A stretch of 64,000 bases of DNA from Mycobacterium pseudokansasii (GTDB taxonomy: Bacteria; Actinomycetota; Actinomycetes; Mycobacteriales; Mycobacteriaceae), in the NCBI RefSeq assembly GCF_900566075.1, contig NZ_UPHU01000001.1, positions 1,612,001 to 1,676,000 on the forward strand, in the 5' to 3' direction. Of this stretch, positions 1-64,000 are shown piece by piece. A program made the position numbers and the translations under genes. How positions within the stretch are numbered: position 1 is the first letter of the stretch; each line of letters begins with the position of its first letter. The notes under the pieces are model-generated. The model was given only the letters and a program-made list of their open reading frames with translations, was not told the origin of the DNA and ran no database searches.

Positions 1-126
1 GCGGTAGATGTTGGCGGTCCGCCCGGTGAAGCCGCCGCGGCCCAGTTCGTCGTCCTTGAGCCCGTCGAGATCGGCATGCAGGCGCCGCGGTGTCCGGCCC
101 TTTCGCAGGTGGACAAAGGATTCCAT
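1..126 (-). CDS. Homogentisate 1,2-dioxygenase-like protein, N-terminal 42 residues (partial)
   Basis: An ATG at 126 opens a reading frame that runs off the left edge, exactly 42 codons. The start reads MESFVHLRKG and continues with a DELGRGGFTGRTANIYR stretch. I recognise this as the N-terminus of the actinobacterial cupin proteins annotated as homogentisate 1,2-dioxygenase, which open the ring of homogentisate in tyrosine and phenylacetate breakdown. The iron ligands would lie outside the window, so the activity cannot be checked. It is the only gene upstream of the metal-efflux operon and is transcribed away from it. An inverted repeat about 55 bp upstream may control it. The assignment rests on the short N-terminus alone. 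Confidence 0.55.
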   Translation of the reverse strand, partial: MESFVHLRKGRTPRRLHADLDGLKDDELGRGGFTGRTANIYR

Positions 127-519
127 ACGTCGGCTCCAGGGCTCGGGCAAAGTCAGGGGACGTTCCGCAACACAAAACTGAAAGTGATATTACTTTTCTT
201 TATCGCGGACGCAAGGGTCCGTTGTCGTGTAATCGGGTCGCCTCGGTATTTCCGCCGCCTAGAGCGACCCGGCCGTCAGGCAATCATTGACTGGATGCTC
301 TGCGACAGCCGCCATCCACCCAGCCGTCCCGACGAGACCCCTTCCCCGGTACCCGAGGCCACCAGACCATACGCCACGCGAAGCTAAACTCGCTCAGCCG
401 CGGATGCATGAACGCGGCGGGGCGTGTTTCACCCTCAACCGATGCGACGGCAACGCGATGTTATGCCACCGACATCTGACGCCTGCTCCGAGATTAGGCG
501 AAATGCGAAAACGCCTGAC
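127..519. other. Intergenic region between the dioxygenase gene and ctpG
   Basis: About 390 bases without a convincing gene. Short open frames here lack family resemblance and ribosome binding sites. The left end should hold the promoter of the minus-strand dioxygenase gene, and includes an AT-rich stretch around 170-210 that stands out from the GC-rich surroundings. The right end holds the 3' end of the ctpG transcript; I saw no clear terminator hairpin. Confidence 0.5.
181..196. promoter_or_regulatory. Inverted repeat, possible operator of the dioxygenase gene
   Basis: AAAGT (181-185) and ACTTT (192-196) form a perfect 5-bp dyad around a 6-base AT-rich centre. It lies about 55 bp upstream of the dioxygenase start, where a regulator or promoter would sit. 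No regulator gene for it is in the window. It is short, so it could be chance. Confidence 0.3.
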
Positions 520-2823
520 CTACAAGGCTTGCGTTGATCCGGCAAGGGCGTTGATGCGTCCGGCGCGCACACCGTTGGCGATGACAACGACTTCGGTGAG
601 TTCGTGCACGAATACGACTGCGGCCAGCCCGAGTGTTCCGAACAACGACAACGGCATCAGCACGGTGATGATCGCCAGGGATAGCCCGATGTTTTGCAGC
701 ATGATCTGGCGGGAGCGACGAGCGTGGTCCAGTGCTTGGGGCAGGTGGCGCAGGTCTTGGCCCATCAGGGCGACGTCGGCGGTTTCGATCGCCACGTCGG
801 TTCCCATGGCTCCCATCGCGATTCCCAAGTCGGCGGCGGCCAAAGCCGGAGCGTCGTTGACGCCGTCACCCACCATCGCGGTAGGCCGCTGCGCACGTAA
901 CTCCGCGACCAGCCGTGCTTTGTCCTCAGGCCGTAGTTCGGCATACACGTCCCCGATTCCCGCTTGGGCGGCCAGAGCGGCCGCGGTGGCGTGATTGTCA
1001 CCGGTGAGCATCGCCACCTGGTAACCGCCGGCGCGCAGCTCGGCAACGACCTCGGCGGCTTCCGGGCGTAGTTCGTCGCGCACGGCGATGGCACCGAGCA
1101 ATTTCTCGTCACGTTCGACGAGGACTGCTGTCGCTCCACCTTGTTGCATGCGCGACACGTGATCGGTGAGGTCACCCGAATCGAACCAGCCGGGTCGCCC
1201 CAACCGGACGTTATGCCCGTCGAGCCGGCCAGTTAGTCCCGCACCGGGGATGGCCTGAACGTCGCTGGCAGCTCCGATAGGCGCTGCGGTTGCAGCGAGA
1301 ACGGCTGGGGCCAGCGGATGTTCACTGCGGGCCTCCAGTGCGGCCGCAATCGCCAGAACCTCTTCGCGGGTGGCGCCGTTGGTGGTCGCGACGTCGATCA
1401 CCTTGGGCCGGTTGGCCGTTAGCGTTCCGGTCTTGTCCAGGGCTATCAGGCCGATCGTGCCCAGGCTTTCCAGGGCGGCGCCACCCTTGATGAGTACGCC
1501 GAACTTGGCGGCCGCACCGATGGCCGCGACGACCGCCACCGGCACAGCGATGGCCAGGGCGCACGGGGAGGCTGCGACCAGCACCACCAGAGCGCGTTCG
1601 ATCCAGAGCGTCGGGCTACCGAAAATACTGCCCGCGCCGGCGATCGCCGCCCCGGCGACCAGGATGCTCGGCACCAGCGGCCGCGCGATGCGGTCGGCTA
1701 GCCGTTGGCTGGCACCTTTTCGCGCCTGTTCGGCTTCCACGATGTGCACGATGCGGGCCAGCGAGTTGTCCTCGGCGGTCGTGGTGACCTCCACCAGCAG
1801 CACTCCGGAACCGTTGATCGACCCCGCGAACACCTCGTCACCAGGTCCGGCTTCCACCGGTACGGACTCGCCGGTGATCGCCGAGACATCCAACGCGGTG
1901 CGCCCGTCAAGAATGATGCCGTCAGTGGCCAGACGTTCACCGGCCTTGACGATCATCTGGTCACCGACCTGGAGGTCAGCCGCGGGGACCACGGTTTCGG
2001 TATCCCCACGCAGCACGGTTGCGTCATCGGGTACCAGCGACAGCAGCGCGCGTAGGCCGCGCCGGGTACGCGACACCGCATATTCCTCCAAGCCCTCACT
2101 GATGGAGAACAGAAACGCCAGCATGGCAGCTTCGCCGACCCGGCCAAGTCCGACGGCGCCGGCCCCGGCGATGGTCATCAACGTGCCAACACCGATGCGG
2201 CCCTGCGCGAGTCGATTAATGGCCGAGGGCGCGAACGTAGAGGCCCCTATCGCCAGCGCAAGGACTTTCATCCCCAGTGCGACCGGCCCAAGCGGAGTGA
2301 CCCATGCAGTAATCACCGAGCCCGTTAGCAGCGCTCCGGACAGTGCGGCGCGTCGCAGCTTGACGACCTGCCACAGCTGCTCCGGCCCGTCGTTGTCGTC
2401 GTGGTCGCAACAGCCATCGCTAACCGTTCGCCCAGGACGACCCGGCGCGCCAGCACACGAACCCGACCGTATCCGCGTGCTCCAGTCGATGACTCTCTGC
2501 GCCAAACCAGGCCTGCGGCCATCCGCCGAGCGCGGGGCTCGCTCGGGTACCGCGGTCGCGGGGGTGTGCACGGCTTCGGCGATCGCCGACAGGACCGCAG
2601 CGGTGTCGCAGCGTGCGGGCGCATGCCAAATGACCACCGAGGCCGTACGCGGATACGCCTGTACGGCTTCGACTCCCGCCACCTCGCCGACCGCGTCCTC
2701 GATCGCGATGGCCCGCATCTCGCCGAGCCGAAACCCATTGATGCATACACGCATTCGTCCCGAAGTCGCCGATACAACGGTCAGCCTGACGCCGGTAGCG
2801 GGGTGAGAATCAGTGGTGAGCAT
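520..2823 (-). CDS. ctpG: Heavy-metal P1B-type ATPase CtpG
   Basis: A 767-residue metal-exporting P-type ATPase that pumps metal ions out across the cytoplasmic membrane using ATP. Visible landmarks are the ITGESVP actuator loop, the SPC metal-site motif in a membrane helix (Cys at about residue 421), the phosphorylation motif DKTGTLT (Asp at about 463) and the GDGVND hinge. An N-terminal soluble region carries a CCDHDDND cluster around residue 140 that may bind metal. It closely resembles M. tuberculosis CtpG (Rv1992c) as I remember it. It is the last gene of an operon with cmtR and the DUF1490 gene. CtpG is known to respond to cadmium and lead through CmtR. A start slightly downstream of 2823 is possible. 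Confidence 0.92.
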   Translation of the reverse strand: MLTTDSHPATGVRLTVVSATSGRMRVCINGFRLGEMRAIAIEDAVGEVAGVEAVQAYPRTASVVIWHAPARCDTAAVLSAIAEAVHTPATAVPERAPRSADGRRPGLAQRVIDWSTRIRSGSCAGAPGRPGRTVSDGCCDHDDNDGPEQLWQVVKLRRAALSGALLTGSVITAWVTPLGPVALGMKVLALAIGASTFAPSAINRLAQGRIGVGTLMTIAGAGAVGLGRVGEAAMLAFLFSISEGLEEYAVSRTRRGLRALLSLVPDDATVLRGDTETVVPAADLQVGDQMIVKAGERLATDGIILDGRTALDVSAITGESVPVEAGPGDEVFAGSINGSGVLLVEVTTTAEDNSLARIVHIVEAEQARKGASQRLADRIARPLVPSILVAGAAIAGAGSIFGSPTLWIERALVVLVAASPCALAIAVPVAVVAAIGAAAKFGVLIKGGAALESLGTIGLIALDKTGTLTANRPKVIDVATTNGATREEVLAIAAALEARSEHPLAPAVLAATAAPIGAASDVQAIPGAGLTGRLDGHNVRLGRPGWFDSGDLTDHVSRMQQGGATAVLVERDEKLLGAIAVRDELRPEAAEVVAELRAGGYQVAMLTGDNHATAAALAAQAGIGDVYAELRPEDKARLVAELRAQRPTAMVGDGVNDAPALAAADLGIAMGAMGTDVAIETADVALMGQDLRHLPQALDHARRSRQIMLQNIGLSLAIITVLMPLSLFGTLGLAAVVFVHELTEVVVIANGVRAGRINALAGSTQAL

Positions 2824-2915
2824 CGTCTGCCTCCCTGGCGGTACACGGTGTGGACTTCGGCAAATGCGGACGGTGGGCCCTTCAGCTTCGCCGGCGCGGA
2901 TCGACTGTGGATCTC

Positions 2916-3200
2916 TCAGCAGCAGCAGTCGTCATCGGCTTGGGTGCCGACCGGCGAGGGAGCCTCGTTACCGATCCGATCGCGAGCCTCGGCGACCACG
3001 TCGGCAACCTCCAGCCGGGCGGCCTCGGCCGCCACCTCCGCGCGCCTTGTTCCCCGCAGGCCCCATTCGGTCGCGGTCACCGCGACCCGGTGTAGAGGAG
3101 CCTTGCCCAGCGCCTTGCGCACCACCTCGTAGGCGCTCGCCCCGACCAGCCCGGTGACCACCGTCCCGGCCGCCTTAACCAATAGTCCATGTGCAACCAC
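2916..3200 (-). CDS. DUF1490 family small protein of the cmtR-ctpG operon
   Basis: A 94-residue protein matching Rv1993c, the middle gene of the M. tuberculosis cmtR operon. The N-terminus (about residues 5-25) is a hydrophobic, small-residue segment that could insert in or lie on the membrane. The remainder is helical and charged. It ends in an acidic cysteine tail, DDDCCC, a plausible site for soft metals such as Cd or Pb. Members of this family sit beside P1B ATPases and have been proposed to act as metal chaperones for the pump; that role is inference here. It lies 50 bp after cmtR and 92 bp before ctpG, so co-transcription is likely. Confidence 0.82.
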   Translation of the reverse strand: MVAHGLLVKAAGTVVTGLVGASAYEVVRKALGKAPLHRVAVTATEWGLRGTRRAEVAAEAARLEVADVVAEARDRIGNEAPSPVGTQADDDCCC

Positions 3201-3250
3201 AGCTAACCTTCCTCGTGTTTTGGTGTCTCACTTGCGATTCAGCGAGCCGC

Positions 3251-3610
3251 TCATCGCCTGGGCGGCGCGTTGTCCGCTTCCTCACAGCTGGTTTGCTCGC
3301 CGCCACAGGGCTGGTCGGTGTCCACTGCTAGAACGACCTGGACCAACTCGCCTAGGGCGCGGGCGAGGTGACTATCTGCCAGGGCATACCGGACCTGGCG
3401 GCCCTCATAGGTGGCGATGACCAGGCCACAGCCCCGCAAGCACGACAGATGATTGGACACATTGGATCGCGTCAACCCCAGGTGGGATGCCAACTGGCCC
3501 GGATAGCAAACGCCATCCAGCAGCGCGACAAGAATTCGACACCGCGTCGGATCGGCCAGCGCCCGGCCCAGTCGGGCCAACGCCAGTTCCCGCACATCAC
3601 ATATCAGCAT
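3251..3610 (-). CDS. cmtR: Cd(II)/Pb(II)-sensing ArsR/SmtB repressor CmtR
   Basis: A 119-residue winged-helix repressor of the ArsR/SmtB family. The three metal ligands described for M. tuberculosis CmtR are all present at the same positions: Cys57 and Cys61 in the recognition helix region (SCLRGC) and Cys102 near the C-terminus (DQPC). Cys4 is kept too. Metal binding is known to release the protein from its operator and switch on the efflux genes. It is the first gene of the minus-strand operon with the DUF1490 gene and ctpG. A 9-bp inverted repeat overlaps its own start codon, which fits autoregulation. Confidence 0.95.
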   Translation of the reverse strand: MLICDVRELALARLGRALADPTRCRILVALLDGVCYPGQLASHLGLTRSNVSNHLSCLRGCGLVIATYEGRQVRYALADSHLARALGELVQVVLAVDTDQPCGGEQTSCEEADNAPPRR

Positions 3611-3639
3611 AGGCTGAACAATACTGGCATTGCTGATAT
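3601..3639. promoter_or_regulatory. Candidate CmtR operator: 9-bp inverted repeat across the cmtR start
   Basis: ATATCAGCA (3601-3609) and TGCTGATAT (3631-3639) are perfect inverted copies with 21 bases between them. The left copy runs into the cmtR start codon and the right copy lies about 20-30 bp upstream, where a promoter would sit. A repressor dimer on each arm, or one bridging them, would block the operon. That CmtR is the binder is inferred from position only. Confidence 0.5.
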
Positions 3640-3825
3640 AACAGCAAGAGCTGAAACGTTTGGGCTGGATTTTGCTTCTTCTTGAGAATCAGGGGGGCGC
3701 ATAGATGATGACGGTGACGGCAAGGACGAAGATGACAGGCCCACGATGTTCCAGTGGTCGGGGGCCGTCGAGGGTCGTCAGTCCTGGGGTTGTCATTGCC
3801 GATCGACGGCATCATGCAGACCGGG

Positions 3826-4120
3826 AACACCAACCCTCACCGACGCCGTCACGAGCGCGACCTCGTCGGCTTACGCGACCCTGCTTCCGACCGTAGATAC
3901 CTTGAGCGCCATCCTCATTTCTCTCCCGTCCTATGACGTCAATCTCTTCCTGGACGGGGTCAGGCAAGCGCTCCAGGGCGACCCTGCGGGGATCATCAAC
4001 GCGATGGGCTATCCGATTGCCGCCGACACGGGACTGCTCACGTTCCTGAGCTTCTTCCTTGCGTATGCCTACTATTGCGCGGCCACATCGATCGCCGGCG
4101 ATGTTGCGTCGCTGATCTGA
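3826..4120 (+). pseudogene. C-terminal remnant of a PE-PPE domain protein
   Basis: The frame ending at 4120 encodes about 98 residues that look like the end of a PE-PPE (alpha/beta hydrolase-like) domain, with segments such as TLTDAVTSAT, YDVNLFLDGV and PIAADTGLLT and a hydrophobic final stretch. No PE domain, no catalytic part of the fold and no start lie upstream; the frame before about 3826 bears no likeness to the family. It is therefore a leftover of a deleted or rearranged PE gene, lying at the border between the metal operon and fadB4. Confidence 0.6.
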
Positions 4121-4141
4121 CTGGCCGCGCGACCGCGGTCG

Positions 4142-5113
4142 CTATTCGCGGACGCGCAGGACGACTTTGCCTTTGGCGGTGCGCTTTTCCAGCGACGCCA
4201 CTGCGGCGGCGGCCTGCTCCAGCGGGTAGACCTCCGGCTCGGGAGGAGGCAGCTTGCCAGAACTGAGCAGCCGTTCGAGTGCGGCCCACTGCTCAGACAG
4301 CGCGCCGGGGTGCTTTCCGGCCCAGGCGCCCCAGCCGACCCCGACCACGTCAATGTTGTTGAGCAGCAGCCGGTTTACCTTGACACTCGGTATCTCACCG
4401 CCGGTGAAGCCGATGACCAGCAGGCGACCCGCGGGGGCAAGTGAGCGCAGCGAATCGGTGAACCGGTCGCCGCCCACCGGGTCGACCACGATGTCGACGC
4501 CGCGACCGTCCGTCAGCGTCTTGACCGCGTCTTTGAACCCCTCGGCCAGCACCACATCGGTAGCCCCGGCCGCCGTCGCGATCGCAGCCTTATCCTCGGT
4601 GCTGACCACCGCGATGGTGCGCGACGCCCCGAGCACCGGTGCCAGCCGCAGCGCCGACGTGCCGATCCCGCCGGCCGCACCATGCACCAGTACCGTTTCG
4701 CCGGGCTGCAACCGGCCACGGACACTGAGGGCGAAGTACACGGTCAGGTCGTTGAACAGCAATCCGGCTCCTGCCTCGAAGCTCACGTTGTCGGGCAGGT
4801 TGAAGACCCGGTCGGGGGAGAGCACCGCGACCTCGGCCATGCCGCCGGTGAGCATCGTCAGGCCGACGACTCGGTCGCCGGCACGCACATCCGCATCCCC
4901 GGGTGCGGTGCGGACCACCCCGGCGATTTCGGCTCCGAGCACGAACGGCGGCTCGGGCCGGTACTGGTAGAGGCCGCGGGTGAGCAGCGCGTCGGGAAAC
5001 GCCACGCCGGCCGCGTATACATCGACCACCACACCGCCGCCGGCGGGTTCGCCGATCTCTGCCAGCTCCACCGCGTCCGGACCGTCGAGTCGGGTCACCC
5101 GTATCGCGCGCAT
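4142..5113 (-). CDS. fadB4: NADPH quinone oxidoreductase-type protein FadB4
   Basis: A 323-residue zinc-free medium-chain dehydrogenase/reductase of the quinone oxidoreductase type, matching M. tuberculosis FadB4 (Rv3141) throughout. A GroES-like N-terminal half precedes a Rossmann domain with the nucleotide-binding motif HGAAGGIGTSALRLA around residue 145. No structural zinc cysteines are seen. The name suggests fatty-acid metabolism, but the reaction is not established. In M. tuberculosis it directly follows fadE23; here an aromatic degradation cluster separates them. It lies 30 bp after the YhdH-like gene on the same strand and may be read with it. Confidence 0.88.
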   Translation of the reverse strand: MRAIRVTRLDGPDAVELAEIGEPAGGGVVVDVYAAGVAFPDALLTRGLYQYRPEPPFVLGAEIAGVVRTAPGDADVRAGDRVVGLTMLTGGMAEVAVLSPDRVFNLPDNVSFEAGAGLLFNDLTVYFALSVRGRLQPGETVLVHGAAGGIGTSALRLAPVLGASRTIAVVSTEDKAAIATAAGATDVVLAEGFKDAVKTLTDGRGVDIVVDPVGGDRFTDSLRSLAPAGRLLVIGFTGGEIPSVKVNRLLLNNIDVVGVGWGAWAGKHPGALSEQWAALERLLSSGKLPPPEPEVYPLEQAAAAVASLEKRTAKGKVVLRVRE

Positions 5114-5143
5114 ACCACCTCCGTTATCAGTCCCCGGCCCAAT

Positions 5144-6142
5144 CTAGAACCCGCCGGCTACCCGCACCACAGCCCGCCCCGTGAACGCGCCGGCCCGGAC
5201 TTGGTCGACCACCTCGACGACATTCTTGACGTCGACCTCGGTGGTGATGTCGGCCAGATGGCGTGGCCGCAACGGATCACCAAGTCGTGTCCACAGCTTT
5301 CGGCGCGGACCGATCGCCATCTGCACGGACTCCATTCCCAGCAGAGCGACGCCGCGCAAGATGAACGGCATCACCGTGGTGTGCAGGGCCGCCCCGCCGG
5401 TGAGGCCGCTGGCGGCCACCGCCCCGCCATAATCGACTGCGCTCAACACATCCGCCAGCGTCGCGCCGCCCACGCAGTCCACCGCAGCCGCCCAGCGCGC
5501 GGTGGCCAATGGCCGCGGTTTGGCGTTCGGATCGGCGGGCAGCCGGCCGATAACCTCGCTGGCGCCAAGCATTTTCAGTAGTTCAGCGGCCTGGGGTTTG
5601 CCGGTCGAGGCCACCACTCGATAGCCCGCGGCCGCCAGCAGGTCGACGCTGACCGTGCCGACGCCGCCGGAGGAGCCGGTGACGACGACGGACCCGGCGT
5701 CGGGTGCGATACCCCAATCGATCAGCGCCTGCACGCTCATCGCTGCGGTGAAGCCGGCAGTGCCGACCGCCGCGCCGGCGTGCGGACTCAACGCGCCCAG
5801 CGGTACCACCTGATCGGCTGGTAGCCGGGCATATTCGGCGTAGCCGCCGTGGTGGCCAGTCCCGATCTGATAGCCGTGGGCCAGCACCATGTCGCCGACG
5901 GCGAACTCGGGTGACTGCGAGTCCACGACTTCGCCGGTCAGATCGATACCCGGTATGACTGGGTACTTGCGCACCACACCGCCGCCCGGCGTCAATGCGA
6001 GCGCATCTTTGAAGTTGACGCTCGAATACAGCACCCGGATGGTCACCTCACCGGGCGGCAGGTCGGCCGTTGTCAGCGTCTCCACCGCCATGCTGATCCG
6101 ATCCTCGGCCTGGCGGGCAACCAGTGCTTGAAACGTATCCAT
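5144..6142 (-). CDS. YhdH/AcuI-family NADPH-dependent acryloyl-CoA reductase-like protein
   Basis: A 332-residue medium-chain reductase. Its sequence follows E. coli YhdH and the acryloyl-CoA reductase AcuI: an SSVNFKDALA N-terminal motif, PVIPGIDLTG, and the nucleotide-binding VTGSSGGVGTVSVDLL near residue 155, then MPFILRGV near the C-terminus. Known members reduce acryloyl-CoA to propionyl-CoA. It is the last gene of the minus-strand aromatic arm, and its first 95 bases overlap the end of the dioxygenase frame. An enoyl-type side product of ring cleavage could be its substrate, but that is a guess. Confidence 0.75.
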   Translation of the reverse strand: MDTFQALVARQAEDRISMAVETLTTADLPPGEVTIRVLYSSVNFKDALALTPGGGVVRKYPVIPGIDLTGEVVDSQSPEFAVGDMVLAHGYQIGTGHHGGYAEYARLPADQVVPLGALSPHAGAAVGTAGFTAAMSVQALIDWGIAPDAGSVVVTGSSGGVGTVSVDLLAAAGYRVVASTGKPQAAELLKMLGASEVIGRLPADPNAKPRPLATARWAAAVDCVGGATLADVLSAVDYGGAVAASGLTGGAALHTTVMPFILRGVALLGMESVQMAIGPRRKLWTRLGDPLRPRHLADITTEVDVKNVVEVVDQVRAGAFTGRAVVRVAGGF

Positions 6143-7226
6143 AGCTCGACGCTAACCGCACCGGCTGGATGGGTTTCCACCCGGTCGCTTTTCGGTTGAC
6201 TGCCTCGTCGGCTCGGTCGTCGGGAATACCCGTCCCGCAGAGCTCGGGAACGGCGCTCTCGCGGTGCAGCATCGACCGAGCGCCGACCTTGAACCGCTCG
6301 AAGATGTCGACGATCGCCTGTCCCTCCGGGGTATGCCCCCAGATGCTGATGCCCTGATGAGTGGTTGGTTCCCAGGTCGATTCGTCGACGACGATCGGAT
6401 TCCAGCCCAGTTCCCACTCGAACCCCGACGGGGTCACCGCGTAGAACGACAACTCCTTGTCGTTGGTGTGCTGGCCAACCGAAAGGGCCATGTCGAACCC
6501 CAGGTGCTTCACCCGCTGATAGGCCAGCGTCATGTCGCTGAGCTCGGCGACCTGCACGTTGCAATGTTGAATCCTGGTGCGAATCGGGTTGATCGGCAGG
6601 TGTTTCGTCGACGCGATCGCTACCGTATGGTGGCGTTCGTTGACCCGCAGGAACCGGATCTTGAATTTGACGCCGCTGATCGTCTCGTCGATGTAGTCGC
6701 TGAGCCGTGCGTCAAACACCGTGTCGTAGTACCCGCGCATCTGATGTGGCTTCTTGGTGGCGATGGCCACGTGACCCATGCCGTGCACCCCGGTGACGAA
6801 GCCGCCGCTGGCTGCCAAGGTCAGCGGTTCGGGGCCGTTGCGGGCGTTGACGTACATCTCCTGGGTCAGGCCGTTGGGTCCGGGAAACCGCACGAAACGC
6901 TCGACGCCACGCAGCGCGGCATCGTGGTCGGAACCTACCGTGACCGGAACGCCGTGGCTTTTGATCCGCGCCTCGATGGTGTCGAACGTGGAGTGGTCGT
7001 CAAGCTCCCAGCCCAGGGCGGTGGCATCCTCGCCGGGACCCCGTTGCAGCAGGAAGCGGCATTCGTTGTCGTCGAGGCGGAAACGCATCACCCCGGGCGC
7101 CGTCTCGTCGAGGTGCATGCCGATGGCGTCGCGACCGAAACGTCGCCAGTCGGTGAACTTTTCGGTTTCGATCACGATGTAGCCGAGGTGAACCCGGCCG
7201 AAGACCGAAGTTGAGATGCTGGTCAT
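6048..7226 (-). CDS. Extradiol ring-cleavage dioxygenase (VOC superfamily) with unusual C-terminal tail
   Basis: A 392-residue protein built of two VOC modules like HsaC and BphC, which open catechol rings next to the hydroxyl groups using Fe(II). The expected iron ligands are present: His152 (GMGHVAI), His221 (RIQHCNV) and Glu272 (FEWELG). The start overlaps the hydrolase stop as ATGA, implying coupled translation. Homologues are about 290-340 residues long. Here the last 50 or so residues are compositionally odd and run 95 bases into the next gene. One frame over, a TAG stop sits at about 6153, just before the next start, which suggests a small frameshift near the 3' end. The core enzyme looks intact. 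Confidence 0.8.
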   Translation of the reverse strand: MTSISTSVFGRVHLGYIVIETEKFTDWRRFGRDAIGMHLDETAPGVMRFRLDDNECRFLLQRGPGEDATALGWELDDHSTFDTIEARIKSHGVPVTVGSDHDAALRGVERFVRFPGPNGLTQEMYVNARNGPEPLTLAASGGFVTGVHGMGHVAIATKKPHQMRGYYDTVFDARLSDYIDETISGVKFKIRFLRVNERHHTVAIASTKHLPINPIRTRIQHCNVQVAELSDMTLAYQRVKHLGFDMALSVGQHTNDKELSFYAVTPSGFEWELGWNPIVVDESTWEPTTHQGISIWGHTPEGQAIVDIFERFKVGARSMLHRESAVPELCGTGIPDDRADEAVNRKATGWKPIQPVRLASSYGYVSSTGCPPGRGSDQHGGGDADNGRPAAR

Positions 7227-8098
7227 GAGATCGCCAATTTCGAGTCAGGAGAAAGGAATTCGGTGACAAGCTGGTTGAAGAAGTCCGAGCGCTCCCACTG
7301 CATCCAATGGCCGGTTTGGGATGTCACAATCAGCTCGGCGTTGGGCAGCAGCTTTGCCAGCAGCGGTCCACCGGAGGGACGGTTGACCTTGTCGTCACGG
7401 CCCCACAGCACCAACGTGGGGTTGGGCAGCTGCTTGAGCCGTTTGTCGCGGGTGAGATCCATGCGCCAGGCGGTTCGCAGCGCCGTCGGTCCCGAAGGCC
7501 GCTGCAGCGGCGGGTTGGCCACCGCCTCCGGGTCAACGGAAGCGCGGTAGCGCGAATCGATCAGGTCATCGGGTACCGCGGTGCCGTCATAGACCAGATA
7601 GCTGCGAACGAACGTGGCCAGCTTCTCGCGGCTGGGCCCGGTACCGCTGTAGTAGGAAAGCAGGCTCTTCAGGCCTTTGGTGGGTAGCCCGCGGGTGGTG
7701 CCGATACCGCCCGGGCCCATCAACACCAGCTTGCCGGCGCGATGCGGCGTGTCCAGCGCCAGCCGCAGAGCCGTGGCGCCGCCATAGGAGTTGCCGATCA
7801 GATGTGCGGTCTGGACGTCCAATTCGTCGAGTAGGCCGCGGATCATGTCGGCCAGGTACCCGAACGGATCGTCGTGGTCGGAGCTCTTGGCCGAGCGACC
7901 GTAGCCCGGCATGTCGGGAACGATGACGCGATAGGACTGTGCAAGGGCGTCGATGTTGCGCGAGTAGTTCGACACTCCCGACGCTCCGGGTCCGCCGCCG
8001 TGCAACATGACCACCGGGAAGCCGTGACCCTTTTCGGCGAAGAAGATGGTCTTGCCGGCGACGACGGCAGTGTTTTCGGTCAGCTCCATGACGGTCAT
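7223..8098 (-). CDS. Meta-cleavage product C-C hydrolase (MhpC/BphD/HsaD type)
   Basis: A 291-residue alpha/beta hydrolase. The catalytic triad is visible as Ser104 (GNSYGG), Asp236 (WGRDD) and His264 (TGHWMQWE), with the BphD spacing of 28 residues between Asp and His. An oxyanion HGGGPGASG motif lies near residue 33. Such enzymes split the ring-opened dienedioate into a carboxylic acid and 2-hydroxypenta-2,4-dienoate. The start at 8098 is chosen because it overlaps the monooxygenase stop as ATGA. Its own stop overlaps the dioxygenase start the same way, so three genes are tightly coupled. Confidence 0.85.
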   Translation of the reverse strand: MTVMELTENTAVVAGKTIFFAEKGHGFPVVMLHGGGPGASGVSNYSRNIDALAQSYRVIVPDMPGYGRSAKSSDHDDPFGYLADMIRGLLDELDVQTAHLIGNSYGGATALRLALDTPHRAGKLVLMGPGGIGTTRGLPTKGLKSLLSYYSGTGPSREKLATFVRSYLVYDGTAVPDDLIDSRYRASVDPEAVANPPLQRPSGPTALRTAWRMDLTRDKRLKQLPNPTLVLWGRDDKVNRPSGGPLLAKLLPNAELIVTSQTGHWMQWERSDFFNQLVTEFLSPDSKLAIS

Positions 8099-9693
8099 GC
8101 TGCTGTTCCACTTCTGATCGGCTCGACCGGGGCGGGCGCGTTGCACTGCGTCAGTCCGGCCGGGGGTGGAGGTAGTGGCTTCCCGGATGCGCCTGCGGCA
8201 TAGACGAATCCGTCCGGGCGCACCACCACGGCGGCCGCTGCCCTGTCCTTCAGCCAGGCGAGCAGGTTGCCGCTGCTGTCGCGGATCGCGTCGTTGTGGC
8301 TTGCCGAGTTCGGTCCATCGATCCGGAAGGCCGGCAGCCCGAGCTCGGTCCACGCGCCGGCGCCGGTGGGCAGGGCGTCGGTGTACAGGATCGCCCACCG
8401 GTTCCCCAGCGCGTCGTCAAGACGGACCGTCGCACCCTTGGTGTCGATGACCCGGGGCTGGGGTATTTGCCACCCGACGGCCGGTTGCCCGGCCGCCAGG
8501 AACCCATCGGCGTACCGAGCGTCGGGTATCCAGAAGTACTTCTGCAGCACATCCACCGAACGGGGCAGGCCGCGGGTCAGCCTGCGCAGCAGATGATCGC
8601 GGACGAAGGTGATGGGCCGGTGCCGCTCGGTGATCAGCCGGCCCATCATGACCGCGCGCCGAGTCACCTCTTTGACGTGGGGCATCCGCTCGCTCTGGTA
8701 GGAGTCCAGCAGCTTGTCGGGGGCCTGTCCGCGCAGCACCGCCGCGATCTTCCAGCACAGATTGTTCACATCACGAACGCCGGCCGACATACCTTGGCCC
8801 AGCCACGGTGGCATGGCGTGCGCGGCATCACCGGCCAAGAAGATTCGGCCCGCGCGCCACCGGTCGGCGAAGCGGACGTGGTGGCTGTACACCACGGCGC
8901 GCAGGATCTCGACATTCTCCTCGGTGATGCCCTGGGCGCCCAGGACCTTCCAGATCTCCTCGTGACTGGACAGTTTCTTTTCGTCCTCGTCCGCGCGGAT
9001 CGGGAACTCCCAGCGGTGATGCATCAGCGGAGTTGGGCAGTCGACGGTGGGACGCTTCGGTGTGCAGTGAAACCGCAAGCGGTCGTGGGCATCCCAGGTC
9101 TTGCGCACCTTGGTGTCGATCACGATCCAGCGCTCACCATAGGTGCGCCCCTCGTAGCCGATGCCCAGTTGCCCCCGGGTCGGCGACGACCCGCCGTCGG
9201 CGGCGATCACGTAGGACGCGCGCAGCCGCTGGAAGGTGTCGGTGGCCAGGTCGGCCAGCATCAGCTCGACCTCGTCACCTTTGTTAAGCGCGCGCAGGCA
9301 TTCATGCTCGACGAGCACCTCGACGCTGGGAAAACGCGCAACACCCTCGCGCAGGACCTGATCGACAGCGGGTTGATAGATGAACTGTTGTGGTGGATGC
9401 CCCGAGCCCTTCGACCCGATGACCCACTCGATGAACGGCACACAGTTGGCGTCGACAAAGGCGATCGGCCGGCCGGGCAGCATGTCCTCCTGCAGCCGGT
9501 CGGCCAGCCCGACCGACTGCCACACCCGCATCACCTCTTCGTCGACAGAGATGGCGCGGGCGCGCCGGTAGATATCCGGATCGCGTTCGATCACAACAAC
9601 TTTGAGTCCAAGTCGACCCAGGATATTGGCCGCGGTCGCACCGGTCGGCCCGTAGCCGATGATCGCGACGTCGTAACTCGAAGTGTCAGTCAC
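8095..9693 (-). CDS. FAD-dependent aromatic monooxygenase (MhpA-like)
   Basis: A 532-residue class A flavoprotein hydroxylase resembling MhpA, the 3-(3-hydroxyphenyl)propionate 2-hydroxylase. The FAD-binding GYGPTGATAA motif is near residue 13, the ADGGSSPTRG motif near 175 and the LAGDAAHAMPPWLGQGM motif near 300. It would add a hydroxyl to a phenol to make the catechol needed by the dioxygenase. First gene of the minus arm, divergent from the TetR regulator with two operator-like repeats between. The true substrate is unknown: a hydroxyphenyl acid or a similar phenolic is most likely. Confidence 0.85.
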   Translation of the reverse strand: MTDTSSYDVAIIGYGPTGATAANILGRLGLKVVVIERDPDIYRRARAISVDEEVMRVWQSVGLADRLQEDMLPGRPIAFVDANCVPFIEWVIGSKGSGHPPQQFIYQPAVDQVLREGVARFPSVEVLVEHECLRALNKGDEVELMLADLATDTFQRLRASYVIAADGGSSPTRGQLGIGYEGRTYGERWIVIDTKVRKTWDAHDRLRFHCTPKRPTVDCPTPLMHHRWEFPIRADEDEKKLSSHEEIWKVLGAQGITEENVEILRAVVYSHHVRFADRWRAGRIFLAGDAAHAMPPWLGQGMSAGVRDVNNLCWKIAAVLRGQAPDKLLDSYQSERMPHVKEVTRRAVMMGRLITERHRPITFVRDHLLRRLTRGLPRSVDVLQKYFWIPDARYADGFLAAGQPAVGWQIPQPRVIDTKGATVRLDDALGNRWAILYTDALPTGAGAWTELGLPAFRIDGPNSASHNDAIRDSSGNLLAWLKDRAAAAVVVRPDGFVYAAGASGKPLPPPPAGLTQCNAPAPVEPIRSGTAA

Positions 9694-9740
9694 TGCCGTC
9701 TCACATTTCTATTGAGGCCCCGTAGGCCGGGGACTTGTTC

Positions 9741-9776
9741 TGTAGTGATTGCTACGGTACTGTAGTGATCACTACA
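9741..9776. promoter_or_regulatory. Two TetR-type operators in the divergent promoter
   Basis: TGTAGTGATCACTACA (9761-9776) is a perfect 16-bp palindrome. A second, weaker copy, TGTAGTGATTGCTACG, starts at 9741. Their centres are 20 bp apart, about two helical turns, so two dimers would bind the same face. They sit between the monooxygenase start (9693) and the regulator start (9798) and can control both arms and the regulator itself. That the adjacent TetR protein is the binder is inferred from position. Confidence 0.75.
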
Positions 9777-9797
9777 TAGTCAAGAGGCGGGAGTCCG

Positions 9798-10439
9798 ATG
9801 ACCAAGAATCCGAAAAGCGAAGCCAAACGCCGTCAGCGGCGCGCCGACGGCGAGATGTCGCGAAACCGAATCCTGGACGCAGCCACCGAGATCGCCGCCG
9901 AACGTGGTTACGAAGGCACCAGCATCGGCGCGGTGAGCGCCAAGTGCGGGCTTCCGGCGAGCTCGATCTACTGGCATTTCAAGGACAAGGACGACCTGAT
10001 CGCCGCCGTCATCGAACGCAGCTTCGGTAACTGGCTGAAGGTGTGGCAGTTGCCCGAGGATCTGGTTGCGCGCGACCGCCTGCTCGAGGTCGCGGCCGGA
10101 ACCGCCAAGGCGGTGCTGAACTCGCCGGACTTCCTACGCCTGGGGCTGATGCTGGCGCTGGAGCGCCGCCCGGTGGAACCCCGCGCGCGGGCGATGTTCA
10201 TTCAGGTCAGGGACCAGGCCTTCGATGCCATGAGCCGCAGTCTTCGCGACCTGGCCCCGGGCTTGACCGATGAGCAGGCACACCAACTGGCGACGTACGC
10301 GATCGCCGGCGCGGACGGCCTGTTCATCGCCAAGGAAATCGGCGGCGACAGTGTCGATCTCACCGCGATGTTCGAGATCCACGGCAAGGCGCTCTACGAC
10401 ACCGCGCTGCGGATGATCGGGGAGAACGAAGACCGATGA
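9798..10439 (+). CDS. TetR-family regulator of the aromatic cluster
   Basis: A 213-residue TetR protein. The helix-turn-helix lies at about residues 24-67 (ILDAATEIAAERGYEGTS, then LPASSIYWHFKDKDDL), and the rest is a helical ligand-binding domain. It is divergent from the monooxygenase and is the first gene of the plus arm. Its stop overlaps the hydratase start as ATGA, so regulator and pathway genes are translated together. It most likely represses both arms until a phenolic substrate or ring-cleavage product binds. Confidence 0.85.
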   Translation: MTKNPKSEAKRRQRRADGEMSRNRILDAATEIAAERGYEGTSIGAVSAKCGLPASSIYWHFKDKDDLIAAVIERSFGNWLKVWQLPEDLVARDRLLEVAAGTAKAVLNSPDFLRLGLMLALERRPVEPRARAMFIQVRDQAFDAMSRSLRDLAPGLTDEQAHQLATYAIAGADGLFIAKEIGGDSVDLTAMFEIHGKALYDTALRMIGENEDR

Positions 10440-11224
10440 CGCTGATGCCCGGCATGATCGACGAGGCTGCCGCCCTGCTTGCCGCGGCGGACGCCGACGC
10501 CGCACCGATCGGCCAGTTGACACTGCGGTATCGCGGCATGGGCGTCGCCGACGCGTACGCGATCCAGCAGGTGAACCTGGCGCGCCGCCTCGGCGACGGC
10601 AGATCCGTCGCCGGCCACAAGATCGGCCTCACCTCGAAACCGATGCAAACCCTGCTCGGTGTCGACGAGCCGGACTTCGGGTACATCCTCGACGACATGG
10701 TGGTGCCGAACGGGTCGGCCGTGGCACGAGCCCGGCTGTGCGCACCGCGGGTGGAGCCGGAAGTGGCTTTCCTGCTTCGCAAACCGCTGCGCGGTCCGGG
10801 CGTCACCGTCGACGACGTGCGCACCGCAACCGAGGCGGTCGCGGTCGCGCTGGAGATCGTCGACAGCCGGATCGCCGACTGGAGACTGACGTTGTGTGAC
10901 ACCGTTGCCGACAACGCCAGCTGCGGCGCCGTCGTGATCGGGGACTGGGTCGCCTATACCGACGACATCGATTTGTCCGCTGCACGAGCATCGCTGTGCC
11001 TCAACGGAACCGAAGTCGACTCCGGCCTGGGATCGGCCGTATTGGGCGACCCGGCGGCTGCCGTGGCGTGGCTGGCCAACGCGCTCGCCCCCTTCGGCAC
11101 CGAGATCCTGGCCGGACAGTTCGTCATGTCCGGTTCCTTCACCGCCGCCGCCTTCGTCCACGCCGGCGATACCGCCTCGGGCGCCATCAGCGGCCTGGGT
11201 GCGGTCTCGCTGACCTTCACCTGA
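10436..11224 (+). CDS. 2-Hydroxypenta-2,4-dienoate (2-keto-4-pentenoate) hydratase
   Basis: A 262-residue protein of the fumarylacetoacetate hydrolase/hydratase superfamily, like MhpD and HsaE. Typical segments are [36 protein letters not shown] and AVAWLANAL. It adds water to the dienoate released by the hydrolase, giving 4-hydroxy-2-oxovalerate, and needs a divalent metal held by Glu residues such as those in EPEVAF. It starts within the TetR stop codon (ATGA) and is followed after 8 bp by the dehydrogenase. Confidence 0.9.
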
Positions 11225-11232
11225 GGAAAACC

Positions 11233-12189
11233 ATGTCCCCACAAGCGAAGTGGCCGGTGGCCGTCATCGGCGCCGGAAACATCGGTACCGACCTGATGAT
11301 GAAGATCCTGCGCAGCGACGGCCCACTCACCGTGGCGGCAATGGTCGGCATCGACCCCGAATCCGACGGGTTGGCCCGTGCCGACCGCCTCGGGGTTCCG
11401 ATCACCGCCCGGGGAATCGACGGCCTGCTGGCGATGCCGAATTTCACCGACATCAAGGTCGTCTTCGACGCAACGTCGGCGGACGCGCACCGGGCGAACT
11501 GGGCCAAACTCAGCGACACCGGAGTGTGGGTCCTGGATCTGACCCCGGCCGCCGTCGGGCCCTACTGCGTCCCCGCGGTCAACATCGACGACCACCTGGA
11601 CGCCCAAAACCTCAACATGGTGACCTGCGGCGGACAGGCCACGGTGCCCATCGTGGCTGCGGTCGGTCAGGTCGGCTGCGTCTCCTACGCCGAGATCGTC
11701 TCGTCGATCTCGGCGAAATCCGCCGGGCCGGGAACAAGAGCCAACATCGACGAGTTCACCGAAACCACTGCAGCCGCGCTGGAAACCGTCGGAGGAGCCC
11801 AGCGCGGCCGGGCGCTGATCATCCTCAATCCCGCCGACCCGCCGGTCCTGATGCGCAACACGGTCTACTGCCTGGTCGAGGGCGAGACCGACCACGGCGC
11901 AATCGAACGGTCGATCGAGGCCATGGTGGCGCGGGTGCGAACCTACGTCCCCCGATACCGACTCAAGCAGCATGTCCAATTCGAGACGTTCGCCGCCGCG
12001 AACCCGCTGTTCATCCCGGAGACCGGCAAGTTCACCGGCACCCGGGTCACCGTACTGCTCGAGGTCGCCGGCGCGGCAGACTACCTGCCCGCCTACGCCG
12101 GCAACCTCGACATCATGACCTCGGCGGCCAAGGCCACCGCCGAGCGCATCGCCACTCACGCCAGTCAAACCACCGGAGCCCGTTCATGA
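11233..12189 (+). CDS. Acylating acetaldehyde dehydrogenase (MhpF/HsaG type)
   Basis: A 318-residue enzyme that converts acetaldehyde, NAD and CoA to acetyl-CoA. It shows the N-terminal dinucleotide site [10 protein letters not shown], the catalytic Cys132 in VTCGGQAT, and the KSAGPGTR and IDEFTET segments of the family. The start at 11233 is chosen for the strong ribosome binding site GAGGAAAA just upstream. It usually forms a channelling complex with the aldolase encoded next, whose start overlaps its stop (ATGA). Confidence 0.92.
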
Positions 12190-13205
12190 TCCACGATCTC
12201 CACATCAGCGACGTCACCTTGCGTGACGGGATGCATGCCGTGCGCCACCAGTACACCATCGAGCAGGCGACGGCCATCGCCGGCGCGCTCGACGCCGCCG
12301 GCGTGGACTCCATCGAAGTGGCCCACGGTGACGGGCTGGCCGGGTCGACGTGCAACTACGGATTCGCGGCGCACACCGACCTGGAATGGATCGAAGCCGT
12401 CGCCGGTACCGTCAAGCGCGCCAAGGTCGCAACGTTGCTGCTGCCCGGAATCGGCACCGTCCGCAACCTCAAACACGCTCACCGAGCCGGCGCGAGCGTG
12501 GTGCGGGTGGGCACCCACAGCACCGAAGCCGACATCGCCGCCGAACACCTGGCCGCAGCCAAAGACCTCGGTATGGACGCCGTCGGCTTTCTCATGATGA
12601 GCCACCTGACCACACCCGACGCGCTGGCCGGACAGGCCGCGCTGATGGAAAGCTACGGTGCGGGCTGCGTCTACGTCGTCGACTCTGGGGGTGCGATGCT
12701 CATGCGCGACGTTGCCGCACGGGTTGATGCGCTGCGTCAAAAGCTTCGTGCTACAACGGAAATCGGTATCCACGCCCACCACAACCTGTCGCTGGGGGTG
12801 GCGAATTCGATCGTCGCGGTAGAGCACGGCGCCAACCGGGTCGACGCCTCCCTGGCCGGTATGGGAGCCGGTGCGGGCAACGCCCCGCTCGAGGTGTTCA
12901 TCGCCGCCGCCAGCCGGCTGGGCTGGGACCACGGGTGTGACCTGCACCAGCTCGAAGATGCCGCCGATGACCTGGTCCGCCCGCTGCAGGACAGGCCAGT
13001 ACGCGTCGATCGGGAAACCCTGACGCTCGGCTATGCGGGGGTGTACTCCAGCTTTTTGCGGCATGCCGAAAGCGTTGGCGCCCGCTACGACGTCGACGCC
13101 CGGGCCCTGCTCGAAGAGGCCGGCCGCCGCGGCATGGTCGGTGGACAGGAGGACATGCTCGTCGATATTGCCCTCGACTTCACCGGTGCCCGGGCGTCGC
13201 GGTGA
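12186..13205 (+). CDS. 4-Hydroxy-2-oxovalerate aldolase (MhpE/HsaF type)
   Basis: A 339-residue DRE-TIM metallolyase that splits 4-hydroxy-2-oxovalerate into pyruvate and acetaldehyde. The N-terminal [12 protein letters not shown] motif supplies catalytic and metal residues, and HAHHNL (near residue 198) gives the paired metal-binding histidines. The C-terminal communication domain follows. It starts at an ATGA overlap with the dehydrogenase, as in the mhp and hsa operons, and the acetaldehyde is expected to pass directly between the two. Last gene of the plus arm. Confidence 0.92.
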
Positions 13206-13407
13206 TCTCGCCTCACGGCAATCACCTACGCCACCTGGTTATCTGGGCTGGTCGGTCCACATTTGGCCGCAACAACGTTTGTCGCGGATAGGCGGGCAGA
13301 ACGCGCACCCCAACCCGCAGAGACTCCTGTGACTGGAGCGAAAGTTGCCCTTGCGCTCGACGGTAACGAGGCAGGCGAGGCGACCGCGGCGCGAGCAGAC
13401 GCGAAAA

Positions 13408-13438
13408 CCCCCGACACGCCGAGCGTGCGGGGGCTTTT
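13408..13438. terminator. Bidirectional rho-independent terminator
   Basis: CCCCC (13408-13412) pairs with GGGGG (13429-13433) and CACGC (13415-13419) with GCGTG (13423-13427), with a small bulge and a 3-base loop. TTTT follows on the plus strand (13435-13438) and AAAA precedes the stem, giving a T run on the minus strand as well. It lies between the convergent aldolase and fadE23 genes and can stop both. Confidence 0.75.
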
Positions 13439-13456
13439 GCGTTCTGCTCGCGACCG

Positions 13457-14668
13457 TTACTTGAGCTCGGCTGACGACAGGCCCAACAGCCGACGGGCGA
13501 CCACCAGTTGCTGGATCTGCTGGGTGCCCTCGAAAATGTCCAGGATCTTGGAGTCGCGAGCCCACTTCTCCAGCAGGGTCTGTTCGGAATAGCCTGTGGT
13601 GCCGGCTAATTCGACACTCTTCAGCGTCACGTCGCTGGCCATCCGGCCGGCCTTGGCCTTGCTCATCGACGCTTCTTTGGAGTTGGGAATGTTGTTGTCG
13701 GCCTGCCAGGCCGCGCGCAGCGCCAACAGGTAGCTGGCCTCCCATTCGGCCTCCATCCGCAGGAACTCGGCCGCAGCGGCACTCTGGACATAAGCGGGTC
13801 GGTCGTAGTCGATCTCGACTCCGGCGTCGGTAAGGATGTTGCGGATCTCCTCCAGCGAAGCGCGGCCGACTCCGATGGCCATCGCGGCAACGATCGGGCG
13901 AGTGTTGTCGAAGGTCTCCATCACCCCCGAAAAGCCTTTGCCTTCTTGGATTTCGGGGTTGCCCAGCAGGTTGTCCTTGGGAATGCGCGCGTTGTCAAAG
14001 CGGATCACGGCGGTGTCGGACGCCTTGATGCCGAGCTTGTGCTCGAGCCGTTCGACCGTGACACCGGGGTGCTCGCGCGGGACGATGAACGACTTGATTG
14101 CCGCGCGGCCCTTGGACTTGTCCAGGGTGGCCCACACCACGATGTGGGTGGCACGCGAACCGGCGGTGACAAAGATCTTTTCGCCGTTGATCACATACTC
14201 GTCGCCGTCCAGGGTGGCCGTCGTCGACACCGCTGCCGAGTCCGATCCGAATCCCGGCTCGGTGATGGCCATCGCCGCCCACACCTTGCCCAGCCGTTCG
14301 AGTTGCTCGTCGGTGGCGACCGCGGAGATGGCCGCGTTGCCCAGCCCCTGGTATGGGACGGTCAACATCAGCGCGACATCACCCCAGCAGGCCTCCAGCG
14401 TCTGAAGCAGCGCGGCCATGTTGGCGCCGTTGTGGTTGTCGGTGGTGGACTCGGTGTCGCCGAGCGCGTCCGCCCCGGCGAAGGCGACCGATTTGGCGTC
14501 CGCGACACCCTCGAACAGACTCATCATGGTGTCGAGTTCGACCGGGTACGCGTGCTCTTTCAGATCGTATTTGCGCGAGACCGGCCGCAGGATCTCGGCG
14601 GCACCCTGATGCGTCATGGTCATCACGGCTTGCAGTTTGCGTGGTAGTTCCAGATTGATTGCCATCAC
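13457..14668 (-). CDS. fadE23: Acyl-CoA dehydrogenase FadE23
   Basis: A 403-residue acyl-CoA dehydrogenase matching Rv3140. FAD- and substrate-site segments such as AMAITEPGFGSDSAAVSTTA (around residue 130) and the C-terminal LFEGTQQIQ-type motif (here IFEGTQQIQQLV) are present. It would introduce a double bond into an acyl-CoA. It lies 29 bp after fadE24 on the same strand and probably forms a mixed dimer with it, as paired FadE proteins of actinobacteria do. In M. tuberculosis this pair is reported to rise on isoniazid treatment. Confidence 0.9.
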   Translation of the reverse strand: MMAINLELPRKLQAVMTMTHQGAAEILRPVSRKYDLKEHAYPVELDTMMSLFEGVADAKSVAFAGADALGDTESTTDNHNGANMAALLQTLEACWGDVALMLTVPYQGLGNAAISAVATDEQLERLGKVWAAMAITEPGFGSDSAAVSTTATLDGDEYVINGEKIFVTAGSRATHIVVWATLDKSKGRAAIKSFIVPREHPGVTVERLEHKLGIKASDTAVIRFDNARIPKDNLLGNPEIQEGKGFSGVMETFDNTRPIVAAMAIGVGRASLEEIRNILTDAGVEIDYDRPAYVQSAAAAEFLRMEAEWEASYLLALRAAWQADNNIPNSKEASMSKAKAGRMASDVTLKSVELAGTTGYSEQTLLEKWARDSKILDIFEGTQQIQQLVVARRLLGLSSAELK

Positions 14669-14697
14669 TAGACTTTCGGCTCGGATCAGATAACGAC

Positions 14698-16113
14698 TCA
14701 GATAATGACGACACCCTCGGCGACGCCGATGGCCCGCAGGTCGCGGTACCAGCGTTCGACCGGGTGCTCCTTGGTGAAACCGTGGCCGCCCAACAGCTGG
14801 ACGCCGTCCAGGCCGATTTGCATTCCCTTGTCGGCGCCGAGCCGCTTGGCCAGCGCGGCCTCACGGGCGAAGGGCAGGCCCTGCTCGGCTCGTGACGCCC
14901 CGCGCCAGGTGATCAGTCGCAGTCCATCCAACTCGATGGCGATGTTGGCGCACATGAACGCGACGGCCTGCCGGTGGGCGATGGGCTCGCCGAAGGCCTG
15001 GCGTTCTTTGACGTAGGGGACGACGTAGTCGAGAACCGCATGTGAGGTGCCGACCGCCAGCGCGGCCCAGCCCAGCCGGGCCAGCGCGATCGCTTCCGAG
15101 TAGTCGCCGTCGGTCGCCTCAACCTCACCCAGACGCGCGCTCAGCGGGACGGTGACTCCGGTGAGCTCGACCTGACCCAGGGCCGCGGCGCGGACGCCCA
15201 TACTCGGGTCCGGCTTGACGGTCAGACCCTTGGCTGACGACTCGACGATGAACAAGGCCGGTTTGCCGTCCAGCTGTGCCCCGATGATGAACAGTTCGGC
15301 GGCGGCGGCAGCCGGGACCAACGACTTGACGCCGTCGAGCCGGTAGCCGGACGGGGTGCGCGTCGCGGTGGTCTTGAGCCGGGTGGGGTCGAACAGCGGT
15401 TGTGGTTCGGCGATGGCCACACACGCTTGCGGAACGTTCTCACCGGCGAACTCCGTGAGGTAGGTGGCCTGCTGGTCCGCGCTGCCCCAGTGGGTCAGCG
15501 CGGCCGCCACCCCGCCGGGGGCCAGGATCGGCAACGCCAGCCCCATGTCGCCATACGCCAGTGCCTCGGCCACCAGCACGTTGGTCACGCTGGAGCGGTG
15601 TTCGGCGATGCCGTCGAAATCCTCGGGAATGTTGATTGCGGTGATGCCCAGCTCGGCGGCTTTGGTGATGAGGTCGGGCGGGTAGGTCGCGGCTTCGCCG
15701 GCGTCGTGTGCGGCGGGTCGCAGGATTTCTGCGGCGAATTCGTCCACGGTCTCGACGATCATCTTCTGGTCGTCGTCGGGGGTGAGATCGAAGTAGTCTT
15801 TGCCGCTGGCCTTGAGCCGGGTCGGGCCGCCACGGAGGCTCTGCACCCGCCGGAACTGCCGGGTCGCGGCGCCGGAGGTGGAGAAGATGGTCTTGGTGCC
15901 ATAGCGCAACGTTCGGTTCAGCGGGTCGCGCAGGTGGTACTTGTCCAGGAATTCCTGGCCGACGAAGGGTGTCAGGAGGGCCAGTGCGACGTCGATACCG
16001 CTTCGTTTGTGCGGCTGCATCCCGATGGCGGTTTGGCCGCGGCGCCGGGACAGGCGGTTGCGGGTGCGCTGAGCGCTGGAAGCAGCTTTAGCAGCGGGAA
16101 GTGTGTTGGTCAT
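14698..16113 (-). CDS. fadE24: Acyl-CoA dehydrogenase FadE24
   Basis: A 471-residue acyl-CoA dehydrogenase matching Rv3139, with an Arg-rich N-terminal extension before the catalytic fold and the C-terminal QLLGGHGFTKEHPVERWYRD motif. I start it at 16113 (MTNT...), which aligns with the orthologue and has AGAGG upstream; a longer frame upstream has no likeness to the family. It is the first gene of the fadE24-fadE23 operon. A strong 10-bp palindrome sits about 40-60 bp upstream. Confidence 0.9.
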   Translation of the reverse strand: MTNTLPAAKAASSAQRTRNRLSRRRGQTAIGMQPHKRSGIDVALALLTPFVGQEFLDKYHLRDPLNRTLRYGTKTIFSTSGAATRQFRRVQSLRGGPTRLKASGKDYFDLTPDDDQKMIVETVDEFAAEILRPAAHDAGEAATYPPDLITKAAELGITAINIPEDFDGIAEHRSSVTNVLVAEALAYGDMGLALPILAPGGVAAALTHWGSADQQATYLTEFAGENVPQACVAIAEPQPLFDPTRLKTTATRTPSGYRLDGVKSLVPAAAAAELFIIGAQLDGKPALFIVESSAKGLTVKPDPSMGVRAAALGQVELTGVTVPLSARLGEVEATDGDYSEAIALARLGWAALAVGTSHAVLDYVVPYVKERQAFGEPIAHRQAVAFMCANIAIELDGLRLITWRGASRAEQGLPFAREAALAKRLGADKGMQIGLDGVQLLGGHGFTKEHPVERWYRDLRAIGVAEGVVII

Positions 16114-16151
16114 GTCAGCTTGCCTCTGTCGTTGGGGCGGTGCGATCACCC

Positions 16152-16173
16152 TATCTTACTCCCGAGTAAGATA
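16152..16173. promoter_or_regulatory. Palindromic operator upstream of fadE24
   Basis: TATCTTACTC (16152-16161) and GAGTAAGATA (16164-16173) are perfect 10-bp inverted arms with CC between. The length and spacing are typical of TetR-family operators. It lies 39-60 bp upstream of the fadE24 start, in the short gap after pflA. No TetR gene is adjacent, so the regulator must be encoded elsewhere. Confidence 0.7.
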
Positions 16174-16192
16174 AATAGGGCCGTTACTTAAT

Positions 16193-17293
16193 TCACACCG
16201 GCGACAAGCTGGTCGGCAGGGGAAGCCGGCGCCGACCCCACCGTCCCGCCGGGCCGTCGTATACCCCGGCCAATCGACAGCCGCACCCTCGGCAGCGTCC
16301 GTCATCGGTCAGCGCGTAATGCCGCATCGCATACCAGTCGCGAACTACCACCGCGGTCCCGCATCCCGGGCAGCATGTGGTGCCGCCCTCGGCGTCGTGG
16401 ACGTTTCCGGTGTAGACGAACCGCAAGCCTTCGTCGATGCCGATCCGACGGGCCCGCGTCAGCGTGGCCGGCGGCGTCGGCGGCGTGTCGGTCATCTTGT
16501 AGTCGGGATGGAATGCGGTGAAATGCACCGGTACGTCGACGCCCAGGTTTTCGCGAATCCATGCGCATTCGGCGGCGAGTTCCGCATCGCTGTCGTTGTG
16601 GCCCGGGATCAGCAGGGTGGTGATCTCCAGCCACACGTTCGTCTCATGGCGTAGGTAAACGAGGGTGTCGAGCACGTCGCGCAGGTGGCCGACGCAGACC
16701 TTGCGGTAGAAGTCTTCGGTGAACGCCTTCAGATCGACATTGGCGGCGTCGATATGCCGGTAGAACTCCGCGCGCGGGGCCGGACACATGTACCCGGCCG
16801 TCACCGCGATCGCTTTGATACCCCGCTGGTGGCAGGCGTCGGCGACGTCGGCGGCGTATTCCCAGAAGATCGTCGGATCGTTGTACGTGAATGCCGCACT
16901 GCGACAACCCAATTCGTCAGCGGCGTGGGCGATATCAGCAGGCCCGGCGCGGCTGGCCAGCGTGTCGGTCTCGCGCGATTTGGAGATGTCCCAGTTCTGG
17001 CAGAACTTGCACGCCAGGTTGCACCCCGCGGTGCCGAACGACAGCACGGCCGACCCGGGCAAGAAATGGTTGAGCGGCTTCTTCTCGATCGGATCGACGC
17101 AGAACCCGCTGGAGCGTCCATAGCTGGTCAGCACGATCTGGTCGGCACGCCGGCCGCGGACGAAGCACAGCCCGCGCTGACCCTCGTGGAGCTTGCAGGC
17201 ACGCGGACACACGTCGCACTGGATCCGGCCGTCGTCGAGGCGGTGCCAGTGTTTGGTCGGGATGGTGAACGGGTCGTCCGGCGAAGAACTCAT
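16193..17293 (-). CDS. pflA: Radical SAM protein PflA-like (AmmeMemoRadiSam type)
   Basis: A 366-residue radical SAM protein matching Rv3138. The cluster motif reads GCNLACKFCQNWD (CxxxCxxC) near residue 80, preceded by an N-terminal CDVCPRACKL...GLC cysteine set. A C-terminal zinc-ribbon-like cluster (CCPGCG ... CRGCGC) ends the protein. The name means pyruvate formate-lyase activating enzyme, but this architecture fits the uncharacterised AmmeMemoRadiSam group better, and no formate-lyase gene is seen. The start at 17293 (MSSSPDD) lies 14 bp after hisN. The partner genes of that group are not in the window. Confidence 0.82.
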   Translation of the reverse strand: MSSSPDDPFTIPTKHWHRLDDGRIQCDVCPRACKLHEGQRGLCFVRGRRADQIVLTSYGRSSGFCVDPIEKKPLNHFLPGSAVLSFGTAGCNLACKFCQNWDISKSRETDTLASRAGPADIAHAADELGCRSAAFTYNDPTIFWEYAADVADACHQRGIKAIAVTAGYMCPAPRAEFYRHIDAANVDLKAFTEDFYRKVCVGHLRDVLDTLVYLRHETNVWLEITTLLIPGHNDSDAELAAECAWIRENLGVDVPVHFTAFHPDYKMTDTPPTPPATLTRARRIGIDEGLRFVYTGNVHDAEGGTTCCPGCGTAVVVRDWYAMRHYALTDDGRCRGCGCRLAGVYDGPAGRWGRRRLPLPTSLSPV

Positions 17294-17307
17294 TCTCGGA
17301 CGCCAGG

Positions 17308-18090
17308 TTACGCCGCGTGGAGCCTGGCGAGAACCCCGTTGTGCAGTAGGCCGTTGGTCGCCACGGCGCTGCCGCCGTGCGGCCCGGGGGTACCGTCCAA
17401 GCTGGTGAGTTGGCCGCCCGCCTCGCGTACCAGGACGTCCAGCGCGGCCAGATCCCACACCGACACCTCCGGTTCGGCGGCGATATCGACGGCCCCCTCG
17501 GCCACCAGGCAGTAAGACAGGAAGTCGCCGTAGGCGCGCACCCGCCACACCGCATCGGTCAGCTCGATGAACCGGTTTCGCAAGCCGAGCTGCGCCCAGC
17601 CGGACAGACTCGAGAACGACAAGCTCGCCGAATCCAGTTCCGGCACTGAGGAAACCGACAGCCGGCGCGGCGGCGTGCCGTCAACTGAGGCAAACGCACC
17701 CTGGCCGTGCGCGGCCCACCACCGTCGTTGCAGCGCGGGCGCGCTCACCACCCCGACGGACGGAACGCCGTCGTCGAGCAGGGCGATCAAACTGGCCCAC
17801 ACCGGCACCCCGCGCACGAAGTTCTTGGTGCCGTCGATCGGGTCGACGATCCACTGCCGTCCGCTAAAGATGGTGGTTCCGCCGAATTCTTCGCCCAGGA
17901 TGCTGTCGTCGGGACGTTCCCGGGCGAGTGCGGCACGGATGTCGGCTTCGACCGCGCGATCGGCGTCGGTCACCGGCGTCAGGTCCGGCTTGGTGTCGAC
18001 GTGCAGGTCGAGCGCACCGAACCGGGCGCGCGTCACCGCGTCCGCGCGGTCGGCGAGCGCCAGCGCAAGGAGCAGATCCTGCTGACTCAC
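17308..18090 (-). CDS. hisN: Histidinol-phosphatase (inositol monophosphatase family)
   Basis: A 260-residue Mg-dependent phosphatase of the inositol monophosphatase fold, matching Rv3137, which has been characterised in M. tuberculosis as the histidinol-phosphate phosphatase of histidine synthesis. The metal-site motifs are visible: GEEFG (near 66), DPIDGTKNF (near 83) and a C-terminal [10 protein letters not shown] near 205. It is divergent from a small membrane protein gene with only 23 bp between starts, so the two promoters must overlap neighbouring coding DNA or leaderless transcripts are used. Confidence 0.88.
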
Positions 18091-18113
18091 GCCAGCAGTC
18101 CTACCATGGCGGC

Positions 18114-18452
18114 GTGGGATGGGAATTGGGAGTGCTGCTCATTTTGGTCGCGGTTCTGGTGGTGTTCCTTGCTCCGCGGTTCTTTCCGCCCGGCCCGCGG
18201 GGTGCCCTGGCGAGCGGCACGCTGCTGGTGACCGGAGTCAGTCCACGGCCGGACGAGACCGGGGAGCAGTTCGTCACCATCTCCGGCGTCCTCAACGGGC
18301 CCACCGTCAACGAGCACAGTGTCTATCGGCGGATGGTGGTCGACGTCAGCCAGTGGCCGGCTACGGGGCAGGTGCTTCCGGTCGTGTATTCGCCGAAGAA
18401 TCCCGACAATTGGAACTTCGCACCGACCGAGCCGCCACCCGGGCCCGACTAA
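18114..18452 (+). CDS. Small membrane-anchored protein (Rv3136A-like)
   Basis: A 112-residue protein beginning at GTG 18114 ([10 protein letters not shown]). One transmembrane helix spans about residues 4-20 and is followed by a soluble domain of about 90 residues with a proline-rich end (PTEPPPGPD). It sits between hisN and PPE51, the position of Rv3136A in M. tuberculosis. No function is known to me. It converges with PPE51, whose stop is 5 bp away. Confidence 0.7.
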
Positions 18453-18457
18453 CCGAG

Positions 18458-19591
18458 TCACCCGGCCGCCGGTGGGTGTGCCATGACCGTGAGCCGCACC
18501 CCGTAACGGGGCAGCACGCCGGAGGCGCGCGACGGCGCCGGCACCGCCATTCCCGGAACGCCCGGCGCCCCTGCCCCGACCTCCTCGGTGCCCGGTATCG
18601 TCGTCAGGCCTGCGGGCGACAATGCCGCGACAGTCCGGGTGGCCGGGGCGGCCCAGCTCGCCGGCACGGATAGTTGCCCGATCGAACCGGCCCGGCCCGC
18701 ACTCGCAAGCACCGGGTTGGGCCCCATGCCCAACCCGGCGCTGGTCGGCAGTTGCGCCGCGGTGAGCACAGGAGAGGCCTCGGTTACGGCCTCGGTTGCG
18801 ACCGCGGGAATCAGCCCAAAACTGCTTTCGTCGCCGATGATCCCCGAGACAAAAGACTCGATGTTTTGGGTCGCGCCGACGGTCCCGTACGTAGCCAAGA
18901 TGCCGTCGAGGACGGCGAGATCTTCGGGAATCGCATTGCCGACTGCTGCCTGCAGTCCCGCCAATGCTTGGGACACCGCGGCAACCAGCTGCGACACCGG
19001 GTCGGTGGCGGCCGCGCTGGCGTTGGCTTGGGCGACGGCGGCGTTCTGGGCACTGAGCCCGGCCGGGTTGGTGATCTGCGCCGGCGAGGAGAACGGCGCC
19101 AGTTGCGCCGCCGCCGTCGAGCTGGTGGCGTAGCCGTACATCGCCGCCGCGTCCTGGGCCCACATCTCGGTGTACTGCGCCTCGGTGGCCGCGATCGCCG
19201 CCGTGTTCTGACCGAAGAAGTTGGTGGCGATCAACGCCATCAGCTGGATGCGGTTGGCCGCGATCGCCGGCGGCGGCACCGTCATCGCAAACGCTTGGTC
19301 GAAGGCCGCCGCCGCGGCCCTGGCCTGCATGGCCGTCTGCTTTGTCTGGGTCGCCGCCGTGTAGAGCCAACCCACATACGGGGCGACCTTTGCGGTCATC
19401 GACTCCGATGCGGGGCCGTACCAATCCAAAGCGGTCAGGCCGGACACGACCGATTCATATGTCTGGGCGGTGGTGTCCAGCTCGGCGGCCAGCGCGTCCC
19501 AGCTGCCCGCCGCGGCGAGCAGCGAGCCCGGGCCGGGACCGGTGTACATCCGGCCGGAGTTGACTTCGGGCGGCAATAAGGCGAAATCCAT
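18458..19591 (-). CDS. PPE51: PPE family protein PPE51
   Basis: A 377-residue PPE protein. The PPE domain starts MDFALLPPE, includes the WYG motif (LDWYGPAS) and ends in the long FFGQNTAAIAATE and MWAQDAAAMYGY helices. The C-terminal part has the SVP-type motif GQLSVPASW. The start at 19591 has AAGGAG upstream. It matches Rv3136. PPE51 is reported to sit in the outer envelope and to take part in uptake of small nutrients such as glycerol, glucose and trehalose. It lies downstream of a full-length PPE50 paralogue on the same strand. Confidence 0.9.
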   Translation of the reverse strand: MDFALLPPEVNSGRMYTGPGPGSLLAAAGSWDALAAELDTTAQTYESVVSGLTALDWYGPASESMTAKVAPYVGWLYTAATQTKQTAMQARAAAAAFDQAFAMTVPPPAIAANRIQLMALIATNFFGQNTAAIAATEAQYTEMWAQDAAAMYGYATSSTAAAQLAPFSSPAQITNPAGLSAQNAAVAQANASAAATDPVSQLVAAVSQALAGLQAAVGNAIPEDLAVLDGILATYGTVGATQNIESFVSGIIGDESSFGLIPAVATEAVTEASPVLTAAQLPTSAGLGMGPNPVLASAGRAGSIGQLSVPASWAAPATRTVAALSPAGLTTIPGTEEVGAGAPGVPGMAVPAPSRASGVLPRYGVRLTVMAHPPAAG

Positions 19592-20080
19592 TGTGTCACA
19601 GCTCCTTAGGTAGTGTATGCGGTGGGGCATGCCCGAATCGGTTCGGCGGCATCGTCGGTAGGTGCAGCGTTTGCGGTGTCGTGGAAGATGGGTTGTCCCC
19701 GTAAGTCCGGAAGCCGGGACTAACAACACAGCGGGTCAGTGAGATTGCGGCCCAGGACTTTTCGGGCTGTTTTCAGGTGGCGTCGTGGGAGTTACGACGC
19801 TGGTGGGCCATTCGCACAGGGCATGTTGGGTGACCTTCGATTCCGGAGTGCCCTAAAACTGGCAAGCCACAGCCGACCGCGTACGCCGGTTCGAGTGAAT
19901 ATTAGGCGACGGCTACCTGAATTCGCAGTGAATTTGCCGGATGGGCCAAGGCGAAACGAAAGTTTGCCGGGGCTGCTCGGCGTTCGCGATTCTGCCCGAT
20001 CGCTGGAATGGTCGGCCGCAGGTAGCCCGGCAGCGACACCGCGGCCGGTTACCGGAGTCGACGAAGGCTGTGGCCGATGA
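19592..20080. other. Intergenic region between PPE50 and PPE51
   Basis: Roughly 490 bases. The open frames on the plus strand show no family likeness and are probably chance. It should contain the PPE51 promoter and 5' leader, since the ribosome binding site at about 19600-19605 is well formed. No hairpin or repeat stood out. Confidence 0.5.
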
Positions 20081-21217
20081 TCAGCCGGCCGCCGGGGGGC
20101 GCGACATCACGGTGAGCCGAAGCCCGGAGCGGGGCACGACGCTCGAGGCTCGCCTCAGCGTGCCGGCCGGCGTGCCGGGTACCCCCGGCAGGCCGTGGTC
20201 GGGTACCCCGGTCCCGGGGATGGTGGTCAAGCCGCTGCCCGTCAGCGCCGTTACGGGACCGGTCGACGGCGCGGTTTCGGACGGTGGCACCGACAACGGG
20301 CCGATCGAGCCCGCCTGGCTCATGCTCGCGGTTACCACGTTGGACAGCCCTGCGCCAGAACTGCTTTCGGCTGCTGCGAAGACCGGGGAGATGCCGGTCG
20401 GAAGCAACTCCGCCGAATTTTCGGTGGTGCCCAGTAGGCCGAGGTTGTCCTCGGCCCCGATGATTCCGGCGGCGAACGACTCGACATCCTGTGACACGCC
20501 GACGGTTGCACAGACCGCGAATATGGCGTCAAGAATGGTGAAGTCTTCGGGCAGGATATTCGGCCAATCCTGGACCGCCTGCAGCGCGTCGGGCGCCGAT
20601 GAAGCCAACCACGACAACACGGTCGCGGTGGTTCCGGCGGAGCCGCCGGCAGCTTGGCTGACTGCGGCGCTCTGGGCGACCACTCCAACCGGGTTGACGC
20701 TCTGCTCAGGGGAGGAAAACGGTGTCAGCGCGGTGGCGGCGGCCGAGTTGTTCGCGTAGCCGTACATGGCGGCGGCGTCCTGGGCCCACATTTCCGCGTA
20801 TTGCGCCTCGGTAGCCGCGATCGCCGCAGTGTTCTGCCCGAAGAAGTTCGACGCGATCAGCGCTTTCAACTGGGCGCGATTGGCCGCGACCACAGCGGGG
20901 GGAACCGTCATCGCATGGGCCTGCTCGAAGGCGGCCGCTGCCGCTCTGACCTGATCGCCGGACTCCTTGGCCTGCGCAACAGTGGTTTCCAGCCATTCCA
21001 CAAAGGGGCCGGCCATTGCCGGCATGGACGCCGAGGCTAGGCCCCACCAGTACATAGTGGTCCGGGATGAGACCACCGAGCCGTAGCCCTCGGCCGCGGA
21101 CGTCAATTCGGCGGCTACCGTATCCCAGCCTCCTGCAGCAGCCAGTAACGAGCCGGGTCCGGGGCCGCTGTAGATACGCGCAGAGTTGATGTCCGGCGGC
21201 AAGAACGCGTAATCCAT
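20081..21217 (-). CDS. PPE50: Full-length PPE50
   Basis: A 378-residue PPE protein starting MDYAFLPPDINSARIYSGPG, the same N-terminus as M. tuberculosis PPE50 (Rv3135), which is only about 132 residues there. Here the whole PPE domain (WWG motif, FFGQNTAAIAATE, MWAQDAAAMYGY) and the C-terminal region are present, and the protein is a clear paralogue of PPE51, sharing the end RLTVMSRPPAAG. The SVP motif reads SVPPSETAP, lacking the Trp that PPE51 keeps. It suggests the tuberculosis gene is a truncated form. Confidence 0.88.
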   Translation of the reverse strand: MDYAFLPPDINSARIYSGPGPGSLLAAAGGWDTVAAELTSAAEGYGSVVSSRTTMYWWGLASASMPAMAGPFVEWLETTVAQAKESGDQVRAAAAAFEQAHAMTVPPAVVAANRAQLKALIASNFFGQNTAAIAATEAQYAEMWAQDAAAMYGYANNSAAATALTPFSSPEQSVNPVGVVAQSAAVSQAAGGSAGTTATVLSWLASSAPDALQAVQDWPNILPEDFTILDAIFAVCATVGVSQDVESFAAGIIGAEDNLGLLGTTENSAELLPTGISPVFAAAESSSGAGLSNVVTASMSQAGSIGPLSVPPSETAPSTGPVTALTGSGLTTIPGTGVPDHGLPGVPGTPAGTLRRASSVVPRSGLRLTVMSRPPAAG

Positions 21218-21597
21218 TGCGTCACAGCCCCTTGACTTTTGTGGCCTTCTCGGCCGCTTCGGCGTGGGTGCGGGAGCCGGCGCTGGCTCACCTGATAGGC
21301 AATAAGCGGCAGGGACCGCTAGGGCGCAGACCGTCGACGAGCATCACGACATGTGTGGGCAGGCCGCGGGCCGCGGTCAGCGTATAGCCAGTCGACGGTG
21401 GCCGCAGGGCGGTGACTATCCCGCCGGCGGGCTTGCGGGTGCGGTGAACCGCGGTGTGCAGCGTCGGGTACCCGGTGTGAACAGGGCTGTGGTGCAGTGG
21501 ATCTGCGCGCCAGCCATGAGTCGCGACTTTAAGTCGCTGTGAACCCAATCCGTCTCTGGGACGCTCCTGTGAGCTCCTCTGACGGTGCGGCGCCCGG
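21218..21597. other. Intergenic region between the SPFH gene and PPE50
   Basis: About 380 bases with no gene I can support. It contains the PPE50 promoter region and the 3' end of the nitric oxide reductase operon. A minus-strand frame here has no recognisable family and is treated as chance. Confidence 0.45.
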
Positions 21598-22395
21598 TTA
21601 GCCGCGGCGGTTGAAGTTGTCGACAACGCTCTGCAACAGTTCAGGTTGCCGCAGAAACGGGGTGATGATGTCGACCGGCAGCGGGAAGACGACCGTCGAG
21701 TTCTGGTCGGCGCCGAGCTCCAAAAGAGTTTGCAGATAGCGTAATTGCAGTGAGGCGGGGCTTTTCGACAAAGTCTCGGCGGCTTCCCGCAGCTCCTCTG
21801 ACGCCTGCAGCTCGCCTCGGGCATTGATGACCTTGGCGCGGCGTTCCCGCTCGGCTTCGGCTTCTCGGGCCATCGCCCGTTGCATGGACTCGGGAATTTC
21901 GACGTCCTTGATCTCCACCACGCGAACCTGTACACCCCACGGCTCGGTCATCTTTTCGATGATGGTGCGTAGATCGCTGTTGAGGTCCTCGCGATGTGCC
22001 AGCAGGGTATCCAGGTCCGCGCGGCCCAGCAGGGATCGCAGTGTCGTCTGCGCGATCTGCGATGTGGCCACCGCGTAGTTCTCCACCGCCAGAATCGCTT
22101 TCATCGGGTCGGTCACCTGGAACATGACGACCGCATTGACCCGGGCCGGCACGTTGTCACGGGTGATCACCTCCTGCGGCGGGATGGTCAGCGTGACCAG
22201 CCGCTGGTCGACACGGATCATTTTGTCCGCCAACGGAATCAGAAACCGAAGTCCCGGTTGGTAGAGCGGGCGTGCATGCCCCATCCGGAAGACCACCCCG
22301 CGCTCGTACTCGCGGAGTACGGCCGGCGACAGCACGGCAAGCACTACCAGCACCACCACGCCGACAACGATGAACCCGATCGCCACACCGGTCAC
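21598..22395 (-). CDS. SPFH/band 7 (slipin-like) membrane protein
   Basis: A 265-residue stomatin-type protein. An N-terminal membrane helix (about residues 3-23) precedes the SPFH domain (VLREYERGVVFRMG, then RVDQRLVTLTIPPQEVITRD), followed by a charged coiled-coil segment (EAEAERERRAKVINARGE) of the kind that builds oligomers. Such proteins organise membrane microdomains. The GTG start at 22395 is chosen because it overlaps the preceding stop as GTGA. It is the last gene of an operon with the nitric oxide reductase, and might help assemble or hold that enzyme; this is inference. Confidence 0.85.
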   Translation of the reverse strand: MTGVAIGFIVVGVVVLVVLAVLSPAVLREYERGVVFRMGHARPLYQPGLRFLIPLADKMIRVDQRLVTLTIPPQEVITRDNVPARVNAVVMFQVTDPMKAILAVENYAVATSQIAQTTLRSLLGRADLDTLLAHREDLNSDLRTIIEKMTEPWGVQVRVVEIKDVEIPESMQRAMAREAEAERERRAKVINARGELQASEELREAAETLSKSPASLQLRYLQTLLELGADQNSTVVFPLPVDIITPFLRQPELLQSVVDNFNRRG

Positions 22396-23018
22396 GATGT
22401 TTTGTCCTCCTTGCCTTCCCAGCCGCCCCAGCGAGTCGAATAGCGGTCGACCGCGGCAGCCACCTGGTCCTCGATCGCGGTCCGATGCGGCAGATGGTCG
22501 GGCGCGTTGGACGGGGTGTTCCACAGGTGGCGGGCGAGCGGCAGCCCCAGCAGCGCGACGACCAGCATGGTGCCCGTCAACACCAACACCTCAGTCGGCG
22601 AGTGGTTGACGATCAACGTCGCCAGCGGCAGCACGATTCCCAAAGCGGCCACGCAGCAAGCGATCCCGCGGTGGAACCGTCCGGCATCCGAGTGCGGCCA
22701 CGGGTCCACCTCGCGACTGATCTCCCGGCCGTGGTCCGATGTCGTGCAGGTGTCTTTGACCGGACAACTGTTGCACACCACCGGCAACGCCCGATAACGC
22801 ATGACCCGGTGCTTGGGATCGAACGAGCTCGGCCACAGCCATTGGTCCTGTGGACACACCCAGGCGTCGTGGTCGGGGTGATAGGTGAATTGGCCGGTGC
22901 GCCAGCGTGCCGCACGCGCTGATGCCCGCCGCGCCATCGAGTCGAAGCTCCACCCGATGGCCAGCAATGCCAGCGAATATCCGGCGACAAGCCAGACCGT
23001 GGTAGCCGGCGGCGCCAC
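22392..23018 (-). CDS. Membrane protein with a four-cysteine zinc-ribbon-like insert
   Basis: A 208-residue protein starting at GTG 23018. One membrane helix spans about residues 7-25, and two more about 119-138 and 143-162. Between them is a cytoplasmic or exposed part with Cys55, Cys82, Cys85 and Cys91 in a pattern (CNSCPVKDTCTTSDHGREI) that resembles the zinc ribbon of IS1182-type transposases. No transposase domain is present. It lies 3 bp after the nitric oxide reductase and overlaps the SPFH gene start, so it is part of that operon. I do not recognise a named family; a metal- or NO-responsive accessory protein is possible. Confidence 0.65.
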   Translation of the reverse strand: MAPPATTVWLVAGYSLALLAIGWSFDSMARRASARAARWRTGQFTYHPDHDAWVCPQDQWLWPSSFDPKHRVMRYRALPVVCNSCPVKDTCTTSDHGREISREVDPWPHSDAGRFHRGIACCVAALGIVLPLATLIVNHSPTEVLVLTGTMLVVALLGLPLARHLWNTPSNAPDHLPHRTAIEDQVAAAVDRYSTRWGGWEGKEDKTS

Positions 23019-23021
23019 CTG

Positions 23022-25361
23022 TCAGTCCTTCGCCGGCGCTGCGGAACCGGATGTCTCCGCCTGAACCTCGGTGTAGAGCGGATGTTCCGGCAATTCCTCG
23101 ACCGTCGAACCGGAGCGGAAGTTGCGCAGCGCGGTCCAGGCGATCCAGACGAACGGCAGCACGCCGCCGACGATGAGGATCAGATCACCGGGCATCCGCA
23201 GCCATTCGATCACCGCGTTGCCGGGCTTGGTGATGTAGCCCAACGACCGCGCCTCGAAATAGCCGTCGTTGACCGAGTGGTAGAGCTGCAGGATACCCAG
23301 CGGCAGCAGGGTGGCGAACACCATCCAGGCCAGGCCGATGTTCATGCCCCAGAACGAGATTCGCGCCAGCTTCTCCGGCCACTTGTCGGCCGGGATCACA
23401 TAGCGGAAGGCGAACATCGCCAGGCCGACGGCCAGCATACCGTATACCCCCATCATCGCCGCGTGCCCGTGATTTGCCGTCAGCGCGGTGCCGATCTCGT
23501 AGTAGGACACGACCGGCAGGTTGATCAGGAATCCGAAGATGCCCGCTCCCACGAAGTTCCAGAATCCGACCGCGACCAGGAACATGACCGCCCAACGATG
23601 TGGGAACGGGTTGGCATCCCCGGACTGCTGGCGCGCTCCCAGCTGCAGGAACGCCCACGCCTCGACCGTCAGGAAGGTCAGCGGGATGACCTCGGCAGCC
23701 GAGAAGAAGGCGCCCAGCGCCATGTGCTCCACCGGGGTACCCGAGAAGTACAGGTGGTGCATGGTGCCGATGACGCCGCCGGCGGAGTACAGGATCACAT
23801 CGAGGAAGATCACGCCCAGGGCAATGCGTTCGCGCACCACACCCAGCAGCACGAACATGTAGGCCACCATCACGGTGGTGAAGAGTTCGAGGAAGTCCTC
23901 GACCCACAGGTGCACCACCCAGAACCGCCAGAAGTCGGCGACCGTGTAGTGGGTGCCGCTGCTGGCCAACAACCCGACGGCGTAGAAGGTGGGTATGGCC
24001 AGGCCGGAGAAGAAGAACAACCACGGCATGTTCATCTTGGACTCGCCTTTGAGCCGGGCGCGCATGCCGCGCCAGATGATCGCGATCCAGACGAACATGC
24101 CGACGATCAGCAGGATCTGCCATAGCCGTGGCAGGTCGAGGTACTCCCACTGCTGGGAGAGCAGCCCGCCGTGGGGGATCACCCCGTAGATGGAGAGCGC
24201 CTCGCAGATCAGCGAGCCGAACACCACGACCGCAACCGCGCCCAGCAATACGTAAGCCAACAGGCCCTGGCGTTTTGGCTCCCGACGGCTGATGAACGGC
24301 ACCAGGAAGATGCCACCCGCCAGAAACGCTGCCGCGGTCCAGAACAGCGCTAACTGCAGATGCCAGGTTCGGGCCAGGTTGTACGGCAGCAGTCGGGCCA
24401 GGTCCAGGCCGAAGAAGTTCGACAAGTCGGCCCGATAGTGCTCGGCGGCGGCGCCCAGCAGTGTTTGGGCCAGGAAGAGCACGGACACGATCGCGAAGAA
24501 CCAGATGGTCGCTCGCTGGGCCGGCGTCAGGCTCACCTCGCCGGGTTGGCGGAAGGAGAGGTTGGACGCCTCGGCACTGTGCCAGCCGACCTTTTGGCTC
24601 CAGCGGCCGTAGATGGCGAACATGATCCCGATGCCGCCCAGCAACGCGATCAGCGACAGCGCCGACCATAGGATCACCGCTGCGGTCGGACCGTTGTCGA
24701 CGCGCTGCTCGGCCGGCCAGTTGTTGGTGTAGCTGTACGTGTGGCCGGGCCGCTCGGCGGCGGCCGCCCATGCCGTCCAGGCGAAGAACGCGGTCAGGTC
24801 CCGGATTTGTGCCTTGTCGGTGATCAGCTGCGGCAGCAGCCCGTACTTCGTCGAGTTCTCCCCGAAGTAGGCGGCGTAGTGGTTTTGGATCCGCCCGAAT
24901 GCCGCGGCCTGGCGGTCAGTGAACACCAGCGTCTTGGTATCGGGGTTGTAGCGGTTGGTCCGGAATTCGGTGACCACCCGATCCCGGGGGCCGGCCACAC
25001 CTTGGGCCCGTAGCTGATCGGCGACGTCGTCGGTGGCCATGCGCAGGTAGTCGGCGGTGTAGTCGGGCCCCAGGTAGGCGCCGTGGCCGAGCACCGAACC
25101 GTATTGCATAAGGCCACGCGCCTGGTAGAGCTCTTGGCCGCGGGTGATGTCGTCGCCGGTGAACAGGACCTGGCCCGATTCGGTGACGACCTTGTCCGGC
25201 ATCGGCATCGCCGCGGTATAGGTGCGGTAGACCAGGATTCCCATCACCAGGAAGCCGAAGATCATCACCAGGGCCACACCCTGAATCCAGCCCTTCCCGA
25301 TCAACGGGCGCGACGATTGCCGGCTGGGAATTGGCGATGACGATGTCTGTTGAGCAGCCAT
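23022..25361 (-). CDS. norZ: Quinol-dependent nitric oxide reductase (qNor, NorZ type)
   Basis: A 779-residue single-subunit nitric oxide reductase that reduces NO to nitrous oxide with electrons from quinol. The N-terminal part (about 45-200) resembles the periplasmic extension fused in qNor enzymes and has no CxxCH heme c site, so cytochrome c is not the donor. The rest is a multi-helix heme-copper oxidase-like core with metal-binding histidines in HLWVEDFLE and TMHHLYFSG. First gene of a three-gene operon, divergent from the universal stress protein and dosRS genes, with DosR boxes between. It would detoxify host NO. M. tuberculosis lacks this gene at this locus. Confidence 0.9.
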   Translation of the reverse strand: MAAQQTSSSPIPSRQSSRPLIGKGWIQGVALVMIFGFLVMGILVYRTYTAAMPMPDKVVTESGQVLFTGDDITRGQELYQARGLMQYGSVLGHGAYLGPDYTADYLRMATDDVADQLRAQGVAGPRDRVVTEFRTNRYNPDTKTLVFTDRQAAAFGRIQNHYAAYFGENSTKYGLLPQLITDKAQIRDLTAFFAWTAWAAAAERPGHTYSYTNNWPAEQRVDNGPTAAVILWSALSLIALLGGIGIMFAIYGRWSQKVGWHSAEASNLSFRQPGEVSLTPAQRATIWFFAIVSVLFLAQTLLGAAAEHYRADLSNFFGLDLARLLPYNLARTWHLQLALFWTAAAFLAGGIFLVPFISRREPKRQGLLAYVLLGAVAVVVFGSLICEALSIYGVIPHGGLLSQQWEYLDLPRLWQILLIVGMFVWIAIIWRGMRARLKGESKMNMPWLFFFSGLAIPTFYAVGLLASSGTHYTVADFWRFWVVHLWVEDFLELFTTVMVAYMFVLLGVVRERIALGVIFLDVILYSAGGVIGTMHHLYFSGTPVEHMALGAFFSAAEVIPLTFLTVEAWAFLQLGARQQSGDANPFPHRWAVMFLVAVGFWNFVGAGIFGFLINLPVVSYYEIGTALTANHGHAAMMGVYGMLAVGLAMFAFRYVIPADKWPEKLARISFWGMNIGLAWMVFATLLPLGILQLYHSVNDGYFEARSLGYITKPGNAVIEWLRMPGDLILIVGGVLPFVWIAWTALRNFRSGSTVEELPEHPLYTEVQAETSGSAAPAKD

Positions 25362-25498
25362 TCCGAGATCTCCTGTCTGGATGATGGGCTGTATCGCCGC
25401 GGATTCAACTCCTTGTTCACATGCAACGACGGCTCGTAAACATCCAATTCGTCTATCGCCGCGCTGGCAATAGTGCGTTTGGTTTCCGCTGTCCTGTA

Positions 25499-25534
25499 GG
25501 GACCAATGGCACTGATATCGGGACCAACGCCCCT
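25499..25534. promoter_or_regulatory. Two DosR-type boxes upstream of the Rv3134c-like gene
   Basis: GGGACCAACGCCCCT (25520-25534) fits the DosR consensus GGGACTnnnGnCCC well. A weaker copy, GGGACCAATGGCACT, lies at 25499-25513. They are 21 bp apart, two helical turns. They lie 64-99 bp upstream of the stress-protein start and about 140 bp from the norZ start on the other side. Paired DosR boxes upstream of Rv3134c are known in M. tuberculosis. Confidence 0.75.
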
Positions 25535-25597
25535 GGGTAAGCCGGGTGCCTCATCGATAACGTGCGAGTAGCCAACGGCTCAGCAGAGGAGAGCACG

Positions 25598-26398
25598 ATG
25601 AGCAACCCGTCAGCTCCGGCGGTGGTCGTCGGTATCGACGGATCCAAGGCGGCAACCCAGGCAGCGCTGTGGGCGATCGACGAGGCGGTCAGCCGAGACA
25701 TCCCGCTGCGCCTTGTGTACGTCATCGATCCGCTGGAACCGTCGGGCGGTGGCGGTCGTGATGGTCGGCAAGGCACGGCGCACGCGGCACTTTTCGACGC
25801 ATGCCGTGCCGTTGAAGCCACCGGACACCCGGTCAAGGTGGAAACCGAAGTCCTACGGGGCAGGCCGCTCACCAAGCTGATGGAGGAGTCCAGGTCGGCG
25901 GTGATGGTCTGTGTCGGGTCCATCGGGCTCAACCACGCGCGCCGCGGCGAGGGCTCGGTCGCGGCGACCCTGGCCGGGTCGGCGCTATGCCCGGTGGCGG
26001 TAATCCAGGTCCCCCCCGGCGGAGTGCCGGTGCCGAAGATCAGCGCGGTGGTCGCGGAGGTGAACAACGGTTCGGTGCTGCGACATGCGTTCGAGGAGGC
26101 CAGGCTGAGGGGGGTTGCGCTGCGGGCTCTGTCGGCACGCATGCCCGACACATCGGGTGACGCCGGCGACGGAAACCGTTTGGCGCAAGCGCAACTGAGC
26201 CGCCGGCTGGCGCGGTGGACGCGGCTGTACCCCGACGTCGAGGTCGAGTCGACCGTCATTCGCGGACATGCCTGCCGCTACATCGCCGCCAACGCCAAGC
26301 CGGACCAACTGTATGTCACCGACTCCCATGCCGCACAGGCCTGCAACGTCTACAGCGCAGGATGCTCGGTGCTGACCGTACGCAGTGGCAACTTGTAG
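25598..26398 (+). CDS. Universal stress protein (Rv3134c orthologue)
   Basis: A 266-residue protein with two tandem USP domains, the first starting [20 protein letters not shown] and ending in the ATP-binding-like [18 protein letters not shown]; the second is more divergent. It matches Rv3134c, which heads the dosRS operon and is strongly induced by hypoxia and NO. The start at 25598 (MSNPS) has GAGGAG upstream. Next gene, dosR, begins 37 bp after its stop, so all three are likely read together from the DosR-boxed promoter. Confidence 0.92.
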
Positions 26399-26435
26399 AA
26401 ACAGCCAATCTCGGGACTATCTCAGGAGTGAAGTC

Positions 26436-27083
26436 TTGGTAACAGTCTTCTTGGTCGATGACCACGAGGTGGTACGGCGCGGCCTGATCGACCTACTCGA
26501 CGCGGACCCTCAACTCGAGGTCGTCGGCGAGGCGGGTTCGGTTGGCGAAGCGATGGCCAGAATTCCGGCGGCTAACCCCGATGTGGCGGTGCTCGACGTC
26601 CGGTTGCCCGACGGCAATGGCATCGAGCTGTGCCGAGATCTGTTGTCGCGCATGCCGGAACTGCGCTGTCTGATCCTGACGTCGTACACCTCCGATGAGG
26701 CGATGCTGGACGCGATCCTGGCGGGTGCCAGTGGATATGTCGTCAAGGACATCAAGGGAATGGAATTGGCCCGTGCGGTCAAAGAAGTGGGCGCGGGACG
26801 GTCGCTGCTCGACAATCGGGCGGCGGCGGCGTTGATGTCCAAACTGCGGGGTGGTGTCGAGAAGCCGGACCCGTTGTCCGGCCTGACCGATCAGGAGCGG
26901 ACGCTGCTGGGTCTGTTGAGCGAGGGTCTTACCAACAAGCAGATCGCCGACCGGATGTTTTTGGCTGAAAAGACGGTGAAGAACTATGTATCCCGGCTGT
27001 TGGCCAAGCTGGGAATGGAGCGGCGGACGCAGGCCGCGGTATTCGCAACGCAGTTGCAGCGTTCGCGGCCGGGCGTCGGGTGA
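26436..27083 (+). CDS. dosR: Dormancy response regulator DosR (DevR)
   Basis: A 215-residue NarL/LuxR-type response regulator nearly identical to M. tuberculosis DevR. The receiver domain has the acidic pocket DD (8-9) and phosphoacceptor Asp54 ([11 protein letters not shown]). The C-terminal LuxR helix-turn-helix contains [25 protein letters not shown], the DNA-contacting part. I place the start at the unusual TTG 26436, because AGGAG lies 7 bases upstream (26424-26428) and the orthologue starts at this point. It activates the hypoxia, NO and CO regulon, including several genes in this window. Confidence 0.96.
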
Positions 27084-29804
<2,721 letters not shown>

Positions 29805-29905
29805 GGCTGCCTTTCCGATTCAGACCAGCCGTCCCATCGTTGTCATGCATCAAGCATCGGGGCGGGGCATTTGATCGTGGCAGAGGACGAAGCCCTCGGC
29901 AAGCA

Positions 29906-29920
29906 GGGACCTTTGGCCCT
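29906..29920. promoter_or_regulatory. DosR box between the Rv3131-like gene and tgs1
   Basis: GGGACCTTTGGCCCT closely fits the DosR consensus. It lies 70 bp upstream of the tgs1 start and about 100 bp upstream of the divergent Rv3131-like start, so it can serve both, as the shared boxes do in M. tuberculosis. Confidence 0.8.
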
Positions 29921-29989
29921 GCCGCGATGCCCGGGCGCGAGGCATAGTGGTACCGAGAGTTGCAGATAACTGGGAAAAAGACACTGATG

Positions 29990-31381
29990 ATGACCCACCT
30001 GACGATGCTGGATGCCGGGTTTCTCAAGGCCGAAGACGTTGATCCGCGCGTCAGTCTGGCCATCGGTGGCCTCGCGGTCATCGAAGGCTCCGCTCCTGAC
30101 CAGGATGTGCTGGTGTCGCTGTTCGCCGAGCGCATTCGCGCCTGTCCGCGGTTCGGGCAACGGTTACGGCTGCACCCGTTGGACCTGGGCGCTCCCGAGT
30201 GGGTGGACGACCCGGACTTCGACATCGACCGGCACGTGCGGCGGGTTGCGCTGCCCCATCCGGGCGACGACCGCCAGCTGTACCGGCTGGTCGCCGACGT
30301 GATGGCGCGGCGTTTGGATCGCGACCGCCCGCTGTGGGAGCTGTGGGTGATCGAAGGTCTCACCGACGACAGGTGGGCGATGCTGACCAAGGTCCACCAC
30401 TGCATGGCCGACGGAATCGCGGCCTCCCACATCCTGGCCGGATTGTGCGACCCAAGCGGTCATGTCGCTCGGGACAGTTTCGCGGACCGGACTCACGCCG
30501 CGCCGAAACCAGAGCTGGGCGCATCGAATCCGCTGAGCCTGCTGAGCGGCCTATGGACTGCCCCCGGCGCAATCACGTCAGGTATCGTCCGCGTCGTCCA
30601 GGGCGCAGGCGAACTGCTCGCCGGTCTGTTGACCCCCGCCGAGTCGACGCTGAACGGGCCGCTGAGCGACTTGCGCCGGTTCGGCGGGGCGCGGGTCTCG
30701 CTGGCCGACCTCGATGTGGTGTGTCAGACGTTCGGTGTCACCATCAACGACGTTGCCCTGGCAGCGATGACCGAGAGCTACCGTAACGTCCTGGTGGCGC
30801 GTCGGCAGCGGCCCCGCCCGGGTTCGTTGCGGACCTTGGTGCCGGTTTCGGTCCGGTCGACGGACGCCTTCGGCGAGATTGACAATCGCGTATCGGCGAT
30901 GCTTCCGAATCTTCCCGTGGAGGAAGAGGACCCGGTGCAGCGGCTGCGAAGCGTGCATGAACGGTTGAGCCACGCCAAGAGCAGCGGTCAGCCGCAAGCC
31001 GGAAACGTGTTCATGTCGCTTGCGAATCGCATTCCGTTCGCGATGACGGCCCGGGCGGTCGGCCTGCTGATGCGGTTGCCTCAACGTGGGATCGTGACGG
31101 TGGCGACGAATGTGCCCGGGCCGCGTTACCCGCTGAAGGTCTTGGGCAAAAGGGTGGTCGCGGTCTTCCCGGTCCCGCCGCTGGCGATGCACCTGCGAAC
31201 CGGTGTTGCGATGCTCAGCTACGCCGACGACCTGTACTTCGGCATTCTCACCGACTACGACGCGCTGACCGACGTCGATCAACTGGCGCGGGGAATCGAA
31301 GCCGCGGTGGCACGGCTGGTGGCAATCAGCAAGCGGCGCAAGGCCCGCCGTAGCAAGGGACGGTTGTCCCTGGTCGTGTGA
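29990..31381 (+). CDS. tgs1: Triacylglycerol synthase Tgs1 (WS/DGAT family)
   Basis: A 463-residue wax ester synthase/diacylglycerol acyltransferase, the same length as M. tuberculosis Tgs1 (Rv3130c). The catalytic HHxxxDG motif reads VHHCMADG near residue 130; the family segments NDVALAA and VATNVPGP are present. It makes triacylglycerol from diacylglycerol and acyl-CoA, storing fat during hypoxic dormancy. Two ATGs lie side by side (29987, 29990); I use the second, which aligns with the orthologue. A DosR box lies 70 bp upstream. Confidence 0.95.
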   Translation: MTHLTMLDAGFLKAEDVDPRVSLAIGGLAVIEGSAPDQDVLVSLFAERIRACPRFGQRLRLHPLDLGAPEWVDDPDFDIDRHVRRVALPHPGDDRQLYRLVADVMARRLDRDRPLWELWVIEGLTDDRWAMLTKVHHCMADGIAASHILAGLCDPSGHVARDSFADRTHAAPKPELGASNPLSLLSGLWTAPGAITSGIVRVVQGAGELLAGLLTPAESTLNGPLSDLRRFGGARVSLADLDVVCQTFGVTINDVALAAMTESYRNVLVARRQRPRPGSLRTLVPVSVRSTDAFGEIDNRVSAMLPNLPVEEEDPVQRLRSVHERLSHAKSSGQPQAGNVFMSLANRIPFAMTARAVGLLMRLPQRGIVTVATNVPGPRYPLKVLGKRVVAVFPVPPLAMHLRTGVAMLSYADDLYFGILTDYDALTDVDQLARGIEAAVARLVAISKRRKARRSKGRLSLVV

Positions 31382-31421
31382 CCGTATATGTTCTAAGCAT
31401 TCGTCGACCGGTGACCGGTCG

Positions 31422-31850
31422 TTACGCAAACGTCTCGGCGCGGTCCGGCTCCGGACCGAACAAGAAACGCCGGCCGGTGATTTCGGACGGGATAACCCGC
31501 ACGTAGTGCAGCTTCAACGTCGCGACCCATGGTCGCAGTTGGGCCTGCTCGGCTTTCAGGATCTCTGCGTCGGTGCGCAGAACCTGTGCATGGCCTTTGA
31601 CGATGACACTCCAGCCTTCCACCGCATTGTGATCGTCGGCCTCGAATGCGACTGGGCTATTCGTCACGGCGAGAAACAATTTCGCGCCCTCGGCCGTGCG
31701 GAAGAGCACGGTGCGGTCCTGCACGACATAGTTGACCGGGAAGATCTCGGGCTCACCGGCGATGCTTGTCACCAGTCGGCCGAGCGCGGCGCTGCTCAGG
31801 AGTTTCCAACTCTCGTCGTCTGATAGGAAGGTAACTGGCTCGTCGGGCAT
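31422..31850 (-). CDS. Pyridoxamine 5'-phosphate oxidase-like flavin protein (Rv3129 orthologue)
   Basis: A 142-residue split-barrel protein of the PNPOx-like superfamily. It starts EPVTFLSDDESWKLL and contains LGRLVTSIAGEPEIFPVNYVV, typical of flavin/deazaflavin-binding members. M. tuberculosis Rv3129, as annotated, begins later and is shorter; here the N-terminal strand is intact. The start at 31850 has AAAGG upstream and begins just 4 bp after the preceding gene's stop. It lies in an operon with the Rv3127-like gene and probably belongs to the DosR regulon, by analogy. Confidence 0.82.
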   Translation of the reverse strand: MPDEPVTFLSDDESWKLLSSAALGRLVTSIAGEPEIFPVNYVVQDRTVLFRTAEGAKLFLAVTNSPVAFEADDHNAVEGWSVIVKGHAQVLRTDAEILKAEQAQLRPWVATLKLHYVRVIPSEITGRRFLFGPEPDRAETFA

Positions 31851-31854
31851 CGGC

Positions 31855-32874
31855 TCAACCTTTCTCGGGCTTTTCGCGAATTTCAAGGACGGTGTTCAGC
31901 GGCCGCCGCGGTGTGGGCGGGGGAGCGTCATCGATCGGTGGCGTGATCCCCACGCGTACCAGGACTTGCGGCTCGCCGCGGTGGCCGATCAGGCCGCGGA
32001 CGATGTCGCGGCTTTCGCTCGACTCGATGAGATGGGACAGCGTGCAGGTCGCCATACCGGCCATGGTGCATTCGAGCAGGACGGTTGACAGCGCTTCTCC
32101 GCACCGTAATACGTCCAACCGAGTGTCTTCAGGTGTGGACAGCACCAGGATTTTCGACCAGTCGGCCGTGATCTGCGGGCGGCGCTGCTGGTGGCTTCGT
32201 ACTGGGAAATCCCTGCCGACGTCGACTCGGAGGCGTTCGGTGTCGGATGCCAGCGCGCTCGGCGGCACACCCTCGGCCAATACGAACGGCGAAGTCCACC
32301 AGTCGAGTTCGGCATGATAAGACGGATCGTCACGACGCAGCGCTTCGCTGTACTGTGACGCCTGCACCAGTAGTGGTCGTTGCTCATCGGCGAGGACATC
32401 CAGCATCGCGATGTCGTCGTCGTCGACGGCGCCGCGCAGGACCGGCTCGAAAAGGTCCCAGTAACTGGGGCGGTCGAACGGAAGCCGATCGGTTCGGCGC
32501 TGCAGAATCGCCTCGGCCCGCTGTCGCTGGGCCGCGGTGACGTGATCGGTGAGGCGAAATTCGATTGTGGCCAGGTGGTCGGGGCGGCTCGGGGTGGGGA
32601 AGCGAGTGATGCTCGGCTGCCACCGCACCGCGGTCATCGCGACGCACAGGTGATCGAGTGCCGCGCCGCAGCTGATAAGTGCTTCACGACCGGAATGATC
32701 TGTGGCCCGTACGATTCGGTGGCGATCGACGAACAGGTGGGCGGTGCAGACGTTGGCATTGTGCTCTACGACCCATCGCCACGGTTGACTGTTGTGCACG
32801 GACGGGGCGCGGCAGGCCAGCAAGACTGCGTTCGCGAGCACCTCGATGTCCACACCGTGGACGTTACGGGCCAT
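31855..32874 (-). CDS. Acg-like nitroreductase-family protein (Rv3127 orthologue)
   Basis: A 339-residue paralogue of the Rv3131-type protein and the closest match to Rv3127. The N-terminal signature is APSVHNSQPWRWV, with ISCGAALDHL, QRRTDRLPFD and GMATCTLSHLIE further on. Family members lack some flavin contacts of classical nitroreductases, and Acg has been proposed to sequester FMN. It is first in a two-gene operon with the Rv3129-like gene. I did not find a convincing DosR box directly upstream. Confidence 0.85.
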   Translation of the reverse strand: MARNVHGVDIEVLANAVLLACRAPSVHNSQPWRWVVEHNANVCTAHLFVDRHRIVRATDHSGREALISCGAALDHLCVAMTAVRWQPSITRFPTPSRPDHLATIEFRLTDHVTAAQRQRAEAILQRRTDRLPFDRPSYWDLFEPVLRGAVDDDDIAMLDVLADEQRPLLVQASQYSEALRRDDPSYHAELDWWTSPFVLAEGVPPSALASDTERLRVDVGRDFPVRSHQQRRPQITADWSKILVLSTPEDTRLDVLRCGEALSTVLLECTMAGMATCTLSHLIESSESRDIVRGLIGHRGEPQVLVRVGITPPIDDAPPPTPRRPLNTVLEIREKPEKG

Positions 32875-33050
32875 TGTCTGTGGTTGATAGGGTCATTCGT
32901 CATTTCGGCAAATGTCTAGTGTCACTGTGGTTTCACGGTAATCGGTGGGTCGTTTGGTGGCGCTGGTGTCGTCGGACGGGTCGCGGGTTGCGGGTTTCCA
33001 GCGGGACTAGTGGCTCGACAGACGCGCAGAATCCGTCGCTGACCGAGCGG

Positions 33051-33999
<949 letters not shown>

Positions 34000-34016
34000 T
34001 CCGGGAGCTGACCGGA

Positions 34017-34463
34017 ATGCCGAGTCCGCTGTTTCTCGAGCGCAAGGGCTATAACAGCCCCGTCCTGCAAACGCGGGACGGGGAGCTGACCAACGTCGCC
34101 GGCTAGAACTATCTGGGTCTGGCGCATCACCCGAAAGTGGTTCGCGCCGTACAGGATGCGGTAGCGCAATACGGCGCCTCGGCGTCGAACAGCCGTATCA
34201 CCTCAGGCGAGATCGAGCTTTGTCCGCGCCTCGAACAGCGGCTGGCCCGAATCTATGACGTCGAGGCGGCCATCATCGCAACCAGCGGATTCCTTACCAA
34301 TGCCGGAGTCCTTGGATACCTGTTGGGTGAGGGTGACGCAGCCATCTGCGACTCGCTCATTCATGCCAGCGTCGTTGCCGGTGCCCGTTGGGCCGGCGCG
34401 CGTGTCATGACCTTTCGCCACAACGACCCGGATTCCCTACGCGGCATCCTGCGAGCATCCCGG
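34017..34463 (+). pseudogene. Alpha-oxoamine synthase (BioF-like) fragment with internal stop
   Basis: The frame reads MPSPLFLERKGYNSP ... DGELTNVAG, then an in-frame TAG at 34104-34106, then NYLGLAHHPKVVRAVQDA ... YGASASNSRITSGE and FRHNDPDSLRGIL. This is the N-terminal third of a PLP-dependent alpha-oxoamine synthase related to 8-amino-7-oxononanoate synthase. The PLP lysine region is missing, because the sequence stops at the start of the dehydrogenase gene. It is a dead remnant, perhaps of a lipid or polyketide cluster with the MmpL. Confidence 0.8.
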
Positions 34464-35489
34464 TGCGTACGGTAGTCGTCGACGGGCCGCGCAGCATTCG
34501 GGTCGAGACCCGTCCCGATCCGGCCCTGACCGGACCCGAGGGAGCGATCGTCGCGGTGACCGCTGCGGGTATCTGCGGATCCGATCTGCATTTCTACGAA
34601 GGTGATATCCCGATACCGGGGTCGGTGGCCCTCGGCCATGAAGCGGTCGGCACCGTCGTCGACGCCGGACCGCACGTACGCACCGTCGAGGTTGGCGACC
34701 GGGTCATGGTGTCTTCGGTGGCCGGCTGCGGTGCCCGCCTGGGCTGTGCCACCCGCGACCCGGTCACCTGCTCGGCCGGATTGCAGATCTTCGGCTCCGG
34801 CGTGCTCGGCGGCGCGCAAGCCGATCTGCTCGCCGTGCCCGCCGCCGACTTCCAACTGCTCAAGATCCCCGACGAAATATCCACCGAGCAGGCCCTGCTT
34901 CTCACCGACAACCTCGCTACGGGGTGGGCTGCGGCTCGGCGAGCCGACATTCCATTCGGCGGCACGGTCGCGGTGATAGGCCTGGGAGCCGTCGGACTCT
35001 GCGCGCTGCGCAGCGCGTTGGCCCAAGGCGCCGCAACGGTTTTCGCTGTCGACCGGGTCGGGGGGCGATTGCAGCGCGCAGCGGCGTGGGGTGCGACGCC
35101 CATCGTGGCGCCGGCAGCCGAGGCCATCATCGCCGCGACGGGCGGTCGCGGCGCGGATGCGGTGATCGACGCCGTCGGCACGGACGCATCGCTGACCGAC
35201 GCGATCGACGCGGTCCGGCCCGCCGGCACCGTCTCCGTTGTTGGGCTACATGATCTGCAGCCGTTTCCCCTGCCCCGCCCTGCCCTGCCTGTTACGCAGT
35301 ATCACGCTGCGGATGACCACCGCGCCGGTGCAGCGCACCTGGCCGGAATTGATTCCGCTGCTGGCATCCCGCCGGCTCGACGTCGACGGCATCTTCACCA
35401 CCAGAATGCCGTTGGACGAAGCGGTCACGGGCTACGCGCTGGCCGGGGCCCGGTCCGGTGAGCAGGTAAAGGTCTTGCTCACGCCGTGA
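34463..35489 (+). pseudogene. Zinc-dependent alcohol dehydrogenase, frameshifted near the 3' end
   Basis: From GTG 34463 a medium-chain dehydrogenase is encoded, with the catalytic zinc motif GICGSDLHFYEGD and GHEAVG, a cysteine-bearing structural loop (AGCGARLGC) and the nucleotide site VIGLGAVGLCA. After about 35265 the frame changes in a CCCTGCC-rich run: the continuation CLLRSITLRMTTAPVQ ... DVDGIFTT ... EQVKVLLTP lies in another frame and ends at 35489. The enzyme would be about 340 residues if repaired. It is a recent pseudogene or a sequencing slip in the repeat. It adjoins two other broken genes. Confidence 0.72.
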
Positions 35490-35660
35490 CGTGACGTGCG
35501 CGGCGACAGCCAACAGGACGTGCAGACAATCACAGATGACAGAACTGCCAAGCTCCTCTTCCCTTGGGTCGGCGCTACCGGCCTCCCGGCAGATCAAGCC
35601 AGGGACGGTCCCCGTCGGTTCGACACCATCAATGTCGGTGGCCGGCGATAGTGTTCGAAC

Positions 35661-37019
35661 ATGCGTTCGACTAATCGGGAAGATGTCATCTCGGCCTTCG
35701 CTGCGCTCAAGGCGGCAATGACGCAGTTGCTCGAGCTCTCCTTCGACGCGTTGACCACTGCTGAGCGGCTGGTCTTGCTGGAGCACTGTGAGACGACGCG
35801 GCGTCAGCTGCCCAGCATCGAACACTCGCTGATCAACCAGATTGCCGAGCAGTCCAGCGAGGAGGAGCTGGGTGGTAGGTTGCCTTCGGCGTTGGCCACC
35901 CGGTTGCGGATCACGCGGGCGGAGGCCAGCCGGCGGGTGGCGGAGGCGACCGAGCTCGGTGAGCGCCGCGCGTTGACCGGTGAGCCGTTGGCGCCGCAGC
36001 TCAGCGCCACCGCTGCCGCGCAACGGGACGGGCGCATCGGCGCGGCCCAGCTGCGGGTGATCCGCGACTTCTTTCGCCAGCTGCCCGCCGGTGTGGACCT
36101 CGAGACGCGGGAGAAGGCCGAGGCCCATCTGGCCCGGCTGGCCACCCGGTTTAGTCCCGACCAATTGGCCAAGCTGGCGCAGCGGCTGATGGACTGCCTC
36201 AACCCCGACGGCACTTTCACCGATGAGGACAGGGCACGGCGACGCGGCCTGAGCCTGGGCAAGCAGGGCCTTGACGGGATGTCGCGCATCAGCGGCTGGC
36301 TGACCCCGGAAGCGCGCGCCAGCCTGGACGCGGTGTTGGCCAAGCTGGCCGCTCCGGGCATGTGCAACCCGCACGACGACAGCCCGGTGGTGGACGGCCC
36401 GGCACCTGAGGAAGCCGCGCAGCGTGACACCCGCTCGGAAGGCCAGCGCAACCACGATGGCCTGCTGGCCGGCCTGCGCGGCTTGCTGGCCAGCGGCGAG
36501 CTCGGCCAGCACAACGGCCTTCCCGCCAGCATCATCGTGACCACCACGCTCAACGACCTCGAAGCCGCCACAGGTAGGGCGCTCACCGGCGGTGGCACCC
36601 TGTTGCCCATGTCGGATGTGATCCGCTTGGCCCGCCAGGCGATTCATTACCTGGCGATCTTCGACAACGGCAAACCCCTGGCGCTGTACCACGCCAAACG
36701 CCTCGCGTCGCCGGGGCAGCGAATTGTCTTGTACGCCAAGGATCGTGGCTGCAGCGCACCCGGCTGCGACGTACCGGGTTATCGCTGCGAGGTCCACCAC
36801 GTGCGGGAGTGGGCGACCACGCACCGCACCGATATCGACCAACTCACCCTGGCCTGCGGACCCCACCACAAACTCCTCGACAGCGGCTGGACCACCCGCA
36901 AAAACGCCCGCGGCGACACCGAATGGATACCACCGGCCCATCTCGAGCACGGCCAACCGCGAACCAATTCGTTGTACCACCCAGAAAGGCTCCTGTGTGA
37001 CGGGGAAGACGAAGAATGA
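35661..37019 (+). CDS. 13E12 repeat family HNH endonuclease (DUF222)
   Basis: A 452-residue protein of the mycobacterial 13E12/REP family: a DUF222 N-terminal region with [15 protein letters not shown], and a C-terminal HNH nuclease motif ([32 protein letters not shown] ... CGPHH, given here as its key parts). Members occur in multiple copies and often mark mobile or rearranged DNA; one in M. tuberculosis is the prophage target. Its function is unknown. It lies next to the decayed patch, so it may mark where rearrangement happened. Confidence 0.88.
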
Positions 37020-37054
37020 GGTTGACCGGGCCGCTGTCATGGCATGCTGAACGC

Positions 37055-37258
37055 ATGGCAGGCAAGGAAATCGATCGGGTCCGGGCGACAAGCGCGCTCG
37101 CCGTGATCAAACAGCACCCCGGGATGGTGCTGTTCGCGTTGTCACCGGTGCTGGCATTGCTGGCCGCCATCTGGTGGCTGGCGGGCGCCGGCTGGGCCAT
37201 CGCTGCGGCGCTGGTGCTGCTGGTGGTGGGCGGAGCCGTCGTCGTCGTCAAACGCTGA
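37055..37258 (+). CDS. Small two-helix membrane protein
   Basis: A 67-residue protein starting MAGKEIDRV at 37055. Two hydrophobic segments (about 22-42 and 46-64) form a likely helical hairpin in the membrane; the C-terminus is short and basic (VVKR). It lies 9 bp before agpS and after the 13E12 gene. I do not recognise a characterised family, and no function can be assigned. Confidence 0.6.
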   Translation: MAGKEIDRVRATSALAVIKQHPGMVLFALSPVLALLAAIWWLAGAGWAIAAALVLLVVGGAVVVVKR

Positions 37259-37267
37259 CCACAGAGC

Positions 37268-38851
37268 ATGCGTTCGTGGTGGGGTTGGGGTGACGTCGAG
37301 GACGCGCTGTCACACCGGGAGACGCAGGCATTGGTGTCGCGCGTCGCGGCGCTGCTGCCCGGCCATGACCTGACCGACCACCAACCCCCGGATCCGCCGG
37401 CACTCGGGTTGGCGCCCCCGCGGATCACCCCACCGGCATCGCTGGCCGGGCTGTGTTCGGCCGACCCTCTCGATCGTGCCGGGCATGCGCGCGGCAAGGC
37501 GTTTCGCGACGTCGCGCGCAACCTGCAGGGTCGCCTCGACCATTTTCCGGACCTGATCGTGCGGCCGCGCAGCGAACAGGACGTTGTCGACGTGCTGGAT
37601 TGGGGTACGCGCGGGCACGTCGCCGTCATTCCCTACGGCGGCGGCAGCTCGGTGGTCGGGGGAGTGGAGCCGCGCTTCGACGAGCCGGCGGTCACGGTCG
37701 ACATCGGCGCGTTGGACGCAGTGCTCGACATCGACCGGGTCAGCCGGGTCGCGCGCATCCAGGCGGGCGCGTTCGGGCCGTCGATCGAAAACCAGCTTCG
37801 CCCAAACAATCTCACGCTGCGCCATTTCCCGCAGTCCTTCGGTTTCTCGAGCCTCGGCGGCTGGCTGGCCACCCGCTCCGGCGGACACTTCGCCACCCTG
37901 TACACCCACATCGACGACCTGACCGAGTCGATGCGCGTCGTCACCCCGGCCGGAATCAGCGAGTCGCGGCGGCTGCCCGGGTCCGGTGCCGGACCGTCCC
38001 CGGACCGGCTATTCCTTGGTTCGGAGGGCATCCTCGGCATCATCACCGAGGCCTGGATGCGGTTACAGGACCGGCCGTGTTGGCAGCTCACCGCGTCGGT
38101 CGCCTTCGACGACTGGGCCGCCGCGGTTACGGCAACCCGCACGATCGCACAAGCCGGCCTCTACCCGGCGAACTGCCGGCTCCTGGACCCGGCCGAGGCA
38201 TTCCTGAATGCCGGCACCACGGTCGGCGGCGGGCTGCTGGTGCTGGCTTTCGAATCGGCAGACCACCCCGTCGACGCGTGGCTGCAACGGGCCGTGGAGA
38301 TCGCCGCTGACCACGGCGGCAGCGTCACCGCGCGGCGTGGCCGCGAAACAACTACCGGCACAACGGAAAACGATGCCTCCCAAAACTGGCGTTCGGCGTT
38401 CCTGCGGATGCCCTACCAGCGAGATGCGTTGGCCCGCCGCGGCGTAATCGCCGAGACGTTCGAAACCGCTTGCACTTGGGCCGGATTCGACGCCCTGCAC
38501 GCCGCGGTGACCGACGCCGCCCGGACCGCGATCGAACACGTCTGCGGAACCGGCCTGGTGACCTGCCGATTCACCCATGTCTACCCCGACGGCCCGGCCC
38601 CGTACTACGGCATCTACGCGGGCGGACGCTGGGGTTCGCTGGACGCGCAATGGGACGACATCAAAGCCGCCGTGTCCGAGGCGATCAGCACAGCCGGCGG
38701 CACCATCACCCACCACCACGCCGTCGGCCGCGACCACCGCCCGTGGTACGACCGGCAGCGCCCCGACCCGTTCGCGGCGGCCCTGCGCGCGGCGAAGTCC
38801 GCGCTCGACCCGGCCGGAATCCTCAACCCAGGTGTGCTTGTCGACCCCTGA
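37268..38851 (+). CDS. agpS: Alkyldihydroxyacetonephosphate synthase-like flavoprotein AgpS
   Basis: A 527-residue FAD-dependent oxidase/transferase of the PCMH (vanillyl-alcohol oxidase) family, the same length as M. tuberculosis AgpS (Rv3107c). The FAD site includes VIPYGGGSSVVGGVEP near residue 120, and the C-terminal TGxxTCRFTHVYPDGPAPYY and HHAVGRDHRPW segments follow the ether-lipid enzymes. The true reaction in mycobacteria is unclear. It converges directly with fprA: the two stop codons are adjacent. Confidence 0.9.
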   Translation: MRSWWGWGDVEDALSHRETQALVSRVAALLPGHDLTDHQPPDPPALGLAPPRITPPASLAGLCSADPLDRAGHARGKAFRDVARNLQGRLDHFPDLIVRPRSEQDVVDVLDWGTRGHVAVIPYGGGSSVVGGVEPRFDEPAVTVDIGALDAVLDIDRVSRVARIQAGAFGPSIENQLRPNNLTLRHFPQSFGFSSLGGWLATRSGGHFATLYTHIDDLTESMRVVTPAGISESRRLPGSGAGPSPDRLFLGSEGILGIITEAWMRLQDRPCWQLTASVAFDDWAAAVTATRTIAQAGLYPANCRLLDPAEAFLNAGTTVGGGLLVLAFESADHPVDAWLQRAVEIAADHGGSVTARRGRETTTGTTENDASQNWRSAFLRMPYQRDALARRGVIAETFETACTWAGFDALHAAVTDAARTAIEHVCGTGLVTCRFTHVYPDGPAPYYGIYAGGRWGSLDAQWDDIKAAVSEAISTAGGTITHHHAVGRDHRPWYDRQRPDPFAAALRAAKSALDPAGILNPGVLVDP

Positions 38852-40225
38852 TCAGCGGTGGCCCACCCGCAGCAACTCGGCGACATTGGGCAGCTTGACG
38901 CGCGGACGCCCGTGCGGCTCCCCGGCCGCCCGTTCGAAGTGGTCGATGATTTTCCACTGCGCCGTCGTGACCAGCTGAGGTTGTCGGGATGCCAGCCAGG
39001 CGGCCAGCTGCTCGCCATGGTCGGGTGGGAATTCCGCGAGCGCTTCGGTGGCCGCCAAGTCGGCCATCAGGGTGTCGACGGTGTCCTGGGAATCCTTCTT
39101 GTTGGTGCCGATCACGCCGGTCGGGCCGCGTTTGATCCACCCCACCACATATTCATTGCGGCTGCCTTCCACCCGGCCGGCGGTGTTGGGAATGGTCCCG
39201 CGTTTCTCGTCGAACGGCAGTCCGGGCGTCGGCACCCCGCGGTAGCCGACCGAACGCACCACTAGCTGCACCGGCAACTCCTCGCGCTCGCCGGTGTCCC
39301 TGGCCGATACCCACCCGCTCTCGTCGGCGACCAGTTCGTTGCGTCCGAGCACGATCTGCTCCACCTTGCCGTCGCCTTTGATCTCGATCGGGGAGGTCAT
39401 GAACCGGAACACAATCTTGCGGTGGCCGGGCCGCGGTGGGCGCTGGGCATAGTCGCGCAGCACCTTGATGTTCTGCTTGGCCGTTTTACCGGCCGCCGCG
39501 GCGTCCTCGTCGCTGACGCCCTGAAGTTGGGCCGGGTCGACCACCACGTCGACCCCTTCCAGCTCGCCCAGTTCCCGCAATTCGAGCGTAGTGAACGCCG
39601 CCTGCAGCGGACCGCGCCGGCCGACGAGCACCACTTCCCGAACGCCGCAGGGGCGCAGCGACTCCAGCGCGTGATCGGCGATATCGGTGCACGCCAGCAC
39701 CTCGGGGTCGGTGACCAGGATGCGCGCGACGTCGATCGCGACGTTGCCGTTGCCGACCACCACAGCCCGGGCGCCCGACAGATCCGGTGCGGCATGTTCG
39801 AAGTTGGGATGTGCGTTGTACCAGCCCACGAAATCGACGGCGGCGATGCTGCCCGGCAAATCCTCCCCGGGAATGTTCAGCGGCTTGTCGGACTGCGCCC
39901 CGACGGCATAGACCACCGCGTCGTATCGCTCGGCGAGTTCGGCGGGGGATACGTGTTTGCCCACCACTATGTTGCCGAAGAAGCGGAAGCGGGGATCTTC
40001 GGCCGTCTTCTCGAAGGTTTTGCTGATCGACTTGATCTTGGGGTGGTCGGGGGCGACACCGGAGCGGACAAGTCCCCAGGGCGTCGGCAACATCTCCAGC
40101 ATGTCGACGGCCACGTCGATGTGGTCGGAGCCGTCGGCGGCCTTCAGCAGCGATGCCGCGGCGAAGAACCCCGACGGCCCGGAGCCGACGATGGCGACGT
40201 GGTAGGGACGGTGGTGTGGCCGCAT
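38852..40225 (-). CDS. fprA: NADPH-ferredoxin reductase FprA
   Basis: A 457-residue adrenodoxin reductase-type flavoprotein, matching FprA (Rv3106). It has the FAD motif VAIVGSGPSGFFAA at the N-terminus, VVVGNGNVAIDVARIL for NADPH and the conserved FVGWYNAHP segment. It passes electrons from NADPH to ferredoxins that serve cytochromes P450 and other iron-sulfur enzymes. Divergent from prfB and convergent with agpS. Confidence 0.95.
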   Translation of the reverse strand: MRPHHRPYHVAIVGSGPSGFFAAASLLKAADGSDHIDVAVDMLEMLPTPWGLVRSGVAPDHPKIKSISKTFEKTAEDPRFRFFGNIVVGKHVSPAELAERYDAVVYAVGAQSDKPLNIPGEDLPGSIAAVDFVGWYNAHPNFEHAAPDLSGARAVVVGNGNVAIDVARILVTDPEVLACTDIADHALESLRPCGVREVVLVGRRGPLQAAFTTLELRELGELEGVDVVVDPAQLQGVSDEDAAAAGKTAKQNIKVLRDYAQRPPRPGHRKIVFRFMTSPIEIKGDGKVEQIVLGRNELVADESGWVSARDTGEREELPVQLVVRSVGYRGVPTPGLPFDEKRGTIPNTAGRVEGSRNEYVVGWIKRGPTGVIGTNKKDSQDTVDTLMADLAATEALAEFPPDHGEQLAAWLASRQPQLVTTAQWKIIDHFERAAGEPHGRPRVKLPNVAELLRVGHR

Positions 40226-40344
40226 GCTCGAGCTTTCTGTTCGTGCCCGGAAATGCCCGGAATGGGATGTGCCGCAGTCGCGCGATGCACTGGTCCCATG
40301 ATGCTAGACGCTGACCACGGTAACTCCCGGTAACGTGGTCGGCT

Positions 40345-41475
40345 GTGGAACCCGACCGTCAAGCCGACCGCCGAGCCGAGATAGCCGCCCTTGACTCCAC
40401 CCTGACCACGGTGGAGCGGGTGCTCGACGTCGATGCTTTGCGGGCCAAGATCGACAAGCTCGAGCACGAGGCGTCCGACCCCAAGTTGTGGGACGACCAG
40501 GCCCGGGCGCAGCGCGTGACCAGCGAGTTGTCGCACGCCCAGGGGGAACTGCGCCGGGTCGAGCAGCTGCGTAGCCGCCTCGACGACCTGCCGGTGCTCT
40601 ACGAGCTCGCGGCCGAGGAAGAGGGGGAAGCCGCCGCCGAAGCTCTGGCCGAGGCCGACGCCGAACTCAAGACGCTGCGCGCCGAGATCGAGGCCACCGA
40701 GGTGCGCACCCTGCTGTCGGGCGAATACGACGAGCGTGAGGCGCTGGTCACGATCCGTTCCGGCGCGGGCGGGGTGGATGCGGCCGACTGGGCCGAAATG
40801 CTGATGCGGATGTACATCCGCTGGGCCGAGCAACACAAGTATCCGGTCGAGGTCTTCGACACCTCCTACGCCGAAGAAGCCGGCATCAAAAGCGCCACCT
40901 TCGCCGTGCATGCGCCGTTCGCCTATGGCACGTTGTCGGTCGAGCAGGGCACCCACCGGCTGGTGCGGATCAGCCCGTTCGACAACCAGAGCCGACGCCA
41001 GACGTCGTTCGCCGAAGTCGAGGTGTTACCGGTGGTAGAGACCACCGACCACATCGACATCCTGGAGGGCGATGTACGGGTCGACGTCTACCGGTCCAGC
41101 GGCCCCGGCGGCCAGTCGGTGAACACCACAGACTCCGCGGTGCGTTTAACCCACATCCCAACGGGTATTGTGGTGACTTGTCAGAACGAGAAGTCGCAAC
41201 TGCAGAACAAAGTGGCGGCGATGCGAGTTCTTCAAGCAAAGTTGTTGGAACGCAAGCGTTTAGAAGAACGTGCTGAGCTGGATGCGTTGAAGGGCGAGGG
41301 CGGCAGTTCCTGGGGTAACCAGATGCGGTCCTATGTCTTGCACCCCTACCAGATGGTCAAGGATCTACGGACCGAGTACGAGGTAGGCAATCCGGCAGCC
41401 GTCCTGGACGGAGACATCGACGGGTTTCTGGAAGCAGGAATCCGGTGGCGTAACCGAAAAGATGACAGCAACTAA
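40345..41475 (+). CDS. prfB: Peptide chain release factor 2
   Basis: A 376-residue class I release factor. The RF2-type anticodon-like SPF tripeptide ([11 protein letters not shown]) and the GGQ motif ([17 protein letters not shown]) that triggers peptide release are present. It reads UGA and UAA stops. The start is GTG at 40345. The gene is a single open frame with no programmed +1 frameshift, as is usual in actinobacteria. Its 3' end overlaps the channel gene by 14 bp. Confidence 0.96.
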
Positions 41476-42448
41476 CACCACAGCTCTTGCCCTCGCCACA
41501 GCTTCTGTGGCCCAGCGCTGGCACGACTTCTGGCGCGGTCACATCGGCGAATGGATCATCACCCGGGGCCTGCGCATCGTCATGCTGCTGATCGCAGCGG
41601 TGCTGGCGGCCCGCTTCGTCAGCTGGGTGGCCCAACGGGTGACCCGGCAGCTCGACCTCGGCTTCGCCGAAAGCGACGCGTTGGTGCGCTCGGAGGCGAC
41701 CAAGCACCGGCAGGCCGTGGCGTCGGTGATCTCGTGGGTGTCGATCGTGCTCATCGGCATCGTCGTGGTCATGCAAATCGCCGACGTTCTGCAATTTTCG
41801 GTGGGCGGCCTGGTCGCGCCGGCCACGGTGGTGGGGGCGGCGCTGGGCTTCGGTGCCCAGCAGCTGGTCAGGGACCTGCTGGCCGGTTTCTTCATCATCG
41901 TCGAGAGGCAATACGGCTTCGGAGACCTGGTCAAGCTCACCATCGCGGGGTCGGCGACCGATGCGACCGGCACCGTCGAAAACGTGACGTTGCGGGTGAC
42001 CAGGCTGCGCTCCGCGGACGGCGAAGTGTTCACCGTCCCCAATGGTCAGATCGTCAAATCGGTCAACCTCTCCAAGGACTGGGCCCGCGCGGTGGTGGAT
42101 ATCCCGGTCTCGACCAACGCCGACCTGAACCGGGTCAACGAGGTCTTGCACCAGGAGTGCGAGCACGCACGCGACGATACGGTGCTGGGGGAGTTGCTAC
42201 TGGATTCACCCACCGTGATGGGCGTGGAGAGCATCGAGCTGGACACGGTCACGCTGCGGCTGGTGGCCCGCACGCTGCCCGGCAAGCAGTTCGAGGCTGG
42301 TCGGCAACTGCGGGTGCTGGTCATCCGCGCGCTGGCCCGCGCCGGCATCGTGACCGCGGCCGACGCCTCGGTGGGCCTGGTCGAAGACCCTGCGGTGCCG
42401 GCTGCCGAAGCCGCCGAGGCGGCCGAGGCCAAGGGTGCGGTGCGGTAA
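41462..42448 (+). CDS. MscS-type mechanosensitive channel (Rv3104c-like)
   Basis: A 328-residue membrane protein matching Rv3104c. Two or three helices occupy the first half; the pore-lining and beta domain part shows [28 protein letters not shown], the hallmark of small-conductance MscS channels, then the upper domain ([28 protein letters not shown]). An alanine- and glutamate-rich tail ends it. It would release osmolytes on hypo-osmotic shock. Its stop overlaps the next start (TAATG). Confidence 0.9.
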
Positions 42449-42906
42449 TGATGAACTTGTGGCCCAACGTGCTGGGTAGGCGCGACGGGAATGACGCACG
42501 GCGCACCCCGAGCCACCTGTTCGGTGGTCGGGTGCGCACGTCGACGGTGGTGTTGATCATCGTGTTTCTTGCGGTGTGGTGGACCTATGACACCTACCGT
42601 CCGGAACCGGCCCCCGCAAGGCCTGCGCAGGTCGTGCCGCCGGGCTTTGTGCCCGATCCCGACTACACCTGGGTGCCGCGGGAGAGAGTGGCGCCACCCG
42701 TGACCACTCGGGTGCGGCCGACGCCCACCACCGCGACGACGACGACGCCGGAACCGACGACCACGACCACGACGCCGACGCCTTGGTCGCCCCCGTGCTT
42801 GCTGCCGCCGCCGTTCTGCCCGGCGACCACGACGCCGACCACACCGGAGCCGTCACCCCAACCCGGGCCGGGCCCGTCGCCCAGTTCGACGCCCCCGGCC
42901 AGTTGA
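42448..42906 (+). CDS. Membrane-anchored proline/threonine-rich protein (Rv3103c-like)
   Basis: A 152-residue protein with a cytoplasmic start, one transmembrane helix (about residues 31-49) and an extracellular tail rich in Pro and Thr, including runs of TTTTT and PTPTT, with two cysteines ([10 protein letters not shown]). It occupies the position of Rv3103c. Such tails cross or anchor in the cell wall and may be glycosylated. Its link with ftsE/ftsX is positional. The start overlaps the channel stop codon. Confidence 0.8.
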
Positions 42907-42950
42907 ATTTCGCTTCGCAGCGAAACTCACCGCTACACTGGCGTGCCGTG

Positions 42951-43640
42951 ATGATCACCCTGGACCATGTCACCAAGCAGTACAAATCGTCGGCGCGTCC
43001 GGCGCTTGATGACGTCAACGTCAAGATCGACAAGGGTGAGTTCGTCTTCCTGATCGGCCCGTCGGGTTCGGGCAAGTCGACGTTCATGCGGCTGTTGCTG
43101 GCGGCCGAGACGCCGACATCCGGAGATGTGCGGGTGTCGAAGTTTCATGTCAACAAGCTGCGCGGTCGAAACGTCCCGAAGCTGCGTCAGGTGATCGGCT
43201 GCGTCTTTCAGGATTTCCGGCTGTTACAGCAAAAGACCGTGTACGAAAACGTCGCCTTTGCGCTGGAGGTGATCGGCAAACGCACCGACGCGATCAACCG
43301 GGTGGTGCCCGAGGTGCTCGAGACGGTGGGATTGTCGGGCAAAGCCAACCGGCTGCCACACGAGCTTTCGGGCGGCGAACAACAGCGGGTCGCGATCGCC
43401 CGCGCCTTTGTGAACCGGCCGCTGGTACTGCTGGCCGACGAGCCCACCGGCAACCTCGACCCAGACACCAGTAAGGACATCATGGATTTGTTGGAGCGGA
43501 TCAACCGAACCGGGACGACGGTGGTGATGGCCACTCACGACCATCACATTGTCGATTCGATGCGGCAGCGGGTCGTCGAGTTGTCGCTGGGCCGGCTGGT
43601 TCGTGACGAACAGCGCGGCGTCTATGGGATGGATCGCTAA
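42951..43640 (+). CDS. ftsE: Cell division ATP-binding protein FtsE
   Basis: A 229-residue ABC ATPase: Walker [10 protein letters not shown], signature [14 protein letters not shown] and Walker [13 protein letters not shown]. Same length as M. tuberculosis FtsE. With FtsX it forms a complex that, from the cytoplasm, drives activation of cell wall hydrolases at the septum. The start is ATG 42951, preceded by GTG 42948. ftsX begins immediately after the stop. Confidence 0.97.
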
Positions 43641-44534
43641 GTGCGCTTCGGCTTCCTGCTCAACGAGGTCCTGACCGGCCTTCGTCGCAACGTCACCATG
43701 ACGATCGCGATGATCCTGACCACCGCCATCTCGATCGGCCTGTTCGGCGGCGGCCTGCTGGTGGTCCGGCTGGCCGACAACTCCCGCGCCATCTACCTCG
43801 ACCGGGTCGAAACCCAGGTCTTTTTGACCGACGACGTCTCCGCCAACGATCCCGCCTGCGACAGCGACCCGTGTAAAGCGCTGCGCGAGAAGATCGAAAA
43901 GCGATCCGACGTCAAGGCGGTGCGCTTCCTCAACCGCCAGCAGGCCTATGACGACGCCATCCGGAAATTCCCGCAGTACAAGGACGTGGCCGGAAAAGAC
44001 TCCTTCCCAGCGTCGTTCATCGTCAAACTGGAAAATCCCGAGCAGCACAAGGACTTCGACACCGCGATGCAGGGCCAGCCCGGGGTGCTGTCGGTACTCA
44101 ACCAGAAGGATCTGATCGACCGGCTGTTCGCAGTGCTCGACGGGCTGAGCAACGCCGCGTTTGCCGTCGCGCTCGTCCAGGCCATCGGCGCGGTCTTGTT
44201 GATCGCCAACATGGTCCAAGTCGCGGCCTATACGCGGCGCACCGAGATCGGCATCATGCGATTGGTCGGGGCCAGCCGCTGGTACACCCAGCTGCCGTTC
44301 CTGGTGGAGGCGATGTTGGCCGCGACCGTCGGCGTGCTGATCGCCATCGGTGGCTTGATCCTGGTGCGGGCGATGTTCTTGGAGAACGCGCTGAACCAGT
44401 TCTACCAAGCCAATCTGATAGCCCGCGTGGACTACGCCGACATCCTCTACATCGCGCCGTGGCTGGTGCTGTTGGGCGTGGCGATGTCCGCGCTGACGGC
44501 CTATGCGACGTTGCGCATCTACGTGCGGCGGTAA
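43641..44534 (+). CDS. ftsX: Cell division protein FtsX
   Basis: A 297-residue membrane protein with an N-terminal helix ([18 protein letters not shown]), an extracellular loop domain of about 110 residues, and three further helices, the FtsX layout. The loop in mycobacteria is known to bind RipC, a peptidoglycan hydrolase. Starts at GTG 43641 directly after the ftsE stop and has the same length as the M. tuberculosis protein. Confidence 0.97.
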
Positions 44535-44536
44535 CG

Positions 44537-45043
44537 ATGGCCGGGCAGTCCAAGCAGGCCAAGACGGCCGGCAAGAAGATCGGCCGGAAGATCATCGCCA
44601 CCAATCGCAAGGCCCGGCACAACTATTCGATCATCGAGGTCTTCGAGGCCGGGATGGCTCTGCAGGGCACCGAGGTGAAAAGCCTGCGCGAGGGACACGC
44701 GTCGTTGGTCGACGCCTTCGCCACCATCGACGACGGCGAAATCTGGCTGCGCAACCTGCACATCCCCGAGTACCAGCACGGCAGCTGGACCAACCACGAA
44801 CCGCGGCGCAACCGCAAGTTGCTGTTGCACCGGCGTCAGATCGACACCCTGATCGGAAAGCTGCGCGAAGGCAACTTCGCGCTGGTGCCGTTGTCGCTGT
44901 ATTTCACCGACGGCAAGGTCAAGGTCGAGCTCGCGCTGGCTCGCGGCAAACACGCCCACGACAAACGCCAGGACATGGCTCGCCGCGATGCCCAGCGCGA
45001 GGTCGTCCGGGAACTGGGCCGCCGCGCCAAGGGCATGGGCTGA
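44537..45043 (+). CDS. smpB: tmRNA-binding protein SmpB
   Basis: A 168-residue SmpB with the oligonucleotide-binding fold signatures [23 protein letters not shown] and the basic C-terminal tail ([16 protein letters not shown]) that enters the ribosome's mRNA channel. It brings tmRNA to stalled ribosomes. The gene lies 2 bp after ftsX and about 3.3 kb from the tmRNA gene, which here has an island inserted in its 3' end. Confidence 0.96.
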
Positions 45044-45080
45044 CCGGCGTGCAGCTGCAACCTGGCGGTACCTACGGGGG

Positions 45081-46316
45081 ATGGCCGTGACTGAAGACCC
45101 ATTGATCCGGGAATTGTCCGCGGCGGTGGAGCGCAGCCCCGAAGTCGTCGAGCTACGTCTACATCTGGCTACCTTGTTGGCGGACAGGGGCCGCTACGCC
45201 GAAGCCTTGGGACACTGCAGCGCGGCGTTGAGCCAAGACCCCGGCAACGCGGGCGCGCTGAGCCTGGTGCAGCGGTGCAGTGCCGCGCTGGCAGCATCGG
45301 TGCAGCCGCTCCCTGCTGAGCAGCAAGCGCCCGCCGATGCCGGATTCGACTGGTCCATTGCTGAAAAAGAAGTCGCCGATATCATCGAGCCCGCGTTCGT
45401 TGATGCGTCCCCCGATGCCCTCGACGAGAGCGATTTCGACGTACTGCAGTGCAGCCGGGTGCGGCTGGCCGATGTCGCGGGCATGGCCGACGTCAAACAG
45501 CAACTGGAACTTTCGCTACTGGGACCGCTGCGCAATCCCGATCTGATGAAGGCATACCAGGTGTCCGCCCGCGGCGGGCTGTTGCTGTACGGGCCTCCCG
45601 GATGCGGGAAAACCTATATCGCCAAGGCGGTTTCGGGCGAACTGGGTGCCAGTTTCTATCAAGTAGGAATCGCCGACGTGCTGCACCGCTATCTGGGGGA
45701 CAGCGAGCGGAGTATCCGCTCGATGTTCGACAATGCCCGGCGCAACGCGCCTTGCGTGCTGTTTTTCGACGAAGTGGATGCGCTGGGGCACCGTCGTTCC
45801 GCGCTGAGCGGTGGCTCGGGCATGCGGACCGTCGTCAATTCCCTGCTGGAAGAACTCGACTCGGCCACGTCCACCAACGAGGGTGTCTATGTGCTCGGCG
45901 CCACCAATGCCCCCTGGGATGTCGATACGGCGTTGCGCCGGCCCGGGCGTTTCGACCGGATGATTTTCGTGGGATTACCTGATGCCGAGGCCAGGGCGGG
46001 GATAGTCCGGTTTCACTTGAAGGATCGGCCGATCGCCGGGATCGACCCCGCCGCGATCGCAGGGCGCACCGAAGGGTTCTCGGGTGCTGATCTGGCGCAT
46101 GTTTGCGACAGCGCCACGCAATTGGCGATGGCCGACTCGATGCGCAGAGGGCAGGTTCGTCCGGTGATGATGGCCGATGTGCACGCGGCCATGGCGCAGA
46201 TCCGGCCCAGCGCTGGACCTTGGTTCGAAACCGCGCGTAACGTCGTCGAATTCGCCAACAATGACGGCACCTACGATGAGCTGGCAAAGTACTTGCGGCG
46301 CAGGAAGATTCGGTGA
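45081..46316 (+). CDS. AAA ATPase with N-terminal TPR-like region (p97/CDC48 type)
   Basis: A 411-residue protein. Residues about 1-75 form a TPR-like helical repeat (VVELRLHLATLLADRGRYAEALGHCSAAL); the AAA domain follows with Walker A GPPGCGKT, Walker B VLFFDEVDA, sensor ATNAPWDVD and arginine fingers RRPGRFDR, as in CDC48/FtsH-type unfoldases. The GTG at 45087 is also a possible start and has better-placed GGGGG. It is absent from M. tuberculosis at this place. Its stop overlaps the TPR membrane protein start, so they are likely partners. Confidence 0.8.
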   Translation: MAVTEDPLIRELSAAVERSPEVVELRLHLATLLADRGRYAEALGHCSAALSQDPGNAGALSLVQRCSAALAASVQPLPAEQQAPADAGFDWSIAEKEVADIIEPAFVDASPDALDESDFDVLQCSRVRLADVAGMADVKQQLELSLLGPLRNPDLMKAYQVSARGGLLLYGPPGCGKTYIAKAVSGELGASFYQVGIADVLHRYLGDSERSIRSMFDNARRNAPCVLFFDEVDALGHRRSALSGGSGMRTVVNSLLEELDSATSTNEGVYVLGATNAPWDVDTALRRPGRFDRMIFVGLPDAEARAGIVRFHLKDRPIAGIDPAAIAGRTEGFSGADLAHVCDSATQLAMADSMRRGQVRPVMMADVHAAMAQIRPSAGPWFETARNVVEFANNDGTYDELAKYLRRRKIR

Positions 46317-47350
46317 TGTCGGACACGGACACTGACCACGTGGCCGAAGCTGTCCACATCGCCAGCGCCTACGCCGACACGGGAAATTATGAGCGGGCCC
46401 GGGATGTCTTGCGCCGTGCGCTGGCAACAGATCCACATGATTCAAGGCTGCTGGTGCGCCACGCGCAAGCCGAACATGCGCTGGGCAACTATGCGGGCGC
46501 GGCGTGGAGTGCCTATGGCGCTCTGGCCGTTGCGCCAGAGAACGAATTCGCCATGCGGCTCTATGCGTCATCGCTGGATGCGCTTGGCCGCAGCTGGGAC
46601 GCTTTATGCGTGGCATGGCAGGCCGTGCTCACGCATCCCAATGAACCACTGGTGCACCTGGCTTACGCGCGGCTGCTGCAGCAGTCGTGGCAATTGCCCA
46701 ACGCCCTGTATGCGGCAGACCAGGCGGTACGGCTTGCTCCCCATGATGCCGACGCTCACGTACTGCGCGGCTCCATCCTGCACGACTTGCGCCGCATCCC
46801 CGAATCCACAGAGTCGTATCGGGCTGCGTTGGCGCTGGACCCTGGCAATTGCGAAGCCCTGAACAACCTGGCCGTCAACGGACTTCATCGGCGAAGATTT
46901 GGGCACGCTCTGCGGGGATTCCTCGCCGCCGCGGGCGGCAACCCGGAGATCGGAGACCTAGCCCGCCGGAATATTGCCGCGGTGCTGGAGAGGGTGTTCC
47001 AAGTGGTGACGGTCGCCGCCGGAGTCCTCGGATTCATCGCTGGTGTCGTGGTGGAGATGCATAGCGAAGGCAAGTCGACGGCGCCACTGCGCCTGCTTGC
47101 CGGGTTGCTCACTACGGCGCTGATCGTCGTGTTTGTCTGGGTTCTCCGGTCTGTCCCGCGTCAGGTATTGAGTTCGGTGTTGCGACAGCACCGCCTCGTG
47201 TCCCTCCGCGTCCTTCATGCGCTACTGGCAGTACTTGCCGGGGCGTGGGCCACCATCTTTGCCTGGCCCGTGGGGATCCTTCCGGTTTGCGGCTTGCTGG
47301 TGTTCAGCGGTCTCATCTTGTTTCGGGTCGGCCTCCGCTTGTTCAGCTGA
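46316..47350 (+). CDS. TPR-repeat membrane protein paired with the AAA ATPase
   Basis: A 344-residue protein: about five TPR-type repeats in the first 210 residues (e.g. YADTGNYERARDVLRRALATDP and HVLRGSILHDLRRIPESTESYRAAL), then about four membrane helices from residue 225 to the end. The start overlaps the AAA gene stop (TGATG). A cytoplasmic TPR array fixed in the membrane beside an AAA unfoldase suggests a docking platform. No function is known to me. Confidence 0.72.
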   Translation: MSDTDTDHVAEAVHIASAYADTGNYERARDVLRRALATDPHDSRLLVRHAQAEHALGNYAGAAWSAYGALAVAPENEFAMRLYASSLDALGRSWDALCVAWQAVLTHPNEPLVHLAYARLLQQSWQLPNALYAADQAVRLAPHDADAHVLRGSILHDLRRIPESTESYRAALALDPGNCEALNNLAVNGLHRRRFGHALRGFLAAAGGNPEIGDLARRNIAAVLERVFQVVTVAAGVLGFIAGVVVEMHSEGKSTAPLRLLAGLLTTALIVVFVWVLRSVPRQVLSSVLRQHRLVSLRVLHALLAVLAGAWATIFAWPVGILPVCGLLVFSGLILFRVGLRLFS

Positions 47351-47368
47351 CCGGCCTACGATCCGTCC

Positions 47369-48214
47369 ATGGCCGATCGTCCTCTCACCCAACTCGACAA
47401 GCCCGACGTCCTGGCGGGATTGTTCGCCGTATGGGACTCCCTCGATGCGCTGCTGGGCGGACTGAGCGAGTCGGACTGGCAGGCGGCGAGCCCGCTGCCC
47501 GGGTGGGACGTCAAGGCGGTGGTGTCGCACATCATCGGTACCGAGTCCTTCCTGCTCGGCATCGGCGCACCGGAGGCCGACATCGACGTCTCCACACTCG
47601 AGCATGTGCGCAATCCCATCGGAGTGATGAACGAGAGCTGGGTAATTCATCTCGGCGGAGAGTCGGGCACCAGTCTGCTGGAGCGGTTCCGCGAGGTGAC
47701 CGCCAAACGCCGCAAGGCATTGGAGAGCATGCCGGAGGCCGACTGGAACGCGGCGACCACGACGCCGGCAGGCCCCGACACCTACGGGCGCTTCATGCGG
47801 ATCCGCACCTTCGACTGCTGGATGCACGAACAGGACATCCGCCAGGCGCTGCAGCAGCCGTCCTCCGACGAAGAGCTGGGTGGTCAGGCTGGCGAGCTGT
47901 CTCTCGACGAGATGTCCACCAGCATGGGATTCGTCGTGGGCAAGCTGGCCAAGGCACCTGCGGGCTCCCGGGTGCTGTTCGAGCTGACCGGCCCCCTGGC
48001 CCGTACCATCCGGGTCAGCGTCGACGGCCGGGCGCAGGTGGTCGAAGACTTCGGCGGACAACAACCGACCGCGACCATCCGGCTGGATGGACTGCAGTTC
48101 ACCAGGCTCGCCGGCGGTCGTCCGATGAGCTCTGCCCGCAGCCAGGATGTGGAACTCGGTGGCGACGAGGATCTCGCCGGGCAGATCGTGAAGCGTCTGA
48201 ATTTCGTGATCTGA
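47369..48214 (+). CDS. DinB/maleylpyruvate isomerase-family protein (Rv3099c-like)
   Basis: A 281-residue protein with an N-terminal DinB-like four-helix domain (the helix with PGWDVKAVVSHIIGTE, the usual metal-binding His position, and RTFDCWMHEQDIRQAL) and a C-terminal SCP2-like or MDMPI-C domain. Actinobacterial members are often mycothiol-dependent, such as maleylpyruvate isomerase. It matches Rv3099c, between smpB and ssrA in M. tuberculosis. Its substrate is unknown. Confidence 0.82.
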   Translation: MADRPLTQLDKPDVLAGLFAVWDSLDALLGGLSESDWQAASPLPGWDVKAVVSHIIGTESFLLGIGAPEADIDVSTLEHVRNPIGVMNESWVIHLGGESGTSLLERFREVTAKRRKALESMPEADWNAATTTPAGPDTYGRFMRIRTFDCWMHEQDIRQALQQPSSDEELGGQAGELSLDEMSTSMGFVVGKLAKAPAGSRVLFELTGPLARTIRVSVDGRAQVVEDFGGQQPTATIRLDGLQFTRLAGGRPMSSARSQDVELGGDEDLAGQIVKRLNFVI

Positions 48215-48231
48215 TCGGGAAGATAATCCCG

Positions 48232-48259
48232 TTGCCGGTTGTTGGTAGACGCGTACCAT
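48232..48259 (+). promoter_or_regulatory. Possible tmRNA promoter
   Basis: TTGCCG (48232-48237) and TACCAT (48254-48259) are spaced by 16 bp, close to the sigma-70-type -35 and -10 elements. Transcription would start near 48266, about 35 nt upstream of the mature tmRNA 5' end, leaving a short leader for RNase P. This is by inspection only. Confidence 0.4.
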
Positions 48260-48300
48260 TGATTGTCTTGCCGGATGCCGGCAAGGGTGCTCGAAGACAT

Positions 48301-48666
48301 GGGGCTGAACGGTTTCGACTTCGCGCATCGAATCAAGGGAAGCGTGCCGGTGCAGGCAAGAGACCACCGTAAGCGTCGTTGCAACCAAATAAGCGCCGAT
48401 TCACATCAGCGCGACTACGCTCTCGCTGCCTAAGCGACGGCTAGTCTGTCAGACCGGGACCGCCCTCGACCCGGACCCTGGCATCAGCTAGAGGGATCAA
48501 CCGATGAGTTCGGTCGCGGGACTCGTCGGGACACCAACAGCGACTGGGATCGTCGTCCTGGCTAGTTCGCGTGACCAGGAGATCCGAGCAGAGGCATAGC
48601 GAACTGCGCACGGAGAAGCCTTGAGGGAATGCCGTAGGACCCGGGTTCGATTCCCGGCAGCTCCAC
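48301..48666 (+). ncRNA. ssrA: Transfer-messenger RNA
   Basis: The gene starts GGGGCTGAACGGTTTCGACT, the standard tmRNA 5' end, and closes with the T-arm (GGTTCGATTCC) and acceptor strand CAGCTCC. The tag reading frame at 48395-48433 encodes ADSHQRDYALAA and stop, the mycobacterial tag. It rescues stalled ribosomes together with SmpB. The length, about 366 nt, is normal. The 3' end is unusual: after CTCCAC the sequence continues TTTTG instead of CA, because an island is inserted here. CCA must therefore be added enzymatically. Confidence 0.97.
48659..48666. other. Left attachment core (attL) in the tmRNA 3' end
   Basis: AGCTCCAC forms the last bases of the tmRNA acceptor stem and recurs at 62062-62069. 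An attachment core inside a tmRNA 3' end is the classic target of tyrosine recombinases. The inner flank contains GATAACTTCATATC (48679-48692). Confidence 0.7.
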
Positions 48667-48695
48667 TTTTGAAGTACAGATAACTTCATATCGAG

Positions 48696-48766
48696 AACCT
48701 CCTTGCCGACGAGCAGAAGTGTCATACCCGTGGAGTACCACTGGATGCACAGTCGGCAAGGAGGTT
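48696..48766 (+). promoter_or_regulatory. Hairpin that masks the recombinase ribosome binding site
   Basis: AACCTCCTTGCCGAC (48696-48710) and GTCGGCAAGGAGGTT (48752-48766) are perfect 15-bp inverted arms around a 41-base loop. The right arm contains the full Shine-Dalgarno AAGGAGG (48758-48764), 7 bases before the recombinase ATG at 48772. In RNA the left arm CCTCCTT would pair with it and block translation. A T-rich run (TTTCTTC) follows, so it might also act as a weak terminator. Confidence 0.65.
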
Positions 48767-48771
48767 TCTTC

Positions 48772-50250
48772 ATGCGGATAGTCGTCGTCCAGAGAAGCGC
48801 CCATGCGGGCGAAACACTGCGTGCTCCCCATGGCGCGGCATCGCTCCCGTGGTCATCGGTTGTGGAAACGCTCGACCGACACGATGTTCCCGACGGACTG
48901 CCGTTCATCGTCGACGACGATGGCTCGCTGAACGGTTGCGACCGACTCAACACCTACCTGCTGACCGCGTGGCGTCAACGCGCCTATGACCTCGACAGCC
49001 TGCGGACCTTTCACACATACCACCTCGCCCGGCTGCTCCGGTTCGTTCGGGCGCGCCGCGGCGGGCAACTGGTGGACCTCACCGCCGCCACTACCGAGGA
49101 TCTGACCGCTTACCGCGATGCCCGCCAACAGGAAGTCCAGGACACCACGCTGGCCACCGAGTTCGGCTGCTTCTCCTCCTTCTTCTATTTCGCGACCCAG
49201 GTCGGCTGGATGGAGAAAGACCCGATCCCTCGCTGGGGCCGCAACAACCGCAACACCCTCATCTCCCGGACGTGGCGCGAGCGTCAAGCACGCTTCCTCA
49301 AGGCGGCCCAGACCAAGCACTTCCTCGAAGTCGGCCTCCGCGGTGACGGCTACGACAGGGAGGGTGCGCCCGGCTACCCCGAACGGGACTATGTGTACGG
49401 GTTGCTACTCGCAACCACAGGCCTACGACGTGAGGAGTGCGCATTTCTCCTCGACGTCGAGGTGCCGGTCCCAGAGACGATGGGCGCTGGGTCCCTCCAC
49501 GTCTTCGACCGGCTCGGCAAGAAGCAGGTGGTCCGATCCATCTACATCACCGCGCAGGTGGCCCACGCCGCCGACCTCTACCGCCAGAGTGAACGACATC
49601 GCATCGTGCAGTCGGCCCAACGCAGCCTCCGCGCCAAGGTCCGTGACGGCTCACTACTGGTGATCGACGATCTGTTCGAGCGGCGGGGAAAGCCCTACGT
49701 CGCTGTTGGATCCCAGCGCATTCCGCTGGTCCGGTTCACCAACAAGCATCGCGCCAAAGCCGTCCGGCTCCTCGACGACGGCACCATCGACCCACTCGCA
49801 TTGTTCGTGTCCCGCAGCGGACTCCCACCTGGACTCGAACGCTGGAACCAACTCTTCGCCGATGCACGTGAGCGCGTACGCCGCTGCGGCCACCGAGATC
49901 AACCGCCACGCCACGTTCACGTCACACCGCACACGATGCGACATTCCTACGCCGTGCGCATGCTCGCCGCGCTCATGAAAGAAGGACGGCAGCGCGCCGG
50001 AGATCCCTACCTGCTGCTGGCGAACCCGGTGCTGACCGTGAAGGAACTCCTCGGCCACGCCAGCGTCAAGACCACCATGCACTACCTCCACGCCGCTGAA
50101 ACATGGACCGAGAATGTCCCGACCGCCCTAGCAGCGACCGCAGCGGAACTCGTCGGCCACACCGATGACGACTACGGCCCCGACCCGGAGTCGATCGAGG
50201 ACGACTGGGATGAGCCCGAGGCCGATCCAACCGGAGTAGACATCCGATGA
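48772..50250 (+). CDS. Tyrosine recombinase 1 of the island trio (TnpA-like)
   Basis: A 492-residue site-specific recombinase. A SAM-like DNA-binding region (about 75-150) precedes the catalytic domain with the Arg of TTGLRREEC, a Lys near GKKQVVRSIY, the HTMRHSYAVRML box, LLGHASVKTT and the nucleophile Tyr in MHYLH. All catalytic residues are present. The ATG at 48772 is chosen for AAGGAGG 7 bases upstream; the frame is open further upstream. Its stop overlaps the next gene (ATGA). It should integrate and excise the island with the two partners. Confidence 0.88.
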   Translation: MRIVVVQRSAHAGETLRAPHGAASLPWSSVVETLDRHDVPDGLPFIVDDDGSLNGCDRLNTYLLTAWRQRAYDLDSLRTFHTYHLARLLRFVRARRGGQLVDLTAATTEDLTAYRDARQQEVQDTTLATEFGCFSSFFYFATQVGWMEKDPIPRWGRNNRNTLISRTWRERQARFLKAAQTKHFLEVGLRGDGYDREGAPGYPERDYVYGLLLATTGLRREECAFLLDVEVPVPETMGAGSLHVFDRLGKKQVVRSIYITAQVAHAADLYRQSERHRIVQSAQRSLRAKVRDGSLLVIDDLFERRGKPYVAVGSQRIPLVRFTNKHRAKAVRLLDDGTIDPLALFVSRSGLPPGLERWNQLFADARERVRRCGHRDQPPRHVHVTPHTMRHSYAVRMLAALMKEGRQRAGDPYLLLANPVLTVKELLGHASVKTTMHYLHAAETWTENVPTALAATAAELVGHTDDDYGPDPESIEDDWDEPEADPTGVDIR

Positions 50251-51941
50251 GGGGCTCCTACTCGACGCCAGATGGTCCCATTGAGTCTGTGCCGCCGGTT
50301 GTACAGAACGCTGACCAGTTCACCTTCGAATGGTCCATCTATGGGGACAAGAGGTCCAAGACCATCAAGCCTGCCTCGTTCGAAACGCCGGTTATCGCAA
50401 CCGAGTTAGCCGCGACTTGGGTCCAGGTGCTCAAGGAATTCGCCCGGTTTGAAGCCTCACTGACCTCCGGACTCCTGGACCTGCTGCGGTCGGTGGGAAC
50501 GTTGCCACTGACCGACGACCAGAAGAGCAGATTCGCCGTGCACGATCTGCGCCGGGCACATCTGGACCTTTGGGAACTCAATATGCTGGCTCGCCACCGA
50601 AAGGCGCAGTCAGACACCGCCTACCGCATGGTTGTCCATGTCTTCGCTCTCCTCCGACGGCACGAAGACGACCACCCTGGTGCGCTGCATACCGAGGTCA
50701 CCGATCGATTAGCGCGACAACCGCGCCTGTGGCACCACCGCAACGAGGGAATTCCGGCGTTAGGCGAGGAGGAGACCCGGGCGTGGCGCCGGTGGGCGTA
50801 CCAGAAGGTGAAAAGTGCTCTGGCATTGCCGGACCGGGGCATCAGCGACATCGACGTTCAGACCGCCACGCACGTGCTGCTGAGTCTCGCAACAGGCGAG
50901 CCACCAGAGGTACTTCGCGCCCTGACCGTTCACGACATCGAAGTCACTGCCGTCCATGCAGCGGGGGACAACGTGACTGGGTTGTCACCGATCGACAGAC
51001 TTGGCTACCTCGCCGAGAACGACCTCATCGAACTGCTCCGGGTGCGGTACACCAAGAACCGCGCACATGAGACCTACGACGAGGTGTACGCCCGCCGCGA
51101 CACAGCACCGTTCACCGCGTTTCGATGGGCGTTGATGCTCAACGCCGCTGCTCGCGCCGACTCCGGCAATCCGTTACTCATCCTCATGAAAGACGAACGA
51201 GACATCATCAAACAACCACCTTGGCGGAGTGATCCATACCTACTGTCTGCCATTGCCGCGCGGAACAGCCTTCCGCTATCGGGTCCGAACCAATGGGCAC
51301 GGCTGCGCAAGGTTGCCACCACCCGCGAAGTGCTCGCCGACCCCAAGTCCTACCTGGCGAACGGGCGCCGCCATTCCGCGAAGACCTTCTTCGGTCACTA
51401 CACCAACAGCACTGTTCTCCGCGGCGAAGCCGGCCGCATTCTCATCGACAGCGTCAACGACATGTTCGACAGCGCCATCGGCGGTCCCACCATCGTGACC
51501 CCGGACGCGGAACAGGCCATGCGAGCCGGAGTCGACGCACCCGGCATCGACCCGGGCACCGCCAGCGCCCTTGTGGCTGGCCAACTCGATGGACCGCACG
51601 CCGGGTGCCGCGACCCCCTCGACAGCCCCTACGAGAAGAAAGGCACCGTATGCACCAAGTCCATCACCGGCACCTGCTTCGCATGCCCCAACGCTCTCAT
51701 CACGCTGCACCACCTGCCAGCCGCCCTCGCGATCCAGGACATGGCACATCCCGACCGCGCCGCCGACCCAAGAACCTGGCAGACGCACTGGAAACCCATT
51801 TACGACACCATCACTGAGGTAGTGCTGCCCGCCTTTACCCCCGAGCAGGTCCAGCAAGCTCGCCAGCGGGCGAATCTGACACCCATCGACGCGGGCGTTT
51901 TCAACGACATGCGCGGCATTCAGGAAGACGCGGACTCATGA
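50247..51941 (+). CDS. Tyrosine recombinase 2 of the trio, with a degenerate active site
   Basis: A 564-residue integrase-like protein. The catalytic fold seems present (LLSLATGEPPEVLRALTVHDIEV and RRHSAKTFFGHYTN near the C-terminal third), but the usual first Arg of the GLR motif is replaced (GEP) and the first His of the HxxR box is not evident. A possible nucleophile Tyr remains in GHYTN. A C-terminal cysteine set (AGCRDPL, CTKSITGTCFACPNA) looks like a zinc-binding extension. It overlaps both neighbours by ATGA. It may serve a structural role in a hetero-complex. Confidence 0.75.
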   Translation: MRGSYSTPDGPIESVPPVVQNADQFTFEWSIYGDKRSKTIKPASFETPVIATELAATWVQVLKEFARFEASLTSGLLDLLRSVGTLPLTDDQKSRFAVHDLRRAHLDLWELNMLARHRKAQSDTAYRMVVHVFALLRRHEDDHPGALHTEVTDRLARQPRLWHHRNEGIPALGEEETRAWRRWAYQKVKSALALPDRGISDIDVQTATHVLLSLATGEPPEVLRALTVHDIEVTAVHAAGDNVTGLSPIDRLGYLAENDLIELLRVRYTKNRAHETYDEVYARRDTAPFTAFRWALMLNAAARADSGNPLLILMKDERDIIKQPPWRSDPYLLSAIAARNSLPLSGPNQWARLRKVATTREVLADPKSYLANGRRHSAKTFFGHYTNSTVLRGEAGRILIDSVNDMFDSAIGGPTIVTPDAEQAMRAGVDAPGIDPGTASALVAGQLDGPHAGCRDPLDSPYEKKGTVCTKSITGTCFACPNALITLHHLPAALAIQDMAHPDRAADPRTWQTHWKPIYDTITEVVLPAFTPEQVQQARQRANLTPIDAGVFNDMRGIQEDADS

Positions 51942-54025
51942 CCGCCGGAACCTTCCCGCGAAGCTCCGCCACGTCGTGGAGGAACCCCTTCGTTGCGGCG
52001 ATGCGCGTTTGGCCCCATCTTTCCGACAGTCCGCGTTATGGCGACGAACCGTGGGATCTCGCCCTTGTAGCCAACCGAGTCAACATGGGAGAGCGCTACA
52101 TTCACTTCGCCAGCGCTCCGGATAGGCACCGCACGACCTTCAAGAACGTTCTCATGACGGTCGCAGCCCCCGACCGCGAAGTCGTCGTAGAGGCGGGCGT
52201 CGTCCGCCGCGGCGATGGAACACCACCAGCAGGGTTATACGACTACTTTCGCAAGCTTGTCGTGATCGCCAAGTGGTCCGAGGACAACGGAATCGCCCGC
52301 TTCGCCGAATGGATGCAGGCCGACGCCGATCGTTTCCTCGATGACCTTCGCACCGGCCAGCATCGGGCGGGCGGCGTTGGACTCGGCGCGACGAGTATCC
52401 GTGGTTACGTCACCGCCTTACGATTGCTCCGAGAGTGCCAGGCAGTCCTGCCTGATGCCCTTTCCTTCTTCCCCTGGGCCGGCCGCAGCGCCGCCAGCAT
52501 CAGCGGTGAAGTCACGCACACCGAGAACACCACGCCGCCCCTCCCGTGGGTAACCTGGGCACCGCTCATCACTGCATCATGGATCATCGTCGACCGATTC
52601 GGCGATGACATCATCGCCGCCGCCGAGATTCGTGCTGCGCTTCCGAAGGAGCCAAGGGGGCCAGCTGGAGCAAACGCCTACAACGCCCTGCTCCACTGGA
52701 CCGAACAGGGTGGACCACTGCCGCTTCACACCGGATTCGGCCGCACCAAACACCAACGAGGAGAGCCGAATACGACACTGCTGGAACGACTTCTCGGCAT
52801 CAACGCCAATGTCCTCAACCGGGCGAGCCACCAATACATGCCGGACGCGGCGGCACTCATCGCAACCGCTGCGGCTGACCCGCAGCGGGCGACTTTCGGA
52901 GGACTGCACGCGCCGACTGCCGTCGTCTCTCACCCGGACGGGACAAGCAGCACGTGGGTGGAGGAATTGGGCCTCGGCGAAACCGAATATCTCGAAAGTG
53001 TGCTCCGCGCAGCGTGCTACGTCCTGATCGCCAGCCTTACCGGCATGCGCGACAGCGAGATCCAGGAACTGACACGCGACAGCCACACCACCAAGGACGG
53101 TCTCTCCGCCCTCAAGAGTATCCAGCACAAGGGCAACGGCAATCCTGGCGGCGAGCGCCGAACATGGTGGGCACCCCGACCCGTAATCCGCACCGTCGAG
53201 GTGCTGGGCAACCTGGCCAGACACGACACACACCTGTTCGCCCGCAGCAGTCGCAACGCCGGTTCCTACATTCCCAGCCGCGACATCGCCAGGCTCATCG
53301 CATTCGTCAACGATGACCCCGCACAACGGCCCGGGCGTGGACGCGGACTCGGACTGGAACACATCGCGATCCCGAAAGGCCAAGCCATCAACGCGACCTC
53401 CCTCCGACGTGCGTTCAGCGTCTTCGCCACCACCCGCCCAGGAGCCGAACTCGGACTGGGAATCCAACTGGGACACAGCGCTTGGCGAATGACCACCGGG
53501 TACATGAGCGACGGACAGCAACGCGCCGTGCGCCTCATGGACGACGAACGTAAACGCGTCCTGCACCGCGACGCTGCCGCGCTGCTGCAGGACGACAGCC
53601 CTGTGGCCGGGCCGGCAGCTCACCATGTCACCGGGTTCCGCGCACAGATCATCGCTAACCCTGACCGCGCCGATCGGCTCACCGCGATGCTCGCGGAGCG
53701 ACTTCATCTGGGGCTCACCAACGACTGCATGTGGAACCCGGCAACCAGTAGCTGCGGCGGCGACCGCCCAAAGCTCGGCGACCACGTATGCGTCGGTGTC
53801 GACTGCACCAACGCCTTACTGCGGCCAGCGCACATGGGCGTGATCGCCGGTGCCATCGACCGCATCGACACATATCTCGATGAACAGCGCGGCCATCCGG
53901 CCCTCATCGAGCAGATGCGCCGAGACCGCGCAAACCTCGCCCGAATCCGCCGCGAACTTATGGCCGCCGACGATCCGGACGACCTCTACGACGACGATCT
54001 GGACCAGGAGAACGGACATGCCTAG
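51938..54025 (+). CDS. Tyrosine recombinase 3 of the trio (TnpB-like)
   Basis: A 695-residue recombinase. Catalytic motifs are LTGMRDSEIQEL (Arg I), SLRRAFSVFATTRPGAELGLGIQLGHSAWRMTTGYMSD split across the HxxR, LGH and Tyr boxes (here the first His is replaced by Ser or Leu, the second Arg, LGH and Tyr are kept). A C-terminal cysteine-containing part (CMWNPATSSCGG, CVGVDCTN) follows. It is the largest of the trio, similar in arrangement to Tn554 TnpB. Its stop lies inside the next gene's start region. Confidence 0.8.
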   Translation: MTAGTFPRSSATSWRNPFVAAMRVWPHLSDSPRYGDEPWDLALVANRVNMGERYIHFASAPDRHRTTFKNVLMTVAAPDREVVVEAGVVRRGDGTPPAGLYDYFRKLVVIAKWSEDNGIARFAEWMQADADRFLDDLRTGQHRAGGVGLGATSIRGYVTALRLLRECQAVLPDALSFFPWAGRSAASISGEVTHTENTTPPLPWVTWAPLITASWIIVDRFGDDIIAAAEIRAALPKEPRGPAGANAYNALLHWTEQGGPLPLHTGFGRTKHQRGEPNTTLLERLLGINANVLNRASHQYMPDAAALIATAAADPQRATFGGLHAPTAVVSHPDGTSSTWVEELGLGETEYLESVLRAACYVLIASLTGMRDSEIQELTRDSHTTKDGLSALKSIQHKGNGNPGGERRTWWAPRPVIRTVEVLGNLARHDTHLFARSSRNAGSYIPSRDIARLIAFVNDDPAQRPGRGRGLGLEHIAIPKGQAINATSLRRAFSVFATTRPGAELGLGIQLGHSAWRMTTGYMSDGQQRAVRLMDDERKRVLHRDAAALLQDDSPVAGPAAHHVTGFRAQIIANPDRADRLTAMLAERLHLGLTNDCMWNPATSSCGGDRPKLGDHVCVGVDCTNALLRPAHMGVIAGAIDRIDTYLDEQRGHPALIEQMRRDRANLARIRRELMAADDPDDLYDDDLDQENGHA

Positions 54026-54443
54026 CCCGACCCGCAAGCGCGTCAGCGATGCCGTGATGCAGGCCATCGCCGACGCCATCACCACGATTGAGAACAGCGC
54101 CGACATGCCGCGCACGAAACGGCAGATCGAAGCGATCACCGGTAGAAGCCACGACGCCGTCGCCCGCGCCTTCGTTCAAGACCGAACCGAGAACAGCCGC
54201 TACCGGCTCAACAGCCGTTTCGAACGGCTCACCGCGAACCTGACGAGGGGCGACAGTCTCAACGACGCAGCAGTCCGCAACGACCGGCAGATCATCGCCG
54301 AACTACGCCAGAAGAACCGCGACCTTCACGACCAACTCGACCGTTTCGCCACCGCGCTGTTCGCACGGCACCTCGATTGCGACACCGAGCGGCCCGAAAT
54401 CGAACTCGTCACGCGTATTCGGAGAGGGCAGCGCCGGGAGTGA
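54018..54443 (+). CDS. Small coiled-coil accessory protein of the recombinase operon (TnpC/DUF6262-like)
   Basis: A 141-residue basic, helical protein starting MPSPTRKRVSDAV at 54018, overlapping the third recombinase's end by 8 bp. A helix-turn-helix-like N-terminal half (KRQIEAITGRSHDAVARAF) is followed by a coiled coil (IIAELRQKNRDLHDQLDRF). Proteins of this size and layout follow recombinase trios and the Tn554 TnpAB genes, where TnpC helps set orientation of insertion. I cannot verify the family without a search. Confidence 0.65.
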   Translation: MPSPTRKRVSDAVMQAIADAITTIENSADMPRTKRQIEAITGRSHDAVARAFVQDRTENSRYRLNSRFERLTANLTRGDSLNDAAVRNDRQIIAELRQKNRDLHDQLDRFATALFARHLDCDTERPEIELVTRIRRGQRRE

Positions 54444-54684
54444 CTGGCCGCACCCGCAAGGGCGTCGGAGTCTTCATTTTTCGAATACACACCGCATTAC
54501 TGGATTCACGAGCCATATTTCCCACACCGTGCCGGATTCGGCGCGTATCGGAACCCCGCGGGTACCCGGTGGGGTACGGCAAAATAACCACTTGCGACAC
54601 ACCGGCCACAACTGCATCGCCGCACATGTCGGTGCCGGACCATAGGGTGACGAGTGCATAGGACCAGAGCTGAGGGAGGCCCCG

Positions 54685-55431
54685 ATGGCGGATCGTTCGG
54701 CGATCGAGTGGACCGAGGCCACCTGGAACCCCGTCACCGGCTGTGATCGCGTCTCCGCTGGCTGCGACCACTGCTACGCGATGACGCTGGCCAAGCGGCT
54801 CAAGGCGATGGGCTCGGCGAAGTACCAGGTCGATGGTGACCCCCGTACCTCCGGCCCCGGCTTCGGTGTGACGGTGCACCTGCAGGCGCTCGGCGAACCG
54901 TTGAAGTGGCGAACGCCTCGGGTCGTGTTCGTGAACTCGATGTCCGACCTGTTCCACGCCCGGGTGCCACTCGACTTCATCCGCGACGTGTTCGACGTCT
55001 GCCGGGACACCCCGCAGCACACCTACCAGGTGCTAACCAAGCGCAGCCTTCGCCTACGCCGATTCGCCGACAAGCTCGACTGGCCGGACAACCTCTGGAT
55101 GGGCGTGTCCGTCGAGAACGCCGACGTCCTCAGCCGCGTCGACCACCTCCGTGAGGTCCAAGCCGCGGTTAGGTTCCTGTCCTGCGAGCCGCTCCTCGGC
55201 CCGCTCGACGGCATCGACCTCTCCGGCATCGGCTGGGTGATCGCGGGCGGGGAGTCCGGACCCCGGTACCGGCCGATGGAGCTGTCCTGGGCGCGCGGGA
55301 TCCGCGACGCCTGCAACGACGAGGGTGTGCCGTTCTTCTTCAAGCAGTGGGGCGGCCGCACACCGAAGGCGTTCGGCCGCGAGCTCGACGGTCAGCTGTG
55401 GGACGAGATGCCCACTGCCGCAACCGGTTAG
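54685..55431 (+). CDS. Three-Cys-motif protein (DUF5131, phage Gp37/Gp68 family)
   Basis: A 248-residue protein starting MADRSAIEWTEATWNPVTGC, the family signature. The motif is C20-x6-C27-x2-C30 (GCDRVSAGCDHCYA), consistent with an iron-sulfur cluster of a radical SAM-like enzyme; FVNSMSDLFH, VLTKRS and AGGESGPRYRPM are the other conserved segments. The reaction is unknown. It usually lies next to TcmP, here encoded on the opposite strand with 3' ends overlapping by 4 bp. Widespread in phages and mobile elements. Confidence 0.88.
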   Translation: MADRSAIEWTEATWNPVTGCDRVSAGCDHCYAMTLAKRLKAMGSAKYQVDGDPRTSGPGFGVTVHLQALGEPLKWRTPRVVFVNSMSDLFHARVPLDFIRDVFDVCRDTPQHTYQVLTKRSLRLRRFADKLDWPDNLWMGVSVENADVLSRVDHLREVQAAVRFLSCEPLLGPLDGIDLSGIGWVIAGGESGPRYRPMELSWARGIRDACNDEGVPFFFKQWGGRTPKAFGRELDGQLWDEMPTAATG

Positions 55432-56420
55432 GCGTGGTCGTCGTTCGGCACGTACCGCATCGGTTCGACGGGTGGTGCCAGCGGTTCACGGACGGGTGCC
55501 TTGGTGGTCAGCTCGACGAGTTCGGCTGCCCCGAACAGGCCTTCGTCTCTGTCCTTCGCGACGCGACGTTCGACTTTCTTGGTCGTGCGCATCTTCTCAA
55601 GCGCTACACCATGCTTAGCGAACACCGACTCCATGATCTTGTTGCCGGTCGCGTTCGCTGACGCGAAGATCACGGTGTAGATCGGATGCCCGGTCGTGTT
55701 CGTGAACTCGAGTGGAATCGTCGTCGCGTAGCCCAGCTCCTTCTCCAGGCGCCAGCGCATGAGGTTCACCAGTTCGTTGCGGAACTGCTCGGCGTTCAGC
55801 ACCTGATCTCGCCGTGCTAGCCACAGTTCACGCCACTGGGGCGTGCCGAACATGCGGTCCACCCGCTGTGCGTACTCCGGGTCGGGTTCGTCGCCGGTGA
55901 ACTGGAGGCCTCGGGGCAGCAGCGCGTGGCCGAAATAGAGCCACAACTCGACCTTGAAACCCCGCTTGTTCTGCCGCCAGTTCGCTAGGTATCGGATTGT
56001 GTCCCAGGTGATTTCGGCGCTGAACTGATCGACCATGGCGAACACCGCCGCGCCGCGCCGCCAGCTGTAGTCGTAGGTGTTGAGGTGCTTCGGGATCTCG
56101 ACGTTGCAATCGCCCGGGAGGACGACAAGATCACGGTTCGGGTGCGCGGCCTCCAGCTTCTTCCGCAGGGTCTCAGCGGTGCGCTGCTGGAGCTCGCAGA
56201 GCACGACGCGATCGAACGCCGGGTCCGTGGACAGCGCCCGGTGGCCGGAACCGAGGATGACGTTGCCGGTGCCGCGCTCGAAGTTGTCGGGGGCGCCGGC
56301 GAACAAGTCGAGGTACAGCGTGTACTTCGCCGTCTTCGATGCCCGGGTGAACGCGTTCAGGTAGTCCGAGAGTGCTTCCAGCTTGATCCGGGACCAGGGT
56401 CCCCAGCCTCGACCGCTCAC
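55428..56420 (-). CDS. tcmP: Three-Cys-motif partner protein TcmP
   Basis: A 330-residue protein of the TcmP family, named for its link with the three-Cys gene. Visible segments are WSRIKLEALSDYLNAF, YLDLFAGAPDN (a methyltransferase-like motif), PGDCNVEIP and FAMVDQFSAEITWDTI. The start GTG 56420 is chosen for the perfect AGGAGG 7 bases upstream; the longer frame has no such signal. A nucleotide- or nucleic-acid-modifying role is often guessed; none is proven that I know. It converges on the DUF5131 gene and overlaps it by 4 bp. Confidence 0.85.
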   Translation of the reverse strand: MSGRGWGPWSRIKLEALSDYLNAFTRASKTAKYTLYLDLFAGAPDNFERGTGNVILGSGHRALSTDPAFDRVVLCELQQRTAETLRKKLEAAHPNRDLVVLPGDCNVEIPKHLNTYDYSWRRGAAVFAMVDQFSAEITWDTIRYLANWRQNKRGFKVELWLYFGHALLPRGLQFTGDEPDPEYAQRVDRMFGTPQWRELWLARRDQVLNAEQFRNELVNLMRWRLEKELGYATTIPLEFTNTTGHPIYTVIFASANATGNKIMESVFAKHGVALEKMRTTKKVERRVAKDRDEGLFGAAELVELTTKAPVREPLAPPVEPMRYVPNDDHA

Positions 56421-56647
56421 GGCTCCGCCTCCTGATCCCACATCTTTGTGGGCCTCGTCCGAAGCGTAGGCAAGGTTCGCTGCCCGCCGTGTGCAGGCAC
56501 GCCGCGCGGGCGTCAATTTCCCACCGGCCGGGACTCAGCCGGGCGCTGTTCATCCAGCTGGCCCGGTAGGTCTTGGAGACGGCGGTTCTGCCGCCACGAT
56601 CTGTCGGTCCCCTCCAGCCGAGAGTTCCGTAGGCGACGTCGAGGCCG

Positions 56648-59600
56648 TCATCGATCCCGAGACTGGTTACGGGGACCGGATCGTGGCTTCCATTCCCAAC
56701 CGGGCAGCGTGACCAGCCGCTTCCGGCGCTCTTCGCTTAGTTGTCCCTTAGAGTAGCTTTGCCGCTGCGTTGCGACCCATGAGCCGAGCCTGAATCCGCT
56801 TGCACTGGCGTAGCTCTGGGGCGGGCAGGTGTGGCCGTTCTCGTCGGCGTACTGCTGAAGCTGCGCGTAGCCCCCCTCCCACCAGGCGTCCCGGACCGAC
56901 ACAGCCCAACCCGGTAGCGTCGCGAGCCGCTCCTTGCGATCCGCATGGAGCGAGTCCCAACCGGACCGTTGCACAGCTACCCACTGGCCCAGCTTGAATC
57001 CGTGGAACATGTAGTCGGCGGGCACTAGCGCGGTGCCGTTCTCGTCGACGTAGGCGGTGAGGTGCTCGAAGCCCTCCTCCCACTGCGTGACCTTGATGTT
57101 CAGCGTCCACCCGGGAAGCTGCTCCAGGCGGCGCCGACGGTCGTTGTCGAGCGTGGCCCAGTTCTGCCGCTGTGTGTTGACCCATGTCCCGAGTTTGAAG
57201 CCGTCCCGGATGTAGTTGCTCGGCGGCTGTGCGGAGCCGTGTTCTTTCGTGTACTCCGAGAGGTGGTGGAACCCGTCCTCCCAGAACGCAGTTCGGCTGT
57301 CCAACGTCCACCCGGGGAGTTGTTCGAGTCGCCGCCGGCGATCGTCGCGCATCGACGCCCAGGTGGATTTCTGATTCGCCACCCACGCCCCGAGCTTGGT
57401 GCCGTCGGGAGAGACGTACTGCTGGGGAACGCGCGCGTCGCCGTGTTCGGCCACGTACTCCTCAAGCCGGCGGAACCAGTCCTCCCACCAGTCACCCCGC
57501 GCATCCAGCGTCCACCCCGGAAGCAGTGCGAGCCGCTGCCTCCGGTCTTCGCTGAGCTTGTCCCAGATGCGCCGCTGGACGCTGACCCACTTTCCCAACC
57601 GGTACCCATCGTCGGCGACATACGACTGCAGAACCTGTGCGCTCCCCGTGGATTCCACGCACTCGACGAGGTGGCGATAGCCCGTGTCCCACTTGTCGTC
57701 ACGAATATTGAGCGTCCAACCCGGCAGGGCCTCGAGGCGTTGCCGTCGCTCTTCGGTGAGCTGGTCCCAGGTGCGTCGCTGGCGACGGATCCACGACTCC
57801 ACGTCGATGCCATCGACCAGCAGACCGCGGGGAGGGTTCGCGTGGCCGTTCTCCGCCGCGTAGCGAGCGAGCGCGGTGAGCGACGTCTCCCACAGCGCCG
57901 CGCGGGCGTCGAAGGTCCAGCCCGGGAGTTCCTCCAGAAGTTGCTTGCGATCAGCGGGCAGGGTCGTCCACTTCGTGCGCTGCTTCCCGACCCACTTTCC
58001 GAGCCGGTACCCGTCGTCGCAGACGTGGTCGTCGCGAATACCCGCGGTTCCGTGCACGGCGACGTACTCCCGGAGGTGCCGGAACCCCTCCTCCCACAGA
58101 TCCGCCTTCGGATCCCAGCTCCATCCGGGCAGAGCGTCCAGAAGATCCTGCCGTTTTTCGCTCAGGCGGCCCTTCGATCGCTGGAGCCGCTGCGTCGTGA
58201 CCCACGTGCCGAGCCGATCACCGTCATCAGTCACATACGCCTGCAGCACCAGCGCCGTCCCATGCTCGTCCACGTAGCGCTGCAGCAGTCCGAACCAGAA
58301 CTCCCACGGCCCGCTGGTCTGCTCCACCAGCCTGGTGTCGAAGGCGTCAACGAACGCAGCTCCGACATGGACGGGCACGTCGAGGTGGATCTTGTCCGGC
58401 AGCTTCGGCACACCACCACCGCGGCGTCCCATCTCCCGCCGCAACGTGTCGATCTGCTCCGCCAAGTCGTCGTCGTGCGCCCGCAGCGCCTTGATCACAT
58501 CCCAGACCGGCTCGAACACGGAATCGTCCAGTGCGGCTTCGGGATCCGCCTCGGTGTCGATGAAGACGGGGATGACGATGGTGCCAACCGTCTTGTCGTC
58601 CGCCTTGCGGATCGCCCGACCCACCGCCTGGACGATGTCCACCTCGGAACGCCGCGGGTCGATGAACGCGACGCCGTCGAGGGTGGGGACGTCCACCCCT
58701 TCAGCGAGGCACCGCGCGTTGGCGAGCAGCCCACGTTCGCCGTCGTCAAGGCTCCGCAGACGTTGCAGCAGCACGTGGCGTTCGCCAGCCGTCATCGCCC
58801 CGGACGCGTATCGGGACCACAGTCCGCCGGCAGGGCGTTGCCGAGCCGGCATCCAGCCAATCACGTCGGGCATCTCGGTCGCGAACCCCTGCGCTCTCGC
58901 GACCCGGGAGTGGAAGCTGATGACGCGCCGCAGGTCGTACTTGCGCATCGCCTTCGCCAAGCCGATCTGCCCGGCCAGGGAGCGAGCGTCGGTGATCTCC
59001 TCACCATCGCGGGTGACCAGGGTGCCATTGTCCGCGTAGGCCCGGTAGGTGGCGTCGTCGACCCCGACGATCGCCACCTGGTAGTCGGTGAGCAGGTTGC
59101 GGCGGATGGCCTCGCTGAATCCCAGCCGGTGGAACAGCGGGCCGAACTTGGTCTCGTCGTCCATCGAGGCGACTTCGAGATCTTCCTCGCCCGCGGCCTT
59201 GATGACCCGGCCGGTGAAGTACCGCGGCGTGGCGGTCATGAACAGCCGCCGGTGTGCTCTGATCCGGTCGCCGTCGAGCACAGCCGAGAAGTCCGAGGAC
59301 TGCGGCCCCGCGCATCGGTGCGCCTCGTCGGCGATGATGAGGTCGAACGCTGGCACCCTGCCCAGGCTGAACGCGTCGGCGATCCGCGGCGATGACTGGT
59401 AGGTGCAGAACACGACGCGGGGACCGGACCGCTTGCGGAGGAACGCGGCGATCTCGGCGGGGTCGGTGGTGACCGGTAGGCCCAGTTCGCTGACATGTTC
59501 CACGGGGATGTCCTCATTGCGTGACACCGTCTCGTCCGAGCACACCGGCAGCGCCTCGACTCCCCGTCGGCCCTGCGTCTGCCACACCCGCATCGTCTGC

Positions 59601-60301
59601 TTGAGCAGCGACAGCGACGGGACCAGTACCAGGGTGCGTTGCGCGTCGAGCTCTTGGGCGATGAACTGCGCGGTGAGTGTCTTGCCGGTGCCGCACGCCA
59701 TGATCAGCTGCCCGCGGCCGCCGGTGTCGAAGCCGGTAACCACGGCGTCGATCGCCTCGCACTGATAGCCATGGGGCTCAGCGGGTTTCGGGGGCGGTGA
59801 GGGCCGAAGGCGCCCCGGGTTGGCCGGCCAGTTGACATCGGCGGTGAGCAGGTCGCTGAGTCCGACGATGCCGACCGGCTTCTCCTGGGCGTCGATTGTC
59901 CTGCGGCCGTTCGGGCTGAGCTTGTCGGTGGTCGCAACCAATAACCGGTAGGAGAACACGGCCCGGGAGGACTCCGACAGGAACGTATCCACGTCGGCCT
60001 TGGTGACGGCGTACTGCGGGTCGTACGCCTTCGCCTGGATCGCCCAGAGCCGCCCTGCTTGGTCTTCGGCGACCAGGTCGATACCGGCGTCCGCGCTCCA
60101 CCGGCCGGGCCAGTCGTCCCACAGCCAGACCTGTCGAAGGGCAGTTCGGTACTGCGGGTCGTTCATCAAGTACCAGCGGCAGATGTGCTCGAACTGCCTG
60201 CCCCGTACGCGCGGGTCCGCGGCAAGGGTGACGACGAGGTCAGCGAAGGCCGGCACGGTGAGGGAAGTTACTCCGAGCGAGCGACATCTTCGCAGCACCA
60301 T
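56648..60301 (-). CDS. Nuclease-helicase with eight helicase-associated (HA) repeats
   Basis: A 1217-residue protein. Residues about 30-110 resemble a Mrr/PD-(D/E)XK nuclease: AGIDLVAED with Asp75, and IQAK with Gln89 and Lys91. A superfamily 2 helicase core follows: Walker A ACGTGKT (202-208), DEAH (325-328), TAT (356-358) and QAVGRAIRK. From about residue 660 the tail has eight copies of an approximately 68-residue unit ending LPGW, the helicase-associated (HA) domain. This resembles type I/III-like restriction or defence enzymes. It is divergent from the AlbA_2 gene with 183 bp between starts. Substrate and partners are unknown. Confidence 0.85.
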   Translation of the reverse strand: MVLRRCRSLGVTSLTVPAFADLVVTLAADPRVRGRQFEHICRWYLMNDPQYRTALRQVWLWDDWPGRWSADAGIDLVAEDQAGRLWAIQAKAYDPQYAVTKADVDTFLSESSRAVFSYRLLVATTDKLSPNGRRTIDAQEKPVGIVGLSDLLTADVNWPANPGRLRPSPPPKPAEPHGYQCEAIDAVVTGFDTGGRGQLIMACGTGKTLTAQFIAQELDAQRTLVLVPSLSLLKQTMRVWQTQGRRGVEALPVCSDETVSRNEDIPVEHVSELGLPVTTDPAEIAAFLRKRSGPRVVFCTYQSSPRIADAFSLGRVPAFDLIIADEAHRCAGPQSSDFSAVLDGDRIRAHRRLFMTATPRYFTGRVIKAAGEEDLEVASMDDETKFGPLFHRLGFSEAIRRNLLTDYQVAIVGVDDATYRAYADNGTLVTRDGEEITDARSLAGQIGLAKAMRKYDLRRVISFHSRVARAQGFATEMPDVIGWMPARQRPAGGLWSRYASGAMTAGERHVLLQRLRSLDDGERGLLANARCLAEGVDVPTLDGVAFIDPRRSEVDIVQAVGRAIRKADDKTVGTIVIPVFIDTEADPEAALDDSVFEPVWDVIKALRAHDDDLAEQIDTLRREMGRRGGGVPKLPDKIHLDVPVHVGAAFVDAFDTRLVEQTSGPWEFWFGLLQRYVDEHGTALVLQAYVTDDGDRLGTWVTTQRLQRSKGRLSEKRQDLLDALPGWSWDPKADLWEEGFRHLREYVAVHGTAGIRDDHVCDDGYRLGKWVGKQRTKWTTLPADRKQLLEELPGWTFDARAALWETSLTALARYAAENGHANPPRGLLVDGIDVESWIRRQRRTWDQLTEERRQRLEALPGWTLNIRDDKWDTGYRHLVECVESTGSAQVLQSYVADDGYRLGKWVSVQRRIWDKLSEDRRQRLALLPGWTLDARGDWWEDWFRRLEEYVAEHGDARVPQQYVSPDGTKLGAWVANQKSTWASMRDDRRRRLEQLPGWTLDSRTAFWEDGFHHLSEYTKEHGSAQPPSNYIRDGFKLGTWVNTQRQNWATLDNDRRRRLEQLPGWTLNIKVTQWEEGFEHLTAYVDENGTALVPADYMFHGFKLGQWVAVQRSGWDSLHADRKERLATLPGWAVSVRDAWWEGGYAQLQQYADENGHTCPPQSYASASGFRLGSWVATQRQSYSKGQLSEERRKRLVTLPGWEWKPRSGPRNQSRDR

Positions 60302-60484
60302 CCCGGAAGCCTCAATCCGCCGGTAGGACGCATCACAGCCACCGCGTCAGCTCCGCCTAATGCGGCGCGCTGGTCCCGCGTAGGAAGCGGTGCCAGACCC
60401 AATCCCGCAACGTCCGCCAAACGACTCCAGACTCGCCCTCAGCTCCGACGAAGAATGTGGTCGACGAGTGCCTACCCTTGTCCG

Positions 60485-61732
60485 GTGAGTTTCACCGCCC
60501 TGCACCGTAGTCTCGGTCTCGCTCCGAGCGCGCTGACTGATGAGATCCTCGATGCCGCAATCACAGCGGGCGTCGTCGAGACGGACGACCTCGACTGGAA
60601 GTCGGAGCTCCCGCCCGCGAAGGGCCTCCCACAGACCGACTTCCCCAAGGACATTGCGGCCATGGCGAACAGTGGCGGCGGCGTGATCGCGTACGGCGTC
60701 GAAGAGGACCAGAAGGCGGCGACCGGCCGCAAAGACACCGGGATTCTGAACGAAGTCCACGAGCGCGCCCTCCACAGCGCTGCGATCACGGCGATCACAC
60801 CGCCGGTGTTCGGACTCGAGATCCACCAGCTGGGCACCAATCCCCGCGCGGTGGCGGTCATCGTCCCCGCCAGTGTGGACGGCCCGCACCTGATCTACCG
60901 AGGCGAGTATTTCGGCGCTCCGGTCCGGAACAACGCCGACACAGTGTGGATGAAGGAGCGGCAGATCGAAGCGACGTACCGGGCACGCTTCGATGAGCAG
61001 CGCCGGTCCAATGAGTTGATCGACTCGCTGTACGTCGAGGCCACAGCGGGCCGTGACACCGCGAACCGCGCGTGGCTGATTGCCGTCGCGCATCCGCGCA
61101 TACCGGGCGCGCTCGTTCGCCCCACGCGTGAAGAGGCGCAAGCGATATTCAAGCAGGCGGAGAAGATCACGCTCACGTACTCAAACCGCAACGGTATACA
61201 TCCTCTCGAGAACATCGACCGCCTCAACCCGCGGCCGGGCCTGCGGCGGTGGGTCGCACCCAACAATGCCACCGGCGAAAGTTCGCGGTGGCGGGAGGCG
61301 TGGGCGAGTGTGCACCACGATGGATCGGTCACCCTGGCGGCGGCAGTCGGCGGGCACAGGAAGAGCAGTGGTGAGAACTTTGAGGGCTGGGAGGTCGAGG
61401 CCCGGGGGATCGAAGCCGCCATCGCGGACTTCACCGCCCTCACCCGTGCAACAGCAGCAGCACTGCACCACGGGGAGTACGACGTATGCGTAGGCGTCGC
61501 ATGGACAGGCGAGCGGCCGCTCGCGGTACTGACCATCGACGGGCACGGATTCATTTACGACGGGGCCTCGACGCCGCTATCGAGCTACACGCCAGTGCGG
61601 TCGACGATCTACACGGCTGCCTCTGATGCGGAATTCCATCAACAGGTGCACGACCTCGCGCAGGACTGCGTCAACCAGGGCGGGATCACCCATCTGCACG
61701 TGATCACGGATCCAGATCCGACGGAGGCGTAG
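60485..61732 (+). CDS. AlbA_2/Schlafen-type DNA-binding domain protein
   Basis: A 415-residue protein starting at GTG 60485 (VSFTALHRSLGL). Residues about 35-165 are an AlbA_2 (Schlafen) domain: DDLDWKSELPP, FPKDIAAMANSGGGVIAYGVEED and YYGAPVRNN-like segments (here YFGAPVRNN), known from putative transcriptional regulators and nucleic-acid binders. The C-terminal half has no family I recognise. It is divergent from the nuclease-helicase and is the last cargo gene before the island end. Such domains recur in phage defence genes. The frame is open further upstream, but family likeness begins here. Confidence 0.78.
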   Translation: MSFTALHRSLGLAPSALTDEILDAAITAGVVETDDLDWKSELPPAKGLPQTDFPKDIAAMANSGGGVIAYGVEEDQKAATGRKDTGILNEVHERALHSAAITAITPPVFGLEIHQLGTNPRAVAVIVPASVDGPHLIYRGEYFGAPVRNNADTVWMKERQIEATYRARFDEQRRSNELIDSLYVEATAGRDTANRAWLIAVAHPRIPGALVRPTREEAQAIFKQAEKITLTYSNRNGIHPLENIDRLNPRPGLRRWVAPNNATGESSRWREAWASVHHDGSVTLAAAVGGHRKSSGENFEGWEVEARGIEAAIADFTALTRATAAALHHGEYDVCVGVAWTGERPLAVLTIDGHGFIYDGASTPLSSYTPVRSTIYTAASDAEFHQQVHDLAQDCVNQGGITHLHVITDPDPTEA

Positions 61733-62061
61733 GGCCTGCTTTTCCGGCGTCGGCCATCACGCAAAGTCGAGTGAACAACCCGCCGAGGAGGCCGCAACGA
61801 CGGCAGCCTAACTAACACCCACTGGACTCAACTCGGACCCACTTGCGCGGTCTGGCGCGGTACGCAAACGTGTCGGAGGCGTGTGTGTGCAAGACCGCGT
61901 GGGAGACGCGCTCGCGGAGTGGAGCGCGATCGGCGGAGTCGCGGTGCCCGAGTGACCTACCGAGGCCGGAAAGTGGCTCGACCTATGGAAGACAATCCTG
62001 GTCTTCAACTCGGATTGAACGGCGTACGGATGACACGGAAGACTCCCTGAATATGACAGTT
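61733..62061. other. Right end of the island
   Basis: About 330 bases after the AlbA_2 gene with no gene I can support. It ends in CTGAATATGACAGTTAGCTC, where the inner arm ATATGACAGTTA (62051-62062) is nearly the inverted copy of TAACTTCATAT found just inside the left end (48681-48691). Confidence 0.55.
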
Positions 62062-62069
62062 AGCTCCAC
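62062..62069. other. Right attachment core (attR)
   Basis: AGCTCCAC repeats the last bases of the tmRNA acceptor strand at 48659-48666. Next come CA, which together with the core gives CTCCACCA, the normal tmRNA 3' end including encoded CCA. Confidence 0.7.
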
Positions 62070-62076
62070 CAGTTGA

Positions 62077-62100
62077 TGGGCCGGGTGGGCGGCCCATTTT
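62077..62100 (+). terminator. Rho-independent terminator, probably the original tmRNA terminator
   Basis: TGGGCCG (62077-62083) and CGGCCCA (62090-62096) form a perfect 7-bp stem with a 6-base loop, followed by TTTT. It lies 7 bases past the CCA of the attR sequence, in tmRNA orientation. Before the island inserted, it would have followed the tmRNA end directly. It can also serve the degenerate mazF transcript from the other side. Confidence 0.82.
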
Positions 62101-62128
62101 CGGGCTACAGCCATCACAGAGACCCCCG

Positions 62129-62467
62129 TCACAGACCGAGGTATCGCGCCACGGCGTGTTCCACTCGGCCATTTCGTCGGCCATTTCGTCACGGTCCAGA
62201 TAGTCGACCGGATCGCCATGCACATAGACGATGCACAGAGACGATGTCGATCGTCCGGATCTGGTCCACCAGGAACCGTGTCTTTGCACCCATGATTTCC
62301 AGCTCTGGGCGGAAGACCGCAGGCTGGGCCTGTGTCGACGTCGGTACTACAGTTACGACACGCCACGGCATCGAGCCGGGACTGATGACCACGGCGTAGC
62401 GCCGCCCGCGTTGCTCGTGCCCGCGCTTCGCATGACCGAAGTCGACCCGGTAGACCGCTCCGCGCAT
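62129..62467 (-). pseudogene. MazF-type toxin, frameshifted
   Basis: From 62467 the frame reads [21 protein letters not shown] and MGAKTRFLVDQIRTID, a MazF/PemK ribonuclease core. Then a 13-bp imperfect tandem copy (62220-62232 and 62233-62245) shifts the frame. The continuation YVHGDPVDYLDRDEMA lies one frame over, contains a 12-bp tandem copy (62167-62190, DEMADEMA), and a further single-base loss restores the end VEHAVARYLGL, stopping at 62129-62131. The toxin is thus cut short at 62189 in the original frame. A MazF-like gene lies near ssrA in M. tuberculosis too. Confidence 0.78.
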
Positions 62468-62667
62468 CACCACGCGTCCGGTTCGGTGGAGACGTCCTCG
62501 TCTCGAAGCCGCTCAGCGTCGGTGCGAGCCTGCTTGATCCACACTTCCCGTTCCAGCAGCTGCAGTGCCCGCCGGATGACGTCGCTCTTGCGTTCGCCGC
62601 TGCGCATTGCGGCCTTGATGATCTCTTCATCTTTTACAGTAGGTCGGAAGCCGATGGTCGCCGTCAT
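62467..62667 (-). CDS. MazE-type ribbon-helix-helix antitoxin
   Basis: A 66-residue protein starting [15 protein letters not shown] at 62667. The N-terminal part is a ribbon-helix-helix DNA-binding fold ([20 protein letters not shown]), and the acidic tail ([14 protein letters not shown]) would wrap the toxin. Its stop overlaps the toxin start (TGATG). It appears intact while the toxin is broken. It presumably still represses its own promoter. Confidence 0.8.
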
Positions 62668-62956
62668 GACGACGAAGATATGCCGACGTTGCACAACCGT
62701 CGAGCAATTGTTCAACGCGCAATCGGCACCCCGACGGCTGTGTTCGTCATCTCCCTGACCCGTTTGAAGCGAACAGCCCGGCCATCGCTACCAGACATCC
62801 CACCGCTTCGGGGGTTCTTCCTAGGTGACGTCCACCTGGCAGCCGGTTTCCGGCAAACCGCTACGTGATGACCCGGCCTCGTCATAAGCTCCGGCTACTC
62901 GGAGATCGGTATCGGCTGGGCAACACGACGGGTTGCCCGAAGGGTGGAGCGGCACG

Positions 62957-64000
62957 GTGTCGTATGTTTTTGCGTTTCCCGAGCTGATGTCCGGCGCGGC
63001 CACAGATGTGGCTTCGATTGGTTCGATGGTCGCGACCGCAAACCAGGGCATGGCCACTGCCACCACTGCGGTAGTGGCCGCAGCCGAGGATGAGGTGTCA
63101 GAGGCGATCGCGGCCTTCTTCTCCGCCCACGGCCGGGACTATTTGGCCCTCAGCGCGCAGGCGGCGGCTTTCCATGAGCGGTTCGTGCAGGCATTGACCG
63201 GCGCTGCCGGGGCGTATGCCACCGCCGAAGCGGCCGGCGCTGCGCCTCTTGCGACCTTTGAGCAGGCGGTGCTCGGCATCCAGCTGGAAATCCAGCAGAT
63301 CCCCACGACGATTGCCGCCGGATTCAGCTCCGGGCTCGCATCTTTGACTTCAATCCCGGGTAATCCACTCCTGATGCTGCTTGCCAGCGACATCCCGCCG
63401 CTGTCGTGGGTGTTGGGCAACTCCCCGCCGCCACTGTTGAATTTGCTGCTGGGGCAAACGGTGCAGTACACCACCTATCAGGGGATGAGCGTCGTGCAGA
63501 TCACGCCGGCCGCTCCAACCGGCGAATACGTGGTTGCCCTGCACGGTGGCGCGTACATTCTCCCGGCCTCGTTGTTCCACTGGATCAACTACTCGGTGAC
63601 GGCCTACCAGACCGGCGCGACCTTCGAAGTGCCGATTTACCCGTTGCTACAGCAAGGTGGTACCGCTGCAACGGTCGTTCCCCAAACAGCCGGGTTCATC
63701 TCGTCGCAGATCGCGCAACACGGAGCCCAGAATGTCAGCGTGGTCGGCGACTCCGCGGGCGGCAACCTCGCACTGGGGGCCGTCCAATACTTGGTCAGCC
63801 AATCCAAACCGGTACCTTCGTCGATGGTGTTGCTGTCTCCGTGGCTGGATGTGGGGACTGGGGGACTCGGCGCGGCGTGGGCAGGCAATCTACCTGCGAA
63901 CAACTATCTGGTGAGCCCGCTGTATGGGTCACTTGACGGTCTTCCGCCGACGTATGTCTACTCCGGCTCGCTGGATCCACTTGCACAACAAGCCGCCGTC
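62957..64000 (+). CDS. lipY: PE-domain triacylglycerol lipase LipY (partial, runs off the window)
   Basis: From GTG 62957, 348 codons are open to the right edge. The PE domain (SYVFAFPELMSGAATDVASIG ..., given by its start) covers about 95 residues and directs ESX-5 secretion. A linker leads to an alpha/beta hydrolase domain with HGGAYI (oxyanion hole) and the nucleophile Ser in VVGDSAGGNLALG. It closely follows M. tuberculosis LipY (Rv3097c), which hydrolyses stored triacylglycerol, the counterpart of Tgs1 encoded in the same window. The linker between PE and hydrolase is shorter than in M. tuberculosis. The rest of the triad lies beyond the window. Confidence 0.93.
   Translation, partial: MSYVFAFPELMSGAATDVASIGSMVATANQGMATATTAVVAAAEDEVSEAIAAFFSAHGRDYLALSAQAAAFHERFVQALTGAAGAYATAEAAGAAPLATFEQAVLGIQLEIQQIPTTIAAGFSSGLASLTSIPGNPLLMLLASDIPPLSWVLGNSPPPLLNLLLGQTVQYTTYQGMSVVQITPAAPTGEYVVALHGGAYILPASLFHWINYSVTAYQTGATFEVPIYPLLQQGGTAATVVPQTAGFISSQIAQHGAQNVSVVGDSAGGNLALGAVQYLVSQSKPVPSSMVLLSPWLDVGTGGLGAAWAGNLPANNYLVSPLYGSLDGLPPTYVYSGSLDPLAQQAAV

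Follow-up and report, generated by a model that had tools for sequence, protein, structure and literature searches.

A putative site-specific element with three tyrosine recombinases behind the tmRNA gene of a mycobacterium

What kind of element can separate a tmRNA gene from its own terminator, and what becomes of the gene? In the window, the whole stretch of 64,000 nucleotides of Mycobacterium pseudokansasii DNA that was analysed, ssrA is followed by an element of 13.4 kb (segment 48667-62069; Table 1). The preliminary description had proposed that the last 8 bases of ssrA recur at the far end of this island, followed by CA, a 7-bp stem and TTTT. Direct reading confirms each of these points: the right copy of AGCTCCAC occupies 62062-62069 and is followed by CA at 62070-62071, and the stem-loop at 62077-62096 (TGGGCCG-GGTGGG-CGGCCCA) has a perfect 7-bp stem and leads into TTTT at 62097-62100.

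Table 1. Coordinates of the target gene, the element and its genes in the window
Feature	Position	Strand	Basis or remark
ssrA (tmRNA), target gene	48301..48668	+	body intact; tag ADSHQRDYALAA; ARAGORN, Rfam RF00023
Left copy of the 8-bp direct repeat AGCTCCAC	48659..48666	+	last bases of ssrA; read directly
Element left end	48667..48691	+	10 variable bases TTTTGAAGTA, then conserved motif CAGATAACTTCATAT; relatives carry the same motif directly after ssrA
Hairpin, about 17-pair stem, long loop	48694..48768	+	folding, z -5.65
Recombinase 1 (IntA/GinA-like), complete R-HxxR-H-Y set	48772..50250	+	PF00589
Recombinase 2 (Tfp/GinC-like), predicted tyrosine-recombinase fold, Pro in place of the first catalytic Arg	50247..51941	+	
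Recombinase 3 (large, IntB/TnpB-like)	51938..54025	+	AF2 model, Foldseek, weak PF00589, motifs
Small fourth protein (Srap/GinD/TnpC position)	54018..54443	+	no family match
Cargo: DUF5131 protein, PADLOC candidate PDC-M41B (PDC-M30B a close second)	54685..55431	+	
Cargo: TcmP-like partner, PADLOC candidate PDC-M41A	55428..56516	-	
Cargo: Mrr-type nuclease, helicase and eight helicase-associated (HA) stretches, restriction-like	56648..60301	-	
Cargo: SLFN/AlbA_2 protein, conserved part	60488..61732	+	ORF opens at 60059
Right end of the element, ATGACAGTTAGCTCCAC, with the right repeat copy	62053..62069	+	genus comparison
Displaced ssrA terminator (7-bp stem, TTTT)	62077..62100	+	sequence, relatives, stem scan

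The tmRNA 3' end, the element's boundaries and its relatives

The ARAGORN call for ssrA ends with the repeat (48301-48666), and the Rfam RF00023 match (139.1 bits) ends two bases later. The 8-mer repeat by itself is weak evidence, with five occurrences in the window against 1.87 expected; comparison with relatives raises the boundary above chance. The body of the tmRNA gene is not split. Of the encoded CCA, only the final two bases were moved away together with the sequence beyond, and many element-free relatives have no encoded CCA either (e.g. CACTG, CACAA and CACCG). The earlier description of an island that splits the tmRNA gene from its terminator holds for the terminator, which lies 13.4 kb off, and needs only a change of wording as to the gene.

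That the terminator was displaced by integration at the ssrA 3' end is supported by three close relatives without the island (G057, G219 and G015), in which ssrA runs uninterrupted into a TGGGCC stem-loop after 6-7 bases, as the preliminary description had anticipated for island-free genomes; it is further supported by related elements that share both ends. The empty allele that it predicted, CTCCACCAGTTGATGGGCC, searched for with two extra bases in front, occurs in exact form in 2 of 231 loci, both of them copies of the window's own place, and the nearest empty allele is that of G057 (CTCCACCGCTTGATGGGCC, 2 mismatches). A scan for short-loop stems (at least 7 bp, starting within 30 nt, loop of at most 20), which is blind to the long-loop hairpin of the element itself, found one after 76 of 91 tmRNA ends without an element, after 13 of 15 right ends of elements and after only 2 of 14 left ends.

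Within the genus, the right end ATGACAGTTAGCTCCAC is found in 17 of 396 genomes, and the left end stands directly behind ssrA in 13 genomes besides the window's (15 examined, each with a close recombinase 1). Six further genomes of the genus have none but distant recombinase-1 relatives (32-35%). Genome G165 also has a close recombinase 1, in a region outside the locus comparison. The sequence examined from G281 contains no left end directly after an ssrA end, in G280 ssrA is followed by the right end only after 52.7 kb, and in G065 the right end is far from ssrA and without an intact element. The left motif CAGATAACTTCATAT roughly repeats the right end in inverted orientation; aligned by eye, the terminal motifs ATATGACAGTTAGCTCCAC and ATATGAAGTTATCTGTAC agree in 15 of 19 columns with one gap. 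Possible excision scars are seen in G219 and G015, where TTTTGA resembles the window's left end, and in G063, where CGATAGCAC after CAC resembles the left ends of G093 and G088; since G313, the sister of G063, has the same CAC natively, the latter resemblance shrinks to a 6-base match.

Related elements at ssrA in other mycobacteria encode full-length recombinases that are 79-92% identical, a block that is conserved between elements with different cargo behind it. One element of 11,652 bp is present in both G386 and G020 with 2 mismatches, and blastn of the flanks of these two genomes, over 661 and 874 bases on the upstream side and 7,588 and 7,275 on the downstream side, gives a single match of 368 bp at 94%, which ends at the element and has the length of ssrA. 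Outside the family, the Blastococcus-like G616 carries an element directly behind its tmRNA gene, with 48-56% identity over recombinases 1-3 and a repeat of its own, ACCTCCACCA, that matches its own tmRNA end. Taken together, and as read from genome sequences, these comparisons show the element's boundaries, its target, its movement between species and the exchange of its cargo. The ends are precisely placed and the target is fixed, and the sites form a natural series in which the element is intact, in tandem, truncated or absent.

The recombinase operon and the cargo

Three tyrosine recombinases and a small protein form an operon that points in the direction of ssrA (48.7-54.4 kb), in the order ordinary, degenerate and large recombinase (492, 564 and 695 aa), then small protein, a quartet that the preliminary description does not assign to a known kind of element. 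The catalytic motif of recombinase 1 is kept in 107 of 107 aligned rows. Recombinases 2 and 3 are without a Pfam or NCBIfam match (for recombinase 2 at E 0.001), a profile search of PDB sequences found no recombinase for either, and their database relatives, where named, are mostly "hypothetical protein". Recombinase 2 carries Pro in place of the first Arg in 30 of 31 rows; no recombinase is among its best 50 Foldseek rows, and VIA-align over Foldseek's longer list revealed a tyrosine-recombinase fold. For the AF2 model of recombinase 3, the top Foldseek rows are Cre/Tre (E from 0.011, probability up to 0.99, low TM-scores), none at E 0.001 or better, and 10 of 30 homologues give a weak PF00589 match. 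By motifs and predicted structures, all three proteins are assigned a recombinase fold or recombinase motifs. The small fourth protein is 85-92% identical across related elements.

The genes beyond the operon appear, from their family matches, to be defence-like cargo. Copies of the SLFN/AlbA_2 protein that are 89-94% identical are found in the elements of G066 and G147.

The left-end hairpin, the proposed mechanism and its alternatives

The predicted hairpin at the left end has in its 3' arm the Shine-Dalgarno sequence AAGGAGG (48758-48764), located 7 nt upstream of the recombinase 1 ATG. This sequence is hidden in all 21 left ends folded (unpaired probability 0.000-0.002), a set whose members are not all independent and which excludes the left ends of GA-0227b and G281; with the upstream arm removed, the unpaired probability rises to 0.21-0.80, the window's own Shine-Dalgarno sequence being only 21% unpaired. 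Conservation of the hairpin alone is weak evidence because the left ends are closely related, and covariation of its pairs is not above the control, 42 of 500 shuffles reaching the score; 8 of 271 cells are unpaired and one cell is changed on both sides. A consensus scan of the ssrA-element junction gave no promoter, and no terminator with a loop of 3-8 on the ssrA strand. We infer that the hairpin gates read-through from ssrA, and it may replace the lost terminator. With this structure, which is absent from the preliminary description, ssrA is probably not without structure downstream.

The reading that we favour, with a probability of roughly 0.86, is that of a site-specific integrative element with the last 8 bases of ssrA as its attachment site. 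The fourth protein and the three tyrosine recombinases, of which one has a degenerate active site, would join the element's ends with the tmRNA 3' end by a crossover inside or at the edge of AGCTCCAC, sparing the tmRNA body and setting 13.4 kb between ssrA and its terminator. Excision would release a circle with the joined ends ..TTAGCTCCAC-TTTTGAAGTACAG.. and leave the empty site ..GCAGCTCCAC-CAGTTGATGGGCC... The ssrA promoter would transcribe into the operon, and in such transcripts the hairpin would hide the ribosome-binding site and keep down translation of the recombinases for as long as a strongly transcribed gene lies upstream of the element; termination or protection of the tmRNA transcript may be a further role of the hairpin. 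Precedents are described for GInts, with transcription from outside towards ginA (PMC5385486), and for a Streptococcus pyogenes prophage between ssrA terminators that receives ssrA read-through (PMC9951164). A wider proposal is tentative: Actinobacteria might own a three-recombinase element class long specialised on tmRNA, its operon fed by ssrA read-through and its hairpin acting as both replacement terminator and a translation gate that senses where the transcript starts. The displaced terminator raises the question of how the host ends tmRNA correctly while the element silences its recombinases, one being transcribed towards the other.

The hairpin could instead act as DNA, as a recombinase binding site or a folded single-strand substrate, which would agree with its start 27 bases from the repeat and with the single-strand or nicked intermediates proposed for SEs (PMC10214605). 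This is rather unlikely, given that the 3' arm coincides with the ribosome-binding site of recombinase 1 and that the left end of G616, although different in sequence, hides its Shine-Dalgarno sequence all the same; in addition, one-sided changes that keep pairing are of the G-U type or equivalent in RNA of the ssrA sense, with shuffles doing nearly as well.

The element as a whole has also been weighed as an ordinary tDNA-type island or prophage, in which a single phage-like integrase would act within the tmRNA gene, whose 3' part the island would bring along as a copy. Islands favour the tmRNA gene as a target (PMC4383910), integration at this gene with a 24-bp core is predicted for cluster K1 mycobacteriophages (PMC3203893), and G074 and G091 carry a different small insertion at ssrA with a longer ssrA repeat. 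However, the repeat here is only 8 bp, the gene shows no disruption or rebuilding, the block conserved between elements comprises three recombinases and a fourth gene, none of seven element proteins scanned matches a structural family in PHROGs, and recombinase 2 has no match among 50,697 phage records, which makes such an island very improbable. As to an immobile relic whose common position reflects vertical inheritance, several relatives are indeed decayed or truncated (G088, G336, G077, G147, G394 and G133), but near-identical elements lie within genomes whose flanks do not align, close relatives of the window's host have empty sites and the window's recombinase frames are open; the chance of this is close to negligible.

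Comparison with known element kinds

The available text of the SE and GInt papers (PMC10214605; PMC5385486) does not mention this bacterial group. SEs (intA-tfp-intB-srap) have the identical four-gene order of ordinary, degenerate and large recombinase and small protein, with overlapping frames in tight coupling, few target sites and a similar size (13.8 kb for SE-6283), as judged from the SE descriptions (PMC10214605). Their terminal inverted repeats, imperfect and 13-19 bp long, may have a counterpart in the terminal motifs seen here. SEs are described from Gammaproteobacteria and are characterised by copy-out movement without an empty donor site. The target here is tmRNA. Furthermore, SEs move a 6-bp spacer, host bases landing beside the intA end and the donor's 6 bp at the far end (PMC10214605). 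Here, the bases at the intA-side end are CGATAGA in G386, G020, G175 and G394, and the right-hand bases are host-specific. Because one and the same element keeps these left bases in four hosts, an SE-like swapped spacer after the left repeat was not accepted as a general rule.

GInts (ginABCD) likewise combine three tyrosine recombinases, one without the first Arg, with a small protein; their cargo varies and includes restriction genes, they insert at the ends of genes, and transcription from outside towards ginA is described for them (PMC5385486). GInts are further characterised by a need for all four genes in recombination. In contrast, their degenerate GinC stands third in the operon instead of second, and their repeats are imperfect and 10-17 nt long instead of perfect and 8 bp; the targets named comprise ssb and the genes for an ABC transporter and a ribonucleotide reductase, and the main text does not contain the word tmRNA (PMC5385486).

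Other kinds are more distant. The three-gene Tn554 family (tnpABC) has no counterpart of the degenerate recombinase. RIT elements also have three adjacent tyrosine recombinases, but those of the archetype measure 315-410 aa and its terminal inverted repeats are 34 bp long (PMC10214605), against 492, 564 and 695 aa and an additional fourth gene here. The Dehalococcoides ssrA islands resemble this locus in their integration module beside ssrA, tandem islands and variable cargo, but use a CcrB-like serine recombinase, a 20-bp repeat and insertion in the T-loop (PMC3146451). Islander-type tDNA islands insert inside the RNA gene and restore its 3' part, whereas here just the terminal 8 bases are shared. 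The available text of the Mycolicibacterium mobilome and M. marinum genome papers (PMC8190616; PMC6089878) holds nothing bearing on this element. The nearest published kinds are thus the SEs and GInts, to which the present element adds an actinobacterial, tmRNA-specific form without the SE spacer swap.

Displaced tmRNA terminator and uninterrupted relatives

The preliminary description held that a 13.4-kb island separates ssrA, the tmRNA gene, from its own terminator, and this finding is right. Read directly, the two copies of AGCTCCAC lie where they had been placed, and the right copy leads through CA and GTTGA to a perfect stem of 7 bp followed by TTTT. The element measures 13,403 bp between its ends, and ssrA is complete up to the discriminator base and the first C. 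AGCTCCAC is not rare per se: the window has 5 copies, where 1.87 would be expected. Integration at ssrA is ordinary in principle, tmRNA being a favoured target.

Coordinates of the features (window unless stated otherwise)
Feature	Position	Strand	Remark
Left AGCTCCAC copy	48659-48666		
Element	48667-62069		
Operon of recombinases 1-3 and small fourth protein (quartet)	48772-54443	+	
Right AGCTCCAC copy	62062-62069		
Right flank used as query	62062-63062		
Displaced terminator (stem and TTTT)	62077-62100		
MazF/PemK-like toxin and preceding small ORF	62192-62715	-	immediately right of element
Distant recombinase 2 relative (L203)	G000:C2:44301-44822		second contig of the window's own genome
Four overlapping genes (L233)	3723-9562		Streptomyces plasmid

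A search of the right flank against 396 genomes of the genus gave matches in 49, eight of them, including the window's own, at E <1e-180. In three close relatives without the island the ssrA end runs directly into the same stem-loop, the junction being CTCCAC-CGCTTGA-TGGGCCGG in G057 and CTCCAC-TTTTGA-TGGGCC in G219 and G015; the exact string predicted for an empty allele was matched only by copies of the window's own locus. The toxin region is host flank, matched by G074 and G219 at 88% identity. A different small insertion is found at ssrA in G074 (2.2 kb) and G091 (1.6 kb), with a longer ssrA 3'-end repeat, and the same TGGGCC flank as in the window follows the second copy of that repeat. 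In G063 (locus L154) the bases after the tmRNA end resemble an element left end, while its sister G313 (L213) differs; these bases are a possible, unproven trace of excision.

The tmRNA flanks were also scanned for stems of 7 bp or longer whose start lies no more than 30 nt past the tmRNA end (70 bases read, loops of at most 20). Such a stem is present in 76 of 91 element-free flanks, a count in which G023 enters twice and tmRNA-type ends at sites with other insertions are included, and is accompanied by at least three T in the next eight bases in 55 of the 91, compared to 7.5% in base-shuffled controls. Among the element flanks it occurs in 2 of 14 on the left, a set that leaves aside the window's own and in which the element's long-loop hairpin lies beyond the loop limit of 20. 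On the right it occurs in 13 of 15 (10 with T), the tandem junction of G124 and the right end of G065 being set aside. L095, L151 and L158 are absent from the scan, their tmRNA ends having been missed by the pattern.

A family of elements at tmRNA and its transfer between species

Relatives of recombinase 1 (E 1e-30 or better) are found in 22 of the 396 genomes, with a best match of at least 79% identity in 16 (the window's included) and of only 32-35% in six. Fifteen of the 16 close cases were inspected (the window and 14 regions), and in 14 the left end lies directly behind the ssrA end; in G204 (L170) the contig begins four bases ahead of the left end. Further ssrA-adjacent left ends are seen in G336 and the decayed G077, and named genomes with a left end at ssrA are M. 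helveticum, Skermania sp. ID1734 and Mycobacterium sp. GA-0227b. The right-end motif ATGACAGTTAGCTCCAC occurs in 17 of the 396 genomes, its reversed control giving no match, and 12 of the 17 right ends (the window and 11 others) share one locus with an ssrA-adjacent left end. At ssrA, G124 (M. lutetiense; L089) carries two tandem elements with one repeat in common, right-hand for the first and left-hand for the second; its right-end motif sits between the two. Right end and ssrA lie on different contigs in G395, and on the same strand but ~17 kb (G281; L206) and 52.7 kb (G280; L208) downstream of ssrA in two others, where several islands have perhaps accreted at one tmRNA gene. Far from ssrA, G065 (L205) carries a right end and a fragment of recombinase 3, and no intact element. 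End-to-end lengths range from 2,379 to 18,138 bp in 12 relatives within the genus.

An 11,652-bp element is common to G386 and G020 with 2 positions different. Over the flanking stretches compared, the two share a single blastn match, 368 bp at 94% that ends at the element and is ssrA itself; the downstream stretches give none. The element is also present in G175 (L098), where inserted repeats break it up, and in G394 as a copy with a deletion. Across the four, the seven left-hand bases are identical and those past the right end differ. Together these comparisons define the two ends of the element and demonstrate its recent passage from one species to another. In L098, recombinases 1 and 3 are broken by inserted DNA with inverted copies (1,018 and 287 bp).

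The left-end hairpin

The stretch from ssrA to recombinase 1 contains a hairpin. Its stem has ~17 pairs (-41.3 kcal/mol; z -5.65; matched by none of 200 shuffles), and its 3' arm includes AAGGAGG, 7 nt ahead of the recombinase 1 ATG. This Shine-Dalgarno core is unpaired with a probability of 0.000-0.002 in the full transcript in all 21 left ends folded, which include several near-identical copies and that of G616, a Blastococcus-like relative; upon removal of the upstream arm this rises to 0.21-0.80 (0.21 in the window). Pairing is kept in 97.0% of cells across 16 distinct sequences, among which covariation is not above shuffling (42/500; one cell changed on both sides). We interpret the hairpin as a gate that keeps transcripts reading through from ssrA from being translated; a parallel is the fold-back structure that protects the transposase genes of IS10 and IS50. 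Possibly it is a replacement terminator for ssrA. An inserted prophage receives ssrA read-through in Streptococcus pyogenes (PMC9951164), and outside transcription runs towards ginA in one GInt element (PMC5385486).

Distant relatives and known kinds

G616, of the same order but another family, has a quartet 45-56% identical, beginning ~110 bases behind tmRNA in an element of 6,305 bp between its ends. Its right end is CTGACAGTTACCTCCACCA, followed by an inverted repeat, and its repeat, ACCTCCACCA, is the end of its own tmRNA; thus, the element end has followed the target sequence. More distantly, the genes of L233 have the quartet's layout (recombinase 2 ~26% identical), and L203 encodes a recombinase 2 relative at 28%.

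The elements at tmRNA are a coherent branch of three-recombinase elements in actinobacteria, specialised on this target, a description of which was not found in the literature searched. Among the papers listed on tmRNA islands and on Tn554-like, trio, mycobacterial and SE/GInt elements, none describes this element, judged by title and abstract opening. Neither "tmRNA" nor "Mycobacter" occurs in the main texts of PMC10214605 and PMC5385486, and "Actino" and "Actinobacter" are absent from the former and the latter main text, respectively. The nearest known kinds are the SEs (PMC10214605) and GInts (PMC5385486). The quartet agrees with SEs (PMC10214605) in its gene order, whereas the spacer swap of SEs was tested on this element and did not hold.
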